From: an uncultured Granulosicoccaceae bacterium | GTDB lineage: Bacteria > Pseudomonadota > Gammaproteobacteria > Granulosicoccales > Granulosicoccaceae | DNA length: 61,238 bases | Assembly: GCA_938035525.1 (NCBI GenBank) | Contig: CALHOI010000029.1 | Span: forward strand, 1-61,238 | Direction of reading: 5' to 3' | In this document: piece after piece, positions 1 to 61,238 of the stretch | How positions within the stretch are numbered: the stretch's first letter is position 1 | Layout of the letters: the number at the start of each line of letters is the position of its first letter | Translations under genes and position numbers: made by a program | Notes under the pieces: generated by a model | Told to the model about the DNA's origin: nothing | What the model saw: the letters and a program-made list of their open reading frames with translations, nothing else | Databases searched by the model: none

Positions 1-70
1 GTGCCTGAATCGCTGATGTGATGGTGCAACTTGATGTTGTATCGATTACGTAAAAGAGAATACCAATACT

Positions 71-565
71 ATGGCAAGACTCATTTTGGTCTCTGGCCCA
101 ACCGGTGCCGGTAAAACCACGTACTCAATAGCTGTGGCACAAAAAGCCAAGGCCATTCGTTTTTCTATTGACCCGTGGATGCAAACGCTATTTGCCAAGG
201 ACATGACTTCGCTGGACTATGACTGGATGATGGAACGAGTACAACGCTGTTACGAGCAAATATGGAACGTAAGCGAACAGATTTTAAAAATTGATGGACA
301 TGTTGTGCTTGATTTAGGCTTTACAACAAAAGAGCAAAGAAGCGTGTTTGTTGATAGGGGTGCTGAGCTTAACATTAAGTCAGAAATCCACTACCTAAAC
401 GTAGAATCAGAAATCCGCAGGCAACGGGTCAAGAAACGCAATCAAGAAAAAGACCCATCCGTTTACGCATTCGAAGTAACAGAGACGATGTTTAATTTTA
501 TGGAAACCATATTTGAGGTTCCAGATGAGGATGAGCTGAAGCATGGTTTAACAGTCGGTGTTTAA
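71..565 (+). CDS. P-loop (AAA_33/zeta-toxin-like) kinase or NTPase
   Basis: A 164-residue protein starting with a hydrophobic strand and a Walker A motif GPTGAGKT at residues 9-16. The small size, a basic region with several Arg residues near residues 115-125 and the overall look fit the AAA_33 group of small predicted kinases related to zeta toxins and Trp/Lys kinases; the substrate cannot be told. It is soluble with no signal peptide. It lies about 100 bp before a SUKH-family gene on the same strand. Neither gene is linked to the ABC importer that follows on the other strand. The kinase fold is well supported by the motif; the function is unknown. Confidence 0.75.
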   Translation: MARLILVSGPTGAGKTTYSIAVAQKAKAIRFSIDPWMQTLFAKDMTSLDYDWMMERVQRCYEQIWNVSEQILKIDGHVVLDLGFTTKEQRSVFVDRGAELNIKSEIHYLNVESEIRRQRVKKRNQEKDPSVYAFEVTETMFNFMETIFEVPDEDELKHGLTVGV

Positions 566-666
566 GTTCAGCAAATCTTTGCAGTGATTATTTTTGCGTG
601 TTTGTAGAACGTTGTAGCTTGTGTGCTCAGTCTCTTATTTGATGTATAAAGCTCGAATCTAAGTTT

Positions 667-1296
667 ATGGAAATATCAACTCTGTTTGCTCAACTTATTG
701 AGAAGCCCAGTGAGCACGGGTTGGTGCTCAATCCAGCTGCCTCGCGAGCTGAGATTCGTGAGGCTCAGGAAGCAATGGGTGTTTCATTCCCTGATAATTT
801 GATTGAGCTCTATCAATGTGCAAATGGTGAGGGTATGAGCTCTGAATCAAACCATCGCGTACCATTAGGACTTTTTGGTGGCTTTCCGTTTTCTTCATTG
901 GACACTGTAGTTAAAAAGCATCAGGATTACGTCAATAGTTTGCAAAGACTCGATATGTTTGCAGTACATTTGACACGCCAACCACGCTATTACTCTCGTC
1001 CTGACAGGGCCATTAAAGGTGCGTTTTTTAATACAAATTGGATTCCGTTTTCTGCTGACCGTGAAAATCCAACATACTTGGCGATGGACTTGGAGCCCGA
1101 CGCAAAAGGAGTGAAGAATCAAGTTATCATGTTTGGCCCAGACGCCTCTCCAAATGTTTTTCAGGTGTCAGAAAATCTGGAAAAATTTCTAATTACGCTT
1201 CACCAGCAGTACAGTAAGGGCAAAGGTCATCCAATATTTGGCGATGAATACGACAACCTGGGTAAGCATATCGAGGATAAGTATGGAATGTATTGA
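667..1296 (+). CDS. SMI1/KNR4 (SUKH) family protein
   Basis: A 209-residue soluble protein. The N-terminal part has the SMI1/KNR4 pattern: an acidic/aromatic helix, then the segment with PDNLIELYQCANGEG (about residues 42-56), followed by a Gly/Phe-rich strand and the segment IPFSADREN. SUKH proteins are often immunity proteins for polymorphic toxins, or regulatory scaffolds. No toxin gene is next to it, so an orphan immunity role is only inferred. The preceding gene is a P-loop kinase about 100 bp away. It ends convergently with the ABC substrate-binding protein. Confidence 0.75.
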   Translation: MEISTLFAQLIEKPSEHGLVLNPAASRAEIREAQEAMGVSFPDNLIELYQCANGEGMSSESNHRVPLGLFGGFPFSSLDTVVKKHQDYVNSLQRLDMFAVHLTRQPRYYSRPDRAIKGAFFNTNWIPFSADRENPTYLAMDLEPDAKGVKNQVIMFGPDASPNVFQVSENLEKFLITLHQQYSKGKGHPIFGDEYDNLGKHIEDKYGMY

Positions 1297-1467
1297 GCTC
1301 CAGCGAATCAAGCGTTGTCATTGCAAAATCATTTATGGTGATACCTGCGAGCTTGATCAGGCTGATACTGTTGCGCCATTATAGTGTGATGTTGAAAGTT
1401 GGGAAGCATAAGCCTTCAATTTTATGTTGGTAGTGCCTGTTTTGTCTGGTTTGTTTTTTTTTATTTA

Positions 1468-3183
1468 TTATTCAGTAAATCCAACGTTTTCCCAGCGAGT
1501 GCTGCTCATACCAAACGCACCGTAGTTAGCTAAGTCACGACGTGTGGCGATTAGCTCTGGGCGTTGATACAACGGCAGGGTATGTACGTTTTCCCAGATT
1601 ATTCGATCTGCCTCGTTGGCAAGTTCTATTCGTTTTTCAGGATTGGTTTCTGCGCTTATCTGTTCTGCCAGCTCATCCACTTCGGGTAAGGACAATTGCG
1701 CGAAGTTGCTTTCAGACCCGCTGCCGTAAATTTGCTTTAAGCCGCTGAACGGGTAGGGTGTGCCTATCCACGAGAATGCGATGATTTCAAATTCTTTTCC
1801 CGTTAGAGTGGGACCAAAGCGAGATATTGGAACAGTGACAATATCCAGCTGTATGCCAACGTCCTTTAACATGCTTTGTGCTTGCAATGCTTCGTTCTCT
1901 GATGCTTTGACCGTCGCTAACTGGGAAAAGCGGACGATGAGTTTCTGGCCATCTTTTTCGCGAATGCCGTCTTCGCCCATAACCCAGCCAGCTTCATCCA
2001 AAATTGCTTGTGCTTTGTCAGGATTAAAGTCGAGCCCGGTAATGCTGGCAGTGTCAACAAAGCCGACCTGGCTTTGTAAAAACACATGGTTGTTTAGTGG
2101 TGCCACCGGCCAATCAATACCAGCAAGGTCACTGGCTGCGATGGCTTGTCTGTCAAGCGCATAGACAATGGCCTGGCGGATGGTTTTGTCCTGTAACAAC
2201 CCCGCTTTTGAATTAAACGTGAAGTGCCTGAAATTGGGACCGCCGGCTTTACGTACCTCTGCGTTTTCTACACGGGTGGCTCTTTGAAACGCATCAGGGT
2301 CCGAGCCGATATCGAAGGCATCGATCTCCTGATTGGCAAAAGCCTGCGCAGTGGCATCAGGTGCGATAGCGCGCCAGACGATGCTATCGAGTATTGGCGC
2401 ATCTCCCCACCATTTGTCATTAGGTACCAAGGTCATGACTTTTTGCGTTGCATCAAAACTGCCGACTTTAAACGGGCCTGATAACCAATCGTTGTTGAGT
2501 TCGCTCCAACCTGTGTTAAACACGTCGGTGCTTTCAGCGCTTTCGGCTTTGATGACAGCCGGACTGCTGAACCCCTGACTCCAGTCAGGAAAAGCGCTCT
2601 TGTAGGTGACTGTTACATCCTTTTTATCTTCGCCAAATGTGATTGATGCTATGGGTTCCATATTGCCCGTGCTAACGCAATTAAAATCTGTGTTCTCTCC
2701 ATTGCAGGCTTTCCATTTTGCCACCATGTCGTCACCATCCACTGGGCTACCGTCTCCCCAGATTGCCTTCGGATTGAGCCTGTAACGAACGGCAGTTGGT
2801 TCTTCACTGATCACGTCCACCGATACCACGTAATCCGGGTTCGGGGTTGGCACGCCAGCTTCGTCAAAGTGGAAAAAAACCGGCAACATGGGTCCTCTGA
2901 CATCAGCGTAATCACGGTTATTGCCATCGACATGCATTGGGTTCCAGTTCTCGGCAAAGTCGGACACGCTTAGTGTTAGGCTTCCACCTTTAAGTGAGTT
3001 GCGCTCTTGCGGGTTAATATCCTGAGCGGTTACCGACACGGTGTTTGTGCTTTGTGATGCGGATGATGGATTAGCTGCAGCATCGGCATCAGCGCCAGAC
3101 TCAGATGTGTCTTTTGATTTCCCGCACGATGTGAGGGCCAGAACGGTAACGACAATGCAAAGCTGCGCGACAGATAGTTTCAA
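1468..3183 (-). CDS. Peptide-type ABC transporter substrate-binding lipoprotein (family 5)
   Basis: Extracytoplasmic solute-binding protein of the OppA/DppA (SBP_bac_5) family. The chosen start is a TTG at 3183, preceded by GGAG at a good distance; an upstream in-frame TTG at 3195 has no such site. The product has 571 residues, a lipoprotein signal peptide and lipobox LTSC ending at about Cys20, then a Ser/Ala/Asp-rich linker. The mature part has family hallmarks such as YRLNPKAIWGDGSP and, later, LDEAGW. It would sit on the outer face of the inner membrane and deliver oligopeptides or similar substrates to the permeases encoded upstream. It is the last gene of the minus-strand run permease-permease-ATPase-binding protein. 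The substrate cannot be deduced. Confidence 0.9.
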   Translation of the reverse strand: MKLSVAQLCIVVTVLALTSCGKSKDTSESGADADAAANPSSASQSTNTVSVTAQDINPQERNSLKGGSLTLSVSDFAENWNPMHVDGNNRDYADVRGPMLPVFFHFDEAGVPTPNPDYVVSVDVISEEPTAVRYRLNPKAIWGDGSPVDGDDMVAKWKACNGENTDFNCVSTGNMEPIASITFGEDKKDVTVTYKSAFPDWSQGFSSPAVIKAESAESTDVFNTGWSELNNDWLSGPFKVGSFDATQKVMTLVPNDKWWGDAPILDSIVWRAIAPDATAQAFANQEIDAFDIGSDPDAFQRATRVENAEVRKAGGPNFRHFTFNSKAGLLQDKTIRQAIVYALDRQAIAASDLAGIDWPVAPLNNHVFLQSQVGFVDTASITGLDFNPDKAQAILDEAGWVMGEDGIREKDGQKLIVRFSQLATVKASENEALQAQSMLKDVGIQLDIVTVPISRFGPTLTGKEFEIIAFSWIGTPYPFSGLKQIYGSGSESNFAQLSLPEVDELAEQISAETNPEKRIELANEADRIIWENVHTLPLYQRPELIATRRDLANYGAFGMSSTRWENVGFTE

Positions 3184-3284
3184 GTTGATCTCCAATTAGT
3201 CATCGACAAAATTCACCGCATAAAACTGGAACATGCCCGTTAAACCAAGTAGGTTGAAACGAACGCGTTAAACCAAATCACTCG

Positions 3285-5444
3285 TTAAACAAAATCACTA
3301 AAGTGACAGGCTGCTGTGTGAACACCTGTGGTTGTTTTCGTTGTTTCGCTTTTGGCATGTGAGCCTGTGCGCTTATCATACACTGGCATCTGTTGCTGCG
3401 ACATAGGCATAGAGGCCGCTGGCTTTAAGCTGGGGGATACCTCAACACACATTCGTTGTTGCTCTGATGAAAGCCCGATTTTTTTAGGGCATCGCGTGTG
3501 GAAATGACAGCCTTGGGGCGGGCTGGCCGGGCTGGGCAGTTCACCCAAGGGGATTTGTCGTGCCCGGCTTCGCTCTAGCTTTGGGTCGGCAATAGGCATA
3601 GCTGACAACAAACACTGTGTGTAGGGATGAGTCGGGTTTTCATACACTGCTTCAACAGTGCCTGTTTCTACTATTCTGCCCAAATACATCACAGCCACGC
3701 GATCTGCAATGTGTCTTACCAGAGCAAGATCATGAGCCACGAACAAATAGGAAAGCCCCAGAGTCAACTTTAGCTCTTGCAATAAATTGACAATACCGGC
3801 GCGAATGGACACATCGAGAGCGGAAACTGGCTCATCGAGAATCAGTAGCTGAGGTTCCAGCGCAAGCGCCCTTGCAATGCAAACACGCTGAGATTGACCA
3901 CCGGATAATTGTTGAGCGAATCTTGCAAGATAACTGGCATCCAGGCCAACCAGTTGTAACAACTCATTGACTCTGTTGTCGACAGTGTCGGGGTTGTCGT
4001 TAAACACCCGCAGAGGTTCGGCGACAAGGTCAAACACAGACATACGAGGATCTAATGATGACATGGGATCCTGAAAAACAATCTGTAACTTGCGACGTAA
4101 TGCTAATCGCTTCTGCTGTGAATCCAGTTGGTTTACATTTTCACCAAATAGTTTAATGGTTCCGTGTGTTGGTGGTTCAAGATCAAGTATCGACAAAGTC
4201 GTGGTGCTCTTGCCGCAGCCGGACTCTCCAACCAGCCCAAGCGTTTCTCCCTGGTACAGTGTTAAATCGATACCGTCGACAGCGTAAACCGTGCCGACTC
4301 GTCTTCTGAATACGCCACCTTTAAATAATGGATAGTGCTTTTTGACGGCGGACATTTCCAGCACCTTTGCGTGCTGGCTATCGGGTGGATTAACCGGTGA
4401 TGCCTTTGTTGCTATTGACTCAGTTGTTAGCTTGGGCTGAAAAAGATCAGCGTGTGTGATTGAATCGCGTTTGATGATCTGATGATGAACACAGGCGGAC
4501 CAGTGGTCAGGTTCAGTCACCTTTGTCAGAGAAGGCTCTTGTTGCCGACACGCAGCATCCACCAGCGGGCAGCGTTCTGCAAAAGCACAACCCGTTGGTG
4601 GCGTGAGTAACGAAGGTGGATTACCTTCAATTGCACTTAATGCAACTGATTTGTCGGTGCCGACGCGTGGCAATGAACCTAGCAAGCCCATTGTATAAGG
4701 CATTTGTGAGTCATAAAACAATGCGTTAACGTTGCCTTGTTCGACAATTTTACCGGCGTACATGACCATGGCTTTTTCAGCAACACGTGCCACAACACCC
4801 AGGTCATGGGTTATCAACAGCAACGCGGCATTTGTCTGTTCACACGCTTTTTGCAATACATCGAGTACCTGTGCCTGAATCGTTACGTCCAGTGCCGTTG
4901 TCGGTTCGTCTGCAATAATCACATCCGGATTGTTTGCAATGGCCATAGCAATTAATACACGCTGACGCATGCCGCCGGAAAACTCGTGCGGGTAAGCATT
5001 GATACGCTGATGTGGTTCTGGTATGCCTACCAGATCAAGCAGTTCCACCGCACGTTGCCTGGCACTTTGTGGTGAGCTGGTTTGATGCACCTGAATGGAT
5101 TCAACTAATTGTTCGCCAACCGTATAGACCGGTGTCATAGCCGATAGTGGGTCCTGGAAAACCATGGCCATCGTTTTGCCGCGCAAGGTTGAAAGAGCGA
5201 TATCAGTTGCTCCGACAAGCTGTTCGCCGTACAAGCGTATGGAGCCGTCTACTTTGGCGCTATCTGGCTGCAATCCCATGATGGCCAAGGCTGTTGCTGA
5301 TTTTCCTGAACCTGATTCGCCAACCAGCGCCAGTGTTTCGCCTGCACGCAATGAAAAGCTCACATCTCGTACTGCGTGCAGACTGCCGGCCTCATTGGCA
5401 TAACGAACATGCAGGTTCTGTACGTCGAGAATGGTGGTTGTCAC
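3285..5444 (-). CDS. Fused double ABC ATPase (DppD-DppF type)
   Basis: Two complete ABC ATPase domains in one 719-residue chain. The first has Walker A GESGSGKS at residues 42-49, signature FSGGMRQR and Walker B with ADEPTTALD. The second has GESGCGKS in its N-terminal part, signature LSGGQSQR and ILDEPVSALD. Each ends with an oligopeptide-transporter C-terminal Cys-containing region (for example CAFAERCPL and CHFHTRCPK), which in DppD/DppF-type proteins may bind an iron-sulfur centre. The start is a GTG at 5444 preceded by GAGGAA, ten bases after the permease stop; the longer open frame up to 5564 overlaps the permease and is unlikely. It powers import with the two permeases. Confidence 0.92.
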   Translation of the reverse strand: MTTTILDVQNLHVRYANEAGSLHAVRDVSFSLRAGETLALVGESGSGKSATALAIMGLQPDSAKVDGSIRLYGEQLVGATDIALSTLRGKTMAMVFQDPLSAMTPVYTVGEQLVESIQVHQTSSPQSARQRAVELLDLVGIPEPHQRINAYPHEFSGGMRQRVLIAMAIANNPDVIIADEPTTALDVTIQAQVLDVLQKACEQTNAALLLITHDLGVVARVAEKAMVMYAGKIVEQGNVNALFYDSQMPYTMGLLGSLPRVGTDKSVALSAIEGNPPSLLTPPTGCAFAERCPLVDAACRQQEPSLTKVTEPDHWSACVHHQIIKRDSITHADLFQPKLTTESIATKASPVNPPDSQHAKVLEMSAVKKHYPLFKGGVFRRRVGTVYAVDGIDLTLYQGETLGLVGESGCGKSTTTLSILDLEPPTHGTIKLFGENVNQLDSQQKRLALRRKLQIVFQDPMSSLDPRMSVFDLVAEPLRVFNDNPDTVDNRVNELLQLVGLDASYLARFAQQLSGGQSQRVCIARALALEPQLLILDEPVSALDVSIRAGIVNLLQELKLTLGLSYLFVAHDLALVRHIADRVAVMYLGRIVETGTVEAVYENPTHPYTQCLLSAMPIADPKLERSRARQIPLGELPSPASPPQGCHFHTRCPKKIGLSSEQQRMCVEVSPSLKPAASMPMSQQQMPVYDKRTGSHAKSETTKTTTGVHTAACHFSDFV

Positions 5445-5454
5445 GATGCGTTCC

Positions 5455-6378
5455 TCAGCCTTTGCCGGAGGCTTTAGAGCCTGGATCAAATGCATCACGC
5501 AATCCGTCGCCAACGGCATTGACCGAAAGAATAAGCAACACGATGATGGTTGCCGGGCCTGCAAACAGCCACGGAAAACTACTCAGTTGTCTGGCGCCAT
5601 CGCCTAACAGTGTGCCCAGAGAGGTATCAGGCGGTTGCACACCAAAACCGAAGTAAGCCAGGCTTGTTTCGGCGAGTATCGCGCCACTGACGTTTAACGT
5701 GGCATCAATGATGAGCAACGATGCGATGTTGGGCAATATATGACGAACGATAATTTTGGGTCCTGACAATCCCATGTAACGAGCAGCGGTTATGTATTCG
5801 TTTTGTTTTACCGATAGTGTAAGGCTTCTGACAACGCGGGCCGATAACATCCAGCCAAACAGGGTCAGTAGTAACACCAATAGCCACCATGACGAAGCAC
5901 CGCCGGACGCACTACCGGCAGAATTACTGGCAACTAATGCAATCAGAAGGAACGAGGGAATAACCAAGAGCAGGTCGATAATCCACAGAGAAAATCGTTC
6001 AAACCAACCACCGTAGTAGGCGGCAAACGCACCGACAATAGCCGCAATACTGGTTGAGAGTATGGCCACAACAAGCCCAATGACCAACGATTTTCGTAGT
6101 CCGTGCAGTGTCAGTGCCCACATGTCGCGGCCGGATTGCGTGGTACCCATGGGGTGCTGCCAGCTCGGTGGCTTCAGGTACGCTTGCCTGTCAACATCGT
6201 TATAGGCGAACGGTGATAACCAGGGTCCGATCAATGCAATAACAATGAGCGTAACAATGATGATCAAGCCCACCACGGCGGTCTTGTTACGTAAAAATCG
6301 CGCCAACAAAAGACGCTTTGGTTTTGTTTGTGTTTCAACCACTGTGACTGGTACTTGCTGATCGAACGCGAGGGTCAA
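5455..6378 (-). CDS. ABC transporter permease, DppC/OppC type
   Basis: A 307-residue inner-membrane protein. It has an N-terminal OppC_N-type segment with one membrane helix (about residues 35-55) and the motif RDMWALTLHGLRKSL, followed by a five-to-six helix BPD_transp_1 domain. The EAA-type coupling loop contains AARYMGLSGPKIIVRHILPN. The open frame starts with TTG at 6378, overlapping the upstream permease by 44 bases. A GTG at 6342 would reduce the overlap to 8 bases and is an equally possible start; neither has a clear ribosome-binding site. It pairs with the DppB-type permease to form the transmembrane channel. Confidence 0.9.
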   Translation of the reverse strand: MTLAFDQQVPVTVVETQTKPKRLLLARFLRNKTAVVGLIIIVTLIVIALIGPWLSPFAYNDVDRQAYLKPPSWQHPMGTTQSGRDMWALTLHGLRKSLVIGLVVAILSTSIAAIVGAFAAYYGGWFERFSLWIIDLLLVIPSFLLIALVASNSAGSASGGASSWWLLVLLLTLFGWMLSARVVRSLTLSVKQNEYITAARYMGLSGPKIIVRHILPNIASLLIIDATLNVSGAILAETSLAYFGFGVQPPDTSLGTLLGDGARQLSSFPWLFAGPATIIVLLILSVNAVGDGLRDAFDPGSKASGKG

Positions 6379-7336
6379 GCCATGCCACCATGAAATCGGC
6401 TAACAGGGCACCAGTCAAAACACACAAGCCACCAAATGCCGCTGTGGCGACAGCCCCATGAACATCGTGGCCCTGAATGGTTTGCACCGCGTATTCACCC
6501 ATACCATGAAAAGAAAAAATGATTTCCATAAAGGCCGCGCCAACAAATAAGGTGGCAATGCTAAAGGCAAAATAGGTGCTGGTAGGAATCAGAGACACAC
6601 GCAGTGCGTGTCTGTTTATCGCCTGTGATCGCGTCAGGCCTTTTGCTCTTGCGGTTCGCACAAAGCCAGCATGCAATGAATCCAGCATGACGTTGCGCTG
6701 TATTCGGCTAAAGAAGGCAGCGCCCAGAATAGTCAGTGCAATGGTAGGTAATAGCAGGTGCTGCAAACGGTCCAGCCATTGCGCCCCGAGCCAGGTTCCG
6801 TGCGCGCCGGTTTCCCCGACAAACTCGAAAAATCGCGTGCCGGTGATGTCATTAATGTGGGTGGCTGCAACTTGCAGCAGGTTTGCAATGACAAACGATG
6901 GAATGGATAAACCTAACAGTGCAAGGAACGTAAATGTTCTATCTGACAGGCCGTATTGTCGTCGTGCGCTCCAGGTTCCAATCAAGACACCCAAGCCTGC
7001 ACCAAGCAACGAGCCCAGGGTAATCAATCTTACACTGACCCAGATTCGCCTATCTATTTCTTCCCCGACATTGCCGCCTCGTGGCGATTGTCCCCAGTTC
7101 CAGTCCAGTATAATTGAGCTTGACCAAGTGAACCATCGCTCACTCAGGGGTACCTGATCACTCAAGTTTCGAGATCGTAGATTGTTCTCAATAGAAATAG
7201 GATCGATGGGCGGATTGGATATTTCGTACAATGACCTGGGGTTGAGCTGAGTCACAGCCAAAAGCCAACTCAGATTGGTCGCCACGACCAACAGAATGGC
7301 GTAGTTCAAAAAACGTTTTAACAGATAAGCCCCCAC
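6335..7336 (-). CDS. ABC transporter permease, DppB/OppB type
   Basis: A 333-residue inner-membrane protein with six predicted helices. The first is at residues 10-30, and the EAA coupling loop contains TARAKGLTRSQAINRHALR. This identifies the DppB/OppB half of a peptide-family importer. The start is GTG. It is the first gene of the minus-strand transporter operon and overlaps the next permease, which implies translational coupling. The segment around residues 33-75 is a periplasmic insertion before the main BPD domain, as expected in this subfamily. Confidence 0.9.
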   Translation of the reverse strand: MGAYLLKRFLNYAILLVVATNLSWLLAVTQLNPRSLYEISNPPIDPISIENNLRSRNLSDQVPLSERWFTWSSSIILDWNWGQSPRGGNVGEEIDRRIWVSVRLITLGSLLGAGLGVLIGTWSARRQYGLSDRTFTFLALLGLSIPSFVIANLLQVAATHINDITGTRFFEFVGETGAHGTWLGAQWLDRLQHLLLPTIALTILGAAFFSRIQRNVMLDSLHAGFVRTARAKGLTRSQAINRHALRVSLIPTSTYFAFSIATLFVGAAFMEIIFSFHGMGEYAVQTIQGHDVHGAVATAAFGGLCVLTGALLADFMVAWLDPRVRSASTSHSG

Positions 7337-7419
7337 TATGGAACTATTATGGGGTCAGAGTAAAAATGGGCATTGCTGTTCATCTTTAGAAAAAGCGTCA
7401 GCTTGATCGCGATGCCAGA

Positions 7420-7956
7420 CTACTCGCGAATAATCCATTGTTTAAAAGCAGGGGAAAGATCTGCGCACGGTGCAAGAATCAAAAAGCGCGACTGAAACGG
7501 TCCTGCTTGAATAATGGGTTCTGCAACCGCGACACACCTGCTTTCATCGGTGTGGGGCCGGAACTCCATGCTTTGTGTGTCGTAGATAAACTGTTGGCTA
7601 ACGTCAGCGTCGACGCAGTCCAGCAAGCCAAACGGTACCTCTTTGTTTTCTGGCTCGCTCAGCGTCATGCATTTACTTTCAAATGCTACTGATTCGATCT
7701 TGCCTGACTCTTCATCGAATGAAAACTGGACGTCGCCTCCTGTCGGTTTGCAGGAATGGGCATGTAGCTTTTCGCCAAAACCTCTGCCTTGTGTATCGAT
7801 ACACCACCCAAGATTTGCTTCTTCATTGAGGTTGTCAGCAAGATAAATGACCGTGCCTTTGGTTTGAATGGCTGGTGCCGCAGCCATGCCTGCAAATGGA
7901 GACATCAGTAACAGCGTTGCTGCAAGTGTGGCGATATTGAGTTTGGCTTGAGTCAT
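7420..7956 (-). CDS. Exported protein with ricin-B-like repeats
   Basis: A 178-residue product with a cleavable signal peptide (helix ending MAAAPA). The start ATG at 7956 is set by AGGAG seven bases upstream; an in-frame upstream start is less likely. The mature part has paired Cys and repeated features such as WCIDTQG, KCMTLSEP, LLDC and RCVAVAEP. This is the pattern of a beta-trefoil (ricin-type) carbohydrate-binding repeat, although the QxW motif is only loosely kept (for example QQF and KQW). A periplasmic or secreted glycan-binding role is inferred. It stands alone upstream of the ABC operon. Confidence 0.65.
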   Translation of the reverse strand: MTQAKLNIATLAATLLLMSPFAGMAAAPAIQTKGTVIYLADNLNEEANLGWCIDTQGRGFGEKLHAHSCKPTGGDVQFSFDEESGKIESVAFESKCMTLSEPENKEVPFGLLDCVDADVSQQFIYDTQSMEFRPHTDESRCVAVAEPIIQAGPFQSRFLILAPCADLSPAFKQWIIRE

Positions 7957-8119
7957 TTTATCTCCTGGCAGAGTCAAGTGTAAAAGTCATTATCTGCTGG
8001 CCCTATAATTACCAAATAGTGAGCCATTAGTACAGTAAGTCAGATATTTCTTTCGAAGGCACTGGATGTAGGCTAGAGTTATGAATTGAGCCTTAAGATC
8101 TGTAATGGAGTGTACAAGA

Positions 8120-9169
8120 ATGATACGAAAGCCAAAACAATACCTGCGTGCCTGCTTGCTGCCAATTGTCGTGTTGCTGGTAAGCGCTTGCGGGGGCGGA
8201 GGTGGCGGCGGGGATAATGAAGACGCTGGAGGTGATGGCAACACCACCGCTGGAGAGGAGCCTAACGCTTCCGGTTCTACCATTGTGCCGCTAAGTTCGC
8301 TTGGACCGCTTATGCCAAGGCTCTACCCGCCGGGAACGAATCGCCAGTTATTAACTGGTCCGGTGATCGGTGAGGACCTGGCCACCACGCCAGATCTAAT
8401 ACGCGAAATTCCCTTTGAAGTGACTACCAAAGCACCTGAGCTGGAAGTAGAAAAAACGTACGTTTTGCGTGTGCTGCCGGTGACCGAATTAACCGGGCCG
8501 GTCATGATTAACAATGATCGCGACCCCGCTTATTACATGGTCACGGTGCTGACCAATGTCAGTAACAGAATGTTGTGCGATATCAGAATCCGTGATGCGC
8601 AGTTTGAAGCCACTGATGGTGAAAAACGTACCACCAGCGATTCACTTTTGTTTGGGTACATGGCAAGAGATGCGGCAGCTAACCACTATGAGCAAGACTG
8701 TATACCCCCAGGATTGTCGGCTTTCGCGATAGAGTTTTTCTTTGAGCCAGAAGTTTTTGCCAATGACTTTAACGCTGACAATCCAGGCAAGTTTGTTATT
8801 GACCAAATAGACAGTCCAATTAGAGATTCGTACGAGCCTTTCGATGATCTTTATGCATCATCTTATGTATCAGACTCAAACGATTTTCATCGCCATCGGT
8901 ATAGCGTTAACATCGTTAACCCATCTACGCGAACCTATGATGAGCGGATTGTTCAGGACGGTATTGTTTTAATGATTGACCCTGCAACAGGGCTGCCACT
9001 TATGGAAATGGAATTCAGTAGACACGACGATCGGCCAGCCAGTTTCGATACGTTTAACCCTGGGGCCGAAGGTGAATTTCAATTTGTGGCTGGCTCACGA
9101 TTTCACGAATTTGCGGGCAGCACCAACACCATATTTGTGTGGATAAACCATATAGACGAGGGTAACTAA
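8120..9169 (+). CDS. Lipoprotein of unknown function
   Basis: A 349-residue lipoprotein. Signal helix LLPIVVLLVSAC carries a lipobox (VSAC), followed by a run of seven glycines and an acidic linker typical of surface lipoproteins in marine gammaproteobacteria. The start at 8120 is preceded by GGAG; the open frame extends 15 bases further upstream. The mature part is beta-rich and acidic, without a family I recognise. The segment EKTYVLRVLPVTEL and later immunoglobulin-like spacing suggest a beta-sandwich. A hairpin lies between it and fabI. Confidence 0.7.
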   Translation: MIRKPKQYLRACLLPIVVLLVSACGGGGGGGDNEDAGGDGNTTAGEEPNASGSTIVPLSSLGPLMPRLYPPGTNRQLLTGPVIGEDLATTPDLIREIPFEVTTKAPELEVEKTYVLRVLPVTELTGPVMINNDRDPAYYMVTVLTNVSNRMLCDIRIRDAQFEATDGEKRTTSDSLLFGYMARDAAANHYEQDCIPPGLSAFAIEFFFEPEVFANDFNADNPGKFVIDQIDSPIRDSYEPFDDLYASSYVSDSNDFHRHRYSVNIVNPSTRTYDERIVQDGIVLMIDPATGLPLMEMEFSRHDDRPASFDTFNPGAEGEFQFVAGSRFHEFAGSTNTIFVWINHIDEGN

Positions 9170-9199
9170 TAACGTTGCCAGTTCGTTTGCACACGCTTG

Positions 9200-9235
9200 A
9201 AAAAACGTAATGAGCACCAGTCTTTGGTGCTCATT
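9200..9235 (-). terminator. Intrinsic terminator for fabI
   Basis: A perfect 11-bp stem (9209-9219 with 9225-9235, five-base loop). Read on the minus strand it is followed by ACG and six T residues, so it ends the fabI transcript. On the plus strand it has no T tract and would be only a weak stop for the lipoprotein gene. Confidence 0.75.
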
Positions 9236-9263
9236 GTTAGTAAGTCAAAAAAAGTACGCTTGC

Positions 9264-10049
9264 TTAGCTTTCAATATCAGGCATAGCCACCACGTTATAG
9301 CCGCCATCAACGTAAATAATCTGGCCGGTAATACCAGAAGACATAGGTGAGGCCAGGAAGGCGGCAGTATCGCCGACTTGTTCAATGGTGGTGTTCTCAC
9401 GCATCGGTGAAACCGCCGATACATGCCCAAGCAGCTTTTTAAAATTGCCTATGCCCGCTGCTGCCAAAGTTTTGATTGGACCTGCTGAAATTGCATTAAC
9501 CCGCACGCCGTTTTGCCCCAACGAATTTGCCATAAAGCGCGTATTTGCCTCTAATGATGCTTTAGCTAAGCCCATAACGTTGTAGTTAGGCATGGCTCTG
9601 ACAGCACCAAGATATGACAGGGTTATTAGGGATGCGCCTGTGTTTAATAAGGGCCGAGCCGCTTTGGCCAGAGCCGCAAAACTGTATGAGCTGACATCGT
9701 GCGCAATTCTGAATGCTTCTCTGTCTATAGAATCAAGATAGTCGCCATCCAGCGCTTCACGTGGTGCGAAGGCCACAGCGTGCACGAAGCCGTCGAATGT
9801 ACCCCACTCACTTTTTAATGATGCAAACAGCGCATCGATTTGCTCATCCTCACCAACATCGCAGGGCAGAGTGATGGTTGAATTACATTCTGCTGCCATA
9901 TCAATAACGCGATCTTTTAATCGATCGTTTTGATAAGTAAACGCAAGCGTTGCGCCTTCACGATGCATGGATTGTGCAATACCCCAAGCAATTGAGCGCT
10001 TGCTTGCAACACCAATAATTAAAATGCGTTTGCCGTCTAACATGCCCAT
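9264..10049 (-). CDS. fabI: Enoyl-[acyl-carrier-protein] reductase FabI
   Basis: NADH-dependent enoyl-ACP reductase, the last step of the fatty-acid elongation cycle. It has 261 residues, the usual FabI length. It shows the N-terminal nucleotide-binding [13 protein letters not shown] segment, and the catalytic Tyr-x6-Lys as YNVMGLAK in the middle of the chain. The substrate-loop region [13 protein letters not shown] and the C-terminal [13 protein letters not shown] are also present. It is the target class for triclosan-type inhibitors. It follows dapE by two bases on the minus strand, so the two are probably co-transcribed; this is not the usual context of fabI. Confidence 0.96.
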
Positions 10050-10051
10050 GT

Positions 10052-11203
10052 CTAGCGCTCCTGTTTGCCGAGAAGGTTCTCGAGCAGATTTTCATAGATA
10101 GTAGAGAGCGAGTCAATGTCTTCACAATTGATTCGCTCATCGGTTTGGTGAATAGTGGCGTTTAATGGACCAAATTCAATCACCTGTTCGCAGGTTCTGG
10201 AAATAAAACGTCCGTCGGAAGTACCGCCACCGGTGTCCAGTGCTGCGTCAACGCTAACCACTTTACTGACCGAGCTTCGCATTGCGTCAGTCAGTGAACC
10301 GGTCGGGGTTAAAAAAGGTGCAGCGCTTTCGTTCCAGCTAATATCAACGTCGAGCTTATGCTGCTCGATCAGCGTTTGCACCTGGGTTTGAATATCGTTA
10401 ACCGAAATAGCCGGACTGTAGCGTAGATTAAAGTCAATGGTTAGCGTACCTGGAATAACGTTTCCGGCTCCGGTGCCGGCATTGATGTTGGATATTTGCA
10501 GTGTGGTCGGCGGGAAGTTGTCGTCACCCTCATCCCATTTAATTGACACAAGCTCATCCAGAAATTTAAAGGACTTATGCGCCGGGTTGTCCGCCAGGTG
10601 AGGATAAGCCACGTGGCCTTGCTTGCCGTGCACAAGCAATTTTGCACTTAATGAACCGCGTCTGCCGTTCTTGATGGTATCGCCCAATGTGCCTGCGCTG
10701 GTTGGTTCGCCAACAACACAGTAGTGAATCGCCTCGTTGCGCGCAGCCAATGCTTCCACAACTTTAACCGTGCCATTCACAGCCGGTCCTTCTTCATCGC
10801 TTGTTAGTAGCACTGCCAGCGAGCCGTTTGGTTGTGGATTTGATTGCACAAAACGTTCTATTGCTGTGATCATGGCGGCAACACTGCCTTTCATGTCGGC
10901 AGCTCCGCGACCATACAGTTCGCCGTTCACTATGTTTGCCGAGAACGGTGGTTGCGACCAATCGTCTGCGTTTCCAGTTGGCACCACATCGGTGTGGCCG
11001 GCAAAAACAAACACAGGGTCTTCTGTGCCATAGCGAGCCCACAGGTTATCAACTTCGCCGTGACGCATGTGTTCAATGGTGAAACCCACTGTTTGTAGTC
11101 GTGCCGCGATCATTTGCTGGCAGCCATGATCTTCGGGAGTAATTGATGGCCGCTGCACCAGATCAATCAGTAGGTCTATTGTGTTGCTGTTGTTTGATGA
11201 CAT
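10052..11203 (-). CDS. dapE: Succinyl-diaminopimelate desuccinylase
   Basis: Zinc-dependent M20-family enzyme converting N-succinyl-LL-diaminopimelate to LL-DAP for lysine and peptidoglycan. It has 383 residues from the ATG at 11203; upstream codons overlap glnD and are unlikely. Metal and catalytic motifs are present: GHTDVVP near residue 70, [10 protein letters not shown], the catalytic TSDEEGPA and VVGEPTS. The start lies 14 bases after the glnD stop. The order glnD-dapE-fabI on one strand suggests a shared transcript. Confidence 0.96.
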
Positions 11204-11216
11204 GATAAGACTATTG

Positions 11217-13838
11217 TTATATACGCTCAATGAGCAAGCTGGCCAATGCGCGTGTGGCATCACTGTCTTTTAGAGGCTGGTTGTTTTCATCGGTCACAAA
11301 AAACACGTCTTCGACTCGCTCACCGAGTGTGCCGATTCTGGCTGCTTGGACAACCACCCCCGCACGCAAAAACACGCGACCAATACTCGATAGTATGCCC
11401 GGTCTGTCGGCTGCTGTGATGTGCACCTCAGTGCAATCTGCGCCATCTTCAAATTCAACGGTGGTTGGTATTGTGAAATGCTTAAGCTGTCTTGATGGTC
11501 TTCTGGCAACCAAAGCAGGGATGTCTTGTGGCGTGCTTACTTCGGTCTCCAGTGCCGACTTGATTTGATCGATGCGGGTGGGTTCCGTAATAAGCTTACC
11601 GTCCGAGTCAAGAACGTAAAAAGTATTTAGAGCGTAGTTCTCGGCGGTGCTGTTAATGGTGGCCGACTGAACATCCAGTTGCAGTTGGTCCAGCACGGCC
11701 GTGATTGAAGCAAAAAGGGATTGCTTGTCAGGTGTGTATATCAGTACCTCTGTGCAACCACGCGTTTCAGACTGGCGCAGTGAAATTAATGGTCCATCTA
11801 TTCTGGTGTGGGATAGTATGGCATCCATGTGTCTGGCAATTTCGGTTGCCGGGTATTGTTTAACGTAGTCCTCACCCAATCTGTCCCACAGGTTTTCCAT
11901 CTCCGCTTTTGAAAAGCTGGTCTCTTTTAGCATTTCGAAGGTATGAACTTGTCTTTGCCAAATCATGTCAACATTATCTACCGGGTTGTCCAATCCACGC
12001 TGTAGTAGCAGGGCAGTGGATTGATACAGCTGCTGCAATAGACTTTCTTTAAAGGAATTCCACAGCTCCGGGTTGGTTGCCCGAATATCGGCAACGGTTA
12101 GTAGGTAAAGGTGATTGAGTTTGTTCAGTGTGCCGATTTGGCGTGCGAATTCCATTTGTATTTCAGGGTCGGCAATGTCTTTCCTTTGCGCTGTGGTTGA
12201 CATTAACAAGTGTTGTTCAACCAACCATCTTACCAATTCGGTTTCTTCTGGTTTAAGGTCGTGTTGCTGACAAAAGACTTGCGCATCGACTGCCCCAAGA
12301 ATACTGTGGTCGCCACCCCGGCCTTTAGCGATATCGTGAAACAATCCCGCTATGTATAGCAACTCGGGTTTTGGCAGTTGCTGAGCAACAAATCCGCAAA
12401 AGGGTAGCTCGTGTGCGTATTCGGGCAGTGCGAAGCGGCGTAGATTGCGAATAACATAAACGGTGTGTTCATCAACGGTGTAAATATGAAACAAGTCGTA
12501 CTGCATGCGACCAACGATGGCATCGAACGCAGGGATGTACGCCGCCATAACACCGTATCGATTCATCATTCGAATTTTGCGCGTCAGTTTATTCGGGTTT
12601 GAAAATATCCGCAAAAATAACTTGCGCACCACAGGGTTCTCACGAAAATCATCGTCTATTAAATGTAAGTGAGAGCGGATAGAGCGCACGGTGTTGCTGC
12701 GAATGTTCTCGGCCGTGGTTGTGTTGCCAAACAACAGGAAGACTTCAAGTAGTGCAGGTGGGTATTCTTCAAATACGTTGTCACGCGTGACTTCCAGAAA
12801 TCCGTTACGCACCTGAAAGCGGCTATTCACTGCAACGGGTGGCGTTGCAGCTGTTACACCTGATATGACTCCACCAATACCTTGTAAAATAATTTCGTTA
12901 AGACGTTGCAATTCCATGACGCGGCGATAGAAAAGCTGCATCAGGTTTTCAATGCTGAGATTACCTGAATCCTCTGTAAAGCCAAACGCATGTGCCATTT
13001 CACGTTGATGATCAAACAGCAAACGGTCTTCGCGTTTTTTACTTTGATGGTGTAGCAGGTAACGAATTTTCCATAACACTTCCAAACCTTCTTTTAGGCC
13101 GTCGAACTCAGCCTGGGTCAGTAAGTCGTGAGTAACAAGATCATTTAAGTCACGCGTGCCAAAGTGGCGTTGGCAAACCCACGATACAGTTTGTATATCC
13201 CGCAGACCACCGGAGCTTTCTTTGACATTCGGTTCGAGACGATAGGCATTGGTGTGAAATTTTCTGTATCGCGTGCGTTGCTCTTCCATTTTTGCATCGA
13301 AAAATGCTTGCGACGACCACATTTTTTCTGGTGCAGTGGCTTCAAGCATTTGCGTAAACAATTCGCCACTGCCACACAGTAATCGCGATTCCATCAGATT
13401 GGTGATAACGGTTACGTCGTTGCGTGCTTCGCTTTTACATTCGTCTAAAGTGCGAACCGTGTGGCCAATGTCCAGGCCGAGGTCCCAAAGCCGAGTTACC
13501 CAGGCGCTTAAGTCTTGGGTTTGTTCGTCTGTTGCTGGTGCGCTAAGCAGAATGCCAATGTCTACATCGGAGTGCGGGTGGAGTTCCTCTCGACCATAAC
13601 CACCAACGGCGATTAATTCCATGCCATTGAATTTCTCACCTTGTGACTGCCACAAGTGCATGAAGACGAAATCAGTGACTTGAGTTTGCCAGTACAACAG
13701 TTGTGCGGCAGTTGCACCGTTTAAAAATGCCTGATGGACAGCTTCGCGACCTGCTTGCAGCGCTTTTTTGCAGGCCATGGTGTCATCAGGACTGGCCTCG
13801 ATGATTTGCTCAAGCTCAGACAAATCCAGTTTGTTCAT
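11217..13838 (-). CDS. glnD: Bifunctional PII uridylyltransferase/uridylyl-removing enzyme
   Basis: Nitrogen sensor that uridylylates and deuridylylates PII proteins according to glutamine. From the ATG at 13838 it has 873 residues, close to the family's usual 850-900. Domains in order: nucleotidyltransferase (GGYGREELHPHSDVDIGIL), GlnD-type helical region, HD domain (LFHDIAKGRGGDHS), and two C-terminal ACT domains (ETRGCTEVLIYTPD and EVHITAADRPGILS) that bind glutamine. A GTG at 13859 is an alternative start. The frame open to 13970 would overlap map and is rejected. The map-glnD neighbourhood matches enterobacterial order next to rpsB. Confidence 0.96.
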   Translation of the reverse strand: MNKLDLSELEQIIEASPDDTMACKKALQAGREAVHQAFLNGATAAQLLYWQTQVTDFVFMHLWQSQGEKFNGMELIAVGGYGREELHPHSDVDIGILLSAPATDEQTQDLSAWVTRLWDLGLDIGHTVRTLDECKSEARNDVTVITNLMESRLLCGSGELFTQMLEATAPEKMWSSQAFFDAKMEEQRTRYRKFHTNAYRLEPNVKESSGGLRDIQTVSWVCQRHFGTRDLNDLVTHDLLTQAEFDGLKEGLEVLWKIRYLLHHQSKKREDRLLFDHQREMAHAFGFTEDSGNLSIENLMQLFYRRVMELQRLNEIILQGIGGVISGVTAATPPVAVNSRFQVRNGFLEVTRDNVFEEYPPALLEVFLLFGNTTTAENIRSNTVRSIRSHLHLIDDDFRENPVVRKLFLRIFSNPNKLTRKIRMMNRYGVMAAYIPAFDAIVGRMQYDLFHIYTVDEHTVYVIRNLRRFALPEYAHELPFCGFVAQQLPKPELLYIAGLFHDIAKGRGGDHSILGAVDAQVFCQQHDLKPEETELVRWLVEQHLLMSTTAQRKDIADPEIQMEFARQIGTLNKLNHLYLLTVADIRATNPELWNSFKESLLQQLYQSTALLLQRGLDNPVDNVDMIWQRQVHTFEMLKETSFSKAEMENLWDRLGEDYVKQYPATEIARHMDAILSHTRIDGPLISLRQSETRGCTEVLIYTPDKQSLFASITAVLDQLQLDVQSATINSTAENYALNTFYVLDSDGKLITEPTRIDQIKSALETEVSTPQDIPALVARRPSRQLKHFTIPTTVEFEDGADCTEVHITAADRPGILSSIGRVFLRAGVVVQAARIGTLGERVEDVFFVTDENNQPLKDSDATRALASLLIERI

Positions 13839-13926
13839 GTGCGAGTCAGATTGGCTCACGGCTGTATTTTCTTTGGTAGGAATGGTTTGGACGATGAAGA
13901 GACAATAACATTCATGGGTCAGCGAA

Positions 13927-14694
13927 TCAGAGCGTGTGGTGCTCACCCAGGGTAAGCAGCTCGTAGCCATCGTCGGTGACGAGAACAGTATGCTCCCACT
14001 GCGCAGACAAGCTTCTGTCTTTAGTGACGACCGTCCATTCGTCAGCCAGTAAACGGGTGTGGCGTCGACCTTGGTTAATCATGGGTTCGATGGTGAATGT
14101 CATGCCAGGGCGCAACTCTAGTCCTTTGCCAGCTTTGCCGTAGTGCAGAATTTGTGGGTCTTCGTGGAAACTACTGCCAATACCGTGGCCGCAATATTCT
14201 CGCACAACCGAGTAACGTTCGGCTTCGGCGTAACTTTGTATGGCAAAACCAATATCACCCAGGGTTGCGCCAGGTCGCACCGCCTTAATGCCTCTAACCA
14301 TGGATTCGTAAGCCGCTTCGCACAAGCGCTGTGCGTGAGGCTGAGGTTTACCGACGTAATACATGCGGCTGGTGTCACCAAAGTAGCCATCTTTGATCAC
14401 CGTGACGTCGATATTCACGATATCGGCTTTTTTCAGCACCCGGTCTGAAGGTATTCCGTGACAAATTTGCTGGTTAATTGACGTGCAAATCGACTTGGGA
14501 AAGCCTTTGTAGTTGAGTGTGGCAGGGGTGCCACCCTGGACGTTCACAATGTGCTCGTGGCAAATGGTGTTGAGCTCGTCGGTGGTCACACCAGGGACCA
14601 CATGCTCGGTTATCAAATCCAGAACTTCACTGGCCAGTCGGCCAGCAATGCGCATTTTTTCGATTTCTTCTGGGCTTTTGAGCTTAATTGACAT
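13927..14694 (-). CDS. map: Type I methionine aminopeptidase
   Basis: Removes the initiator methionine from nascent proteins. It has 255 residues. The five metal ligands are visible in context: two Asp in NIDVTVIKDGYFGDTSRMY, His in CGHGIGSSFHEDP, and Glu in TIEPM and near the C-terminus (SAQWEHTVLV). It is transcribed away from rpsB, with a 240-bp divergent intergenic region, as in many gammaproteobacteria. Confidence 0.97.
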   Translation of the reverse strand: MSIKLKSPEEIEKMRIAGRLASEVLDLITEHVVPGVTTDELNTICHEHIVNVQGGTPATLNYKGFPKSICTSINQQICHGIPSDRVLKKADIVNIDVTVIKDGYFGDTSRMYYVGKPQPHAQRLCEAAYESMVRGIKAVRPGATLGDIGFAIQSYAEAERYSVVREYCGHGIGSSFHEDPQILHYGKAGKGLELRPGMTFTIEPMINQGRRHTRLLADEWTVVTKDRSLSAQWEHTVLVTDDGYELLTLGEHHTL

Positions 14695-14753
14695 AAAACG
14701 TTGGAAAACCGGTGGTCTGGAACCTGCCTAGTGTACCGTGCTGGCCCTGTTTG

Positions 14754-14762
14754 TGTTATAAA
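14754..14762 (+). promoter_or_regulatory. Candidate extended -10 promoter for rpsB-tsf
   Basis: TG, one base, then TATAAA form an extended -10 element with no good -35. A start near 14770 would give a leader of about 165 nt before rpsB, similar to the long leader of E. coli rpsB. This is a sequence-based guess. Confidence 0.4.
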
Positions 14763-14770
14763 GGTTGGCT

Positions 14771-14934
14771 GACCGAGACAGGTTTTGTCTCGGAATTTCA
14801 AGTGCGATTCATCCAGGCCAAAGCCGGGTGCCACCTAACTGGGTTTAGTAAGGCCGATACAGGTCTTGTAAACACTGAAAAAGTGGTCAGCTGAGGTCGA
14901 TTCGCGCAAGACAAACCCAACATAGGAATGACTT
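14771..14934 (+). promoter_or_regulatory. Candidate rpsB leader (S2 autoregulation)
   Basis: The untranslated region before rpsB holds a perfect 8-bp stem (14773-14780 with 14786-14793) without a T tract, plus further GC-rich stretches. In gammaproteobacteria ribosomal protein S2 represses rpsB-tsf by binding a structured leader. The position, length and hairpin fit such an element, but I could not match it base by base to the known leader. Confidence 0.4.
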
Positions 14935-15822
14935 ATGGCTACTGTCACCATGCGCCAGATGCTAGAGGCTGGCGTGCATTTCGGGCATCAAACCCGCTAC
15001 TGGTCACCCAAGATGGCTCCATACATCTACGGTGAGCGAAATAACATCCACATTTTCAACCTGGAAAGCAGCTTGCCGGCACTCAATGATGCCGCTAACT
15101 TTCTGGGCAAAATCGCCAGCAAGAACGGTCGGGTCTTGTTCGTGGGCACCAAGCGTGCGGCACGTGATGCGATCAAAGACGCAGCAGTAGAGTGCAACAT
15201 GCCTTACGTCAACCGTCGATGGTCTGGCGGCATGATGACCAACTTCAAAACCGTCAAGGTATCTGTGAAGCGTCTGCTTGAGCTGGAAGCCATGCAGGCA
15301 GATGGCGGCTTTGACCGTTTGAGTAAAAAAGAAGCGCTGGGTCTGACGCGTGAGCACGAGAAGCTTGAAAAAAGCATGGGTGGTATCAAGCACATGGAAC
15401 GCCTGCCAGACGCCTTGTTCGTGGTTGATGTTGGTCACGAGCGCATTGCTGTTGCCGAAGCAAACAAGCTGGGCATTCCGGTTGTGGCAGTGGTAGACAG
15501 CAACAACACCCCGGACGGCGTTGATTACGTGGTACCCGGTAACGATGATGCTATTCGCGCTATCCAGCTTTATGCCAATGCCATCAGTGGTGCGGTTGCC
15601 GATGGCAAACGCGCTTCGGGCAACATGCAAGAAGAAGTGGTTGCCGCAGCAGAGGCAAAAGAAGCGGCTCCAGCAGAAGCACCTGCTCCAGCAGAAGCAG
15701 CCGATGCCGCGCCAGCCGATGCCGCGCCAGTAGACGAAGCAGCTGCCAAGGCAGAAGCAGAGGCAGCGCTTAATAGCGCAGCCAGTGCAGAAGCGGCCAG
15801 CCCATCTGGCGACGCCAGTTGA
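14935..15822 (+). CDS. rpsB: 30S ribosomal protein S2 with long Ala/Glu-rich tail
   Basis: S2 binds the 30S head-body junction and helps recruit S1. The core (about residues 1-230) is canonical: [15 protein letters not shown] at the start, [25 protein letters not shown] and [11 protein letters not shown]. The protein has 295 residues against about 240 in E. coli. The extra C-terminal tail, residues 233-295, is nearly all Ala, Glu, Pro and Asp and is likely disordered. The gene is followed 40 bp later by tsf, in the usual operon. Confidence 0.97.
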
Positions 15823-15861
15823 TCTGCCAGTAGACTTGAATTAATTCGGAGACAGAAGAAG

Positions 15862-16743
15862 ATGGCAATTAGCGCATCGATGGTTAAGGAGCTGCGTGAG
15901 CGCACCGGTGCCGGCATGATGGAGTGCAAAAAAGCACTGACAGCAGCCGACGGCGATATGGAAACTGCAATTGAGCAGATGCGCATTACCGGCTTGGCAA
16001 AAGCGGATAAAAAATCAGGTAACACGGCAGCAGAAGGTGTCGTAGACATCCGGCTATCTGACGATGGCAAGCGCTTCGCGCTGGTAGAAATCAACAGTCA
16101 GACAGATTTCGCCGCAAAATCTGAAGACTTCATTGGGTTTACCAGTGCAGTTAGCAAGGCTATTCTGGACGATCAACCAGCAACGGTTGCCGACATTAAA
16201 ATCGGTGGTCGCGACGTAGAAGAAGTGCGCAAAGAGCTGGTTGCTAAAATCGGAGAGAACATTCAGGTTCGCCGATTTGAAACCGGCTCAAGTGCGGGCG
16301 GTACACTTGCACAGTACTCTCACAGTGGGCGCATTGGCGTGGTGGTAGAAGTTAACGGTGGTGATGAAGCCGTTGCCAAAGATATCGCTATGCACGTGGC
16401 GGCAAACAACCCGCATTGTGTTGATGAGTCTGGTGTGCCTGCAGAGATGCTGGAAAAAGAGAAATCAATTCTGATGGCAGAAGCTGCTGAGAGTGGCAAA
16501 CCAGAAGAGATTATTGAAAAAATGGTTCAGGGTCGTATTCGCAAGTATCTTGCTGAAATTACTCTGGTTGGCCAACCGTTTGTTAAAGACCCAGATCAAA
16601 CCGTTGAAAAGGTGTTGAAAGCGGCGGGTGCAACGGTCACTAATTTCTATCGCCTTGAAGTTGGCGAAGGCATCGAAAAGAAAGTCGAGAACTTTGCCGA
16701 TGAAGTTATGGCGCAAGTCAGAGGCACTGAGGACGAAGAGTAA
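15862..16743 (+). CDS. tsf: Elongation factor Ts
   Basis: Nucleotide exchange factor for EF-Tu. It has 293 residues. The N-terminal UBA-like domain contains KELRERTGAGMMECKKAL, and the core contains the EF-Tu contact TDFAAKSEDF. The C-terminal dimerisation and coiled-coil parts are complete. It is co-transcribed with rpsB, and a strong terminator follows within 100 bp. Confidence 0.97.
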   Translation: MAISASMVKELRERTGAGMMECKKALTAADGDMETAIEQMRITGLAKADKKSGNTAAEGVVDIRLSDDGKRFALVEINSQTDFAAKSEDFIGFTSAVSKAILDDQPATVADIKIGGRDVEEVRKELVAKIGENIQVRRFETGSSAGGTLAQYSHSGRIGVVVEVNGGDEAVAKDIAMHVAANNPHCVDESGVPAEMLEKEKSILMAEAAESGKPEEIIEKMVQGRIRKYLAEITLVGQPFVKDPDQTVEKVLKAAGATVTNFYRLEVGEGIEKKVENFADEVMAQVRGTEDEE

Positions 16744-16804
16744 GCAGTGTGCAATTGCCACTTTACAGTTGGTGTGCATATAGCCTTGTAGTTTTAGAAT
16801 AAGG

Positions 16805-16832
16805 AAAGCCGGGCGATGCCCGGCTTTTTTTT
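16805..16832 (+). terminator. Intrinsic terminator of rpsB-tsf
   Basis: Stem GCCGGGC (16808-16814) with GCCCGGC (16818-16824), three-base loop, extended by three A-T pairs and followed by a run of eight T. It separates rpsB-tsf from pyrH. Confidence 0.92.
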
Positions 16833-16931
16833 AACCCGATGATAGTGATTTTTTTAGTCAGTTCTTTTTTACAAATTAGTACAAACAGCACTTTAACAAC
16901 CAGTTAGGTTAAGCGTAATCAGGTACACACT

Positions 16932-17654
16932 ATGACCGAGACCGTCCGTCCAGCTTTTAAACGCATTTTACTCAAGCTCAGTGGTGAAGCATTAATGGGC
17001 GATATGGATTACGGCATCGACCCAAGTTACATCCGGCAAATGGCTTTAGATGTTAAAGCCGTTAGCGATATCGGTGTTGAAGTGGCCATGGTTATCGGTG
17101 GCGGCAATATTTTTCGCGGAGCGGGGCTGGCAGAAGCGGGCATGGATCGCGTTACCGGTGATCACATGGGTATGTTGGCAACCGTTATTAATTGCTTGTC
17201 TATGCAAGACGCCATCGAGAATGCTGGTGCTTATTGCCGGGTCATGTCGGCGTTACCAATCAATAACGTTTGCGAAGATTACATTCGTCGCCGTGCCGTT
17301 CGTCATTTGGAAAAAGGGCGCATCGTTCTGTTTGCAGCTGGCACAGGTAACCCGTTTTTTACCACCGATTCTGCGGCCAGCTTACGCGCCATAGAAATTG
17401 GCGCCGATGTCATGATAAAGGGCACTAAAGTGGACGGCATTTATGATAAAGACCCAATGAAGCATCAAGACGCTAAACGCTACGACAACATTACTTTTGA
17501 CGATGCAATCCAGCAAAAGCTTGGTGTTATGGATACCACCGCTGTTGTGTTGTGTAGAGACAATGATCTGCCTGTCAAAGTATTCAACATGAATCAGCAC
17601 GGCGACCTTATGCGGTTGGTCATGGGCGAAAGTATTGGTACGACGGTTAGTTAA
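16932..17654 (+). CDS. pyrH: UMP kinase
   Basis: Converts UMP to UDP; hexameric and unrelated to eukaryotic UMP/CMP kinases. It has 240 residues, with the amino-acid-kinase fold start [12 protein letters not shown], the GGGNIFRG loop at about residues 57-64, and the C-terminal TVVS end. It has its own intergenic region after the tsf terminator and runs into frr with a 49-bp gap. Confidence 0.97.
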
Positions 17655-17703
17655 ACAGGTTGGTTTAGAAGGTTGGTTAAGAAAGTTAGTTGAGATAAAA
17701 ATT

Positions 17704-18261
17704 ATGATTGACGATATTTTAAAAGATGCGAAACAGCGCATGGCTAAAAGTGTTGAGTCTCTCGAAAATGAACTCTCGCGATTACGAACAGGTCGAGCAC
17801 ACCCAAGCTTGCTGGAGCATGTCAAAGTTGATTACTACGGTGCTGAAACGCCGTTAAGTCAGGTAGCCAATATCAACACTGACGATGCCCGCACCCTCAG
17901 TGTGACGCCTTGGGAACCGCCCATGGTTGCTGCAATTGAAAAAGCCATCATCAATTCTGATCTTGGGTTAAACCCTAACACCGCTGGCACAGTCATTCGT
18001 GTGCCGGTGCCCCCCATGACTGAGGAACGTCGTCGTGACATGGTCAAGGTGGTGCGTGGTGAAGCAGAAGGTGGTCGGGTTGCCGTTCGTAATGTTCGTC
18101 GTGATGCCAATGGCGATTTAAAGGACCTCGAAAAAGAAAAAGAAATTTCTAAAGATGAGTTACGTAAAGGTGAAGAGTCTGTGCAAAAACTCACCGATAG
18201 CGCCATTGAAGAAATTGACGCCCTGCTTAAAAAGAAAGAAGACGAATTGATGGAGGTTTAG
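17704..18261 (+). CDS. frr: Ribosome recycling factor
   Basis: Splits post-termination ribosomes with EF-G. The start ATG at 17704 gives 185 residues, exactly the E. coli length. The frame is open to 17635, but that overlaps pyrH. Family features are [25 protein letters not shown] and the long C-terminal helical bundle. Located in the standard pyrH-frr-uppS order. Confidence 0.97.
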
Positions 18262-18296
18262 GCCTCCGTCATTCGTTTTATTATTCGCCTTAATAC

Positions 18297-19037
18297 ATGA
18301 GTATCGACACCGCCTCTCCACCCGAGCACGTTGCCATCATCATGGACGGCAATGGTCGCTGGGCCAAAAATCGTGGCCTACCCAGGGCGGCGGGGCATCA
18401 GGCCGGGTTTCGTACCACACGTGACATTGTCGAAGCATGCGCTCGACGAAACATTTCAGCACTCACTTTGTTCGCATTTTCCAGCGAAAACTGGAGCCGC
18501 CCAGAACAGGAAGTGGGTTTGCTGATGGACTTGTTTTTACGCGGGTTAAAAAGTGAAGTCAGCAAGCTCAACGATAACAATGTGCGTATTCGCTTTATTG
18601 GTGAACGTTCAGCGTTTAGCGAGAAGCTTCAAAACGAAATGAGCTCAGCTGAAAGTATTACGCAAAGTAACTCGGGTTTGCGATTGGCTGTGGCCGTTAA
18701 CTACGGTGGCCGCTGGGACATTGTTGATGCGGCAAAAAAGTTAGCTGTGCTGGTTAAACAGGGTGAACTACAACCGGATGACATCACAGTTGAACGCTTT
18801 AAATCCACCGTCTCGCTAGCCGATGTATCCGAGCCCGATTTATTTATTCGTACCGGCGGCGAAAAGCGCATCAGCAATTACCTCCTTTGGCACTTGGCCT
18901 ACACAGAGTTGTATTTTACCGATGTGCTCTATCCCGACTTTAATGAGTCAGAGCTAGACAACGCCTTGAGCTTTTATGCCGGTAGGCAACGTCGTTTTGG
19001 CCGAACGGGCGAACAGGTAACTGGCAAACATGCTTAA
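18297..19037 (+). CDS. uppS: Undecaprenyl diphosphate synthase (cis-prenyltransferase)
   Basis: Makes undecaprenyl diphosphate, the lipid carrier for peptidoglycan and O-antigen. It has 246 residues, with the signature IIMDGNGRWAKNRG near residues 15-28 (catalytic Asp) and the C-terminal PDLFIRTGGEKRISNYLLWHLAYTE region, of which RTGGE and RISN bind diphosphate. It overlaps cdsA by 8 bases. Confidence 0.97.
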   Translation: MSIDTASPPEHVAIIMDGNGRWAKNRGLPRAAGHQAGFRTTRDIVEACARRNISALTLFAFSSENWSRPEQEVGLLMDLFLRGLKSEVSKLNDNNVRIRFIGERSAFSEKLQNEMSSAESITQSNSGLRLAVAVNYGGRWDIVDAAKKLAVLVKQGELQPDDITVERFKSTVSLADVSEPDLFIRTGGEKRISNYLLWHLAYTELYFTDVLYPDFNESELDNALSFYAGRQRRFGRTGEQVTGKHA

Positions 19038-19845
19038 AGAAAGAGTCATAACGGCGGCAGTTTTATTGCTGGTGTTTACGCTGCTGCTTGGTTTTGCGCC
19101 AACCAGTGTCTTTGCGCTTGTGCTGGCCTTTGTGGTTGCGGCTGCCGCGTGGGAGTGGAGTAGGTTGTGTGGTGTCACGCACGAGCACGCCCAAACGGGT
19201 TTTGCGGTTGTCGTTAGCGCGTTAACGTTGATTGTTTTACACACACCATTGGTGGATTCAGCTGTAGGCTGGCCATTGTTGGTTGGTTTGTTATTTTGGC
19301 TTAGCGTTCTGGTGCAGTTTTACCTGAAGCCCGTGTTAGCGTCTGTTACGCAAACCAATATCGCTTGGCTTTGTGTTGGCTTGTTGGTGTTACCGATTGC
19401 CGCATTGGCCATGCAGCACCTGCGAAGTTATGCACCCGGTGCGTCCAGCTGGTTGTTGTTATACGCACTGGCGGTTGTTTGGGTTATGGATATCGGTGCC
19501 TATTTTGCAGGGCGTAAATTCGGCAAACGAAAACTGGCTTTGCTCATCAGCCCTGGTAAGTCCTGGGAAGGTGTTTACGGTGGTCTGGTTAGCGCCGCAC
19601 TGCTGTTTTTAGTGGTGATTTTATTTGCGTCTTTGCCCGCAGGATCAGCCTTTAAATTATTTGTTGCCACCGTGTTCTCCGCTGCGTTTTCGGTGGTGGG
19701 TGACTTATTCGAGAGCCGACTTAAGCGTGCCGCCGACATGAAAGACAGCTCACAGCTGTTGCCTGGGCATGGCGGTGTGCTTGATCGAATCGACGGTGTC
19801 ATAGCGGCCTTACCCATTTTTGCTTTTTTCTGGGTGTGGATGTGA
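19030..19845 (+). CDS. cdsA: Phosphatidate cytidylyltransferase
   Basis: Makes CDP-diacylglycerol, the branch point of phospholipid synthesis, in the inner membrane. It has 271 residues and about eight hydrophobic helices. The family signature lies near the C-terminus, with SRLKRAADMKDS followed by HGGVLDRIDG. Overlaps uppS upstream and dxr downstream, pointing to translational coupling. Confidence 0.96.
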   Translation: MLKERVITAAVLLLVFTLLLGFAPTSVFALVLAFVVAAAAWEWSRLCGVTHEHAQTGFAVVVSALTLIVLHTPLVDSAVGWPLLVGLLFWLSVLVQFYLKPVLASVTQTNIAWLCVGLLVLPIAALAMQHLRSYAPGASSWLLLYALAVVWVMDIGAYFAGRKFGKRKLALLISPGKSWEGVYGGLVSAALLFLVVILFASLPAGSAFKLFVATVFSAAFSVVGDLFESRLKRAADMKDSSQLLPGHGGVLDRIDGVIAALPIFAFFWVWM

Positions 19846-21047
19846 GTACCGCGCAGTCGGTTGCGATTACCCAGTCCGTTGCAATTGTAGGTTCAACCGG
19901 CTCCATCGGTCAGAACACACTCGACGTTATTGCGCGAAACCCCGACCGCTATCGCGTGCGCATGCTGTGTGCGAACAAAAGCGTCAATACCATCCTCGAG
20001 CAATGTAAAAAATTCGAGCCAGTATTTGCCGTTATGCAAAATGCGCAGGCAGCCGATCAGCTGCGCCAGCTGGTTCTCAATAGCAATCTGGATACCGAAG
20101 TGCTGCATGGCGATGAATCGCTTTGCGAGTGCGTTAGCGCGCCGCAAGTCGACATTGTCGTGGCTGCCGTGGTTGGTGCCGCCGGTTTGGTCTCGACACT
20201 GGCTGCTGCCAACAGCGGCAAACGCGTTGTGCTGGCCAATAAAGAGGCTCTGGTGATGAGTGGCAGCATGCTAATGCAGTGTGCGGCCAAGTCTGGGGCG
20301 CTGATAATGCCCACCGACAGTGAGCACAATGCCATTTTTCAATGCATGGCTGATCATTCTTTGAACAAAAAAGAAGCGGGTATAGAAAAAATATTGTTAA
20401 CAGGTTCGGGTGGTCCATTACGAAATTGTTCAATTGATGAGCTACGTGTTGTAACGCCGCAACAAGCATTGAAGCACCCGAACTGGAGCATGGGGCCGAA
20501 AATATCCATCGATTCAGCCACCTTAATGAACAAGGGTCTGGAGGTGATTGAAGCCTGCACTTTGTTCTCTTTAGAGCTCGACGATATCGATGTTCTGATA
20601 CACCCGCAAAGCGTCATACATTCCATGGTGCAGTACCGCGATGGTTCCGTGTTAGCGCAGCTGGGACGCCCGGATATGCGTACACCTATCGCTCATGCCA
20701 TGGCTTGGCCTGAGCGCATACACTCAGGTGTAGAGCCGCTGGATTTTACTGAAATCGCCGGACTAAATTTTGAGCAACCTGATATCCAGCGCTTCCCGTG
20801 TTTGCGTCTGGCCTATGAAGCGCAGCGTGCAGGAGGCACCGCACCCACCGTGCTGAACGCGGCCAATGAAATAGCCGTTGAGGCTTTTTTAAACGGAGCT
20901 GTCTCTTTTTTACAACTAGCACAGCTGGTCGAGGATACATTGTCATACGCAAAAATCTCCCCGGCAGACGATTTGCCCACTATCATTGAAGCGGATAGGG
21001 ATGCTCGTATCCTGGCAGAAGATAAACTCAACCAATTGCGCGTTTAA
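19836..21047 (+). CDS. dxr: 1-deoxy-D-xylulose 5-phosphate reductoisomerase
   Basis: Second step of the MEP isoprenoid pathway, giving 2-C-methyl-D-erythritol 4-phosphate. It has 403 residues from a GTG at 19836; a second GTG at 19842 is also possible. The NADPH-binding GSTGSIGQNTLDV is near residues 19-31. The metal-binding region TDSEHNAIFQ and the flexible loop with HPNWSMGPKISIDSATLMNKGLE are intact. Overlaps the end of cdsA. Confidence 0.97.
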   Translation: MDVSTAQSVAITQSVAIVGSTGSIGQNTLDVIARNPDRYRVRMLCANKSVNTILEQCKKFEPVFAVMQNAQAADQLRQLVLNSNLDTEVLHGDESLCECVSAPQVDIVVAAVVGAAGLVSTLAAANSGKRVVLANKEALVMSGSMLMQCAAKSGALIMPTDSEHNAIFQCMADHSLNKKEAGIEKILLTGSGGPLRNCSIDELRVVTPQQALKHPNWSMGPKISIDSATLMNKGLEVIEACTLFSLELDDIDVLIHPQSVIHSMVQYRDGSVLAQLGRPDMRTPIAHAMAWPERIHSGVEPLDFTEIAGLNFEQPDIQRFPCLRLAYEAQRAGGTAPTVLNAANEIAVEAFLNGAVSFLQLAQLVEDTLSYAKISPADDLPTIIEADRDARILAEDKLNQLRV

Positions 21048-21087
21048 GCGTGTCTAACGGACCCATGTTTCTCGAATCAATGTCGTC

Positions 21088-22458
21088 ATGTTCAGCAACG
21101 TAGTTTTTAGCGCGGCCGCATTCCTCGTTGCATTGGGCGTGCTTATCGCCATACACGAGTATGGACACTTCTGGGTCGCCCGAAAGGTCGGTATCAAAGT
21201 GCTCAAATTTTCCATTGGCATGGGAAAGTCGCTGTACACCCGAGTGGGCAAAGTCGACAAAACCGAATATTCGATTGGTGCTATTCCTCTGGGCGGGTAC
21301 GTTCGTATGCTCGACGAACGGGTTGACGAACTCACACCGGGCGAAAGGCACAGGGCCTTTAATAACAAACCCCTGTGGGCGCGAACGGCCGTGGTCATTG
21401 CCGGCCCCATGGCTAACTTCCTGTTGGCAATCGCAGCCTACTGGCTGGTGATGATGATTGGCATTAACGGACTGGTGCCCTTGCTTGGCCCCATTGCACC
21501 TGACACACCAGCCGCTGTGGCAGGGTTTCAGGAGGAAGATCGTCTGGTGTCGATCAACGGTAAACCGACGCCCTCGTGGGATGATGCTCGCCTTGTGTTA
21601 CTCGACAGCGCGATTAATACCGGTGAGCCTGCGTTGATCGAAGTTGCCACGATCGATGGCAGCAACGTCACCAGAGAGCTCGACTTATCCGGCCTCGAAG
21701 TGCTCAAGGACAGCGGTGACCCAGTGGCTAAAATGGGTTTTACTGCCTGGTTCCCAACGATTAAGCCGGTTATCGGCGATGTTATTCCAAACGGGGCTGC
21801 GGCCGGTGCGGGGATGCAATCGGGTGACCTGATCAAAGCCGTGGATGGTCAAGCCATTGCCAGCTGGACCGAGTTTGTTGATCTGGTCAGGCCTAGTGCC
21901 AACAAGGAGCTGCAGCTTGATGTTGAGCGCGATGGCCAAAGCCTGAGCCTTGTCATGACTCCTGAAGCCACCGACGTAGATGGGCAGAGTGTTGGTCGTG
22001 TGGGTGTGTCTGTGCGCTCTGAAGAAGGTCTGTACGATAAAGTGCGCACCACAGTTAAGTACCCGGCAGGTACCGCTTTTGTAAAAGCGCTGGGTCGAAC
22101 CTGGGACATGACCGCACTAACCGTCCAAATGCTGGGTAAGCTGGTCACCGGTAATGCTTCGCTGGACAACATCAGCGGCCCTGTCAGTATTGCCCAATTT
22201 GCCGGTCAGTCTGCATCTATCGGAATTAATCACTATATTAAGTTCATCGCAATGATCAGTATCTCTCTTGCGGTGTTGAATCTGTTGCCCATACCCATGC
22301 TGGATGGTGGTCATCTTATGTACTTTGCCGTCGAGGCAGTGACCCGTAAGCCGGTATCGGAACGTGTGCAGCTTTTTGGACAACAGCTTGGTTTGTGTGT
22401 ACTCGGTGGATTGATGTTTCTGGCGTTTTACAATGATATCTGGCGGTTAATGCAATGA
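21088..22458 (+). CDS. rseP: Site-2 intramembrane zinc protease RseP
   Basis: Cleaves anti-sigma factor RseA and signal-peptide remnants in the inner membrane. It has 456 residues. The zinc motif HEYGH is in the first helix (about residues 23-27), followed by two PDZ domains in the periplasm and the C-terminal [14 protein letters not shown], which supplies the third zinc ligand Asp. Overlaps bamA by four bases (ATGA). Confidence 0.97.
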
Positions 22459-24770
22459 CATCTAAAGCATTGCTGCGAAACGGCTTGTGTTTACTGGCCT
22501 TGTTTTTATGCGTAACGGTTACGTCCAAGCCTGTCTGGGCACAACAATCAACCAGCTTTGTTGTTGCGGACATCGTTGTCGAAGGTAACGAGCGCATAGA
22601 TTTAGGCACCATACTCACTTACTTGCCCGTCCGAACGCGCGACAACTTCGATACCAGCCGTGACAGTGCCCGCGCTTTGCGTGCGCTGTACGACACAGGA
22701 CTCTTCAGCGACGTGGTTATCAAACGTCGTGACGCCAATATTTTATTGGTTGAAGTGGTTGAGAGGCCGGCCATTGGCAGCATTACGATAGATGGCAACA
22801 AGAAAATTCCCACCAGTGAATTGCAGGCATCATTGCGTCAGGCCGACATAGCGCTTGGACGCGTGTACAACCGCTCTTTACTTGAAACGGTGGAACGCGA
22901 ACTGCGCCGAGTTTATTTTAGCGCTGGTAATTACGGCAGTGAAATCAATATTGATGTTGAAGAATTAGAGCGAAACAGGGTTGCTCTCGATATCGATATT
23001 AACGAGGGCGCCATTGCCAAAATTCAGCATATCAATATCGTTGGCAACAAGTCTTTTTCAGAGAAAACTCTGGTCAAGTTATTGCAATCGGCCGAGTATA
23101 CGCCCAACCCGTTTAGCAGCCGAGATGAATACTCTCAAGTTAAGTTAGCCGCTGACATTGAAACCTTACGTTCGTTTTATCTTGATCGCGGATTTACTCG
23201 CTTTGAAGTTGATTCAACGCAAGTGTCTATTTCACCTGATAAGCGTGAAATTTTTATTGTGATCAATATCAATGAGGGTGATCGCTACACCATTCGTGAA
23301 GTGAATTTACGCGGCCAGCAGGATATCCCCGAACAAGAGTTGCTCGATTTAATAGAGGTGGAAAAGGGCGGCGTGTTTGCACGTAAAGATATTGTGCGCA
23401 GTAGCACCGCAATTTCTGATCGACTGGGACAAGACGGTTTTGCGTTTGCCGAAGTTGATGTCCTGCCCGATATTGACGATGAATCCAAAGATGTTGGTCT
23501 GACCTTTGTGGTTAACCCGGGTAAGCGGGTTTATGTACGTCGTATCATTTTTACCGGACAATACAAAACCAAAGACGAAGTGTTGCGCCGGGAAATGCGG
23601 CAATTTGAAGGCAGTCGATTCTCACCCGCGCTGGTTAATCGATCAAGAATTCGCTTACAACGACTGGCCTTCATGCAAAGTGTCAGCATAAGTACGCCAC
23701 GTGTACCAGGTAGTGATGATCAAGTTGACTTGGAAATAAACGTGCAGGAAGGCCCGTCGGGTTCTTTTAGTGCAGGCTTTGGATACGGTACAGAAGGTGC
23801 GACCATTAACCTTGCATTTTCACAGGACAACCTGTTTGGCACTGGTCAAAGTATGCAGTTTGCTTTTGATAACTCCGATACCACGCGTCAGTTGTCTTTA
23901 TCAATTCGCGATCCTTACTTTACCGATGACGGCATTAGCAGAACAGTGCGCGCGTTTATATCTGAAACCGATACATCCAATTCCGAAGCGCAAACAACTT
24001 ACTTAAGTAGTTCGCGCGGTGCCAGTGTTAACTTTGGTGTACCGCTAAGTGAATTTTCCACATTCAGAGTGGGTGGTGGTTATGAGCGCACGGAAATCGG
24101 TACCACCGATGCAACGCCCGACGACATCAATGCGTTTGTTGCCGCGGAAGGCGATACTTACGATCTGTGGAATTTGAACCTCGGGTTCTCTTACGATACG
24201 CGTAATCGAACTGTGTTTGCCACCAGCGGTTTTGTTAATCGCTTTAACGTCTCCGCCAGTGTGCCGGGTAGCGATATAACCTACTTCAAGGCCGGTTACA
24301 GCTTTGAGTTTTTCTATCCGCTGTCAGAGCGGTACACGTTCTCATCGACGGTGCGCGTAGACGGTGGAGCAGGCTATGGTGATTATGAAAACGTGCCGTT
24401 TTTCAAACGTTATTTTGCTGGTGGTGTGCGCACCTTGCGTGGCTACGTCAGTGGCTCTTTAGGGCCTAAAGACTCTGAAGGTAATGCCTCGGGTGGTGAT
24501 TTTCGTACCCTGGGCACCGTTGAAGTTATTTTCCCGCCACCGTTTGTCGAAGAGCCCGGAGCCACGCGATTTAGCCTGTTTACCGATTTTGGCAACGTGT
24601 ACAGCGATTACGACGATTTTGATCGAGATGAGTTCAGAGCGTCCTACGGAGTCGCATTTGTGTGGCTATCTCCGGTGGGGCCATTGACTTTTAGCTATGC
24701 AACCCCCTATAACGATAGGACGGGCGACAGAATTCGAAATTTCCAGTTTACGATCGGGTCCATTTTTTAG
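22455..24770 (+). CDS. bamA: Outer-membrane protein assembly factor BamA
   Basis: Core of the BAM complex that folds beta-barrels into the outer membrane. It has 771 residues, with a signal peptide ending near VWAQQ, five POTRA domains (about residues 25-430) and a 16-strand Omp85 barrel. The conserved loop-6 motif appears as TLRGYVSG and the last strand ends in aromatic Phe. Translationally coupled to rseP and followed by skp, as in E. coli. Confidence 0.97.
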
Positions 24771-24804
24771 GCGTGGGAAAAAATTGCCACGCGAGGATAG
24801 AGAT

Positions 24805-25413
24805 TTGAGTACTGCCATTGTCAGAACAATTCGGGGACACCTGCGACGCGTTGCGCTAGTCGGTTCGCTGTGCCTGTCGCTATCCGCGTCGCTGCTATCG
24901 TTTGTGTCGCAGCCTGTTCTGGCAGATTCGGTTGTCGGTGGCAGTGATGCCGCCTTGTCTCGCATTGGGTTTGTGGATATTCCTTACCTTATTGACAAGG
25001 CACCACAAGCATTGGAAGCTGAACAACGGCTTGAAACAGAATTCGCACCCAGGCAGGCCGAACTCAAAGCACAACGCGAACAACTTGCCGAACTGACCGC
25101 TCGGCTTAACGACAATAGTCTTGAACTACCAGAGGCTGATCAAATTCGACTGGACCGGGAAACGCGCGGACTCGAACGCCGCATAAAACGCTCCGAGCAG
25201 GACTTTCGTGAAGAACTGAATATCCAGAAAAACAACGAGTTTAAAAAGGTGCGCATATTGGTTTTAGAAGCCATCGCACAGTTCGGTAAAACACATGACT
25301 ACGATCTTATTGTCAGCGATGGTGTCTTGTTTGCAGCAAAGCGCATAGATGTAACAGAACGCATTCTTGAGAGCCTTGTTAAGGAAAATCTGCGTTTGCA
25401 GTCGGCTAACTAA
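24805..25413 (+). CDS. skp: Periplasmic chaperone Skp/OmpH
   Basis: Trimeric chaperone that carries unfolded outer-membrane proteins to BAM. The best start is a TTG at 24805, with GAGG about eight bases before it, giving 202 residues; the frame is open back into bamA. The signal helix ends near PVLADS. The mature part begins IGFVDIPYLIDKAPQ and runs as a long charged coiled coil (about residues 80-150), the tentacle of Skp. The N-terminal region before the signal helix is longer than in E. coli and Arg-rich. Confidence 0.93.
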   Translation: MSTAIVRTIRGHLRRVALVGSLCLSLSASLLSFVSQPVLADSVVGGSDAALSRIGFVDIPYLIDKAPQALEAEQRLETEFAPRQAELKAQREQLAELTARLNDNSLELPEADQIRLDRETRGLERRIKRSEQDFREELNIQKNNEFKKVRILVLEAIAQFGKTHDYDLIVSDGVLFAAKRIDVTERILESLVKENLRLQSAN

Positions 25414-25439
25414 TCGATAAGCTGGGTTTATCCAAACCT

Positions 25440-26459
25440 GTGAAGTTAAGCGAACTTGCCAACACGCTCGAACTTGAATTGCACGGCGACCCATCCGTTC
25501 GTGTTGATAAAATCCAACCCATTTCCCGCGCCACTAAAAACGACTTAAGTTTTATTGTTAGTGCGCGGTATAAAAAAGACCTCATTCAGTCGAGTGCAGC
25601 GGCGGTTATCGTCCCGCCTTCATTAGCTGAATTCGCCAGCGGCAATTACCTTATATCAACCAACCCATACGCCAGTTATGCAAAAGCATCCTGGTTGTTG
25701 TCACCCGAAACATTGCCAGCACCTGGCATTGCTGAATCTGCCTTTATAGATGCCAGCGCTAAAGTGGACCCATCGACCAGTATCGGTGCCCAGGCGTCGA
25801 TAGGTGCGAATGCTTTTATCGATGCCGATGTTGTTATTGGTGAGAACTGTGTTGTAGGTGCTAATGCTAGAATTGGTCGCGGCAGCAGGTTGTTTGCCAA
25901 CGTTACCGTTTACCACGACTGCATTTTGGGCGCGCAGTGTCGAGTGCAAAGTGGTGCGGTTATTGGTGCTGAGGGCTTTGGCTATGCATTTGACAATGTC
26001 AGTGGTGATGGCTGGCAAGCCATTCATCAAACCGGTCGTGTGGTAGTTGGCAACAAAGTGCATATTGGTGCCAATACCACCATTGACCGAGGTGCAATAG
26101 ACGACACTGTCATCAGTGATGGTGTGATATTGGACAATCAAATACAGATTGCTCACAACGTGCAAATTGGTGAAAATACAGCGATTGCCGGTTGTGTTGG
26201 TATTGCGGGCAGTACAAAAATTGGTGCGAATTGTCAGATTGGTGGTGCATGCAACATCGTTGGGCACCTGACTATTGTCGATGGCGTCATTTTGAATGCG
26301 ACATCGTATGTATCGCAGTCCATCAATGAATCGGGTCGCTACGGCTCAGGTATGCCATTGCAAAGCAACACCGAATGGAAACGCAGCTTCGTCGTGTTGT
26401 CGAAGTTAACCGATCTACTTAAGCGAGTCAGAGCGCTTGAGCGGAGCAAGCAGTCATAA
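25440..26459 (+). CDS. lpxD: UDP-3-O-acylglucosamine N-acyltransferase
   Basis: Third acylation step of lipid A synthesis. It has 339 residues from a GTG start. An N-terminal LpxD domain is followed by a left-handed parallel beta-helix with many hexapeptide repeats (for example IGANAFIDADVVIGENC). The catalytic His lies in IQIAHNVQIGEN. The C-terminal helix ends in a basic stretch. The adjacent fabZ starts 22 bp after its stop, if the TTG at 26482 is used. Confidence 0.96.
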   Translation: MKLSELANTLELELHGDPSVRVDKIQPISRATKNDLSFIVSARYKKDLIQSSAAAVIVPPSLAEFASGNYLISTNPYASYAKASWLLSPETLPAPGIAESAFIDASAKVDPSTSIGAQASIGANAFIDADVVIGENCVVGANARIGRGSRLFANVTVYHDCILGAQCRVQSGAVIGAEGFGYAFDNVSGDGWQAIHQTGRVVVGNKVHIGANTTIDRGAIDDTVISDGVILDNQIQIAHNVQIGENTAIAGCVGIAGSTKIGANCQIGGACNIVGHLTIVDGVILNATSYVSQSINESGRYGSGMPLQSNTEWKRSFVVLSKLTDLLKRVRALERSKQS

Positions 26460-26481
26460 AAAACGAAAGGCGGATTCGACT

Positions 26482-26982
26482 TTGAGCGGCAAAAACGATA
26501 CAGCAGCAGGCGGTGCAGGAGCAGACAGCGCAGACTTTGTCGATGACATAAGAGAGATCTTAAAGTACCTGCCGCATCGCTATCCTTTTTTGCTTATCGA
26601 CCGTGTGCTCAGCTACGACAAAGAAGGCTCACTGAAAGCCATCAAGAACGTCACGTTCAACGAACCGATATTCACTGGTCACTTCCCGCAAGCCCCTATT
26701 TTTCCCGGTGTGTTGATACTGGAGGCCATGGCGCAGGCTTGCGCACTACACGCGTTTAAAAGTTTGGGTGGTTATCCCAGCGAAGAAACCCTGTATCTGT
26801 TAGCAGGCATTGATAAAGCGCGTTTCAAACAGCAAGTGGTACCGGGTGATCAATTGCTTATTACGGTAACCCTAACGCGTCATAAGCGTGGCATCTCCAA
26901 GTTTGACGCAATTGGTACCGTTGATGGACAAACGGCTTGCACCAGCGAAGTCATCATCGCAAAAAACGAGATAGAGCTTTGA
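26482..26982 (+). CDS. fabZ: 3-hydroxyacyl-[acyl-carrier-protein] dehydratase FabZ
   Basis: Dehydrates 3-hydroxyacyl-ACP in fatty acid synthesis, competing with LpxA/LpxD for hydroxyacyl-ACP. The hot-dog fold catalytic motif HFPQAPIFPGVLILEAMAQA carries the His and Glu. A TTG at 26482 with AAAGG upstream gives 166 residues. An earlier TTG at 26437 would overlap lpxD. The N-terminal 20 residues before DIREILKYLPHRYPF are a Gly/Ala/Asp-rich extension not found in E. coli FabZ. Confidence 0.95.
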   Translation: MSGKNDTAAGGAGADSADFVDDIREILKYLPHRYPFLLIDRVLSYDKEGSLKAIKNVTFNEPIFTGHFPQAPIFPGVLILEAMAQACALHAFKSLGGYPSEETLYLLAGIDKARFKQQVVPGDQLLITVTLTRHKRGISKFDAIGTVDGQTACTSEVIIAKNEIEL

Positions 26983-27749
26983 TTCATCCTACGGCAATTG
27001 TTGACGAATCGGCCAGCGTTGCGCCCGATTGCGAAGTTGGACCCTACAGTATTATCGGTGCTAACGTCGAACTGGGGTCGGGTACGATCATTGGTCCCCA
27101 CGTGGTTGTAAAGGGGCCAACACGAATCGGAAAAAACAATCGCATTTTTCAGTTTGCGTCCATTGGTGAAGACCCCCAAGATCTAAAGTACGCCGGTGAA
27201 CACACCGAATTGGAAATGGGTGACAACAACATTGTGCGCGAATACGCCACTATAAACAGAGGCACAATTGGCGGTGGTGCATTAACTAAGATCGGTAGTC
27301 ATAATTTGTTTATGGCGTACATACATGTTGCTCACGATTGCCAAATAGGCGATCACACTGTGTTTGCCAATGGTGCATCGTTAGCAGGCCATGTAGAAGT
27401 GGGTCATCATGCCATTCTGGCTGGTTTCGCTTGTGTGCATCAATTCTGCACAGTGGGTGAACACGCCTTTGTCGGTTTAAACTCAGTGGCTAACCGCGAT
27501 GTGCCGCCTTTCATGATGGTGGTGGGTAACTATGCAGAAGCGCGCGGCATTAACAAAAATGGTTTGCGTCGCCGCGATTTCAGCGAAGACACCATTAGCG
27601 CCTTACATCGAGCTTATATTGCCTTAGTACGTCAACGTGGTGATCGCACCCAAGCCATGTCATCCCTTGAGCCATTAGCCATTGAGTTCCCAGACGTTAA
27701 GCGTTTTATGGACTTTATTGCTGCCAGTGAACGCGGCATTGTGCGTTAG
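26979..27749 (+). CDS. lpxA: UDP-N-acetylglucosamine acyltransferase
   Basis: First step of lipid A synthesis. It has 256 residues from a TTG that overlaps the fabZ stop as TTGA. The protein begins IHPTAIVDESASV, then hexapeptide-repeat coils. The catalytic His is in HVAHDCQIGDHTVFAN, and the usual helical C-terminus follows. It ends the long plus-strand run; lpxB, normally next, is instead on the opposite strand. Confidence 0.96.
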   Translation: MIHPTAIVDESASVAPDCEVGPYSIIGANVELGSGTIIGPHVVVKGPTRIGKNNRIFQFASIGEDPQDLKYAGEHTELEMGDNNIVREYATINRGTIGGGALTKIGSHNLFMAYIHVAHDCQIGDHTVFANGASLAGHVEVGHHAILAGFACVHQFCTVGEHAFVGLNSVANRDVPPFMMVVGNYAEARGINKNGLRRRDFSEDTISALHRAYIALVRQRGDRTQAMSSLEPLAIEFPDVKRFMDFIAASERGIVR

Positions 27750-27758
27750 TCACTGCGT

Positions 27759-27794
27759 CAACTAAGCGCTTACAACTAAGCGCTTACAACTAAG
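27759..27794. repeat. Short tandem repeat between lpxA and lpxB
   Basis: The 14-base unit CAACTAAGCGCTTA occurs two and a half times in the 48-bp gap between the convergent lpxA and lpxB. Each unit contains the palindrome AAGCGCTT. No T tract is present, so a terminator role is not evident. Confidence 0.8.
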
Positions 27795-27797
27795 GGG

Positions 27798-28937
27798 CTA
27801 CAGCAACGTCGAAATTAAACCGGCGACTTTCTCTGATGCGCCGCCTTCACCCATTTTGTGTTGCACCTGTTTAAGTTCGGTTTGCATCGTTTGCCGGTAG
27901 TCCAAATCAAATAAACATTTTTCCAATTCAGCGGCCAGATTTGTGGCGGTTGCTTTGTCCTGAATAAACTCTTCGCAAATGCGTTTGCCGGCAACAATAT
28001 TGACCAATCCAATGTTGTCGATTTGAATCAGCCGTTTCATGATAGCGTAGTTGATTGGATTGACCACATACATCACCACCATGGGTGTGCCGAGCATCGC
28101 GGTTTCAAGTGTCGCCGTGCCTGAAGCCGTCAGTACTGCATCGGCGGCTTGCATAACATCGTAACTTTGCGCAGGCACAGTGCTCACTTGAACCGGACAC
28201 TCGTTTAAGTACTGATCGACGGTGCTGCTATCCAAGGTGGGCGCGACCGGAACCACAAAGGCCATGTCCGGGTATTGTTTGTTTAATGTTGCGACGGTTT
28301 CCAGCATAACGGGCAGGTTGCGCTTTAGCTCGCCGTTTCTACTGCCTGGCAGCAGCGCAACCAACGTGGTATGACTTGGTAAGCCAAGCTGTTCGCGAGC
28401 TTGAACCGGTGTGAAGTCAGATTTAGCATCATCAACCAGCGGATGCCCAACATAAGTTACCGGGATGTTGGCTTGTTGGTACACATCCACCTCAAACGGA
28501 AATAACACGGCCATGTGCGACACCAAAGAACCAATCCGGTTGATGCGTTTTTTTCGCCATGCCCAAATTTGCGGGCTAATGTAAAACAAAACAGGGATAC
28601 CCAGCGCTTTGGCCGTTTCGGCAAGCTTTAAATTAAAATCCGGGTAGTCAACAATAATCAGTAAATCAGGCTGACGTTGTGTGAGTGCCTCGCGCAGAGT
28701 TGCCAGCCTGCGCATAAAACGTGGGTAGTTGATTAACACATCAACGATGCCAATAACAGCAAGCTCTCGACAATCAAGTGTAAGCTCCATACCCGCGGCT
28801 TTTAATTTATCAGCACCCATCCCAAAGCAGTCAAATTGAACGCCACGGGCGCGCAGTGCATTGATGGCGTGGGCCGCATGCATGTCGCTGGAGGCTTCGC
28901 CAGCTGAGATCATAATGCTGTAGTGCTTCGTGCTCAT
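27798..28937 (-). CDS. lpxB: Lipid-A-disaccharide synthase
   Basis: GT19 glycosyltransferase that joins UDP-2,3-diacylglucosamine and lipid X. It has 379 residues, with the N-terminal ISAGEASSDMHAAH, then YYISPQIWAWRKKRI-like family sequence (here FYISPQIWAWRKKRI) and LPGSRNGELKRNLP. It faces lpxA rather than following it, and lies 50 bp after an aminotransferase gene on the minus strand, with which it may be transcribed. Confidence 0.96.
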   Translation of the reverse strand: MSTKHYSIMISAGEASSDMHAAHAINALRARGVQFDCFGMGADKLKAAGMELTLDCRELAVIGIVDVLINYPRFMRRLATLREALTQRQPDLLIIVDYPDFNLKLAETAKALGIPVLFYISPQIWAWRKKRINRIGSLVSHMAVLFPFEVDVYQQANIPVTYVGHPLVDDAKSDFTPVQAREQLGLPSHTTLVALLPGSRNGELKRNLPVMLETVATLNKQYPDMAFVVPVAPTLDSSTVDQYLNECPVQVSTVPAQSYDVMQAADAVLTASGTATLETAMLGTPMVVMYVVNPINYAIMKRLIQIDNIGLVNIVAGKRICEEFIQDKATATNLAAELEKCLFDLDYRQTMQTELKQVQHKMGEGGASEKVAGLISTLL

Positions 28938-28987
28938 GCTTTAAACCGATTGATCAATGGTCACTGAGTTACTCATGAACCAATGGT

Positions 28988-30124
28988 TTAAGTCAGGGCT
29001 GCTTTAACGGTATCGCAAACCCGATCAATATTGCTTTGCGACATCTCAGGGTAGATCGGTAGTGATAAACAGCGCAAGGCTGTTTTTTCTGCGTGCGGGC
29101 AGGGTGTTGATGCCGGCATGCAATCGGTGATGGCCTTTTGTTGGTGCAGCGGAATAGGGTAATACACGGCTGACGCTATTTGCTGTGCTGATAACGCTTC
29201 TTTTAGTGCATCGCGTTTGTCGGTCAACAGCGTAAACTGATGAAACACCGGAATGGCTTTACCCTGTGATGCAGGCGCTTCGAGTAAAGGCAATTGAATG
29301 CCAAGGTGATTTAGCTGCTCTAGCTGTTCGCAATAAGCGCTCGCAACGCGTAAACGTTCGCGGTTGTAGGTATCAATGTGCGGTAGTTTTTGGCGAAGAA
29401 TGGCGGCCTGCATTTCATCGAGTCTGCTGTTATAGCCAATCACACTGTGATGATATTGCTTGGCACTGCCATGGGCTCTGTACACACGAAGCTTGTCGGC
29501 CAGTTCTTTGTTGTTGGTGGTAAGCATACCGCCGTCACCAAAACAACCCAGATTTTTACTGGGAAAAAAACTATGGCAGCCAACATCACCAATAGCACCG
29601 GTTTTTTTATCATCAACCGCAGCGCCAAAACTTTGGGCGCAATCTTCTATGATGTGCAGCGAGTGTTTGTCTGCCAGTGCTTGCAGTGTATGCATGTCGC
29701 ACGGTAAACCAAAAATGTGCACCGGTATTATGGCGCGAGTTTTTTTGGTAATGGCTTGCTCGACTAAAGTAGCATCAAGATTATAGGTTAATGGGTCAAT
29801 GTCGACGAACACAGGCGTTGCCCCAACATAGGCAATGGCTTCTGCTGTGGCAATAAAAGTAAACGGTGTGGTGATCACTTCGTCGCCCGGGCCAAGTCCA
29901 AGTGCGCGCAGTGCCAGGTGTAGTGCATCGGTGCCATTAGCGCAGCTGATGGCATCGCTGACACCCAAATAGTCTGCAACCTCTGATTCGAAGCTACGGA
30001 CATTTTGCCCCATGATGAACTGAGTCGTGTTCAGTACATCGGCAATGGCATCGTCGATATCTTGTTTGATGGTCAAGTACTGCTCGCGCAGGTCGACCAT
30101 GGGAATAGGGGTGGCTGTTGTCAT
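28988..30124 (-). CDS. DegT/DnrJ/EryC1/StrS-family PLP aminotransferase
   Basis: Sugar aminotransferase fold, 378 residues, starting IPMVDLREQYLTIKQDI. The PLP lysine lies in HSFFPSKNLGCFGDGG near residues 185-195, and the family segment CANGTDALHLALRALG is near residues 60-75. Such enzymes aminate keto-sugar nucleotides for O-antigen, capsule or glycoprotein sugars; GnnB, which prepares amino-type lipid A, is in the same superfamily. It directly precedes lpxB, which makes a lipid A or LPS sugar role attractive. No partner oxidoreductase gene is beside it, so the substrate is open. Confidence 0.88.
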   Translation of the reverse strand: MTTATPIPMVDLREQYLTIKQDIDDAIADVLNTTQFIMGQNVRSFESEVADYLGVSDAISCANGTDALHLALRALGLGPGDEVITTPFTFIATAEAIAYVGATPVFVDIDPLTYNLDATLVEQAITKKTRAIIPVHIFGLPCDMHTLQALADKHSLHIIEDCAQSFGAAVDDKKTGAIGDVGCHSFFPSKNLGCFGDGGMLTTNNKELADKLRVYRAHGSAKQYHHSVIGYNSRLDEMQAAILRQKLPHIDTYNRERLRVASAYCEQLEQLNHLGIQLPLLEAPASQGKAIPVFHQFTLLTDKRDALKEALSAQQIASAVYYPIPLHQQKAITDCMPASTPCPHAEKTALRCLSLPIYPEMSQSNIDRVCDTVKAALT

Positions 30125-30211
30125 GATTACGGGTTCGGCCCAGAGGCAAACCCGTATTCTAACGCGATGACCGGTGTAGCGCAGATTCGCGACACCGAAA
30201 GTGGCTTGCTA

Positions 30212-31720
30212 TTAGGCTATCTTGTTTCGCGGCCGTAAAACACCGGCTACAAAAGCCAGAAGCAGTAAATAAAATCCAGCGCCGCCACCAGATGAGCCGC
30301 CTGAATTCGCCGCACCCACCGTAGGCACGTCGGTGCTGTTACCGCCAGCAGTTGTATTGCCAGAGGTTGCGATGACACTGCCTTGTGAGTCAGTTGATTC
30401 GCCCTCTGTTGGCTCAGTCGTTGCCTGAGCCCCGGTATCAATGCTCACCAACGGCTCTTCCTGAGTTACGCCTGTATTGTCGTTAGTGGGCTGAGAATCC
30501 AGCGTGTCGTTAAACACATTGTTGGCAGGGTCAGAATCTTTTGTTCGTGATTCAAGCCGAACTTGTAATTCGTCCATGGTGGCTGAATTTGGATTAACCA
30601 ACAAACTGAAGCTGGAGTCGGCGCGTTCTATCAGTGTGTCGCGCGTGCATCGAAGCTCTGACCCGAATTGCAGGCATTCCCAGCCGCTGTTGGCACTCAC
30701 CGATAACCAGTCTGCATCGTCGCCGAGCCGGGTGGTCAGCTTTAAGGTATTTGCGCCCAGTGCGCCAATGTTCGACACAACCAGATCTACACGGATGTTA
30801 TCTTCATTTTGTTCGCTGCTAACGGCCAGCTTCAAGTCGGTTGCATACATGTCATTGACGCTGGAAATATCACGTTCGCTTAACGCATCTCGCTGCCCTA
30901 CGGTGACACCATCAGGAACACTGATGCTGGGTTGTCCGTTGCTACTGAAAAAATACTCACCGTAGTGCATGATTGAGCCGTAGTCATACTCACTGAAATT
31001 AGCTGCACCCACATCGACCGTTTCAAAATTAATTTCTTTGCCAGTGGTGACGTTGTTCCAGTTGACTGTGACAAAGTTATCCCGATCGGGACGAGTGTGT
31101 TCGTGGAACAAGCCAATTGCATGTCCCAGTTCGTGAATGATACTGCCCACTGTGCAGGTATCGGCTAACCAGATTTCCTGCTCAGCGCCTTGTCGTCCCA
31201 CATAAGATGCGCAACCAAAACTGGATTGGAAATTTATATAGTTGTTGTACTCAGCTTCGTTGCTGGCGTCACGCATCACCAGTTTCAGCGTGGTGGTGTT
31301 GTTCCAGTGTGCAATGGCCTCAATGGCTCTGTCGCGTTGAATTTGCGATACGTCAGCGCCAAATTGATACGGCACAATACCGTCTGGCCAGCGTTCAAAA
31401 GTGCCAGACTGGCCAATGCCGCGCGCTTGAAGTGGCAGCTCGAAAGTGCCGTCGGGTGAAACCTTGCCTAACACCATGTCACCCTGGGCAACGGCGAAGC
31501 CTTGTACCACCGTGTAGTGAATACCGTTCACCACGCCAGTTATTGGCACACTACCGCCATCATCCTGAATGCCGGTGCTTTGTTTGATGGCAAACTCTTC
31601 GCCTTCCTGCGCGCTGGCATAGGGCGCCGCCGCGCATAGAGCGCAGCTCAGGAACGATGCTGCCAGCAAGTGACGGCGTTGTTTTTGACTGTTTTTTTGG
31701 TGATCGAAATGGCTGATCAT
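30212..31720 (-). CDS. Astacin-type (M12A) zinc protease with GlyGly-CTERM-like tail
   Basis: A 502-residue secreted protease. It has a basic N-terminus and signal helix ending near YASAQE, then a pro-region. The catalytic domain carries HELGHAIGLFHEH at about residues 195-207, and the Met-turn is in SIMHYGEYFF. It is followed by a CARDB-like beta domain and a Thr/Ser-rich linker. The C-terminus has a Gly/Ser-rich stretch, a hydrophobic helix and a basic end (FYLLLLAFVAGVLRPRNK). That tripartite tail matches the GlyGly-CTERM sorting class processed by rhombosortase, so surface anchoring or release through type II secretion is inferred. Confidence 0.88.
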   Translation of the reverse strand: MISHFDHQKNSQKQRRHLLAASFLSCALCAAAPYASAQEGEEFAIKQSTGIQDDGGSVPITGVVNGIHYTVVQGFAVAQGDMVLGKVSPDGTFELPLQARGIGQSGTFERWPDGIVPYQFGADVSQIQRDRAIEAIAHWNNTTTLKLVMRDASNEAEYNNYINFQSSFGCASYVGRQGAEQEIWLADTCTVGSIIHELGHAIGLFHEHTRPDRDNFVTVNWNNVTTGKEINFETVDVGAANFSEYDYGSIMHYGEYFFSSNGQPSISVPDGVTVGQRDALSERDISSVNDMYATDLKLAVSSEQNEDNIRVDLVVSNIGALGANTLKLTTRLGDDADWLSVSANSGWECLQFGSELRCTRDTLIERADSSFSLLVNPNSATMDELQVRLESRTKDSDPANNVFNDTLDSQPTNDNTGVTQEEPLVSIDTGAQATTEPTEGESTDSQGSVIATSGNTTAGGNSTDVPTVGAANSGGSSGGGAGFYLLLLAFVAGVLRPRNKIA

Positions 31721-31893
31721 GATCGCTCGCTTTCCCTGGGCCCAGCTAGGCTGTATGTGCGTTTATCGGTCAAATCGCACTCAAGTAAACTGCAGGTGCA
31801 AGAACTGGGAAAGTCAGCCGTTTTTACTGTTGCGCCTGACACTAATTAATGGGGTTATGTGACGCAGCACTCATTGCGCTGTATGCTCTGGTG

Positions 31894-33135
31894 ATGAGTG
31901 TTTCAACCCCACCAGCAGTGCCACGTACCGGTTGGAGAACGCCGGCTTTGGTGCTGGTTGCCGGGTGCCTGATCGCTATGATTGGGTTTGGCGTGCGCTC
32001 AGCGCTGGGGCTGTTTCTAGAGCCCATGACCGTAGACCGGGGCTGGACACGAGAGTCATTTGGCTTCGCGCTGGCGTTGCAGAATTTATTCTGGGGTCTT
32101 GGATTACCAATAGCCGGGGCACTGGCCGATAAATACGGCTCTTCGCGCGTCATCATGTTTGGCGCACTGACTTACGCCGCAGGGCTCTTTGGCATGACCG
32201 TGGCCGAAGCGCCATTCATGCTAAACGTGTTTGCCGGCGTGTTAAGCGGAATTGGTATTGCTTTCTCTGCGTTCACGCTTGCACTGGCATCCATGGTGCG
32301 CGTTGTCGGAGTTGAGAAGCGTGCTTTGGTGCTGGGTCTGGGAACGGCTGCCGGGTCTTTTGGGCAGGTGATTTTCTCACCCATTAGTCAGGGTTTTATT
32401 GAATACTCTGGTTGGTCTGCAACACTCACCATATTGTCTTTAACGGTGCTGTTCCTAATACCGTTGGCCATAGTGCTGCCCGCTGTGCTTAGCAGTCAAT
32501 CGGCGCAGTCGCAACATAACAACGCTAAGCAATCTTTAAAAGAAGCTGTGCGCGAAGCCATCGGGCATAAAGGGTTTGTACTACTCACCACCGGTTTTTT
32601 TGTGTGCGGGTTTCACGTGGCTTTTATAACAGTACATTTCCCAGCCTATGTTCGCGACCTTGGCCTTGACCCAAAATACGGCGCTTACAGTTTGGCTCTT
32701 ATTGGCTTGTTTAATATTGTTGGATCATTTGGCTCTGGCATAGTAGGGCAGAAATACAGCATGAAGATGAGTCTATCGACCATTTATTTTCTGCGAGCCT
32801 GCGTCATCCTGGCCTTGCTGTTGTTACCCAAAACACCTCTGGTGATATTGTTGTTTGCCAGCGTTATGGGCATATTGTGGCTATCCACCGTACCGCTCAC
32901 CACCGGCATCATTGCGCAAGTGTTTGGCGTGCAATACATGGCAACCTTATTCGGGATTGTTTTTTTAAGTCACCAAATCGGTAGCTTCATTGGCGTATGG
33001 ATGGGCGGTGTACTTTACGATCAAACCGGCAGCTACAACGGCATGTGGTGGGCGGGTATTTTCTTTGGCGTGCTGGCAGCGTTAATCCATTTACCCATTA
33101 ATGAAAAACCGTTGGCTCGGCTTAGTGCTGCTTAG
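31894..33135 (+). CDS. Major facilitator superfamily transporter
   Basis: A 413-residue inner-membrane protein with 12 predicted helices in two halves. The likely start is the ATG at 31894; the frame is open to 31849. The pattern GLFLEPMTVDRGWTRESFGFALALQNLFWGL resembles monocarboxylate/oxalate-formate type MFS carriers. Substrate unknown. It is the last core-looking gene before the accessory island, and its stop is only 28 bp before the first cassette gene. Confidence 0.88.
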   Translation: MSVSTPPAVPRTGWRTPALVLVAGCLIAMIGFGVRSALGLFLEPMTVDRGWTRESFGFALALQNLFWGLGLPIAGALADKYGSSRVIMFGALTYAAGLFGMTVAEAPFMLNVFAGVLSGIGIAFSAFTLALASMVRVVGVEKRALVLGLGTAAGSFGQVIFSPISQGFIEYSGWSATLTILSLTVLFLIPLAIVLPAVLSSQSAQSQHNNAKQSLKEAVREAIGHKGFVLLTTGFFVCGFHVAFITVHFPAYVRDLGLDPKYGAYSLALIGLFNIVGSFGSGIVGQKYSMKMSLSTIYFLRACVILALLLLPKTPLVILLFASVMGILWLSTVPLTTGIIAQVFGVQYMATLFGIVFLSHQIGSFIGVWMGGVLYDQTGSYNGMWWAGIFFGVLAALIHLPINEKPLARLSAA

Positions 33136-33163
33136 GTTGGTATTTTCAACTTGAAGGGCAGCG

Positions 33164-33436
33164 ATGGAGAAGGATTTTATTGAGCGTGTATTGAAAAAAT
33201 CGGGTACATTTAATAACGGAAGATACGATAATGAATTCGCCGACCATATCAATTCATTTTTTGGAGCTGGTGAATATGAGAATACTATTCTTTTACTCGA
33301 AGTGCCAATGCATCAAGATATTCCCATAGATATTTATAATAATGTGTTTGAAGGGACAGCAAGTCACTTGGTATCCAGCGCTTTTCTGATTTATGAAGAA
33401 CTAGATAATCTAAGTTCGTCTTCAAGTGCTAATTAG
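33164..33436 (+). CDS. Small acidic protein of unknown function (cassette 1)
   Basis: A 90-residue soluble, acidic protein without a family I recognise; it ends in a Ser run. The base composition is richer in A/T than its upstream neighbour. Its stop lies 15 bp before the first attC site, the usual spacing for a gene in an integron cassette, so it is read as the first cassette gene. Its 5' boundary with the MFS gene has no visible attC or attI site. Confidence 0.6.
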   Translation: MEKDFIERVLKKSGTFNNGRYDNEFADHINSFFGAGEYENTILLLEVPMHQDIPIDIYNNVFEGTASHLVSSAFLIYEELDNLSSSSSAN

Positions 33437-33451
33437 TTTATTAGACGCGCT

Positions 33452-33550
33452 GTCTAACAGTACCGTGAACTCGACGGTTGCAATTGCAAAGCAACCCGGT
33501 ACGCCAGAACGCTTAGCAATTGCAACTGCAAGTTACGGAAGTTGTTAGGC
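33452..33550 (+). other. attC1 integron recombination site
   Basis: It begins with R'' GTCTAAC (33452-33458) and ends with R' GTTAGGC (33544-33550). Inside, CCGTGAACT pairs with AGTTACGG except for one extra G on the left arm, the expected extrahelical base. The central arms GTTGCAATTGC and GCAATTGCAAC pair almost perfectly around a loop. This box, spacer, bulge and central-stem architecture is diagnostic of a cassette attC site. Confidence 0.85.
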
Positions 33551-33665
33551 GTATCAATTTGCACTTCATATGAGATCTTGAATATTCAATTTGATAAGGT
33601 GCTGATTATTGGCGCTTTATTGAGGTTTTGGCGATATACCTTCAGGCAATGCTAAAATTATAGAT

Positions 33666-33881
33666 ATGATTGATTGGTCCACATGTGAGTACGTCCAGCA
33701 AAGCCCAGAGCGCGTCAGTGGTGTATGGGTTTTCGAAGGAACACGCGTACCAGTATCAGCACTATTTGAAAATCTGGAGGATGGAGCTCAGATTAACGAG
33801 TTTGTTGAATGGTTTCCAGGGGTCTCCATCGAACAGGTTAAAGGTGTGCTCGAACATGCTGCGCGAAGTTCGGCTGCGTAA
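33666..33881 (+). CDS. DUF433 antitoxin-like protein (cassette 2)
   Basis: A 71-residue protein with the DUF433 pattern: an N-terminal region with GVWVFEGTRVPVSALFENLEDG, then a winged-helix-like segment ending in WFPGVSIEQVKGVLEHA. DUF433 proteins usually precede a PIN-like DUF5615 gene and are taken as antitoxins. The partner starts four bases after the stop. The pair sits between attC1 and attC2, and toxin-antitoxin pairs are common cassette cargo. Confidence 0.85.
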   Translation: MIDWSTCEYVQQSPERVSGVWVFEGTRVPVSALFENLEDGAQINEFVEWFPGVSIEQVKGVLEHAARSSAA

Positions 33882-33884
33882 CCA

Positions 33885-34205
33885 TTGAAAGTACTATTTG
33901 ATCAAGGCACGCCAGTTCCTCTGCGTAAAGACCTCAAACTGCACGAAGTTTCCACAGCTCACGAGTTGGGTTGGTCTATGCTGGAGAACGGTGAGTTGTT
34001 ATCGGCGGCCGAAAACGACGGCTTCGATATTTTCGTAACCACTGATCGTAACCTGCAGTATCAGCAAAATCTTTCTGACCGACAAATATCGGTTGTTGTG
34101 ATATCAACGACCAGTTGGCCTAGAATTAAAACTGTAGTAAATATCGTGGTCTCTGCGATAAATGCGGCAAGTCCGAATTCTTTTGTTGAAGTTGAAATTC
34201 CGTAA
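33885..34205 (+). CDS. DUF5615 PIN-like toxin (cassette 2)
   Basis: A 106-residue protein starting with TTG. It opens with VLFDQGTPVPLRK (early Asp of the PIN-like fold) and carries GFDIFVTTDRNLQYQQN with paired Asp. The segment ISVVVISTTSW follows. This is the DUF5615 (Mut7-C/PIN-like) fold, a predicted ribonuclease toxin partner of DUF433. It overlaps nothing and is followed 53 bp later by attC2. Confidence 0.85.
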   Translation: MKVLFDQGTPVPLRKDLKLHEVSTAHELGWSMLENGELLSAAENDGFDIFVTTDRNLQYQQNLSDRQISVVVISTTSWPRIKTVVNIVVSAINAASPNSFVEVEIP

Positions 34206-34257
34206 TTCACCAGCAACAAGTACTCTTACAATAGCAGCTTGCACATTATTCATCAGC

Positions 34258-34361
34258 GCCTAACATTTCAATGCAGGCGAACAGATTGCGCTCAGGTCGC
34301 AACCTTAAATACGTCAGAACGCGCCCTAAGCGCAACTGTCGCTGATTGTATGTTATTAGAC
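34258..34361 (+). other. attC2 integron recombination site
   Basis: R'' GCCTAAC (34258-34264) and an R' box in which GTTA is followed by an extra TTA (34353-34361). CAATGCAG on the left pairs with CTGATTG on the right except for one extra G. The centre TTGCGCT pairs with AGCGCAA. The central sequence around AGAACGCGC is shared with attC3. The site is 104 bp and in the same orientation as attC1. Confidence 0.8.
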
Positions 34362-34478
34362 CTACTGAGCAGATAAAACACTCATGCGCAACGGTGAGTG
34401 CCTCACAATGCGCATAAGTGGCAAGTGCGGCGGCAGTTACACTTATCTATTCAATTTGATTCGGAAGAGAGGAAGAGA

Positions 34479-34649
34479 ATGCACATTGGTTTACGGTTAT
34501 TCATTGCGCTACTCATCATAGTATTCGGTGTGCTTCAGGCCGGGGTCGTCGCTGGTGTGTCGCCAATAATGAGACCCATCGTTCTATTGGTAACGCTTGG
34601 TCTTTTGTTATTCTTTTGGCATAAGACAAAGCCTGACGTAGGGTCGTAA
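34479..34649 (+). CDS. Small two-helix membrane protein (cassette 3)
   Basis: A 56-residue protein with two hydrophobic helices (about residues 5-25 and 32-47) and a short charged end. The start ATG at 34479 follows a strong purine-rich GAGAGGAAGAGA site; an upstream in-frame start at 34398 is unlikely. Function unknown. It is followed 10 bp later by a lipoprotein gene, so the two form one cassette between attC2 and attC3. Confidence 0.6.
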   Translation: MHIGLRLFIALLIIVFGVLQAGVVAGVSPIMRPIVLLVTLGLLLFFWHKTKPDVGS

Positions 34650-34659
34650 TTCTAAAATT

Positions 34660-35307
34660 ATGAATAGAATTTTACGAATCATCTCTGTTGTTTTAGTAAA
34701 AAATATGGCGGTGCAAATAGCTTGCCTCTGCGTTTTGTTTTCATGCGCGTTTACACCAGCTCTTTACAAAGAAAAATCAAACATCTACGTAGAAGAAATA
34801 TCCTCATTGTGGGTTACGGAAGATGAAGCGAGTATTGTTGTACTGACTCCCAAATATCACTACGTTTTTGAAGCCCCTCCGCTCATAATGGCTTCGCTGA
34901 AATCGGACTTTGCACGTAAAGTCAACGCGAGATTTGATCGATTTCATGTAGGCAAGAACAACGGAATTACCGGTCAAGTTTTACTCAAGGTTCTTCAGGT
35001 GACTGAAACTGAATTTCAAAGCGCTCGTACGTTAGGGTATAAAGGGAGCACTACTGATGAAATAGGAGCGTATGTGGTTGTAAATGGTGTACGTTATTTA
35101 TCAAATAACGATACTCCGAGAACCCAGCCATATTATCTGAACAAGAAGCATGAAATAGAAGTTAGTGAGTCGAGCCCAATACTAGATAGTGCTGTTAGCG
35201 CAGCTCTAACACCAATTGCGATAGTTGGGGATGGAGTTTTAATGTTAGGAGGTCTAGTGTTAACCCCAATTATATTACCCGTTATTAGCGCAATACATGA
35301 GCCCTAA
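34660..35307 (+). CDS. Putative lipoprotein of unknown function (cassette 3)
   Basis: A 215-residue protein with an N-terminal hydrophobic helix ending in a lipobox-like LFSC, and a second hydrophobic stretch near the C-terminus (PIAIVGDGVLMLGGLVLTP). The middle is mixed alpha/beta without a family I recognise. The codons are A/T-rich compared with the core genes. There is no clear ribosome-binding site, so it may be coupled to the small membrane protein just upstream. Confidence 0.6.
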   Translation: MNRILRIISVVLVKNMAVQIACLCVLFSCAFTPALYKEKSNIYVEEISSLWVTEDEASIVVLTPKYHYVFEAPPLIMASLKSDFARKVNARFDRFHVGKNNGITGQVLLKVLQVTETEFQSARTLGYKGSTTDEIGAYVVVNGVRYLSNNDTPRTQPYYLNKKHEIEVSESSPILDSAVSAALTPIAIVGDGVLMLGGLVLTPIILPVISAIHEP

Positions 35308-35380
35308 AAATTGTTCTATTAATATAATCGAACTACAAATGATGCAGGTCAATGAATAGACTAAATGTGTGTAATCGCAC

Positions 35381-35477
35381 ACCTAACATGCCGCTTCAGC
35401 AATCGGTTGCGATCAGCGCTCAACCCCAAACCTTAGAACGCGCACTGAGCGCAACCGTTGCGGAGCTGGTACTGGGC
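35381..35477 (+). other. attC3, degenerate integron site
   Basis: Left box ACCTAAC (35381-35387) is intact, and the arm GCAATCGGTTGCG pairs with CGCAACCGTTGC except for one extra T. The central AGAACGCGC is shared with attC2. The right box reads ACTGGGC (35471-35477) where GTTAGGC is expected, so the cleavage bases are lost and the site is probably dead. It marks the end of the recognisable array. Confidence 0.65.
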
Positions 35478-35902
35478 CTTTCACCCTGGGCGATCCAGCG
35501 GCTGCTGCTAAGACGTGTGTGTTGGCATCAGAGATTACCTAGCACCACCCAGCTGGGGCAGTTCTAAAATGTTAAGTCGTCACAATAACTAAAAATAACT
35601 GTTGAAGATTTATTTTAATAACATTAGTATTGCAACCATGATGAATATCCAGATAACAAAACAACTCAGCAACCCGACCTGTCGCCATAATTTTATGGAG
35701 TCGGATCTGAGTGCGCGGGTGTATATGCGGGAATAGTTATCTAGTAGTTCTTTTTTTAGTTTGCTATTAAACCCGCTCCTCGAAGCGGGTTTTTTCGTTT
35801 CTGGGCCTATAAAAATAGGTAAAAAAACACAGAACGATAATTAAGCACAATGAATAAATAACGATGACTTAGAGATAGAAAATGAAATGATTTAACTATA
35901 AA
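35478..35902. other. Non-coding junction between cassette array and tRNA array
   Basis: About 425 bases without a convincing gene. It includes an A/T-rich stretch with a possible 32-residue frame (35638-35736) that has no ribosome-binding site, a strong hairpin terminator, a small palindrome (CCTAT/ATAGG at about 35806-35820), and then A-rich DNA before tRNA-Asn. The tRNA array's promoter should lie after the terminator, but I see no clear -35/-10 pair. Confidence 0.5.
35769..35796 (+). terminator. Intrinsic terminator before tRNA array
   Basis: Nine-pair stem AAACCCGCT (35769-35777) with AGCGGGTTT (35784-35792), six-base loop, ending in a run of T. It insulates the tRNA array from cassette transcription. 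Confidence 0.85.
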
Positions 35903-35980
35903 TGCCGGTTAGCACTCTTGGTGAGCGCGTCGCACTGTTAATGCGAAATGAGGTCAGTTCGATCCTGACACCGGCAGCCA
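35903..35980 (+). tRNA. tRNA-Asn (GTT)
   Basis: Acceptor TGCCGGT/ACCGGCA, discriminator G and encoded CCA. The anticodon stem TCGCA/TGCGA encloses loop CTGTTAA with anticodon GTT. T arm GTCAG-TTCGATC-CTGAC is perfect. The D stem has one A-C mismatch. It is the first member of the array and looks functional. Confidence 0.88.
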
Positions 35981-35999
35981 AACAATAGAAAAGGCATTT

Positions 36000-36075
36000 T
36001 GCAACGTGGTGTAGTTGGTAACACGCGGGACTTTGAATGAAAGAATCGCTGCATCTTATCCAGCCTTTGCTGCCA
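36000..36075 (+). pseudogene. tRNA-Gln (TTG)-like, broken 3' half
   Basis: Exactly 76 bases, with a good D arm (GTGT-AGTTGGTA-ACAC), anticodon loop CTTTGAA (anticodon TTG) and encoded CCA. The 3' side of the anticodon stem reads TGAAA where TCCCG is needed, and the T loop reads ATCTTAT instead of TTCGAnn. The acceptor has two mismatches. It keeps full length but cannot form a normal tRNA; it may be decayed or a non-canonical RNA. Confidence 0.6.
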
Positions 36076-36130
36076 TTTTCTAAATTAATTTAACTGTTTG
36101 AAACGGCCACGTTTTTTATAAACGAATTTT

Positions 36131-36206
36131 GCCGATGGGTTCCTGCGGCCGGGAAATCTGCCTGTCTAGTAGATCGTAGCGAGTTCGATTCTCGTCATCG
36201 GCGCCA
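36131..36206 (+). tRNA. tRNA-Asp (GTC)
   Basis: A complete 76-base cloverleaf: acceptor GCCGATG/CATCGGC, D stem TTCC/GGAA, anticodon stem TCTGC/GTAGA around CTGTCTA (anticodon GTC), T arm GCGAG-TTCGATT-CTCGT, discriminator G and encoded CCA. Unusual points are G instead of U at position 8 and U at position 37. Confidence 0.82.
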
Positions 36207-36373
36207 ATTAGAAGCCAACCTGAGTTGTTGGTGGATGATCTTTTACAACTAGGGGTGTTGCGCGAGTAGCACAAGAAAGTAGGTCTGGGCTAATGCCCGG
36301 GTAACCCATTTTCGGTGTGCTGCTCGCTGTGCGTTGAGGTGTTAGGTCATGTCCAGCCAGTACCATCAGTTAC
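36207..36373 (+). other. Structured spacer within the tRNA array
   Basis: No tRNA found here, but strong pairing is present. An 11-bp stem (36262-36272 with 36317-36327, one G-U) encloses a 6-bp hairpin (36285-36290 with 36295-36300, loop TAAT). Another stem AGTTGT/ACAACT lies upstream near 36225-36249. A GTTAGGT box at 36340-36346 recalls an attC R' box, but no matching left box is present. It may be an unknown RNA or a decayed tRNA. Confidence 0.4.
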
Positions 36374-36449
36374 GGAGCTTAGACCGATCGGCTTAGGTAC
36401 CGGTCTTTTAAACCGGCTTTGGTGGGTTCGATTCCCACAGGCTCCACCA
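36374..36449 (+). tRNA. tRNA-Lys (TTT)
   Basis: A 76-base tRNA: acceptor GGAGCTT/AGGCTCC, anticodon stem CCGGT/ACCGG around CTTTTAA (anticodon TTT), T arm GTGGG-TTCGATT-CCCAC, discriminator A and encoded CCA. This is the best-conserved member of the array. tRNA-Lys(UUU) is a classic target of anticodon nucleases such as PrrC. Confidence 0.9.
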
Positions 36450-36478
36450 GTATTTACGAAAGTGATTCGTCAGTAAGT

Positions 36479-36549
36479 ATTTCGCCCTAGTGATAGGGCG
36501 TTGGTCTCCAAAACCGAAAGCTAGAGTTCGACTCTACGGCGGAGTTCCA
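36479..36549 (+). pseudogene. tRNA-Trp (CCA)-like, minimal arms
   Basis: A 71-base element with acceptor ATTTCGC/GCGGAGT (two wobbles) and anticodon arm TTGGT-CTCCAAA-ACCGA (anticodon CCA). The 3' end is TCCA. The D arm is CCTA-GTGA-TAGG directly after the acceptor, lacking the usual linker and the GG pair. The T arm closes as TAGAG-TTCGA-CTCTA with a five-base loop. The D-loop/T-loop contact would be absent. Confidence 0.6.
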
Positions 36550-36593
36550 ACAATACGTCTGATGCTTTTTACACACCCCTAGTTACCTATTTT

Positions 36594-36667
36594 ACGCCTC
36601 TACCAATTGGCAGAGGCACATGGTTTAAGCCCTCGCTAGGCGAGTTCGACTCTCGTCCGGCGCACCA
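36594..36667 (+). pseudogene. tRNA-Leu (TAA)-like element
   Basis: It has a normal T arm (GCGAG-TTCGACT-CTCGT) and an encoded ACCA end. A D-arm-like hairpin (CTCT/AGAG around ACCAATTGGC) and a loop TTTAAGC, which would present anticodon TAA, are also present. The anticodon stem pairs at only three of five positions, only four acceptor pairs form (ACGCC side with GGCGC side), and there is no long variable arm. Identity is tentative. Confidence 0.5.
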
Positions 36668-36673
36668 GATGTT

Positions 36674-36760
36674 AGCGGGTAGCGCGCAGGGCGCGAGTAA
36701 TTTTTGAAAACTTGGCTGGTGGATAAGATCGCTAATGGTTCAATTTAATACCCACTGCCA
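36674..36760 (+). pseudogene. tRNA-like element with decayed anticodon and T arms
   Basis: Acceptor AGCGGGT/ACCCACT (one C-A mismatch), discriminator G and encoded CCA, with a short D hairpin GCGC/GCGC. The loop region TTTTTGAAAA could show TTG or TTT, and the T-loop sequence TTCAATT lacks a pairing stem. It is six bases after the previous element and five before the next. Amino-acid identity cannot be assigned. Confidence 0.45.
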
Positions 36761-36765
36761 ATATT

Positions 36766-36853
36766 GGAAGGTAAATCGGTCAGAGTGCTGGATCTGTTTG
36801 CCAAACAGACTGTGCGGTAGTGGCATCGGTTTCGATTACCGTGTCTTCCGCCG
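36766..36853 (+). tRNA. tRNA with Gly anticodon (GCC) and long variable arm
   Basis: An 88-base cloverleaf: acceptor GGAAGGT/GTCTTCC (two wobbles), anticodon stem TCTGT/ACAGA around TTGCCAA (anticodon GCC), four-pair T stem CGGT/ACCG with loop TTCGATT, and discriminator G. A 16-base variable region can form a TGC/GCA stem. Long variable arm, GGAAG acceptor and discriminator G are tRNA-Ser features; glycine tRNAs lack the arm. The 3' end is encoded as CCG, not CCA. It ends 25 bp before the HNH gene. Confidence 0.55.
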
Positions 36854-36878
36854 ATGTTGAAACAAGTGAGTTAGCACG

Positions 36879-37439
36879 ATGCAAGCGAAAATTTTAAAGC
36901 TCAATAAAGCAGGTTCTCCACAGGCATGGATTGACCTAGAGCAAGCTGCACTCATTACCGCTAAAGGCCTGGTGTTATGGACAATGGGTGAGATGACTAA
37001 CGTGCTGCGTGGTGGTTACCAGAAAGACGGTGCCCGCACATTAATGGAAATTCCAGAGATTATTGCGGTCGATGGTCAGGTAAAAGAAAAAACGGTACCG
37101 AACATGACTAACTCATTGCTTTTTTCGCGTGACGATTACATGTGTCTGTATTGTGGTGTGCAATTCTATCGCTGTGATCTATCGCGCGATCATGTTATGC
37201 CACGTTCGCGAGGTGGCCCAGATACGTGGGTGAATTGCGTTACAGCGTGTAAACGTTGTAATCATCGTAAAGACGATAGAACGCCGGAAGAAGCCAATAT
37301 GAAATTACTGGCGGTGCCGTTTTCACCAAATTTGTATGAATGGTTTTATTTATCTAATCGGAATATAAATGGCGATCAGATGGATTACTTAAAGTCACAG
37401 TTTAAAAATGTGCAATTGAGGAACGTATTGCTTGCGTAG
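36879..37439 (+). CDS. HNH endonuclease
   Basis: A 186-residue protein with a zinc-ribbon HNH nuclease core: Cys89-x2-Cys92, catalytic DH at 104-105 in SRDHVMPRSRGGPDTW, Asn119, and Cys124-x2-Cys127 followed by NHRK. The first 80 residues resemble the N-terminal domain of stand-alone bacterial HNH proteins that may bind DNA. It starts 25 bp after the last tRNA-like element and 44 bp before rtcB on the same strand, suggesting a common transcript. It could be a homing-type nuclease moving the island, or a nuclease acting within the system; the sequence does not decide. Confidence 0.88.
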   Translation: MQAKILKLNKAGSPQAWIDLEQAALITAKGLVLWTMGEMTNVLRGGYQKDGARTLMEIPEIIAVDGQVKEKTVPNMTNSLLFSRDDYMCLYCGVQFYRCDLSRDHVMPRSRGGPDTWVNCVTACKRCNHRKDDRTPEEANMKLLAVPFSPNLYEWFYLSNRNINGDQMDYLKSQFKNVQLRNVLLA

Positions 37440-37483
37440 GGACGTAAGTGGTATTTATGTAGTGTAAAAAAGGATGAATAAAA

Positions 37484-38899
37484 ATGAACGTTAAAATCAC
37501 TGGAAAAGATTTAATGAGGCACGGTGCAGTTGAAGGCCCCTGGATACCAAAGGCAATTGAGCATGGTAACGCGCTTATTGCTAACGGTATGTCGTTCGAC
37601 GACGCTCTAGCGGCTGCCGTTGCACTAGCCCCTGCGCCAAGAATGCCTTTGCGTGATACTGGAGAACATGAATTTTTCATGAACATCGATGCTGGTGATA
37701 ACGAACTGGAACAGCAAAATGTTCAAAAAGTTCGCGATACCATGCGGGAAGTTATGCGCACACCAGGAATCAAGCAAGGGGCAGTTATGCCTGATGCGTG
37801 TCCAGCTGGACCAATTGGCACCATTCCAGTAGGTGGTGTTGTGGCGTCAGAGTATATTCACCCTGGTATGCATTCAGCTGATATTTGTTGCTCAGTGGCG
37901 ATTTCAGTTTTGGGTGATATTGAGCCTAAAAAAGCGCTTGATGCCGTTGAGTCTGTAACGCATTTTGGTCCAGGTGGTCGAGCACGTGGTCAGCAGTGGT
38001 CAATTTCTAAAAATATGGCTGACGCATTCGGTGCAAACCCGTATTTAAAGACAATTAGAAGTCTGGCGGTTGAGCACATGGGAACCCAAGGTGATGGTAA
38101 CCACTTTGCTTTTGTTGGTACGCTGAAATCAACTGGGCAAACGGCGTTAGTGACTCACCATGGTTCGCGAGCGCCAGGTGCACGTTTGTTTAAGGCAGGC
38201 ATGTCTGATGCGATTAAACACACTAACCGTGTTGCTGAGGGCGTAAAAAAGCAAAACGTGTGGTTAGACCCTGATACGCGTGAGGGTGAAGATTATTGGA
38301 ATGCGCTGCAGATTATTCGTCAGTGGACCAAAGAGAATCACTACAACATTCACGATAAATCAGTGGAATTGCTAAACGCGAAAGTGATTGATCGTTTTTG
38401 GAACGAGCATAATTTTGTGTTTCGTAAATCAGACGGCTTGTTTTATCACGCTAAGGGTGCAACCCCTGCCTTTGATGGATGGGCACATGACGCAACGGAG
38501 CTAACGCTTATACCGTTGAACATGGCTCAGCCTATTTTAATTGCAAAGGGCTTGAACTCCAATAACGGGCTTGGGTTTTCACCGCATGGAGCGGGGCGTA
38601 ACTCATCGCGTACGGCACATAAAAAGTCGTTACAGGGTATGAGTGATCGGGATGTGTTTGATTCTGAAACTAAGGATATCGATGCTCGATTCTTCATGAA
38701 GAACATCGATGTATCAGAACTACCCAGTGCGTACAAGGACGCTGATACTGTCCGTTCGCAGATTGATGAGTACAAGCTCGCTTCAATAGTAGATGAAGTC
38801 ATCCCGTACGGCTCAATTATGGCGGGCGACTGGGAGCGCGACGCACCTTGGAAGAAAAGGCGTGAAGCGCGTAGAAAAAACAGGGACGCCAACAAGTAA
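37484..38899 (+). CDS. RtcB-family RNA ligase (divergent)
   Basis: RtcB joins 2',3'-cyclic phosphate (or 3'-phosphate) and 5'-OH RNA ends using GTP and manganese. The 471-residue protein keeps the expected active-site residues: Asp133 and Cys136 in ADICC, His207 in GDGNHF, His225 in HHGSR, His309 in EHNF, and the guanylated His368 in SPHGAGR. It differs from housekeeping RtcB in length and in having PLNMAQ where PGSMG is usual. It also ends in a very basic tail (KKRREARRKNRDANK). The start ATG has an AAGGATG site. No prfH or archease gene is next to it; its neighbours are the HNH gene and the tRNA array. Confidence 0.9.
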   Translation: MNVKITGKDLMRHGAVEGPWIPKAIEHGNALIANGMSFDDALAAAVALAPAPRMPLRDTGEHEFFMNIDAGDNELEQQNVQKVRDTMREVMRTPGIKQGAVMPDACPAGPIGTIPVGGVVASEYIHPGMHSADICCSVAISVLGDIEPKKALDAVESVTHFGPGGRARGQQWSISKNMADAFGANPYLKTIRSLAVEHMGTQGDGNHFAFVGTLKSTGQTALVTHHGSRAPGARLFKAGMSDAIKHTNRVAEGVKKQNVWLDPDTREGEDYWNALQIIRQWTKENHYNIHDKSVELLNAKVIDRFWNEHNFVFRKSDGLFYHAKGATPAFDGWAHDATELTLIPLNMAQPILIAKGLNSNNGLGFSPHGAGRNSSRTAHKKSLQGMSDRDVFDSETKDIDARFFMKNIDVSELPSAYKDADTVRSQIDEYKLASIVDEVIPYGSIMAGDWERDAPWKKRREARRKNRDANK

Positions 38900-38909
38900 T
38901 TGTTGGCGT
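38886..38909 (+). terminator. Hairpin over the rtcB stop codon
   Basis: A perfect 10-bp stem ACGCCAACAA (38886-38895) with TTGTTGGCGT (38900-38909) and loop GTAA includes the rtcB stop. There is no T tract, so it may protect the 3' end of the transcript rather than terminate it. Confidence 0.45.
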
Positions 38910-38992
38910 TGCCTTACGACCTGAAGGAAATTGGTGCTCAAGGCGGTAAGTTTCTGAAGCTGCGGCACGCTTTACCCCAAAAAATGCTTCCT

Positions 38993-39027
38993 TGACAGGG
39001 TGTTAAATATACATACAATGTATGTAT
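38993..39027 (+). promoter_or_regulatory. brnTA promoter and operator
   Basis: TTGACA at 38993-38998, and TACAAT at 39014-39019 after a short 15-base spacer. A perfect inverted repeat ATACATAC-AAT-GTATGTAT (39009-39027) covers the -10 and the ATG of brnT at 39026. BrnA-type antitoxins autorepress their operon, so this is the likely binding site. The transcript would be leaderless or nearly so, and no ribosome-binding site is present. Confidence 0.7.
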
Positions 39028-39313
39028 GATCGAATTCGACTGGGATCCAGCTAAGGCAAACAGAAATCAAAAAAATCACGGTGTTTCCTTCGAGGAGGCA
39101 AGATCCGTATTTTTTGATGATTTCGCCAGACAGTTTTTTGATGAAACTCACTCAGAAAAAGAAGACCGTTTCCTCATGCTGGGCGTTAGTAACAAGACAC
39201 GGCTATTGCTTGTTTGCCACTGCGAAGTAGAGTCCGAAAATACTATCCGAATTATTTCCGCAAGAAAAGCGACGGCGAGGGAGCGTCAATTGTACGAGGG
39301 GCCAATGCCATGA
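39026..39313 (+). CDS. brnT: BrnT-family toxin
   Basis: A 95-residue type II toxin with a RelE-like fold that cleaves RNA and blocks translation. Family features: FDWDPAKANRNQKNHGVSFEEA at the start, the segment with DRFLMLGVSNKTRLLLVCHCE, and the end IRIISARKATARERQLYE. Its stop overlaps the antitoxin start as ATGA. Operator and promoter lie immediately upstream. Confidence 0.92.
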   Translation: MIEFDWDPAKANRNQKNHGVSFEEARSVFFDDFARQFFDETHSEKEDRFLMLGVSNKTRLLLVCHCEVESENTIRIISARKATARERQLYEGPMP

Positions 39314-39540
39314 AAAAAGAATACGATTTATCGTCCATGAAATCGCGTCGTAATCCTTACGCTGCAAAGCTTAAGCGTCAGGTTACTATAAGAATGGGGG
39401 ACGACGTTATTGAATACTTTAAGGCGATGGCTGAGGAAACAGGAATTCCATATCAAACGCTTATAAATCTGTATTTGAGAGATTGTGTTGCGAATCAGAG
39501 AGAACTTGATCTTACCTGGCATGGTCGCGGTGCGGCATAG
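39310..39540 (+). CDS. brnA: BrnA-family antitoxin
   Basis: A 76-residue antitoxin with the BrnA pattern: N-terminal toxin-binding part (SMKSRRNPYA), then a ribbon-helix-helix DNA-binding domain with VTIRMGDDVIEYFKAMAEETGIPYQTLINLYL. The start ATG at 39310 overlaps the brnT stop; the frame is open upstream inside brnT but is not used. It would repress the upstream palindromic operator. Confidence 0.9.
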   Translation: MKKEYDLSSMKSRRNPYAAKLKRQVTIRMGDDVIEYFKAMAEETGIPYQTLINLYLRDCVANQRELDLTWHGRGAA

Positions 39541-39646
39541 CATGTCGTATAGGTGCGAGTGAACGTGTCGAGGTACAAAATCAATTTGTAGTAGGAGTAT
39601 CGGAAGTACTAACTGATAGGTCAGGCATTGATTTCAGTTGTTCTCT

Positions 39647-40792
39647 TTAGCTCGCTGATGCAATGTTCTTTTTCGGATCGTAAAACGGTTTTTCAACAAC
39701 CCTTGCCGCCACTGACCCGACTGACGTATGAACTTCTACAGCGGTTTCAATCTCAGCACAGTCCTTAGATACCATCGCCAGGGAGATGTTTTTCTGGAGG
39801 CGAGGGGAGTAAACGGCGGATGTGACTTTTCCAACCGTTTCTCCATTTTTGGTAATCGCCCAGAAGGTGGTGTTCGGGCCTTTTAATGGTGGGCAATCAA
39901 TGATCAATCCAACTTGCTTGCGTAACACACCTGTGTCGCGGATCTTTCGCAGCGCAGATTTGCCGATAAATTCTGCATCCATATCCACATCGACCAGCCG
40001 GTCTAGCCCGAGCTCATAGGGGTTGGTGTTGATGTTTGCATCGGCGTGATAAGACAGCATGCCTCCTTCAATGCGTCGGATAGACGAGGTATGACCGGGT
40101 TTGAGGTTGAAAGGTGCGCCCGCCGTCATGATCTTTTCCCACAGTTCGTCACCGCGGGACCCGTCTTGCAGATAAATCTCGTACCCCAGCTCGCTTGACC
40201 AACCCGTACGCGATACGATCAATGGAATACCATCCAGCTCGACTTTGCGTAGCCAGTAGTAGCGCAAGTCCAAAATGCTTTCGCCAAACAGGGCTTTCAT
40301 TACGTCGCCGGATTTTGGACCTTGAAGTTGTAAGGGCGATACATCGGGTTCACGAATGGTGACATCCAGATCGGAATGGACTGCAACGCCCTGAGCCCAC
40401 AAGAGAATATCGCTGTCAGCCAGGGAAATCCAAAAGTGATTGTCAGCGAGTCGCAGCAGGATAGGATCGTTTAGGATGCCGCCGTCAGCATTGGTAATCA
40501 GGATGTATTTACACTGACCTACAGCAAGAGTGGAGAGGTCTCGGGGTGTCAACGTCTGGACGAACTGAGCTGCATCGGGGCCAGTGATTTCCACCTGACG
40601 TTCCACCGCTACGTCACATAGAATTGCATCATTGACCAGATTCCAGAAATTGGCTTCCGGATCACCAAAGTCGCGCGGAATGTACATATGGTTGTACACA
40701 GAGAATGCGCGTGCGCCCCAGCGTACAGTTGCATCAAAATAGGGGGATTTTCGAATCTGGGTGCCGAAACCAAAGTCGTCTGTGTTTGCCAT
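39647..40792 (-). CDS. DMSP demethylase-like GcvT-family protein
   Basis: A 381-residue tetrahydrofolate-dependent aminomethyltransferase fold. It shares several segments with DmdA: YNHMYIPRDF, VAVERQVEITGPDAAQFVQTLTPRDLS, NDPILLRLADNHFWISLADSD and YSPRLQKNISLAMV. DmdA transfers a methyl group from dimethylsulfoniopropionate to THF in marine bacteria. Non-DMSP members of this family are common, so the substrate is not certain. The ATG at 40792 is preferred; an in-frame GTG at 40813 lies within a hairpin. It stands alone, without dmdB, dmdC or dmdD. Confidence 0.75.
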   Translation of the reverse strand: MANTDDFGFGTQIRKSPYFDATVRWGARAFSVYNHMYIPRDFGDPEANFWNLVNDAILCDVAVERQVEITGPDAAQFVQTLTPRDLSTLAVGQCKYILITNADGGILNDPILLRLADNHFWISLADSDILLWAQGVAVHSDLDVTIREPDVSPLQLQGPKSGDVMKALFGESILDLRYYWLRKVELDGIPLIVSRTGWSSELGYEIYLQDGSRGDELWEKIMTAGAPFNLKPGHTSSIRRIEGGMLSYHADANINTNPYELGLDRLVDVDMDAEFIGKSALRKIRDTGVLRKQVGLIIDCPPLKGPNTTFWAITKNGETVGKVTSAVYSPRLQKNISLAMVSKDCAEIETAVEVHTSVGSVAARVVEKPFYDPKKNIASAS

Positions 40793-41035
40793 GCTGCTTG
40801 CCTGTTCCGGCACAGCCTTAATAAGGGCTGTGTGTAGTGGGTAGATTGTTGGAGCAATTTACCATCAAGCGGCACAAGGATCGGACTTTAGTTTTCGATA
40901 CGAAGGACCGATTGGTTTGATTTTCCGTGCGATGTAGTACGTTTGGTCTTCAGTTGCTCATAGTGCCGCTGTGTACGCAGCTCATAACAACAGCAACAGC
41001 GTTGCTGTCTGACTATGTATTATGCCGCATCGCAA

Positions 41036-41254
41036 TCAATCCCGAGCCACACAGACGATCGCTTGTCGCACGGCAGCTCGATACTCGGCTAAGGTGACAT
41101 TCCACACTGACAAAGTGTCATCGTCAGGTACGGCTAAGAGCATTGCTTGGAGTTCGTTGAGGGGATGATATGTGTACAGAGAATCGAGTAGAGAATTCGC
41201 TTCAATAACGATGCCGGTTTGCTGGCCAACATTTTTCAGTAAAGATGCAGTCAT
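41036..41254 (-). CDS. Small protein of unknown function
   Basis: A 72-residue soluble protein with no family I recognise. AGAGG sits about eight bases before the ATG, which supports it as a real gene. The sequence is mixed helical (ANSLLDSLYTYHPLNELQAMLLAV). It lies alone between the DmdA-like and cobalamin genes. Confidence 0.5.
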   Translation of the reverse strand: MTASLLKNVGQQTGIVIEANSLLDSLYTYHPLNELQAMLLAVPDDDTLSVWNVTLAEYRAAVRQAIVCVARD

Positions 41255-41599
41255 ATTCGGTTACCTCTTATTCCAATTGACCGATAAAGCATGTTTGCAT
41301 GCAAGCTGTTGTTGCCCGATGAGTCTAGCGATAATTGTGCTGCTTACCCCTAATTCGTGGGAAATTCGAGAAAAAATACCCGTATTGATACGTTATTCAA
41401 TATGATAATTCTCGCGATTAGGCAAATCGGGTAAGTTACATTTGGAATTTGCGTTGGCCGCGAAGCTAGGTGGTATCACCCGATTACGCGGACAACTCGC
41501 CCCAAAGATCCTGGGCTTTAGATTGGCAAGCATGGTTGATTGACACTGAATGCGCTAGACGCCGTTTATAAGTCGCTTACCTTGATGGATGTCTATGAA
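41255..41599. other. Intergenic region with imperfect inverted repeat
   Basis: About 345 bases with no gene. Between 41343 and 41435 an inverted repeat is seen in pieces: CTTACCC with GGGTAAG, CCTAAT with ATTAGG, TTCGAGAA with TTCTCGC, with uneven spacers and an A/T-rich centre. It could be a hairpin in an untranslated region or a remnant of a mobile element. Confidence 0.5.
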
Positions 41600-42223
41600 T
41601 CACACACGTAAATTCTGTGCTACATCTAACTTTTTATCAAACTCCGGCCTGTTTACGTAAATAGCACGATTGCCTTTGGCATGCAGCACCAATTTAGTGA
41701 CGCTCGCGTGGTCGATTTCAAATTGCATTGCGCAGCGCAGCGGAATATCAAGTGCTATGCACAGAAGTGCCCGAATGCTACCGCCGTGAGCGGTTACCAA
41801 GCATGTGTTGTTAGTTTCAGTGGCTTGCTCCTCTAACCAACGTCGACAGCGTTCGGCTAATTCAGTAAACGATTCGCCGTTAGGCGGTCGATTGTTTACC
41901 CAGTCTTCCGACCATGTGTTAAGCGCTTGTGGGTCGCTATGATGAACCGCGTCCCAGCTTAGGCCTTCCCAGTCGCCAAAATTGATTTCTTTTATGCGCG
42001 CATCGGCCTGGAAAGATTCACCCGTTAGCAAACTCATCGTTTGCTGCGCTCTGATTAGGTCGCTGGTAAGGTAGGAGTTGATGTACCTTGTGCCAAGGCT
42101 ACGTTTAAGTGCTGTGATGCTCTGCATGCCTTTGTCAGACAAAGCCACATCATTAAAACCAGCGACTATGCCTTCATCTGCCACCACAGTGTGACCGTGC
42201 CTGACCAGATAAAGGGTAGTCAC
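41600..42223 (-). CDS. cobC: Alpha-ribazole phosphatase (histidine phosphatase)
   Basis: Removes the phosphate from alpha-ribazole 5'-phosphate (or from cobalamin phosphate) in the nucleotide-loop branch of cobalamin synthesis. It has 207 residues from a GTG at 42223 that overlaps the cobS stop as GTGA. The catalytic RHG motif is in LYLVRHGHTV, and the second His is in TAHGGSIRALL. The operon context with cobS and cobT supports cobC over a general phosphoglycerate mutase. Confidence 0.9.
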   Translation of the reverse strand: MTTLYLVRHGHTVVADEGIVAGFNDVALSDKGMQSITALKRSLGTRYINSYLTSDLIRAQQTMSLLTGESFQADARIKEINFGDWEGLSWDAVHHSDPQALNTWSEDWVNNRPPNGESFTELAERCRRWLEEQATETNNTCLVTAHGGSIRALLCIALDIPLRCAMQFEIDHASVTKLVLHAKGNRAIYVNRPEFDKKLDVAQNLRV

Positions 42224-43014
42224 GATGGCAAGCTTGCGACAATGCTCAGATAAACACAGATTTCCACGCATTTATTGCCAGCACCCAGACAGTCTCCGGT
42301 AATACCGCCAAACTGTTTTATAAACCAATGTCGCATAACAACAATGCCGGCAAGCGTGATAAAGGAGGCAATAAAGGCGCTTTGGGTTAAGGGCAGGTAA
42401 CAGGCAACAATAACCAACAGCGTCGTTAAGCTACCAACGAGCATGCGTTGTTTGTTGACTCCGGCAACAAATACTTTGTTGGCCGCATCGTCCCGAGCGT
42501 AGTTAGTGGTGTAGATCAGTGCCAGACTCGACCAACGCCCAAGCACGTGTGCCAACACAAAAGTTGCAAAGATAACCGACAACCCCTTATGTTTGCTGCT
42601 GATATCAATCAGTGTTATTGCGCACAGCACACTTGCCAGTATCAGTGCCAGGCCACCGTAAGTGCCTATACGGCTGTCGCGCATAATGTCCAGTTTTTTC
42701 TCTTTCGTCCACGCGCCCGCGCTATCGGCAACATCGGCCAAGCCATCTTCATGAAAAGCACCCGTGACTAAAGCGGCGCTAATCATGCTGAGTATGACTG
42801 CTATGTTGGTGGACCAGAAAAAGCTCGCGATGTAGAAAACCAAACCAACGATCGAACCAACGATAACCCCAACCAAAGGAAAGTACTGTGTGCTGGCGGC
42901 CAGCACCCGAGGATCGCCACTGCCTGATTGACCTACCGGTATACGAGTCAGGAACATAATGGCTGTGGCCAGTGTGCGCCGTTGTTGTTCAAGTTGCGTA
43001 AGCAGTGCACTCAT
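42220..43014 (-). CDS. cobS: Adenosylcobinamide-GDP ribazoletransferase
   Basis: Membrane enzyme joining adenosylcobinamide-GDP and alpha-ribazole. It has 264 residues and about six hydrophobic helices. The family motif FHEDGLADVADSAGAW near residues 85-100 has the acidic active-site residues, and GGITGDCLGAGN lies near the C-terminus. Overlaps cobT by four bases and cobC by four bases. Confidence 0.95.
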   Translation of the reverse strand: MSALLTQLEQQRRTLATAIMFLTRIPVGQSGSGDPRVLAASTQYFPLVGVIVGSIVGLVFYIASFFWSTNIAVILSMISAALVTGAFHEDGLADVADSAGAWTKEKKLDIMRDSRIGTYGGLALILASVLCAITLIDISSKHKGLSVIFATFVLAHVLGRWSSLALIYTTNYARDDAANKVFVAGVNKQRMLVGSLTTLLVIVACYLPLTQSAFIASFITLAGIVVMRHWFIKQFGGITGDCLGAGNKCVEICVYLSIVASLPS

Positions 43015-44081
43015 GTCGTTTTGTCAGACACGCCTGCCTGCACGAAAGTCGACATCTGATTTAACATGGCACACGCTGCTTTTAACAATGGGAATGCCAG
43101 GGCTGTTGCCGAGCCCTCACCGAGGCGCATGTTTAAGTTAAGCAGTGGGTATGCATCTAATGCGTCAAGCGCAGTTTTGTGCGCACGCTCTGCTGATTGA
43201 TGAGAGAACAACAAACACGAGCGAACATCGGGATTGTGTTTAACAGCCACCAAGGTGGCTGCAGTGGATATAAACCCATCAACCAACACTGGCAGTTGGT
43301 GTTTATGGGCTTCGAGAATAGCCCCAGTCATTGCGGCAATTTCAAATCCGCCAACCCGCTGCAGAATATCCATTACATTTTTACACTTGCGTTGATGCAA
43401 CTCTATCGCGCTCTGAATAACCTGAGTTTTATGTTGCACAGCGTCATCATCTATACCTGTGCCTCGTCCAGTGACATCCATTGCCGGTAAATTTAATAGT
43501 ATTGCAATAATGGCGGATGCGGAGCTGGTGTTAGCAATACCCATCTCACCCAATCCAACACAATCAACATTAGCTTCGCGAGCGCGCTGAACGGCCTGAC
43601 GACCAACATCAAGACTAGCGTCAAGCTGCTGCTGGCTCATGGCAGCTTGTTGTGCGAAATTGGACGTACCGTTTGCAACCTTTGCATGCACGATATCTGA
43701 CATATCTCCTAGGTCGCCGTTAACACCAACATCAATGGCTTCAATGTTCACACCAGCGGCCGCACCCAACACGCAAACAGCGGCGCCGCCGCCAGCAAAG
43801 TTACCCATCATTTGCGCTGTGACTTCTGAAGGGTATGCACTGACACCTTCGTTAGCTATGCCGTGGTCGGCACCGAACACAATGATGCGGCCTTTCTCCA
43901 GTGATGGTGTGATTGAATCTTGTAGTAGCGCCAGATGGGCCGCAACAATTTCTAATTGACCGAGTGAGCCGGGTGGCTTGGTTTTTTGATCGATCGCGTT
44001 GCGTACTTGATTAAAACTGATCGCGCTTTTAGGGGACGAAAACCAATCTTCTAGTTGGGTCCACTGGTTGATTTGGTTCAT
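43011..44081 (-). CDS. cobT: Nicotinate-nucleotide-dimethylbenzimidazole phosphoribosyltransferase
   Basis: Activates the lower-ligand base of cobalamin as alpha-ribazole phosphate. It has 356 residues, with KPPGSLGQLE in the N-terminal region and IVFGADHGIANEGVSAYPSEVT. GEMGIANTSSASAI and the Gly/Glu-rich C-terminal LGEGSATALAFP (catalytic Glu region) are also present. It is the first gene of cobT-cobS-cobC. No cobalamin riboswitch is visible in the 129 bases before it. Confidence 0.96.
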   Translation of the reverse strand: MNQINQWTQLEDWFSSPKSAISFNQVRNAIDQKTKPPGSLGQLEIVAAHLALLQDSITPSLEKGRIIVFGADHGIANEGVSAYPSEVTAQMMGNFAGGGAAVCVLGAAAGVNIEAIDVGVNGDLGDMSDIVHAKVANGTSNFAQQAAMSQQQLDASLDVGRQAVQRAREANVDCVGLGEMGIANTSSASAIIAILLNLPAMDVTGRGTGIDDDAVQHKTQVIQSAIELHQRKCKNVMDILQRVGGFEIAAMTGAILEAHKHQLPVLVDGFISTAATLVAVKHNPDVRSCLLFSHQSAERAHKTALDALDAYPLLNLNMRLGEGSATALAFPLLKAACAMLNQMSTFVQAGVSDKTT

Positions 44082-44210
44082 GGTTAAGTTGGTGCAGTGG
44101 GACCTGTTGATCGTTCTGATTAGTATGGGTCATACAGCCGTGCTTGTCTTATTTGCACTTTAGGCGCGAGCAAGGACGTCCATTTCCTTGCTGTATCGAT
44201 AAACTCAATA

Positions 44211-47147
44211 CTATTGAGTCACACGACTGGTTCGATTGCCGTTAGCAGACCGGCTTCTAAAGAAGGTTGCTGCAGCCGGAGGCGCGGCGCTATTCCAGGT
44301 TTGCCAGTTGTTACCGTCGGTTGAGTATTCCAGTGTCAGGCCTGGGAAATTGGTGTTCATTTGCACCACGCCCCCAACACTGGTTGCACCCGGTGGTGGT
44401 ATGCGATAGTTCACCCCGGCAAGATCAAGCTTCAGCAGTTCTTTTGCGCCAATAGCGCTGGCAAATTCTGCATAGCCTGCCTCAACCGCGTTTACGTCAA
44501 CTTGACCAGATGTGCTGCTAAACGTGGTGCCACTGACGTACGGTAGCTCCCATGAGGCTTCGTGCCATGCGCGTTCTGCCAGTGCCAGCAGGCGAGGGAA
44601 CAGCATGTAATCAAAGTGCTCTGGGGTTCGCACCGTTTCACTCCATAAAAATCCCTGCATGCCCGCGTATCCCTGATTGGTACCCTGGTTGGTGGCACTC
44701 CATGGATTGCCGTAACGCTCAACAGACGTTTCGGCATTTTGCGCCAGGTTTTCCGGTGCAAACTTAAAGACCTTTTCGGTATTGGTTTGTCGGGTAGCCC
44801 AATAGTAGCCACGCTCTTTTGGGTCAACCTCATACGGGAAGTCAAAATACAAATAATCCGGTACACCAATGACCGTTTCAAAGCCACGATTTGAAAATGA
44901 ATTCGCCGACGCAATCGTCCCGGTAGAGTTAGCCGGGTTAGCGTTGGATAGCGGTGCCCAAAAGCCAACACCTGCACCGGTGGTGTTCAGGTCGCTGGCA
45001 GTCAAGTCGCCATAGATATCCTGATAGGCATACAAAAATGGAATGCCGGCATCGCCAACAATCTGTGCCACCTGTTGTATGAAGTACGGTGTTAAATCGT
45101 CTCTTGAATTGACACCAGCGGTGTTGCTGATAAACGCGTTACACACCGGCGACTGTGCCCATGGCTGATCGTACAATGACGTGTCTGGATTGGGAAAACC
45201 AAAGCCCAGTAAAATGTTGACGGCTTCATCACCGCCCATGTGCCATACATTAAATGGCAAACCGGCTTCGGTGTACATGGCTTTAACGTCATTGATGACC
45301 GTGGTCAAGAAGTTATACGTGCCCGGTACACAAGGGTTGATAAAACTGTCGTTGTAGTTTTGCACCGTTAAATAGCGAGACGTGTCGTCCGGGTCGTCAA
45401 TGCGAATGTCAATGCTTCTGGCATCGCCTAAATTGCGCGCTCGTGCGCGCATGGCAACAACAGCAGCTCTTGCATGCGCAGGCATGTCAAATTCTGGAAT
45501 AACTTCTATAAAGCGAGCATTGGCGTAGCTCAGTAAATCAATAAATTGCGCTCGGCTGTAGAAGCCGGTTCCTTGATTGTTTGAGTTTGGCCCGGACCCC
45601 ATGGCTGGCATCAGTGCTGTTGTTTCGCTGACGTTGCCGTTTTCATCGACGTTAAATTCGCGCTTTCCACCAACCGCACTTAATTCTGGCAGGCTGGGAA
45701 TTTCCAGACGCCAGCCTTCGTCATCTGATAAGTGCATGTGCAGCTTATTCAGTTTATATGCCGCCATCTGGTCCATCAGCTTTTTCATTGAATCCACAGA
45801 GTGGAAGTTACGAGCCACATCAATGTGCATGCCGCGAAAGCCAAAACGTGGACTGTCGGTTATGTCCACCTGTGGAATCGTGCCCACACCGGGTTGTACC
45901 AGCGCCAGTAAAGATTGCGCGGCGTAGAACAACATGGCTTCGTCACTTGCAGTCATGCTAATGCCGGTGCCGGTTACTGTCAGGCTGTAAGTGTCAGCTG
46001 GCATTGACGCATCAATGCTTGATTGCAAAGTCACACCTGCATTGGTGCTCATGAACAATGATTGTCTGTTTTGCAAAGCAGCGATACTGTCTGCTGGTAA
46101 GTCCAGTCCAGCAAATGAAAAGCCTGCACCAATGTCCAGTACAGCGTTTGACTGCACCATGGAGCTTGGCTTGGGAATAATACGTCCGGCGATTGCGCTG
46201 GTACTGACCGATGCGGCGTTTGCTGCAAGCGTTGCATTGCGATCAAACCTCACTTGCGGTGAAGCTATGGGGTTGGTTTCACCCACAAACTCGAAACGAT
46301 TGTTGCCAGTAATGTCCATGGCATATTGACTCTCGTCGGTTTCTTCGTCGGTGTTGGCAATAAGCAGTGTATCGCCACCACGCGCTATCCAATAGCGCGG
46401 CTGAAAGTCGGTTTCAACCAGGTGATTAAATTCGGTGATCATTTTTACCGATTTTGGCGCACCACCAAATCCGCTGAACTGGTCGGTGGGCGCAAGGTAA
46501 TGCAAGTCGCCGTTAACATGGGTAACGCTAAAGTCATTACTGCTGACTTGCAAAATTCGGCGCGTGCTATGAAAAAACAATTTCCATTCATTGTCATTAA
46601 GCGCACCTTCGGCATCATTAATATGCAGATTAACGATGCTGCACGAATTGTATTGTGCGCCCAGTGAAGTGCAGTCCAATCCTTCGGCGGTGCCTTGATT
46701 GCCAGCAACCTGAAAAATAACAGCGGGTGAGTTAGCCAGGGTGGCAACGCGTGCCTGACCATCGGTTTTAATCAACGGGTCGTTGGGTGTTTCGGCAATG
46801 CTTGCCACCGGCGTACCCGTATGGCTTAAACCGGCATCCAATAGTGAAACAGTGGTGTCGGGTCCGCTTGTGTTTGAACCATCCGTGCTGCCTGAGGTTG
46901 ATGTGCCGGATGTGGACGTGCCCGAGGTAGATGTTCCGGACGTCTCGTTGCCAGACGTGCTGGTACCGGCTGTGGATCCTTCTGTGCCACTGGTGGCGGT
47001 GCCGGCTGACGTGTCGCCATTGGTGCCAGCACCATTGCTGGTGGCAGTGCCTTGTGTGGTGCTTTCGGCTTCGCCACTGTCAGATGAGCTGCAAGCGCCA
47101 AGGATGGCTGCGGCTCCAACAAGTGCTAGAACGGACAATATTTTCAT
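44211..47147 (-). CDS. Beta-N-acetylhexosaminidase (GH20) lipoprotein
   Basis: A 978-residue lipoprotein with lipobox LGAC, a Ser/Thr/Gly-rich linker of about 90 residues with repeated GTSTS, a CHB_HEX domain, and a GH20b domain. The GH20 catalytic barrel has its Asp-Glu pair in HMGGDEAVN at about residues 636-640. A C-terminal CHB_HEX_C domain follows. It would release N-acetylglucosamine from chitin oligomers at the cell surface or in the periplasm. The linker is like those of exported marine polysaccharidases. It has its own transcript between cobT and the divergent DMT transporter. Confidence 0.92.
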   Translation of the reverse strand: MKILSVLALVGAAAILGACSSSDSGEAESTTQGTATSNGAGTNGDTSAGTATSGTEGSTAGTSTSGNETSGTSTSGTSTSGTSTSGSTDGSNTSGPDTTVSLLDAGLSHTGTPVASIAETPNDPLIKTDGQARVATLANSPAVIFQVAGNQGTAEGLDCTSLGAQYNSCSIVNLHINDAEGALNDNEWKLFFHSTRRILQVSSNDFSVTHVNGDLHYLAPTDQFSGFGGAPKSVKMITEFNHLVETDFQPRYWIARGGDTLLIANTDEETDESQYAMDITGNNRFEFVGETNPIASPQVRFDRNATLAANAASVSTSAIAGRIIPKPSSMVQSNAVLDIGAGFSFAGLDLPADSIAALQNRQSLFMSTNAGVTLQSSIDASMPADTYSLTVTGTGISMTASDEAMLFYAAQSLLALVQPGVGTIPQVDITDSPRFGFRGMHIDVARNFHSVDSMKKLMDQMAAYKLNKLHMHLSDDEGWRLEIPSLPELSAVGGKREFNVDENGNVSETTALMPAMGSGPNSNNQGTGFYSRAQFIDLLSYANARFIEVIPEFDMPAHARAAVVAMRARARNLGDARSIDIRIDDPDDTSRYLTVQNYNDSFINPCVPGTYNFLTTVINDVKAMYTEAGLPFNVWHMGGDEAVNILLGFGFPNPDTSLYDQPWAQSPVCNAFISNTAGVNSRDDLTPYFIQQVAQIVGDAGIPFLYAYQDIYGDLTASDLNTTGAGVGFWAPLSNANPANSTGTIASANSFSNRGFETVIGVPDYLYFDFPYEVDPKERGYYWATRQTNTEKVFKFAPENLAQNAETSVERYGNPWSATNQGTNQGYAGMQGFLWSETVRTPEHFDYMLFPRLLALAERAWHEASWELPYVSGTTFSSTSGQVDVNAVEAGYAEFASAIGAKELLKLDLAGVNYRIPPPGATSVGGVVQMNTNFPGLTLEYSTDGNNWQTWNSAAPPAAATFFRSRSANGNRTSRVTQ

Positions 47148-47320
47148 GAATTCGGCCCACTGGATCGGTTTGGTGCCATATTATGCCCGCGTGGGTATCA
47201 TTTGCCGAGTCGGTATGCCCACATTGCTGCCACGTCATAGGACTACCGGCCCTTTATTGCCAAAAATGGGCGCAATCTCATACCCGCTCAGCAATTTGTA
47301 ACAGGACTGTTAAAACTTCC

Positions 47321-48217
47321 GTGACGCCCATTCGAAAACCACTTCCGGCCGACTTTGGACCATTGTTCCTGGTCAGCGCCATTTGGGGATCCTCGTTCAT
47401 TTGCAACGACATCGCTCTGGCGCATTTCAGGCCGCTGGCGATTGCCTGTTGGCGCATTTTGTTAGCCGGCTTGGTGGTGTTGCTGATTACGCGCATCATG
47501 CAGCTCAAAATCCCAAGGGATAAATACTCATTGATTCTGCTGACCGGTATTGGCGCGCTGAATGGCCTGGTGCCTTTTACGTTAATAGGGTGGGGTCAAC
47601 AAACAGTGAACAGCGCGGTCACCGCTTTGTTAATAACCACATCACCGTTTGTTACGTTGCTGCTAAGTCACTACATGACCGGCGATGATCGATTTAGCTG
47701 GAACCGATTACTTGGCCTGCTGATTGGTTTTCTTGGCGTGGCTGTTTTGTTTGGCCAGGAAATTTTATTATCGGGGAACAGCGTTTTCGGTATGTTGGCT
47801 ATCATGCTGGCAGCAGCATGCTATTCCATGTCCGCATTGCTGATACGCAAACTATCGCATTTACCCAGCCTCGTTATTGTCAGTGGCTCGTTGCTGAGCA
47901 TGTGTGTGCTGGCCCTGCCTTTGGTATTGTGGTTTTTTCCGCCCTGGCAACAGGAAACGTCAGCAAAGAGTTTGTTGGCCCTGGTTTTTCTGGCACTGTT
48001 TCCAACCGCCATCGCCTATGTGTTGCGTGCTCAAATTGTGCGAGTCAACGGCGCCGTGTTTATGTCCACAGCCGGTTATTTAATACCTTTGTTTGCCGCG
48101 CTTTGGTCGTGGCTGTTTTTGGATGAAGTGCCAGCACCCATTATGTGGGTGGCGATGGCGCTTATATTTGCCGGTATTTATCTGGGCCAGCGCGCAGGCC
48201 CCAAAAAGACCCATTGA
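47321..48217 (+). CDS. DMT-superfamily (EamA) transporter
   Basis: A 298-residue membrane protein with ten helices in two EamA repeats. The first repeat begins GPLFLVSAIWGSSFICNDIAL and the second has MLAIMLAAACYSMSALLIRKL. The GTG at 47321 is chosen because the longer frame starts close to the divergent hexosaminidase gene and adds a non-hydrophobic Cys-rich stretch. The substrate is unknown; relatives export amino acids or metabolites. Confidence 0.87.
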   Translation: MTPIRKPLPADFGPLFLVSAIWGSSFICNDIALAHFRPLAIACWRILLAGLVVLLITRIMQLKIPRDKYSLILLTGIGALNGLVPFTLIGWGQQTVNSAVTALLITTSPFVTLLLSHYMTGDDRFSWNRLLGLLIGFLGVAVLFGQEILLSGNSVFGMLAIMLAAACYSMSALLIRKLSHLPSLVIVSGSLLSMCVLALPLVLWFFPPWQQETSAKSLLALVFLALFPTAIAYVLRAQIVRVNGAVFMSTAGYLIPLFAALWSWLFLDEVPAPIMWVAMALIFAGIYLGQRAGPKKTH

Positions 48218-48339
48218 ACGCCGGTTAAGTGCTAGTGTCGAAGCCATTATGCGGGCGGGGCTGATCCCGGCACCGGTCATGCAATCTATACTCCAGACAA
48301 GTCGGACAAAACTAGTCGTAATAAGGAATTGGTAAAAAA

Positions 48340-49581
48340 ATGAGCAAAAAAGCCCCGTGGAAAGATCCCATGCCGGACGAGCAGTTCGACATCATGCGCG
48401 ATATCGTTTCTGCCCCCAGCCCCGTTGGTCTGGAATCAGCGATGACATTGGGTGTGCTGAAACCTTACTTTGACTCATTCATGCCTAAAAGCTGGGGCAT
48501 GCATCAGCATGCTGGCAACGCCAGCGTGGTGTGGGATTCTCATCCGGGTAAAGACGATATGTTTTCAGTGATGATTATCGGTCATGCTGACAAAATTCGT
48601 ATGCAGGTTCGTAAGATTGGACCAGATGGAAAAATCTGGATTAACAGCGACTCGTTTTTACCTTGCACGTTAATTGGTCACGAAGTGACTCTGTTCAGTG
48701 AAGACCCGGACGCCCCGGGCGAATATCGTTCACTCAACGGCGGCACGGTGGAAGCGCTTGGCGCTATCCATTTTTCTGAAATGGGTCATCGAACCGGTGA
48801 CAAAGGCATACGACCCACACAGCTGTATCTTGATTTACAAATACACGGTAAAAACAAAGCTGATCAAATCAAACGGTTGGGAATTAAAGCCGGCGATTCA
48901 TTGCTGTTGAAGCGCCCGATCAAACGCGGTTTTAGTCCTGAAGCATTTTATGGCGCGTATCTGGATAATGGCCTGGGTTGTTTTGTTACCGCCGAAGTCG
49001 CCAAACTGGTGGCAAGCGCGACTGCGTTAAAGAAGGTGCGAGTGTTGTTCGCTATTGCATCGCACGAGGAAATCGGTCGGTTTGGTAGTCGTATCTTAGC
49101 CGGTGTTCACAAGCCCGATGCGTTAATCGCCGTTGATGTTAATCACGACTACGTGGCAGCACCCAACATTGGTGATCGCAACATGACACCATTAACTATG
49201 GGTGAGGGTTTTACTATGTCGGTTGGCGCTATCGTGTCAGAGCAGTTAAATGCACGCATTAAAAAAGCGGCAGCCAAGCATAAAATTCCCATGCAGTTGG
49301 ATGTCACTGGTCGCGATACCGGCACTGATGGCATGGCAGGGGTGCTGGCTAATATCGATAGCGCGGCCACCTCTATTGGATTCCCAACGCGCAACATGCA
49401 CACGATCTCCGAATCAGGACACACGGGTGATGTATTAGCGGCGATACACGTTATCTATCAAACGATTGTAGCGATGGATAAAGAGAAAGGTGATTTGCGC
49501 GAAACGTTTAAAACAACGCATCCTCGACTGGACATCACCACAGAAATTTCTCATCAGGGCTTTGACAAACTGGAGAGTTAA
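48340..49581 (+). CDS. M42-type metallopeptidase
   Basis: A 413-residue cytoplasmic peptidase of the M42 (glutamyl aminopeptidase/FrvX-like) fold. Likely ligands: His in IIGHADKI, Asp in YLDNGLGCF, Glu pair in ASHEEIGRFGSR, Asp in IAVDVNHDY, and the C-terminal His in SESGHTGD. Start ATG follows AAGGAATTGG. The substrate is not known. A 12-bp tandem repeat and an inverted repeat follow. Confidence 0.85.
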   Translation: MSKKAPWKDPMPDEQFDIMRDIVSAPSPVGLESAMTLGVLKPYFDSFMPKSWGMHQHAGNASVVWDSHPGKDDMFSVMIIGHADKIRMQVRKIGPDGKIWINSDSFLPCTLIGHEVTLFSEDPDAPGEYRSLNGGTVEALGAIHFSEMGHRTGDKGIRPTQLYLDLQIHGKNKADQIKRLGIKAGDSLLLKRPIKRGFSPEAFYGAYLDNGLGCFVTAEVAKLVASATALKKVRVLFAIASHEEIGRFGSRILAGVHKPDALIAVDVNHDYVAAPNIGDRNMTPLTMGEGFTMSVGAIVSEQLNARIKKAAAKHKIPMQLDVTGRDTGTDGMAGVLANIDSAATSIGFPTRNMHTISESGHTGDVLAAIHVIYQTIVAMDKEKGDLRETFKTTHPRLDITTEISHQGFDKLES

Positions 49582-49590
49582 CAGCTGCCC

Positions 49591-49626
49591 TAGTTAGCTG
49601 GCTAGTTAGCTGGCTAGATAGCTGGG
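49591..49626. repeat. 12-bp tandem repeat
   Basis: Three copies of TAGTTAGCTGGC, the third with two changes, just after the peptidase stop codon. Function unknown. Confidence 0.8.
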
Positions 49627-49665
49627 GCTGAGTACAGAGTGTTACAAATTAAGCCTGTTGATTGC

Positions 49666-49698
49666 CTGAAAACACTTGTAAGGTATAAGTGTTTTCAG
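49666..49698. promoter_or_regulatory. Perfect 12-bp inverted repeat
   Basis: CTGAAAACACTT (49666-49677) and AAGTGTTTTCAG (49687-49698) flank a nine-base loop, 44 bases before the lipoprotein ATG. There is no T tract, so an operator or 5' hairpin for the lipoprotein gene is more likely than a terminator. Confidence 0.5.
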
Positions 49699-49742
49699 TG
49701 GTGTGTAAACTGATTGCACGCATTAATCAAAAGGAGTTTTCG

Positions 49743-50261
49743 ATGACAATCACCCTGTACAAATCTGCAGCGCTTTGCCTGCTAGCGGCAGGACTGCTAA
49801 GCGCTTGCAGCAGCTCCAGTGTCGACCCGGACGATGTCGGAACAAGATACGAGGGCAGCTACAACATTGTTTGCGTGTCATTTGACCCCGGGCAATGGGA
49901 AACCGAAGAACTGACCGTCACCGGGCCCACTGGCACTTTGGTCGCTACTGCCTTTAGCGATGATCAATGTACCAATCAAATTTTCACCCAAACCATAACC
50001 GCTGACCTTTCGTACCCTGGCGGTACGCAATCAACTGAGCTCGGCGACGCTGACTTTGTGGACATCACGTTCACGTCTCTGGTAATCGACGGCGTTGAAG
50101 AAGATCTATCCGATGTGCCTGAATCAGATTTAATGGAGTTCGACATCTTGCTGCTGGATGGGATAAACCTCTATTTTGGTGATAATACCGAAGAGGCGGA
50201 TGGCAGCACGGCTGAAAATCGCCCCACAACGCTCGAATCCATCCCTTTTGTTCGCCAATAA
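49743..50261 (+). CDS. Small acidic lipoprotein of unknown function
   Basis: A 172-residue lipoprotein; the start ATG at 49743 follows AAGGAG. Signal helix ends in lipobox LLSACSSSS. The mature part is acidic and probably beta-rich (YEGSYNIVCVSFDPGQWETEELTVTG), with two Cys that could pair. No family recognised. Confidence 0.7.
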   Translation: MTITLYKSAALCLLAAGLLSACSSSSVDPDDVGTRYEGSYNIVCVSFDPGQWETEELTVTGPTGTLVATAFSDDQCTNQIFTQTITADLSYPGGTQSTELGDADFVDITFTSLVIDGVEEDLSDVPESDLMEFDILLLDGINLYFGDNTEEADGSTAENRPTTLESIPFVRQ

Positions 50262-50471
50262 GTGCTTGCCAAATAGTGCTGTGGCCTTATTTGATACAAC
50301 GTGTTCGAGTTAACAGAATGTGGTCTGGAGCCATGCCAGCGTGCAAGCAATCGTTAACTGGTTGAATGAAATTGCGTTATTTTGTCGATGTAACGCTGGT
50401 TCAGCCGCTATGGTACTGGTGGGAAAGCAGGCAGGTTTGCCAGGATTAGCGTAGGGTCAGGGCTGGCAGTA

Positions 50472-50548
50472 TGGCGTCCCGGGAGGGAGTCGAACCCCCG
50501 ACCTGCCCCTTAGGAGGGGGCTGCTCTATCCAGCTGAGCTACCGGGAC
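50472..50548 (-). tRNA. tRNA-Arg (CCT)
   Basis: On the minus strand: acceptor GTCCCGG/CCGGGAC, D arm GCTC/GAGC, anticodon stem GCCCC/GGGGC around CTCCTAA (anticodon CCT), T arm with TTCGACT, and encoded CCA. A normal housekeeping tRNA, unlike several members of the array at 36 kb. Confidence 0.97.
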
Positions 50549-50646
50549 TTACGCAGACGCGTTTTGAGTATAACGAAATTGTTGCTCAGTTTTGCGCTGC
50601 GTCTACACTTAATTAAAAGCAAAGGCATTAAAGCAGAAGGCATAGC

Positions 50647-51213
50647 ATGGCTGAATCAACGCACAACACATTACCGCAGGGCGAACGCCGCGACTACGAA
50701 CGAGTCCAGGATGCCATTGGATTGCAGGTTAAACGGCTGCACGAATTGCCTGCTGCTGGTGAAGTGCCAACTCAGATGATTCAACCTGGCAGGGTCAGGC
50801 GAGCCAATAAATACGACATTGAAGGCTATGCCGAGGTTAAGCGTGATTACCCCGCGGTAGCGCAGTACGTAGAAGAGCTAGAGGAGCGCATTCGCCAACT
50901 GCAACTCGAGGGGGCAGTGCCTTCTGAAACACCGACACATAAAGTCAGCTTGTCGGCCAGTGGTATGGCATTTGCCGATGATGTGCTTATGTATCCTGGC
51001 GAACAAGTCGGTGTCACCATTACCTTGTTTCCAAGCTTGAAGCGCGTGGCTTGCGATGCGCGCGTGGTATCGGCTGGGGATGCGCCAGAAATTGCGAACG
51101 GTGACAAACACACTTATCGGCTTAATTTTGTACGCATCACTGATTCGGATAGGCAGACGCTTATTGATCATGTTAAGGCATTGGTAAAAACCATTCCAAA
51201 AGAAGGCGAGTAG
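50647..51213 (+). CDS. PilZ-domain protein
   Basis: A 188-residue soluble protein. The first residues contain ERRDYERV, then a helical region with a coiled-coil-like stretch (QYVEELEERIRQLQLEG). The second half has a PilZ-like barrel with VSLSASGMAFADD and YRLNFVRI. PilZ domains often bind cyclic di-GMP through RxxxR and D/NxSxxG. Here the second motif reads SASGM, so binding is uncertain. Starts about 100 bp after tRNA-Arg. Confidence 0.75.
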   Translation: MAESTHNTLPQGERRDYERVQDAIGLQVKRLHELPAAGEVPTQMIQPGRVRRANKYDIEGYAEVKRDYPAVAQYVEELEERIRQLQLEGAVPSETPTHKVSLSASGMAFADDVLMYPGEQVGVTITLFPSLKRVACDARVVSAGDAPEIANGDKHTYRLNFVRITDSDRQTLIDHVKALVKTIPKEGE

Positions 51214-51300
51214 CCAAACCTAAACGTTTGTCCAGTTTCCAATGCAGCCAGTTTGGTGCACACTGCTGTCTAAGGTTTTTTGTCTTTTATTGATATAACT

Positions 51301-51360
51301 CGTATCGATGTAAACCGTATTAATGTAAACCGTATTGATGTAAACCGTATTGATGTAACG
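51301..51360. repeat. 15-bp tandem repeat
   Basis: Four copies of a 15-base unit (CGTATTGATGTAAAC), each differing at one or two positions, lie between the PilZ and the Rhs-lipase genes. They are too short and lack spacers to be CRISPR. Confidence 0.88.
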
Positions 51361-51432
51361 CAAGGCGACGGAATTGCCATGCGTGGTTCAATTGGCTCAC
51401 CATTTTGCTGAACCATAAACAAAGGACTGTTG

Positions 51433-53811
51433 ATGAATACCTGTTATCGCGTACGGCTACTGTTCTCGCTGCTAGCGCTATCTTTGCTGGCATCCACTCC
51501 CGGCTTAACCAATCCCTGTAAAAAAGACGACACGGGCAGTGTCGATTGCCAATCCCGGTCAGACCCTGGCACAGCAATACCATCTGCTGGTGCTTTTCGG
51601 CATGTTGGCAATCCGGTTGATGTTGTTACCGGGCAAAAACAACAGCGCGACATCGATTTTCAAGCCGCTGGTTCACCGCTGCATTTCAGCCGCTATTATC
51701 ACTCAGCGCAAACCGATGCCAACGTGGGCTTAGGGCAGGGCTGGCGGCATTCATACTCCATTAAGCTTTATGCTGCGGCTGAGCAGCGTTTGCACGTAGC
51801 ACAAGCCGATGGCAGGTGGATTGAATTTGCCCGTGTAGAAACACAAAACGCACTGGCCGTTTTCAAAGCTAACTCGGTAGACGATGGCTATGTGGTACAA
51901 GATAGCGCAGCGAACGATGGGGTCAGTATCTGGTATTTACCTGAGGGTAAATCGATTCAATTTAAAGGCTCGTATCCCACGCAAATCAGTTATGCCCATG
52001 GTGCCGCACTGACGCTTTACTACAGTAAGAATCGACTGGCAAAGGTTAGTGACCACCTCGGTCGTACACTCCAATTTGACTATCACACGGCTAACGCGGA
52101 ATTACCCAGCTATTCGCAATCGCAAACCGCGGACCATGCAGGTCATTTGCGATCGGTGGTGCTGCCCTCGGAAGAACGCATTCGCTATAGCTACGATGCG
52201 CATAAAAATCTGGTTAACACTGAATACGAAAACAACAGTCATCAACGCTATGGCTATGCCAATACTGTTTTCAAACATCACTTAACGTCAATAGAAACGC
52301 GTTTGGGTCCGGAGACCAAAAAGCGTGCATGGTTTTACAGCGACAGTGGCAAAGTGGTCCGCTACCAAGCTGAACGGCCCGGCAAATCGTTGTCGATACA
52401 ATACAGTGAGCCTGCATCAATATCGGCACCCGGCGAAACCCGCATTACTTACGCTACTGGTCGGCAAGAACGCTTCGTATGGAAAAAAACAGCCGATCAA
52501 TCACCCGTTATTGTTGAAGTTTTTGCGCAGGATTGCGCCAGTTGCAAACCGTTGCGCTTTTTGCCCGAGGCCGTACAGCAACAAACGTCTGCTCATGTGC
52601 TCGAACAAGTCGATAATCATTCCAGCAAGTCGCCGTCGCAAACTCAGAACATCATGGCGGGGTCTGCCCTTGAAAACATCGACACGCTGAGTATTGATTC
52701 ACTCAAGCCTGTACAGAATTCGCTTGATCAACAGTTGCAACTGTCTGTTGATGGCAATGCATTTCAATTCACTCTCGAAATAACCAGGCTGGGTGAGGTT
52801 GCTGACATCGCCGTTGGTACGACATCGCTCGATCAATTGAAACGCAAGTGGCGTGATGGTGATATTGAGGTTTGTGATGCACAGCCTCTGTTTAAACGCA
52901 GCCAAATTGATCCGCCACCGGTAAAGGGCTGCTTAGAAGACTTGATGTATCTCATTCATCTTGCTGATGAGATAGAAGATCTGAACAGTGCCCGTGCTCG
53001 CTCCGCACCAGCTGCAAGCTTTGGTGCGCGCAGTGCAGCGGCAGACCCAGATTGTTTAAAAAACCCGTTTGAATCCTGCGCCGAACTTGAACGCAATTTT
53101 GAAATGGCGCAGCTCTCTGGTTGCGCATACGCGGCGGCTGTATCGCAATGCGGAGATCACTGGCAAAGCGTGACTCCCGAGTCAATCGGACTTTCTGCCG
53201 ATCAGTTTGATAACGAACCTTTCTCAGCCACGCTTTTTTATAACGAGCAAACCGGTGAATACGTGCTCGCATTCAGAGGCAGCGATGATGTCGAGGACTG
53301 GAAAGATAACTTTGGGCAAGCCGGTGGTCAGGCCACCGAGCAATATCAACAGGCAGTAGCACTTGCGTTGGCATTGCAAGCAGCGCTGCCCGATGAAACC
53401 ATTTCATTTACCGGGCACTCGCTCGGTGGTGGGTTGGCCACGGCAGCAGCGTTGGCAACCGGGGCGCATGCCGATGTGTTTAATCCAGCCGCGTTACACC
53501 CGGATACAGCCGAAGAACTGGGATTGAATATCGATGATGCTGATCATCTCGTTGATGTAACCACCGTCGATGGCGATCTGTTAACCGCAATTCAGGAACC
53601 CAAGCCAGGACAATGGATAGAACGCCATGAGGCTCCGGGTGAGCACACCATGATTGGTGCACCAGATGAGCAATGGATTGAAGATCAGAAGCAGCACTAC
53701 CCGTGGATTATTCGCAACGATGGTGTAGTACTTCACTCCATTGATGCGGTTTTGGAAACCGAAAGCTACCTGCTGGAAGAGCTGTGTGGCACTACGCCCA
53801 GTCGGGCCTAG
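51433..53811 (+). CDS. Secreted DUF6531/Rhs-like protein with lipase domain
   Basis: A 792-residue exported protein with signal peptide ending near STPGLT. The N-terminal DUF6531 segment contains GNPVDVVTGQKQQRDIDF, and a short set of Rhs/YD-type beta repeats covers about residues 60-330 (FSRYYHS, GQGWRHSYS, LGRTLQFDYH, RIRYSYDAHKNL). The C-terminal half carries a class 3 lipase fold with VLAFRGSDDVEDW and the nucleophile elbow FTGHSLGGGLA. Such layouts occur in toxin-delivery proteins, but the long YD-repeat cage is missing. It could be a secreted lipase using DUF6531 as a scaffold or a minimal toxin. No obvious immunity gene follows. Confidence 0.8.
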   Translation: MNTCYRVRLLFSLLALSLLASTPGLTNPCKKDDTGSVDCQSRSDPGTAIPSAGAFRHVGNPVDVVTGQKQQRDIDFQAAGSPLHFSRYYHSAQTDANVGLGQGWRHSYSIKLYAAAEQRLHVAQADGRWIEFARVETQNALAVFKANSVDDGYVVQDSAANDGVSIWYLPEGKSIQFKGSYPTQISYAHGAALTLYYSKNRLAKVSDHLGRTLQFDYHTANAELPSYSQSQTADHAGHLRSVVLPSEERIRYSYDAHKNLVNTEYENNSHQRYGYANTVFKHHLTSIETRLGPETKKRAWFYSDSGKVVRYQAERPGKSLSIQYSEPASISAPGETRITYATGRQERFVWKKTADQSPVIVEVFAQDCASCKPLRFLPEAVQQQTSAHVLEQVDNHSSKSPSQTQNIMAGSALENIDTLSIDSLKPVQNSLDQQLQLSVDGNAFQFTLEITRLGEVADIAVGTTSLDQLKRKWRDGDIEVCDAQPLFKRSQIDPPPVKGCLEDLMYLIHLADEIEDLNSARARSAPAASFGARSAAADPDCLKNPFESCAELERNFEMAQLSGCAYAAAVSQCGDHWQSVTPESIGLSADQFDNEPFSATLFYNEQTGEYVLAFRGSDDVEDWKDNFGQAGGQATEQYQQAVALALALQAALPDETISFTGHSLGGGLATAAALATGAHADVFNPAALHPDTAEELGLNIDDADHLVDVTTVDGDLLTAIQEPKPGQWIERHEAPGEHTMIGAPDEQWIEDQKQHYPWIIRNDGVVLHSIDAVLETESYLLEELCGTTPSRA

Positions 53812-53840
53812 TGCCACCAGCTTTGTGTTGCAATTGCGTT

Positions 53841-56800
53841 TTAGGGTGCAAACAAAACGTTAGCGGGAATGACTTGCTTGGGCACACCCGCGCCAGACCA
53901 CAAAACGTCAAGCGCTTCGGTGCCACCAGACTGAAAGTAAGTCACTTCAATGTCGTGGGTACCAGCGGTTAAATTGATTGAGCCCTGGGATTCTTTTACC
54001 GCATGCTTGCCGTTGTTATCGACAACCAGAAAGTTGTCAATGCGCAACTGGCTACCATCATTGGATGCGGTGTAAAAAGTATATACGCCAGTAGTCTCAA
54101 TAAAAATTTTGCCAGTAAAGCGATAACCGTAGTGCAACACGCCGTTACTTGGTGGCAACGTGAATTGTGCTGTCGTACCTGAATTTAACGGTGTCAGCTG
54201 ATCAAAGTCAGGTAAGGCTGTCCAGTTTCCTTCAAAGTACTCAAATTGCAAATCCGAACTGGTGGGTTCAGGCACGGTATCTGGGTCAGGGTCTGTGGTA
54301 CCGGGGTCAGTACCGGTATCGGGATCCGTGGGTTCCGTGTTAGCGGTATAGTTAAACGGTGCTGTGCTCAGAGCGGCTTGTGCCAGGCTTTGCTTTGGCA
54401 AACCCGCAGCCGACCAGGATACGTCCAGCGTATCCAAACCTGCGCGTTCAAAGTATTCAACCAAAACATGGTGGCTGCCAGCAGTCAGATACATACTTGC
54501 GTTGAACTCGCGATTAGCGTGCAGGCCATCGTTATCAACTAATAACTCGCCATCAATGCTTAAGCGACTGCCGTCGTCAGAGGCAAGGTAAAAAGAGTAC
54601 AAGCCATCTTGTGGCACATCCAGGTACGCTGCAAATCGAAAGCCGTAATTATCGTTAACCTGTTTTTCGTTCAAGGAAAAATCAGCTTGCTGACCCTGTG
54701 CAACTGGCGTCAACTGATTAAAGTTCGGCAGCGCAAACCATTGACCTTCGAAGTACTGATAGTTAATCAGGCCTGGTACCGACGTTGGGTCGGGGTCTGT
54801 GCCCGTGTCGGGGTCAGTGCCCGTGTCTGGGTCTGTACCAGTATCAGGGTCTGTACCAGTATCAGGGTCTGTGCCTGTATCAGGGTCTGTGCCTGTAGTG
54901 ATGCTTCCTGTTGCCAAAGCAGATGCTGGAATAGCTTGCTTGGCAATGCCAGGGCCGCTCCAGGAGACAAGCAAATTTTGACCGATTGAATTTTCAAAAA
55001 ACTCAACCACAATGTCGTGTTCGCCAGCAGCTAACATCACGTTGCCTTGCTTTTCGATAAGCGGGTGGGTGAAGTCATTGTCAACGATAACCGAGCCGTT
55101 AATTGTGATGCGACTGCCATCGTCCGAGCGACTGTACAAAGTGTAGTTACCCGTAGTAGGGACGATCAACTTTCCGCTGAATCGCATGCCAAACAAATCA
55201 TCGCGATTGCGCTCGCTTAAGTTAAAGCCGTTGGTTTGACCTTCCTTAATGGGCGTTAGTGCATCAAAGTCAGGGAGCTTGAGCCAGTTACCTTCATAGT
55301 ACTGGTAGTTGATCATACCCGCGATGCCAGGAGCCGGTTCTGGGTCAGTTCCCGTGTCGGGGTCGGTGCCAGTGTCAGGGTCAGTTCCTGTGTCTGGATC
55401 GGTATCAGGGTCAGTGCCAGTGCCAGTGTCTGGGTCAGTTCCTGTATCCGTCTCAATGCTACCGTCAGATGCGATAACGTTTAACGGTATGGTCTGTTTA
55501 CCAAAGCCTGGGCCGTCCCACTCAACCAGCAGGCTATCGCCGCCAGCAAACTCGAAAAATTCGACTTTTATTTTGTGTGTGCCAGCCGCCAGAGAAATGG
55601 TTCCCGATTGTTGCCTAACCGGGTGCAGGCCATCGTTAACAACAACGGTGATGCCATTAACCGATAAGCGACTGCCGTCATCGGAGCTGGTGTAAAACGT
55701 GTAGTCGCCGGCAGTGGTCACATTTAAGTTAGCCGTGAAGACAAAGCCGTAGAAGTCGTTAACCAAGCGCGGAGACAAATCGAAACCGTCGACTTCGCCT
55801 TCTTTGACAATGGTCTCATTGTCAAAGTCGGGCAGTTTGGTCCATTGACCTTCGTAGTAACGATAGGACACCTTGCCGGGTAAGGCGGGTCCGGGGTTCG
55901 TGTTTGCAAAAGTGTTTGCTGGCAATGGACTGCCAAGATCAACGCTGGAAATAGGGCGTTTGTCGAAGGTAGGTCCTTGCCAGGATGCCAGTAATGCATC
56001 ACCGCCAGTGACCTCAAAGTACTGCACTTCAATATCGTGTTCACCGGCGCCAAGTGTCACTGTGCCTTGTTCTTCCGTTTCAAACGCGTGAGTGCCGTCA
56101 TGATCAACAATCTCTTCGCCGTTAATCAGCAGCTTACTGCCATCGTCAGACGATAAGAAGAAGGTGTACTGTCCACCAGTGGGTACGTTAATGGTTCCAC
56201 GAAAACGAAACCCGTACCAATTGTTGCGCTCTTTTTGATCGAGTGCGAAATCGGGTTGCGTACCGGTTTTAACGGGCGTTAGCGTATCGAAGTCTGGTAG
56301 TTCAAAAACGGCCCATGACTCCTCAAAGTATTCATAAGCGATATTGGGTGATGTGTCGATTACAACGTTTGGCTGGTTGTCGTCGGTCACGTTTATCTGA
56401 ATGGTTTGGCCCTCGGAGGGTGTGCCGTTTTCATTCAGACCAAATACCCAATAATATCCCGGTAGTAAAACGTTCGGGTTTGAATTTAAGCTAAGTTCAT
56501 ACTCGCCAGTACCGGTTTTAATAGAATCAACCGGTACAAATCGTTGGTCGGTGCTGTGATGATGCGTAATGGCAATCAGTCTGACCATATTAAATTCGGT
56601 GATGTCATCGCTGCCAGTGATGGTGACTGTGTCACCAGGCAGTGCCGTTGAATCACCACCATCAATTGTGGGTCGTTGGGCGGGCTGGCCCTGAGCATCA
56701 AATAAATAAGGGGGAGAAAATATTTCGCCGTTTTGATGGTTGGTTGCGCACTCACCACACAATCCACCACCGGCTGCCAAAACGCGAGCATCCTTTAATA

Positions 56801-58046
56801 ACAGCGCAACTGAATGATAGTTACGCGGTCTGTCAAGATCATCAAGCACTCGCCAGGTTTGCGTTACCGGGTTCCACATCTCTGGCTCCAGCACAGTGCC
56901 TTCGTCACTAAACTGAATACCGCTTGTGTTACCGCCAACAACCAAGACTTCACCGTTTGGCAGCACGACACTGTTTTGCATGCTGCGCACATGCTTCATT
57001 GGCTCAATGGGTGTGATGATAGGCTCGGGTCCATTCACATCAATAACCATGGCTTTGTTTGTGGCATCTTCCTGATCACCACCACCAGCGACCAGCATTT
57101 TTCCAATGTCGTACATCACGGTTGTGTTGTACAAACGCGAAGGGTCACCGGGTATGGCTTCGCCGTGATCGTGAATGGGATCTTCTGTGTCCATGTAAAT
57201 GGACAGAATGCCTGGCATATGCCCAGGATGAAAAAGCGAACCGTCAGGTGCCACGTTTAAAGCGGGGTACCAATCGTTATGAACCGCTTCCTCACTATCA
57301 AGAATGCTTTGCAGATTTATTTCGGGAAGTAAGCTCCAGCCTTCGCCATCTGTCCATAACTCTGGATAAGGTGATGCATTGGTACCCAGCGATGTGAATA
57401 CCTGTCCTGATGCCAGTGTTGTGCTGGTGGGATACCAGCGTGTCAATGCCATAGGATCAATCTCGGTGAATTCACCTTGATCAAAAATACTGGTTGATGA
57501 AACGGTTCTGCCACCACCGGCGACAAATACTCTGCCGTCTTCCAACATGGATACACCAGCACAAAACATATCGTGTGTGCTGCTTGGGGTGTCGACAAAC
57601 GAGCCATCGTCGGGGTTATAAATAGTGCCAATGGTCGATTCTAATTGGCCGCCGAAATTATCCACTTCCTGTGATGACCACGCGACAATACGCCCATCGG
57701 GCAAGTTGGCAGCACCGGTTGCGATCAATGGCCAATCGAATGTGTCATCCCAACGGCCAACACTGATCCAGTCAGTTTCAGTGTAAGCAGCGCCGAGTTC
57801 CGGTGGTTTTTCGAATGGCGGATAACTTTGAGCAAGCTCAGCCCAATACTCATCACCACCTTGTTCTTGGCTGGCGGATGGGTCAGTGGTGTCAGGTTCG
57901 CCAAGTTCAGTGGCATACGGGTCAAGCTTGTCTCCGTCACAAGCACTGAGCAGTAGCAGGCTGGCGGCGGCAGTGAGGGTCTTAGCGTTAAAAATCAACC
58001 GCTGTGCAGTTGGAGTTGCAGGTTCGGTTTTTTTTGATCGTTTCAT
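53841..58046 (-). CDS. Galactose-oxidase-like copper radical oxidase with five PA14 domains
   Basis: A 1401-residue lipoprotein (lipobox LSAC, Cys36). Residues about 90-455 form a Kelch propeller and 456-555 a DUF1929 domain, as in galactose/glyoxal oxidases. All key residues align: Cys162 and Tyr205 (the Cys-Tyr cofactor pair), Tyr410-His411 in RNYHSVALLL, and His495 in THHHSTD. Five PA14 domains follow from about residue 571 to the end, each with YFEG or YYEG and SDDGS. They are separated by Asp-Pro-Asp-Thr-Gly repeat linkers. It probably oxidises sugar alcohol groups to aldehydes with hydrogen peroxide release, while PA14 domains bind glycans. Ends 30 bp from the convergent lipase gene. 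Confidence 0.9.
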   Translation of the reverse strand: MKRSKKTEPATPTAQRLIFNAKTLTAAASLLLLSACDGDKLDPYATELGEPDTTDPSASQEQGGDEYWAELAQSYPPFEKPPELGAAYTETDWISVGRWDDTFDWPLIATGAANLPDGRIVAWSSQEVDNFGGQLESTIGTIYNPDDGSFVDTPSSTHDMFCAGVSMLEDGRVFVAGGGRTVSSTSIFDQGEFTEIDPMALTRWYPTSTTLASGQVFTSLGTNASPYPELWTDGEGWSLLPEINLQSILDSEEAVHNDWYPALNVAPDGSLFHPGHMPGILSIYMDTEDPIHDHGEAIPGDPSRLYNTTVMYDIGKMLVAGGGDQEDATNKAMVIDVNGPEPIITPIEPMKHVRSMQNSVVLPNGEVLVVGGNTSGIQFSDEGTVLEPEMWNPVTQTWRVLDDLDRPRNYHSVALLLKDARVLAAGGGLCGECATNHQNGEIFSPPYLFDAQGQPAQRPTIDGGDSTALPGDTVTITGSDDITEFNMVRLIAITHHHSTDQRFVPVDSIKTGTGEYELSLNSNPNVLLPGYYWVFGLNENGTPSEGQTIQINVTDDNQPNVVIDTSPNIAYEYFEESWAVFELPDFDTLTPVKTGTQPDFALDQKERNNWYGFRFRGTINVPTGGQYTFFLSSDDGSKLLINGEEIVDHDGTHAFETEEQGTVTLGAGEHDIEVQYFEVTGGDALLASWQGPTFDKRPISSVDLGSPLPANTFANTNPGPALPGKVSYRYYEGQWTKLPDFDNETIVKEGEVDGFDLSPRLVNDFYGFVFTANLNVTTAGDYTFYTSSDDGSRLSVNGITVVVNDGLHPVRQQSGTISLAAGTHKIKVEFFEFAGGDSLLVEWDGPGFGKQTIPLNVIASDGSIETDTGTDPDTGTGTDPDTDPDTGTDPDTGTDPDTGTDPEPAPGIAGMINYQYYEGNWLKLPDFDALTPIKEGQTNGFNLSERNRDDLFGMRFSGKLIVPTTGNYTLYSRSDDGSRITINGSVIVDNDFTHPLIEKQGNVMLAAGEHDIVVEFFENSIGQNLLVSWSGPGIAKQAIPASALATGSITTGTDPDTGTDPDTGTDPDTGTDPDTGTDPDTGTDPDPTSVPGLINYQYFEGQWFALPNFNQLTPVAQGQQADFSLNEKQVNDNYGFRFAAYLDVPQDGLYSFYLASDDGSRLSIDGELLVDNDGLHANREFNASMYLTAGSHHVLVEYFERAGLDTLDVSWSAAGLPKQSLAQAALSTAPFNYTANTEPTDPDTGTDPGTTDPDPDTVPEPTSSDLQFEYFEGNWTALPDFDQLTPLNSGTTAQFTLPPSNGVLHYGYRFTGKIFIETTGVYTFYTASNDGSQLRIDNFLVVDNNGKHAVKESQGSINLTAGTHDIEVTYFQSGGTEALDVLWSGAGVPKQVIPANVLFAP
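54787..54897 (-). repeat. Coding tandem repeats (TDPDTG linker 2)
   Basis: About six copies of an 18-base unit encoding Thr-Asp-Pro-Asp-Thr-Gly between PA14 domains 3 and 4. Copies differ at synonymous sites. Confidence 0.85.
55330..55447 (-). repeat. Coding tandem repeats (TDPDTG linker 1)
   Basis: A second block of the same 18-base unit, with some units shortened or altered, between PA14 domains 2 and 3. Variation in copy number between strains would change linker length without shifting the frame. Confidence 0.8.
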
Positions 58047-58234
58047 TTCAGGCAGTCTTGGTGAGCGCTACCCCTCCATAACCGCTTGGTAGCAACCTGA
58101 TTTACCGTGCACATAGAGCGCCAGATTGGTGACTTTAGATCGTTTGTGGGGCTCTGCTGCGTGGGGAAAATGTGAACGAATTAACGCATTCAACTATCGC
58201 TTTTGCAGCTCAGCGCGGGTCGGACTCATTCGCC

Positions 58235-59182
58235 TTAAAACTGTTTCAATACTGAGCAAAGGTGTTTGGCCAGCCAGTGATGCTCGTGGGTATCGCCGAT
58301 AAAGCCAACATGTCCACCGTATTGTGATAGCTCCAGCGTCGCGCTAGCACCCAGCTCTGATTCTTGTGGCACAACCTCGGGTGTAAAAAAGGGGTCGTCC
58401 AGAGCGTAAAGGATGTGAGTTGGAATCGCGATCGTGGATAGGTATTGTCTGGCACTGCATCGCGTGTAGTAGTCGTGGACGTCTTTAAAGCCGTGTAACG
58501 GAGCGGTTAAGGCATTGTCAAACTTCCAGAAATTATCCAACGCCATGGAGGCTTCTGGCAAACCTAAATCGGGATAGCGCTTTCGTTTGGTTTCGTGATG
58601 TTCTCGCATGGCAGCCAGCAAGTATCGTTGGTAGCCGCGTGTTATGCCTGTGTTCAATTTGTCTGCACCCACGCTCAACACCAAGGGGGGGCAAACGCCA
58701 ATGGCGCCGGAAAGTTGGCAGTGCTTGCCTTGCTCGCCAACGTATTTCAGTAAGGCGTTTGCGCCCAATGAATAACTGATGGCGTAAACCGGTTCGTTTG
58801 CAAATCGTTGTTGCACCAGCTTGACTAAAAAATCAATATCGTCGGTTGCGCCGGAATGATACGAACGAGCCAGGCGATTGGGCTCACCACTGCATCCACG
58901 CCAGTGCATAAAGACCGGTCGCATACCCTGGATCTCTAATTGCGAAAAAACGGCTTTTGCATAAGCGCTTTCAATGCTGCCTGCCAGGCCATGAAAGATG
59001 CAGACCCATGGCCCACTGGTTTTTTGACTCCAGTTGATATCCAGAAAGTCGCCGTCTTCGAGCTCTATTCGTTCAGCGGTTGACTCAACAGCAGGGTGCT
59101 TGGCGAACTTACTTGCGACAATCGTTTGTAAATGAGGGTTGCGTAACCACCAACGCGGACTAAATTTACTCTTAGTAATCAC
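58235..59182 (-). CDS. YheT-like alpha/beta hydrolase
   Basis: A 315-residue hydrolase of the YheT/EMB8 group. It begins RWWLRNPHLQTIVASKF, has FHGLAGSIESAYAKAVFSQL and HWRGCSGEPNRL, and its nucleophile elbow is SYSLGANALLKY. The catalytic Asp and His are likely in YALDDPFFTPE and GGHVGFIG. The start is GTG. It may be a carboxylesterase with unknown lipid substrate. Divergent from surE with 29 bp between them. Confidence 0.88.
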   Translation of the reverse strand: MITKSKFSPRWWLRNPHLQTIVASKFAKHPAVESTAERIELEDGDFLDINWSQKTSGPWVCIFHGLAGSIESAYAKAVFSQLEIQGMRPVFMHWRGCSGEPNRLARSYHSGATDDIDFLVKLVQQRFANEPVYAISYSLGANALLKYVGEQGKHCQLSGAIGVCPPLVLSVGADKLNTGITRGYQRYLLAAMREHHETKRKRYPDLGLPEASMALDNFWKFDNALTAPLHGFKDVHDYYTRCSARQYLSTIAIPTHILYALDDPFFTPEVVPQESELGASATLELSQYGGHVGFIGDTHEHHWLAKHLCSVLKQF

Positions 59183-59211
59183 AAGTAATGACTCAATAAT
59201 AATAAAAGCTT

Positions 59212-59961
59212 ATGCGCATTCTAGTTGCAAATGACGACGGCTATCGGTCGAGCGGCATCGGTGCGCTTCACAAGGCCATGGCGCGCCTTGGGCACTCGAC
59301 CATCGTTGCCCCTGATCGAAACTGCAGTGGGGCAAGCAGTTCTTTGACGTTGTCACGCCCAATATCAGTCAAGCAACATGCCGACGACCTGTATTCAATG
59401 GACGGCACACCAGCCGATTGCGTCAATATTGCACTCAGTGGCCTGATTGAAGGTGAAGTGGATATTGTTGTCAGTGGAATCAACGATGCACCCAATATGG
59501 GCGACGATGTGTTGTATTCGGGCACCGTCGCGGCGGCCATGGAAGGGCGATTTCTGGGAAAGCCGGGTTTGGCTTTGTCCATGGCAACGCCAGAACCAAC
59601 CCATTACGAAACGGCCGCTCTGGTGGCTGAAAAAATTGTGTCGAGATTAGTCGTGGCACCTTTGCCCAGCGACACTATACTTAATGTAAACGTCCCTGAT
59701 ATTGCAATGTCTCAAGTGAGAGGTCTCAAACTGACTCGCCTTGGTACTCGTCATCCAGCGGCCAACGCCATAAAACAGAAGAGTCCCAGAGGTGGAACAA
59801 TTTTCTGGATTGGTGCTGCTGGTGAAATTGATGATTGCGGTAACGGAACAGATTTTCACGCTGTGTCCGAGAACTTTGTGTCGGTGACACCTTTGACAGT
59901 TGATCTGACCAACACAGATGCTTTGCAACCTGTTGGCGATTGGCTGGAGCAACTATCTTGA
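59212..59961 (+). CDS. surE: 5'/3'-nucleotidase SurE
   Basis: Stationary-phase nucleoside monophosphate phosphatase. It has 249 residues, with the metal-binding N-terminus RILVANDDGYRSSGI, plus VAPDRNCSGASSSLTL and SGINDAPNMGDDVLYSGTVAAAMEG. First gene of the conserved surE-pcm-nlpD set; overlaps pcm by four bases (TTGA) if the TTG start is used. Confidence 0.96.
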   Translation: MRILVANDDGYRSSGIGALHKAMARLGHSTIVAPDRNCSGASSSLTLSRPISVKQHADDLYSMDGTPADCVNIALSGLIEGEVDIVVSGINDAPNMGDDVLYSGTVAAAMEGRFLGKPGLALSMATPEPTHYETAALVAEKIVSRLVVAPLPSDTILNVNVPDIAMSQVRGLKLTRLGTRHPAANAIKQKSPRGGTIFWIGAAGEIDDCGNGTDFHAVSENFVSVTPLTVDLTNTDALQPVGDWLEQLS

Positions 59962-60629
59962 TTTTAAGTCCAGTACAAATCTCCGGCATCGGAATGACAT
60001 CGCAACGCACGCGCAACCGTATGGTGCATCGACTGCGCGAGCGCGGTATCGAAAACGAAGCCGTGCTTGCCACCTTAGCATCGGTGCCGCGCCATTTATT
60101 TGTCGATGAGGCAATGGCAACGCGAGCCTATGAGGACACTGCCTTGCCCATTGGCGATGGCCAAACCATATCGCAACCCTATGCTGTTGCCAGAATGACC
60201 GAAGTGTTACTCGAGCAAGGGCCCATCAAAAAAGTGTTGGAAGTGGGTACAGGCTCTGGTTATCAATCGGCCATTCTTTCGCAATTGGTTGACACCGTGT
60301 ACACGGTAGAGCGCATTCGTAATTTACTCGACAAAGCGCGACATCGATTTCGAGCGCTTGAGTATCGCAACGTACACGCACGTCACAGTGATGGCAGTTG
60401 GGGCTGGGCGACCAACGGACCCTACGATGCCATTATCGTCACAGCCGCACCGCCGTCTGTGCCAGAGCCACTGCTTGAACAACTCTCAGTGGGTGGGCGC
60501 ATGATCGTTCCTGTTGGTAATCAGCACAAGCAACAAATGCTGACCGTCATTACACGAACACAAAATGGTTATGAGCGACAGGAGCTCAGCGACGTTAAGT
60601 TTGTGCCTTTCTTATCGGGAAAATCATAA
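59958..60629 (+). CDS. pcm: Protein-L-isoaspartate O-methyltransferase
   Basis: Repairs isoaspartyl residues in aged proteins using S-adenosylmethionine. The TTG at 59958 with GGAG upstream gives 223 residues; a downstream ATG at 59994 gives a shorter, still complete protein. SAM motif I is VLEVGTGSGYQSA, preceded by QTISQPYAVARMTE. Translationally coupled to surE. Confidence 0.95.
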   Translation: MILSPVQISGIGMTSQRTRNRMVHRLRERGIENEAVLATLASVPRHLFVDEAMATRAYEDTALPIGDGQTISQPYAVARMTEVLLEQGPIKKVLEVGTGSGYQSAILSQLVDTVYTVERIRNLLDKARHRFRALEYRNVHARHSDGSWGWATNGPYDAIIVTAAPPSVPEPLLEQLSVGGRMIVPVGNQHKQQMLTVITRTQNGYERQELSDVKFVPFLSGKS

Positions 60630-60671
60630 AGCGCTAGTGCGTTAATGATTTTTGTCAATTTGAAATTCATT

Positions 60672-60700
60672 CTGGCAGTTCTCAAAATGCCGTCTATACT
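60672..60700 (+). promoter_or_regulatory. Candidate sigma-70 promoter for nlpD
   Basis: CTGGCA (60672-60677), a 17-base spacer and TATACT (60695-60700). It would give a leader of about 190 nt. Between it and nlpD no gene is seen apart from a 17-codon frame with no support. Confidence 0.45.
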
Positions 60701-60900
60701 TTTTTGTCGGGTGATCATTCCGAGCGCCAAGGTCTGCGATCGCAGTGGTGATTGATTAGCGATCGGCGCATCGGGAAATAAAAAAAGTGGAGTGCGTTAA
60801 GCACATCCATGAAAAGAAAGATCACTTCGTCGGTTGTTGGGACAACCTGCATAGCTGCTTAAATTTTAAGAGTATGCATCAGACACGAATGAATTGATCC

Positions 60901-61238
60901 ATGAAAAATGCGCTGTCATTAAACTGCATTATCGTATCCACTGTTCTGCTTGGGGCGTGTTCGTCTGTGCCCGAAGTTGAAAGCCGGCTGCAATCCATGC
61001 AGTTGCACTCCAATATGTACGTCGTTCAGGCAGGTGAGACAGTTGAGTCGATTGCCTATCGGTATCGATTGACGCCCGAAGAACTCATTACCCTCAACCC
61101 AGGTTTAAATCAATCTATTGTCGCCGGGCTGCGAATCAATGTTCGTCCTGGCACGGTACTATCGCCAGAGGTCAGAGCAAGAGCAAAAACCAGTTATGGT
61201 GTGGTGCGCCAACCGCAAATTGTTGATCGCACACCCTC
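60901..61238 (+). CDS. nlpD: LysM lipoprotein NlpD (5' part only)
   Basis: The frame is open to the window edge (112 complete codons). Signal helix IIVSTVLLGACSSV carries a lipobox. A LysM domain follows: MYVVQAGETVESIAYRYRL, then EELITLNPGLN. Position after surE-pcm identifies nlpD, an activator of amidases in cell separation; the M23 domain and rpoS would lie outside the window. Confidence 0.88.
   Translation, partial: MKNALSLNCIIVSTVLLGACSSVPEVESRLQSMQLHSNMYVVQAGETVESIAYRYRLTPEELITLNPGLNQSIVAGLRINVRPGTVLSPEVRARAKTSYGVVRQPQIVDRTP

Follow-up and report, generated by a model that had tools for sequence, protein, structure and literature searches.

A tRNA gene array, an HNH endonuclease gene and a divergent RtcB ligase gene behind one leader and terminator: a candidate tRNA resupply and RNA repair operon in a Granulosicoccaceae bacterium

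Several described systems tie RtcB-like genes or tRNA arrays to damaged tRNA or failing translation. In Pseudomonas aeruginosa, the RtcB-like gene armZ (PA5471) is controlled by the leader PA5471.1 and is turned on when ribosomes stall or when the CCA-adding enzyme is lost, according to the available text of two reports (PMC12057347; PMC13041342). The Rsr-Y RNA-RtcB operon of Salmonella is described as regulated by damaged tRNAs (PMC7790460, available text). In the trn operon and TrcR regulon of Anabaena, a silent tRNA array and rtcB share one control that is relieved by translational stress (PMC10272220, in the part available). Arrays in mycobacteria, their plasmids and their phages bring together closely packed tRNA genes and an HNH gene (PMC5966550 and PMC12803027, as excerpted); those of M. 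avium are presented only as a putative antidefense system (PMC12803027, same excerpt). In phage T6, the nuclease gene segB beside tRNA-Tyr is reported to drive a change in tRNA copy number that counters a tRNA-cutting defence (PMC13096335, available text).

The locus considered here lies on contig CALHOI010000029.1 of an uncultured Granulosicoccaceae bacterium (positions 1 to 61,238, the whole stretch analysed, hereafter the window). Eight tRNA or tRNA-like elements, an HNH gene and an RtcB gene all lie on the plus strand, with gaps of 26 bp between array and HNH and 44 bp between HNH and RtcB; ARAGORN, Rfam, alignments to relatives' arrays and Pfam matches bear out this layout as given in the initial annotation. 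These parts are of known kinds; their combination was not found in the literature searched. The reading favoured here, from sequence comparison and with a probability of roughly 0.58, is that they form one inducible operon in which translation failure or tRNA loss would elicit tRNA resupply and RNA repair.

The left end of the conserved unit is an upstream element (35566..35601, plus strand; blastn and alignment) common to four loci with dissimilar left flanks. Blastn alignments of the window with the three other array loci begin at 35566, and those of the three among themselves about 9 bp earlier; TTGGCATAC is present in these three and absent from the window copy. An integron cassette was rejected, since in the three relatives the unit starts 5' of GTTAAGT (35571), which we take to resemble an attC core. 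Downstream lies a sigma-70-like promoter, TTGAAG-N17-TAGTAT (35602..35630, plus strand), 7 nt 5' of the leader ATG, from which a nearly leaderless mRNA is predicted. A general promoter scan (3 promoter-like sites, fewer than the shuffle mean of 6.1) did not list this site, which matches 8 of 12 consensus positions against a cut-off of 9. RtcR operons use sigma-54, and a sigma-54 promoter at TTGGCATACAAACTGTT was therefore considered; it was rejected because its -12 element misfits and, by eye, TTGAAG-N17-TANTAT beside the ATG fits better.

The leader ORF of 32 codons (MMNIQITKQLSNPTCRHNFMESDLSARVYMRE; 35638..35736, plus strand) is followed, 32 nt 3' of its stop, by an intrinsic terminator, AAACCCGCT-CCTCGA-AGCGGGTTT plus a T run (35769..35797, plus strand), proposed as an attenuator. 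The terminator earlier noted just upstream of the array is real and strong, but it lies inside the conserved unit, behind the promoter-like sequence and the leader ORF. The idea that it merely ends the upstream gene was rejected: it ranks with the most strongly conserved segments here, and the unit's own leader precedes it. It belongs to the unit and is probably the attenuator controlling it. The 32-base terminator pattern is identical in G020, G016 and the window. A search of 57 genomes allowing up to three mismatches finds it in five, among them that of the window (the four array loci and an array-less RtcB locus in G002); the reversed control gives none. Spacing is likewise conserved: 27-32 nt from leader stop to terminator at all eight loci examined, and 7-8 nt from -10 to ATG at seven of them. 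Among 22 strong terminators in 33 scanned stretches, six have a leader ORF of this kind, all of them at RtcB or array loci, one being a new and decayed leader-HNH-RtcB locus without tRNAs in G021. Pairing between leader end and terminator arm gives a combined p of 1.9e-4 over seven related, non-independent loci and p<0.05 singly at three of eight; the leader RNA folds only slightly better than shuffles (z -1.8). No leader was found at the RtcB genes of G033 and G229.

The array-HNH-RtcB order recurs in the genus. In G016, 17 tRNAs are followed by HNH and by an RtcB that the contig end truncates; G020 (13 tRNAs) and G010 (8 tRNAs) carry array and HNH on contigs that end inside HNH. The leader and terminator seen in the window also precede all three of these arrays; the left flanks of the loci are dissimilar. 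Chance does not account for the layout, given the full order in G016 and the array-HNH part in both G020 and G010. The recurrence proposed for the layout was therefore found, but the complete three-part form appeared in just two genomes, one of them with the truncated RtcB. No RtcB was found in G020, and only a 51% identical one, elsewhere, in G010. Array-HNH-RtcB was not found beyond the genus. At E<=1e-40, the RtcB subfamily occurs in one other of 368 class genomes and five other of 397 phylum genomes, and ARAGORN places zero or one tRNA in the stretches retrieved around these six relatives. A phage origin was rejected: viral contigs yielded one RtcB relative, partial and lacking tRNAs, and no exact terminator copy. 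Zero or one tRNA lies near each of five phage RtcB genes (45-51% identity). A plasmid search with the whole unit returned no record covering 80% of it.

The leader-terminator geometry also stands 5' of four related array-less RtcB genes (G002, a second locus of G010, G011 and G029), and therefore the array is not the leader's necessary partner. These loci lend weight to a different account, in which two things lie side by side: an attenuator-controlled, armZ-like RtcB gene and an inserted HNH-tRNA array of plasmid or phage kind, with HNH homing and no tie to RtcB. The HNH gene encodes 186 aa (36879..37439, plus strand; PF14279, 54.9 bits; PF01844). It has the HNH domain of a homing endonuclease, and its place with the array matches known tRNA array units that carry an HNH gene. 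Its relatives occur in plasmid tRNA arrays (5 of 10 loci examined, with 19-31 tRNAs) and in the 9-tRNA array of phage SCTP-2, RtcB is not annotated in the annotated plasmid arrays L113-L115 and L210 or in L213, and SegB provides a precedent for nuclease-driven tRNA cluster change (PMC13096335, available text). Against insertion, the arrays of the window and G016 lie 3' of the leader, in line with HNH and RtcB, and G021 retains leader-HNH-RtcB without tRNAs. Moreover, the array HNHs of the genus are nearer to its chromosomal HNHs (54-57% identity) than to plasmid and phage array HNHs (31-43%), and a dN/dS of 0.04 against G020 (167 codons) seems low for a selfish nuclease. We therefore consider mere juxtaposition rather unlikely. 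The deep forks of the HNH tree were left open, and G026 has a 64% identical HNH with no tRNA around it. If the unit is instead one operon, HNH may be conserved as part of a working whole and not as a passenger.

The array itself (35903-36852) holds eight recognisable elements, of which ARAGORN reports three as intact: tRNA-Asn(gtt) (35903..35980; Rfam 34.9 bits; 0/78 mismatches to G020), tRNA-Asp(gtc) (36131..36206; 0/76) and tRNA-Lys(ttt) (36374..36449; Rfam 51 bits; 0/76). Two degenerate elements, Gln-like (36000..36075; 19.4 bits; aligned to G016 tRNA-Gln(ttg)) and Trp-like (36479..36549; 24.6 bits; 13/74 mismatches to G020 tRNA-Trp(cca)), matched Rfam at a relaxed threshold, neither of them reaching the gathering score of 29. 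Alignment to relatives' arrays identified a chimeric or degenerate Leu-like element (36593..36667; 31 bits to G016 tRNA-Leu(taa)), a degenerate Ser(tga)-like element with a long variable arm (36674..36760; 51.6 bits to G016 tRNA-Ser(tga); 8/88 mismatches to G020), a further Ser-like element with a long variable arm (36766..36852; anticodon GCC here and GCT in G020, by eye) and the 3' end remnant of a tRNA-Met (36337..36373; aligned to G020 L136 from 11367) beside a length difference to G020. All lie on the plus strand. Mismatches to G020 amount to 0/230 in the three intact tRNAs versus 42/389 in the five degenerate elements, and the window array has about half as many elements as that of G020, about eight of which are absent. 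It is a shortened, partly degenerate copy in which Asn, Asp and Lys are still intact; with three intact and five degenerate elements it is not a large, dense set for most amino acids (G016 has 17).

Such losses raise the prospect that the unit in the window is the dying remnant of a once working one, carried by a genomic island, its array mostly pseudogenes and its present function nil. An altered upstream element, the decayed copy in G021 and the absence of the region, about 11 kb, at the corresponding place in G014 and G010 point the same way. However, HNH and RtcB have open frames under purifying selection, and the -35, the terminator and the three intact tRNAs are unchanged relative to G020 at an HNH dS of 0.39. 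A remnant is thus unlikely. The claim of a single unit for tRNA supply and repair draws support from recurrence in the genus, from selection on both proteins and from the common leader and terminator, and has to be qualified by the reduced state of the array.

The ARAGORN-detected array tRNAs have best identities of only 0.64-0.76 to 30 host tRNAs of G000, a set that may be less than complete. This distance, together with the degenerate window elements, would suit a decoy role, in which tRNA-like elements occupy an anticodon nuclease as bait, comparable to the tRNA-like domain of YrlA, and do not work as tRNAs. Elsewhere in this RtcB subfamily, loci carry tandem YrlA-like (tRNA-mimic) units, and YrlA has been raised as a competitive nuclease inhibitor (Hughes 2020, PMC7790460, available text). 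Yet nearly all detected G016 array tRNAs encode a 3' CCA. By the usual identity rules (discriminator bases, G3:U70 for Ala, G73 for Glu), most have the expected discriminator base on inspection and Ala has G3:U70, the exception being Glu with A73 instead of G. In addition, Asn, Asp and Lys do not differ at all from their G020 counterparts, which suggests that they are in use. Bait is accordingly quite improbable. Anticodon-loop change as a general rule of nuclease evasion was rejected after comparison by eye with host tRNAs, from which some isotypes differ and others do not.

The RtcB-family ligase (471 aa; 37484..38899, plus strand; PF01139, 102.9 bits against a cut-off of 27) belongs to a divergent subfamily, is 76% identical to G016 RtcB over residues 4-166 and has a dN/dS of 0.09. 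In an alignment with Pyrococcus RtcB, its DICC stands opposite DINC, in a stretch of only 4.6 bits, and its PHGAGR opposite CHGAGR, and GNHF, THHGSR and EHNF are seen by eye; these motifs presumably include the metal-site Asp/Cys and the guanylylated His. Its identity to RtcBs of Rhizobiaceae (58-62%) exceeds that to the leader-bearing RtcBs in its own family (49-53%). BrnT/BrnA follow the gene. The prfH neighbour that marks an RtcB2-PrfH pair is absent, and the corresponding RtcB model scores 46.3 bits against a cut-off of 271.8.

In the operon reading, a promoter assumed to be constitutive would yield a nearly leaderless mRNA with the leader ORF and terminator. Ribosomes that reach the leader stop would mask its G-rich 3' end, letting the terminator fold and transcription stop. 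When tRNAs are cleaved, uncharged or scarce, ribosomes would stall within the leader or fail to get through it, and its free G-rich end would pair with the terminator 5' arm (CCCGC), allowing readthrough and co-transcription of tRNAs, HNH and RtcB. The array would then supply divergent replacement tRNAs, RtcB would reseal substrates with 2',3'-cyclic-phosphate/5'-OH breaks, and HNH would most likely drive recombination, gain or mobility of tRNA genes. Counted against this reading were the weak single-locus pairing, the modest folding of the leader RNA, the array-less leaders, the leaderless G033 and G229 RtcBs, the five degenerate elements, the RtcB gaps in G020 and G010, the tRNA-less G026 HNH and the affinity of RtcB to Rhizobiaceae.

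A narrower version concerns asparagine. Asn makes up 24 of 196 stall-zone residues in eight leaders against 11.0 +- 3.0 expected, and tRNA-Asn is the first element in all four array loci. The Asn-rich leader might sense that charged tRNA-Asn is lost, the expected effect of an anticodon nuclease, whether colicin E5-like or of another kind, and antitermination would then express an array headed by tRNA-Asn, a ligase and an array-reshuffling nuclease. Were this tentative and on balance doubtful version true, a sense-replace-repair circuit would be complete in one transcript.

The locus places a tRNA array and an RNA-repair ligase under one apparent switch, and because that switch suggests failing translation as the signal, the question becomes directly testable. 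One anatomy here joins tRNA arrays, RtcB repair operons and the armZ attenuator. Among mycobacterial arrays, those of M. avium have 26-27 tRNAs, and RtcB is named in the available text of neither PMC5966550 nor PMC12803027. SegB likewise adjoins tRNA genes, but it is a GIY-YIG and not an HNH nuclease, the available text of PMC13096335 has no RtcB or RNA ligase, and amplification is only a possibility for the window. In Anabaena, the array is on a plasmid, rtcB is on the chromosome and a common repressor protein takes the place of a leader (PMC10272220, part available). RtcR-regulated Rsr-Y RNA-RtcB operons share the RtcB subfamily (about 59% identity), and Rhizobiaceae relatives have rtcR beside RtcB and, in one case, YrlA-like RNAs 5' of it. 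In contrast, the window has real tRNA genes and a leader-terminator as switch, with no match to rtcR, Rsr/TROVE or rtcA families in five neighbouring ORFs (33666-39540, an 83-codon ORF at 34398 left out) or to YrlA in 35500-36900. By analogy, the nearest precedent is the leader-peptide attenuation of armZ: in both, a short leader ORF and then a terminator precede an RtcB-like gene. The likeness is one of arrangement; the armZ product is an efflux pump anti-repressor, and the available accounts mention neither tRNA array nor HNH, both of which the window places between terminator and RtcB (PMC12057347; PMC13041342).

In the window, the array at 35903-36852 (+) is followed after 26 bp, on the same strand, by the HNH gene (36879..37439; PF14279/PF01844) and, 44 bp beyond it, by the RtcB gene (37484..38899; PF01139). 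Within the array, ARAGORN calls tRNAs for Asn, Asp, and Lys; it also calls an unrelated tRNA-Arg at 50472, and a search with Rfam at a relaxed threshold combined with alignment with relatives brings the array to eight recognisable elements plus a tRNA-Met remnant. About eight elements of the array in a related genome, G020, are missing here, and the window copy, judged by its sequence, is a reduced one. Relative to G020, the Asn, Asp, and Lys tRNAs carry no mismatch in 230 bases, whereas the five degenerate elements carry 42 mismatches over 389 aligned bases. One array spacer is likewise unchanged (0/56), so part of this conservation may be regional.

The initial annotation had placed array, HNH, and RtcB in one layout, which proves real and recurs, within one genus. 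Across 27 genus genomes (G000-G026, the window's own counted), HNH genes 80-96% identical to the window's were found in G020, G016, and G010, in the last only as 45 residues where the contig ends. In all three, a tRNA array precedes the HNH gene (13, 17, and 8 tRNAs, respectively, by ARAGORN), and all four arrays start Asn-Gln-Asp, with the window's Gln element weak and that of G020 not called by ARAGORN. G016 continues into an RtcB gene, 76% identical to the window's, that runs off the contig at residue 166. The G020 and G010 contigs stop inside HNH, before any RtcB position; the RtcB search of G020, whose array contig ends there, was empty, and the sole RtcB found in G010 (51% identity) lies elsewhere than its array. 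The full order is therefore seen in two genomes, with RtcB incomplete at the contig end in G016, and the array-HNH pair in at least four of the 27. Three of the four array contigs (L099, L136, and L138) break off within HNH or RtcB, a hint of strain variation or of repeats here. A further genome, G026, has a 64% identical HNH (contig C180, locus L137) with a distant RtcB about 4 kb off and no tRNA in 20 kb around the HNH, possibly another form of association.

The G016 array (L099:1403-5550) has peculiarities of its own. It holds two Leu-anticodon tRNAs of 77-78 nt with short variable loops, against 85-87 nt for the host tRNA-Leu seen, and its Gln, Met, and Phe members show, by eye, an unusual T-loop (ATCGT..). 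A cobalamin riboswitch (104.8 bits) lies some kilobases away, at L099:12449-12627.

The strongest new point is that array, HNH, and RtcB appear to share a control element, composed of a leader ORF (35638..35736) and a terminator (35769..35797), both on the (+) strand. Similarity among the four array loci starts at window position 35566, about 340 bp before tRNA-Asn (9 bp earlier in the other three), and to the left of it the loci are unrelated at the nucleotide level, with only short scattered matches in a translated search. The common stretch reads TTGAAG-N17-TANTAT, a start codon 7 nt on, the short ORF, and the terminator. With up to three mismatches, the terminator pattern occurs in 5 of 57 genomes (own counted), namely at the four array loci and in G002, where it stands directly before an RtcB gene; the reversed pattern gave no match. 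The same leader design precedes RtcB genes of about 50% identity in G010 (a second locus), G011, and G029, the promoter spacing of G029 not fitting, and is absent upstream of the similarly distant RtcBs of G033 and G229.

In 37 RtcB loci, a scan reaching at most 500 bp back from the first start codon of the open frame (only about 100 bp for L040) found four in which a leader ORF of at least 26 codons precedes a terminator, one with an ambiguous 10-codon ORF, one with a terminator but no ORF, and 31 with none; the window and G016 fall into this last group, as their leaders sit on the far side of the array. A scan for strong terminators covered 33 stretches, the window included (946 kb over both strands), with a leader defined as an ATG ORF of 18-60 codons ending 25-34 nt before the hairpin. 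Six of the 22 strong terminators had such a leader, all six at RtcB or array loci, and the other 16 had none. Because the scanned stretches were picked for HNH or RtcB, the control consists of the other terminators within them. The leaders at L102-L104 do not appear in this set, as the scan either did not call their hairpins or held them to a stricter stem rule that they fail. A decayed copy without tRNAs in G021 (G021:C4, L100, reverse complement 7600-8450) is the one new case; there the leader and terminator lead, after about 20 bp, into an HNH piece that covers residues 1-96 and then 154-178, and an RtcB lacking its middle.

At all eight leader loci examined, the end of the ORF can pair with the 5' arm of the terminator. 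Against dinucleotide shuffles, the pairing gives p 0.046 in the window and 0.058, 0.002, 0.016, 0.10, 0.17, 0.19, and 0.26 at the other loci, with a combined p of 1.9e-4 when G020 is left out; taken whole, the window leader exceeds shuffles in folding by only a modest margin (z -1.8). In 8/8 loci, 27-32 nt separate the leader stop from the hairpin. Given this gap, a ribosome that has reached the stop codon would be expected to cover the G-rich end of the leader, and the terminator hairpin would stay free to fold. The stall zone, taken as the leaders minus the start Met and the last eight codons, is enriched in Asn, which accounts for 24 of its 196 residues over eight leaders (the G020 leader, almost the same as the window's, was excluded). 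Shuffles gave 11.0 ± 3.0 (p 0.0025, uncorrected for the 20 residues tested, in a pattern noticed post hoc). Asn makes up 4.8% of eight long window ORFs, and Lys, likewise A-rich, falls below expectation in the stall zone. With moderate confidence, we read the unit as a tRNA resupply and repair operon induced by failure of translation.

The genome of the window, 87.8% complete, yielded no RtcB besides this one. Between the window and G016, RtcB dN/dS is 0.09 over 163 codons, with dS near saturation at 1.97, and the two proteins group together in the RtcB tree (100/98). The leader-bearing RtcBs of G002, G010, and G011 group with that of G033 and with RtcBs of Cellulophaga and Tenacibaculum phages (99/99); that of G029 is unplaced, and many deep forks are open. 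By tblastn, the subfamily also appears at 45-51% identity in Rhizobium, Bradyrhizobium, Tenacibaculum, and Cellulophaga phages (L105-L109). Three Rhizobiaceae plasmid loci carry it near a divergent rtcR, with the intervening gene annotated TROVE in one, and rtcR directly adjoins RtcB on Bosea and Phaeobacter plasmids. Tandem YrlA-like units stand just upstream of RtcB in 4/4 loci, five at L151:8126-8958 (-) and two each at L150:6112-6391 (+), L149:3709-4118 (+), and L003:4087-4549 (+; Shinella, the other three being from genomes of the phylum), only 1 of the 11 reaching the gathering score. By eye, these units seem to contain permuted tRNA 3' and 5' halves, with different tRNA-like sequences. 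Given these units and the tRNA array, the RtcB subfamily adjoins tRNA-like RNA of two quite distinct kinds.

The HNH gene belongs to a common family, present in 42 of 57 relatives (E≤0.001) and in 127 of 274 class genomes (E≤1e-25), mostly as open frames of 190-270 aa. Between the window and G020, its dN is 0.015 and its dS 0.386 (ratio 0.04, 167 codons). ARAGORN found no tRNA near HNH in 15 presumably chromosomal loci outside the arrays (L153-L167). On plasmids, 19-31 tRNAs surround HNH in 5 of 10 loci examined, out of 72 matching records; plasmid arrays of this size with this HNH include L113, L114, L115, L210, and L213, from Methylibium, Variovorax, Nostoc, Polaromonas, and Acidiphilium. 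At least five tRNAs occur in 3 of 16 viral-contig HNH loci scanned, out of 40, and phage SCTP-2 has nine tRNAs with HNH. The HNH-tRNA array link is thus recurrent, and two papers already describe it for mycobacteria (PMC5966550, PMC12803027). Near the plasmid-array tRNAs, AlkB is annotated in L113 and a release-factor-like protein in L114.

Genes that lie on either side of 33.1-44.26 kb in the window are direct neighbours in G014 and G010, separated by 258 and 141 bp, so the window holds about 11 kb extra there (33126-44262). GC is lower from about 33 to 39.5 kb, and the stretch also holds a GcvT-like gene and cobalamin genes. Two toxin-antitoxin-like pairs, DUF433/DUF5615 (33666-34205) and BrnT/BrnA (39026-39540), flank the repair unit on either side, and toxins of these types may be RNases.

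Our literature search, in which subscription journals mostly and preprints wholly fell outside the scope, yielded no recognisable pairing of RtcB with a tRNA array and no recognised tRNA array behind a leader attenuator, which is weak evidence that none exists. The closest comparison is armZ of Pseudomonas aeruginosa, which lies under the leader PA5471.1 and whose product is described both as an RtcB-like RNA ligase and as an anti-repressor of MexZ; its attenuation is presented as a proposal still to be confirmed (PMC12057347). When the CCA-adding enzyme is lost, ribosomes associate more with the leader mRNA and armZ is expressed more strongly, a response that involves leader codons 3 and 4 (PMC13041342). 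This response supports the step from tRNA trouble through a stalled leader to the switching on of an RtcB-like gene.
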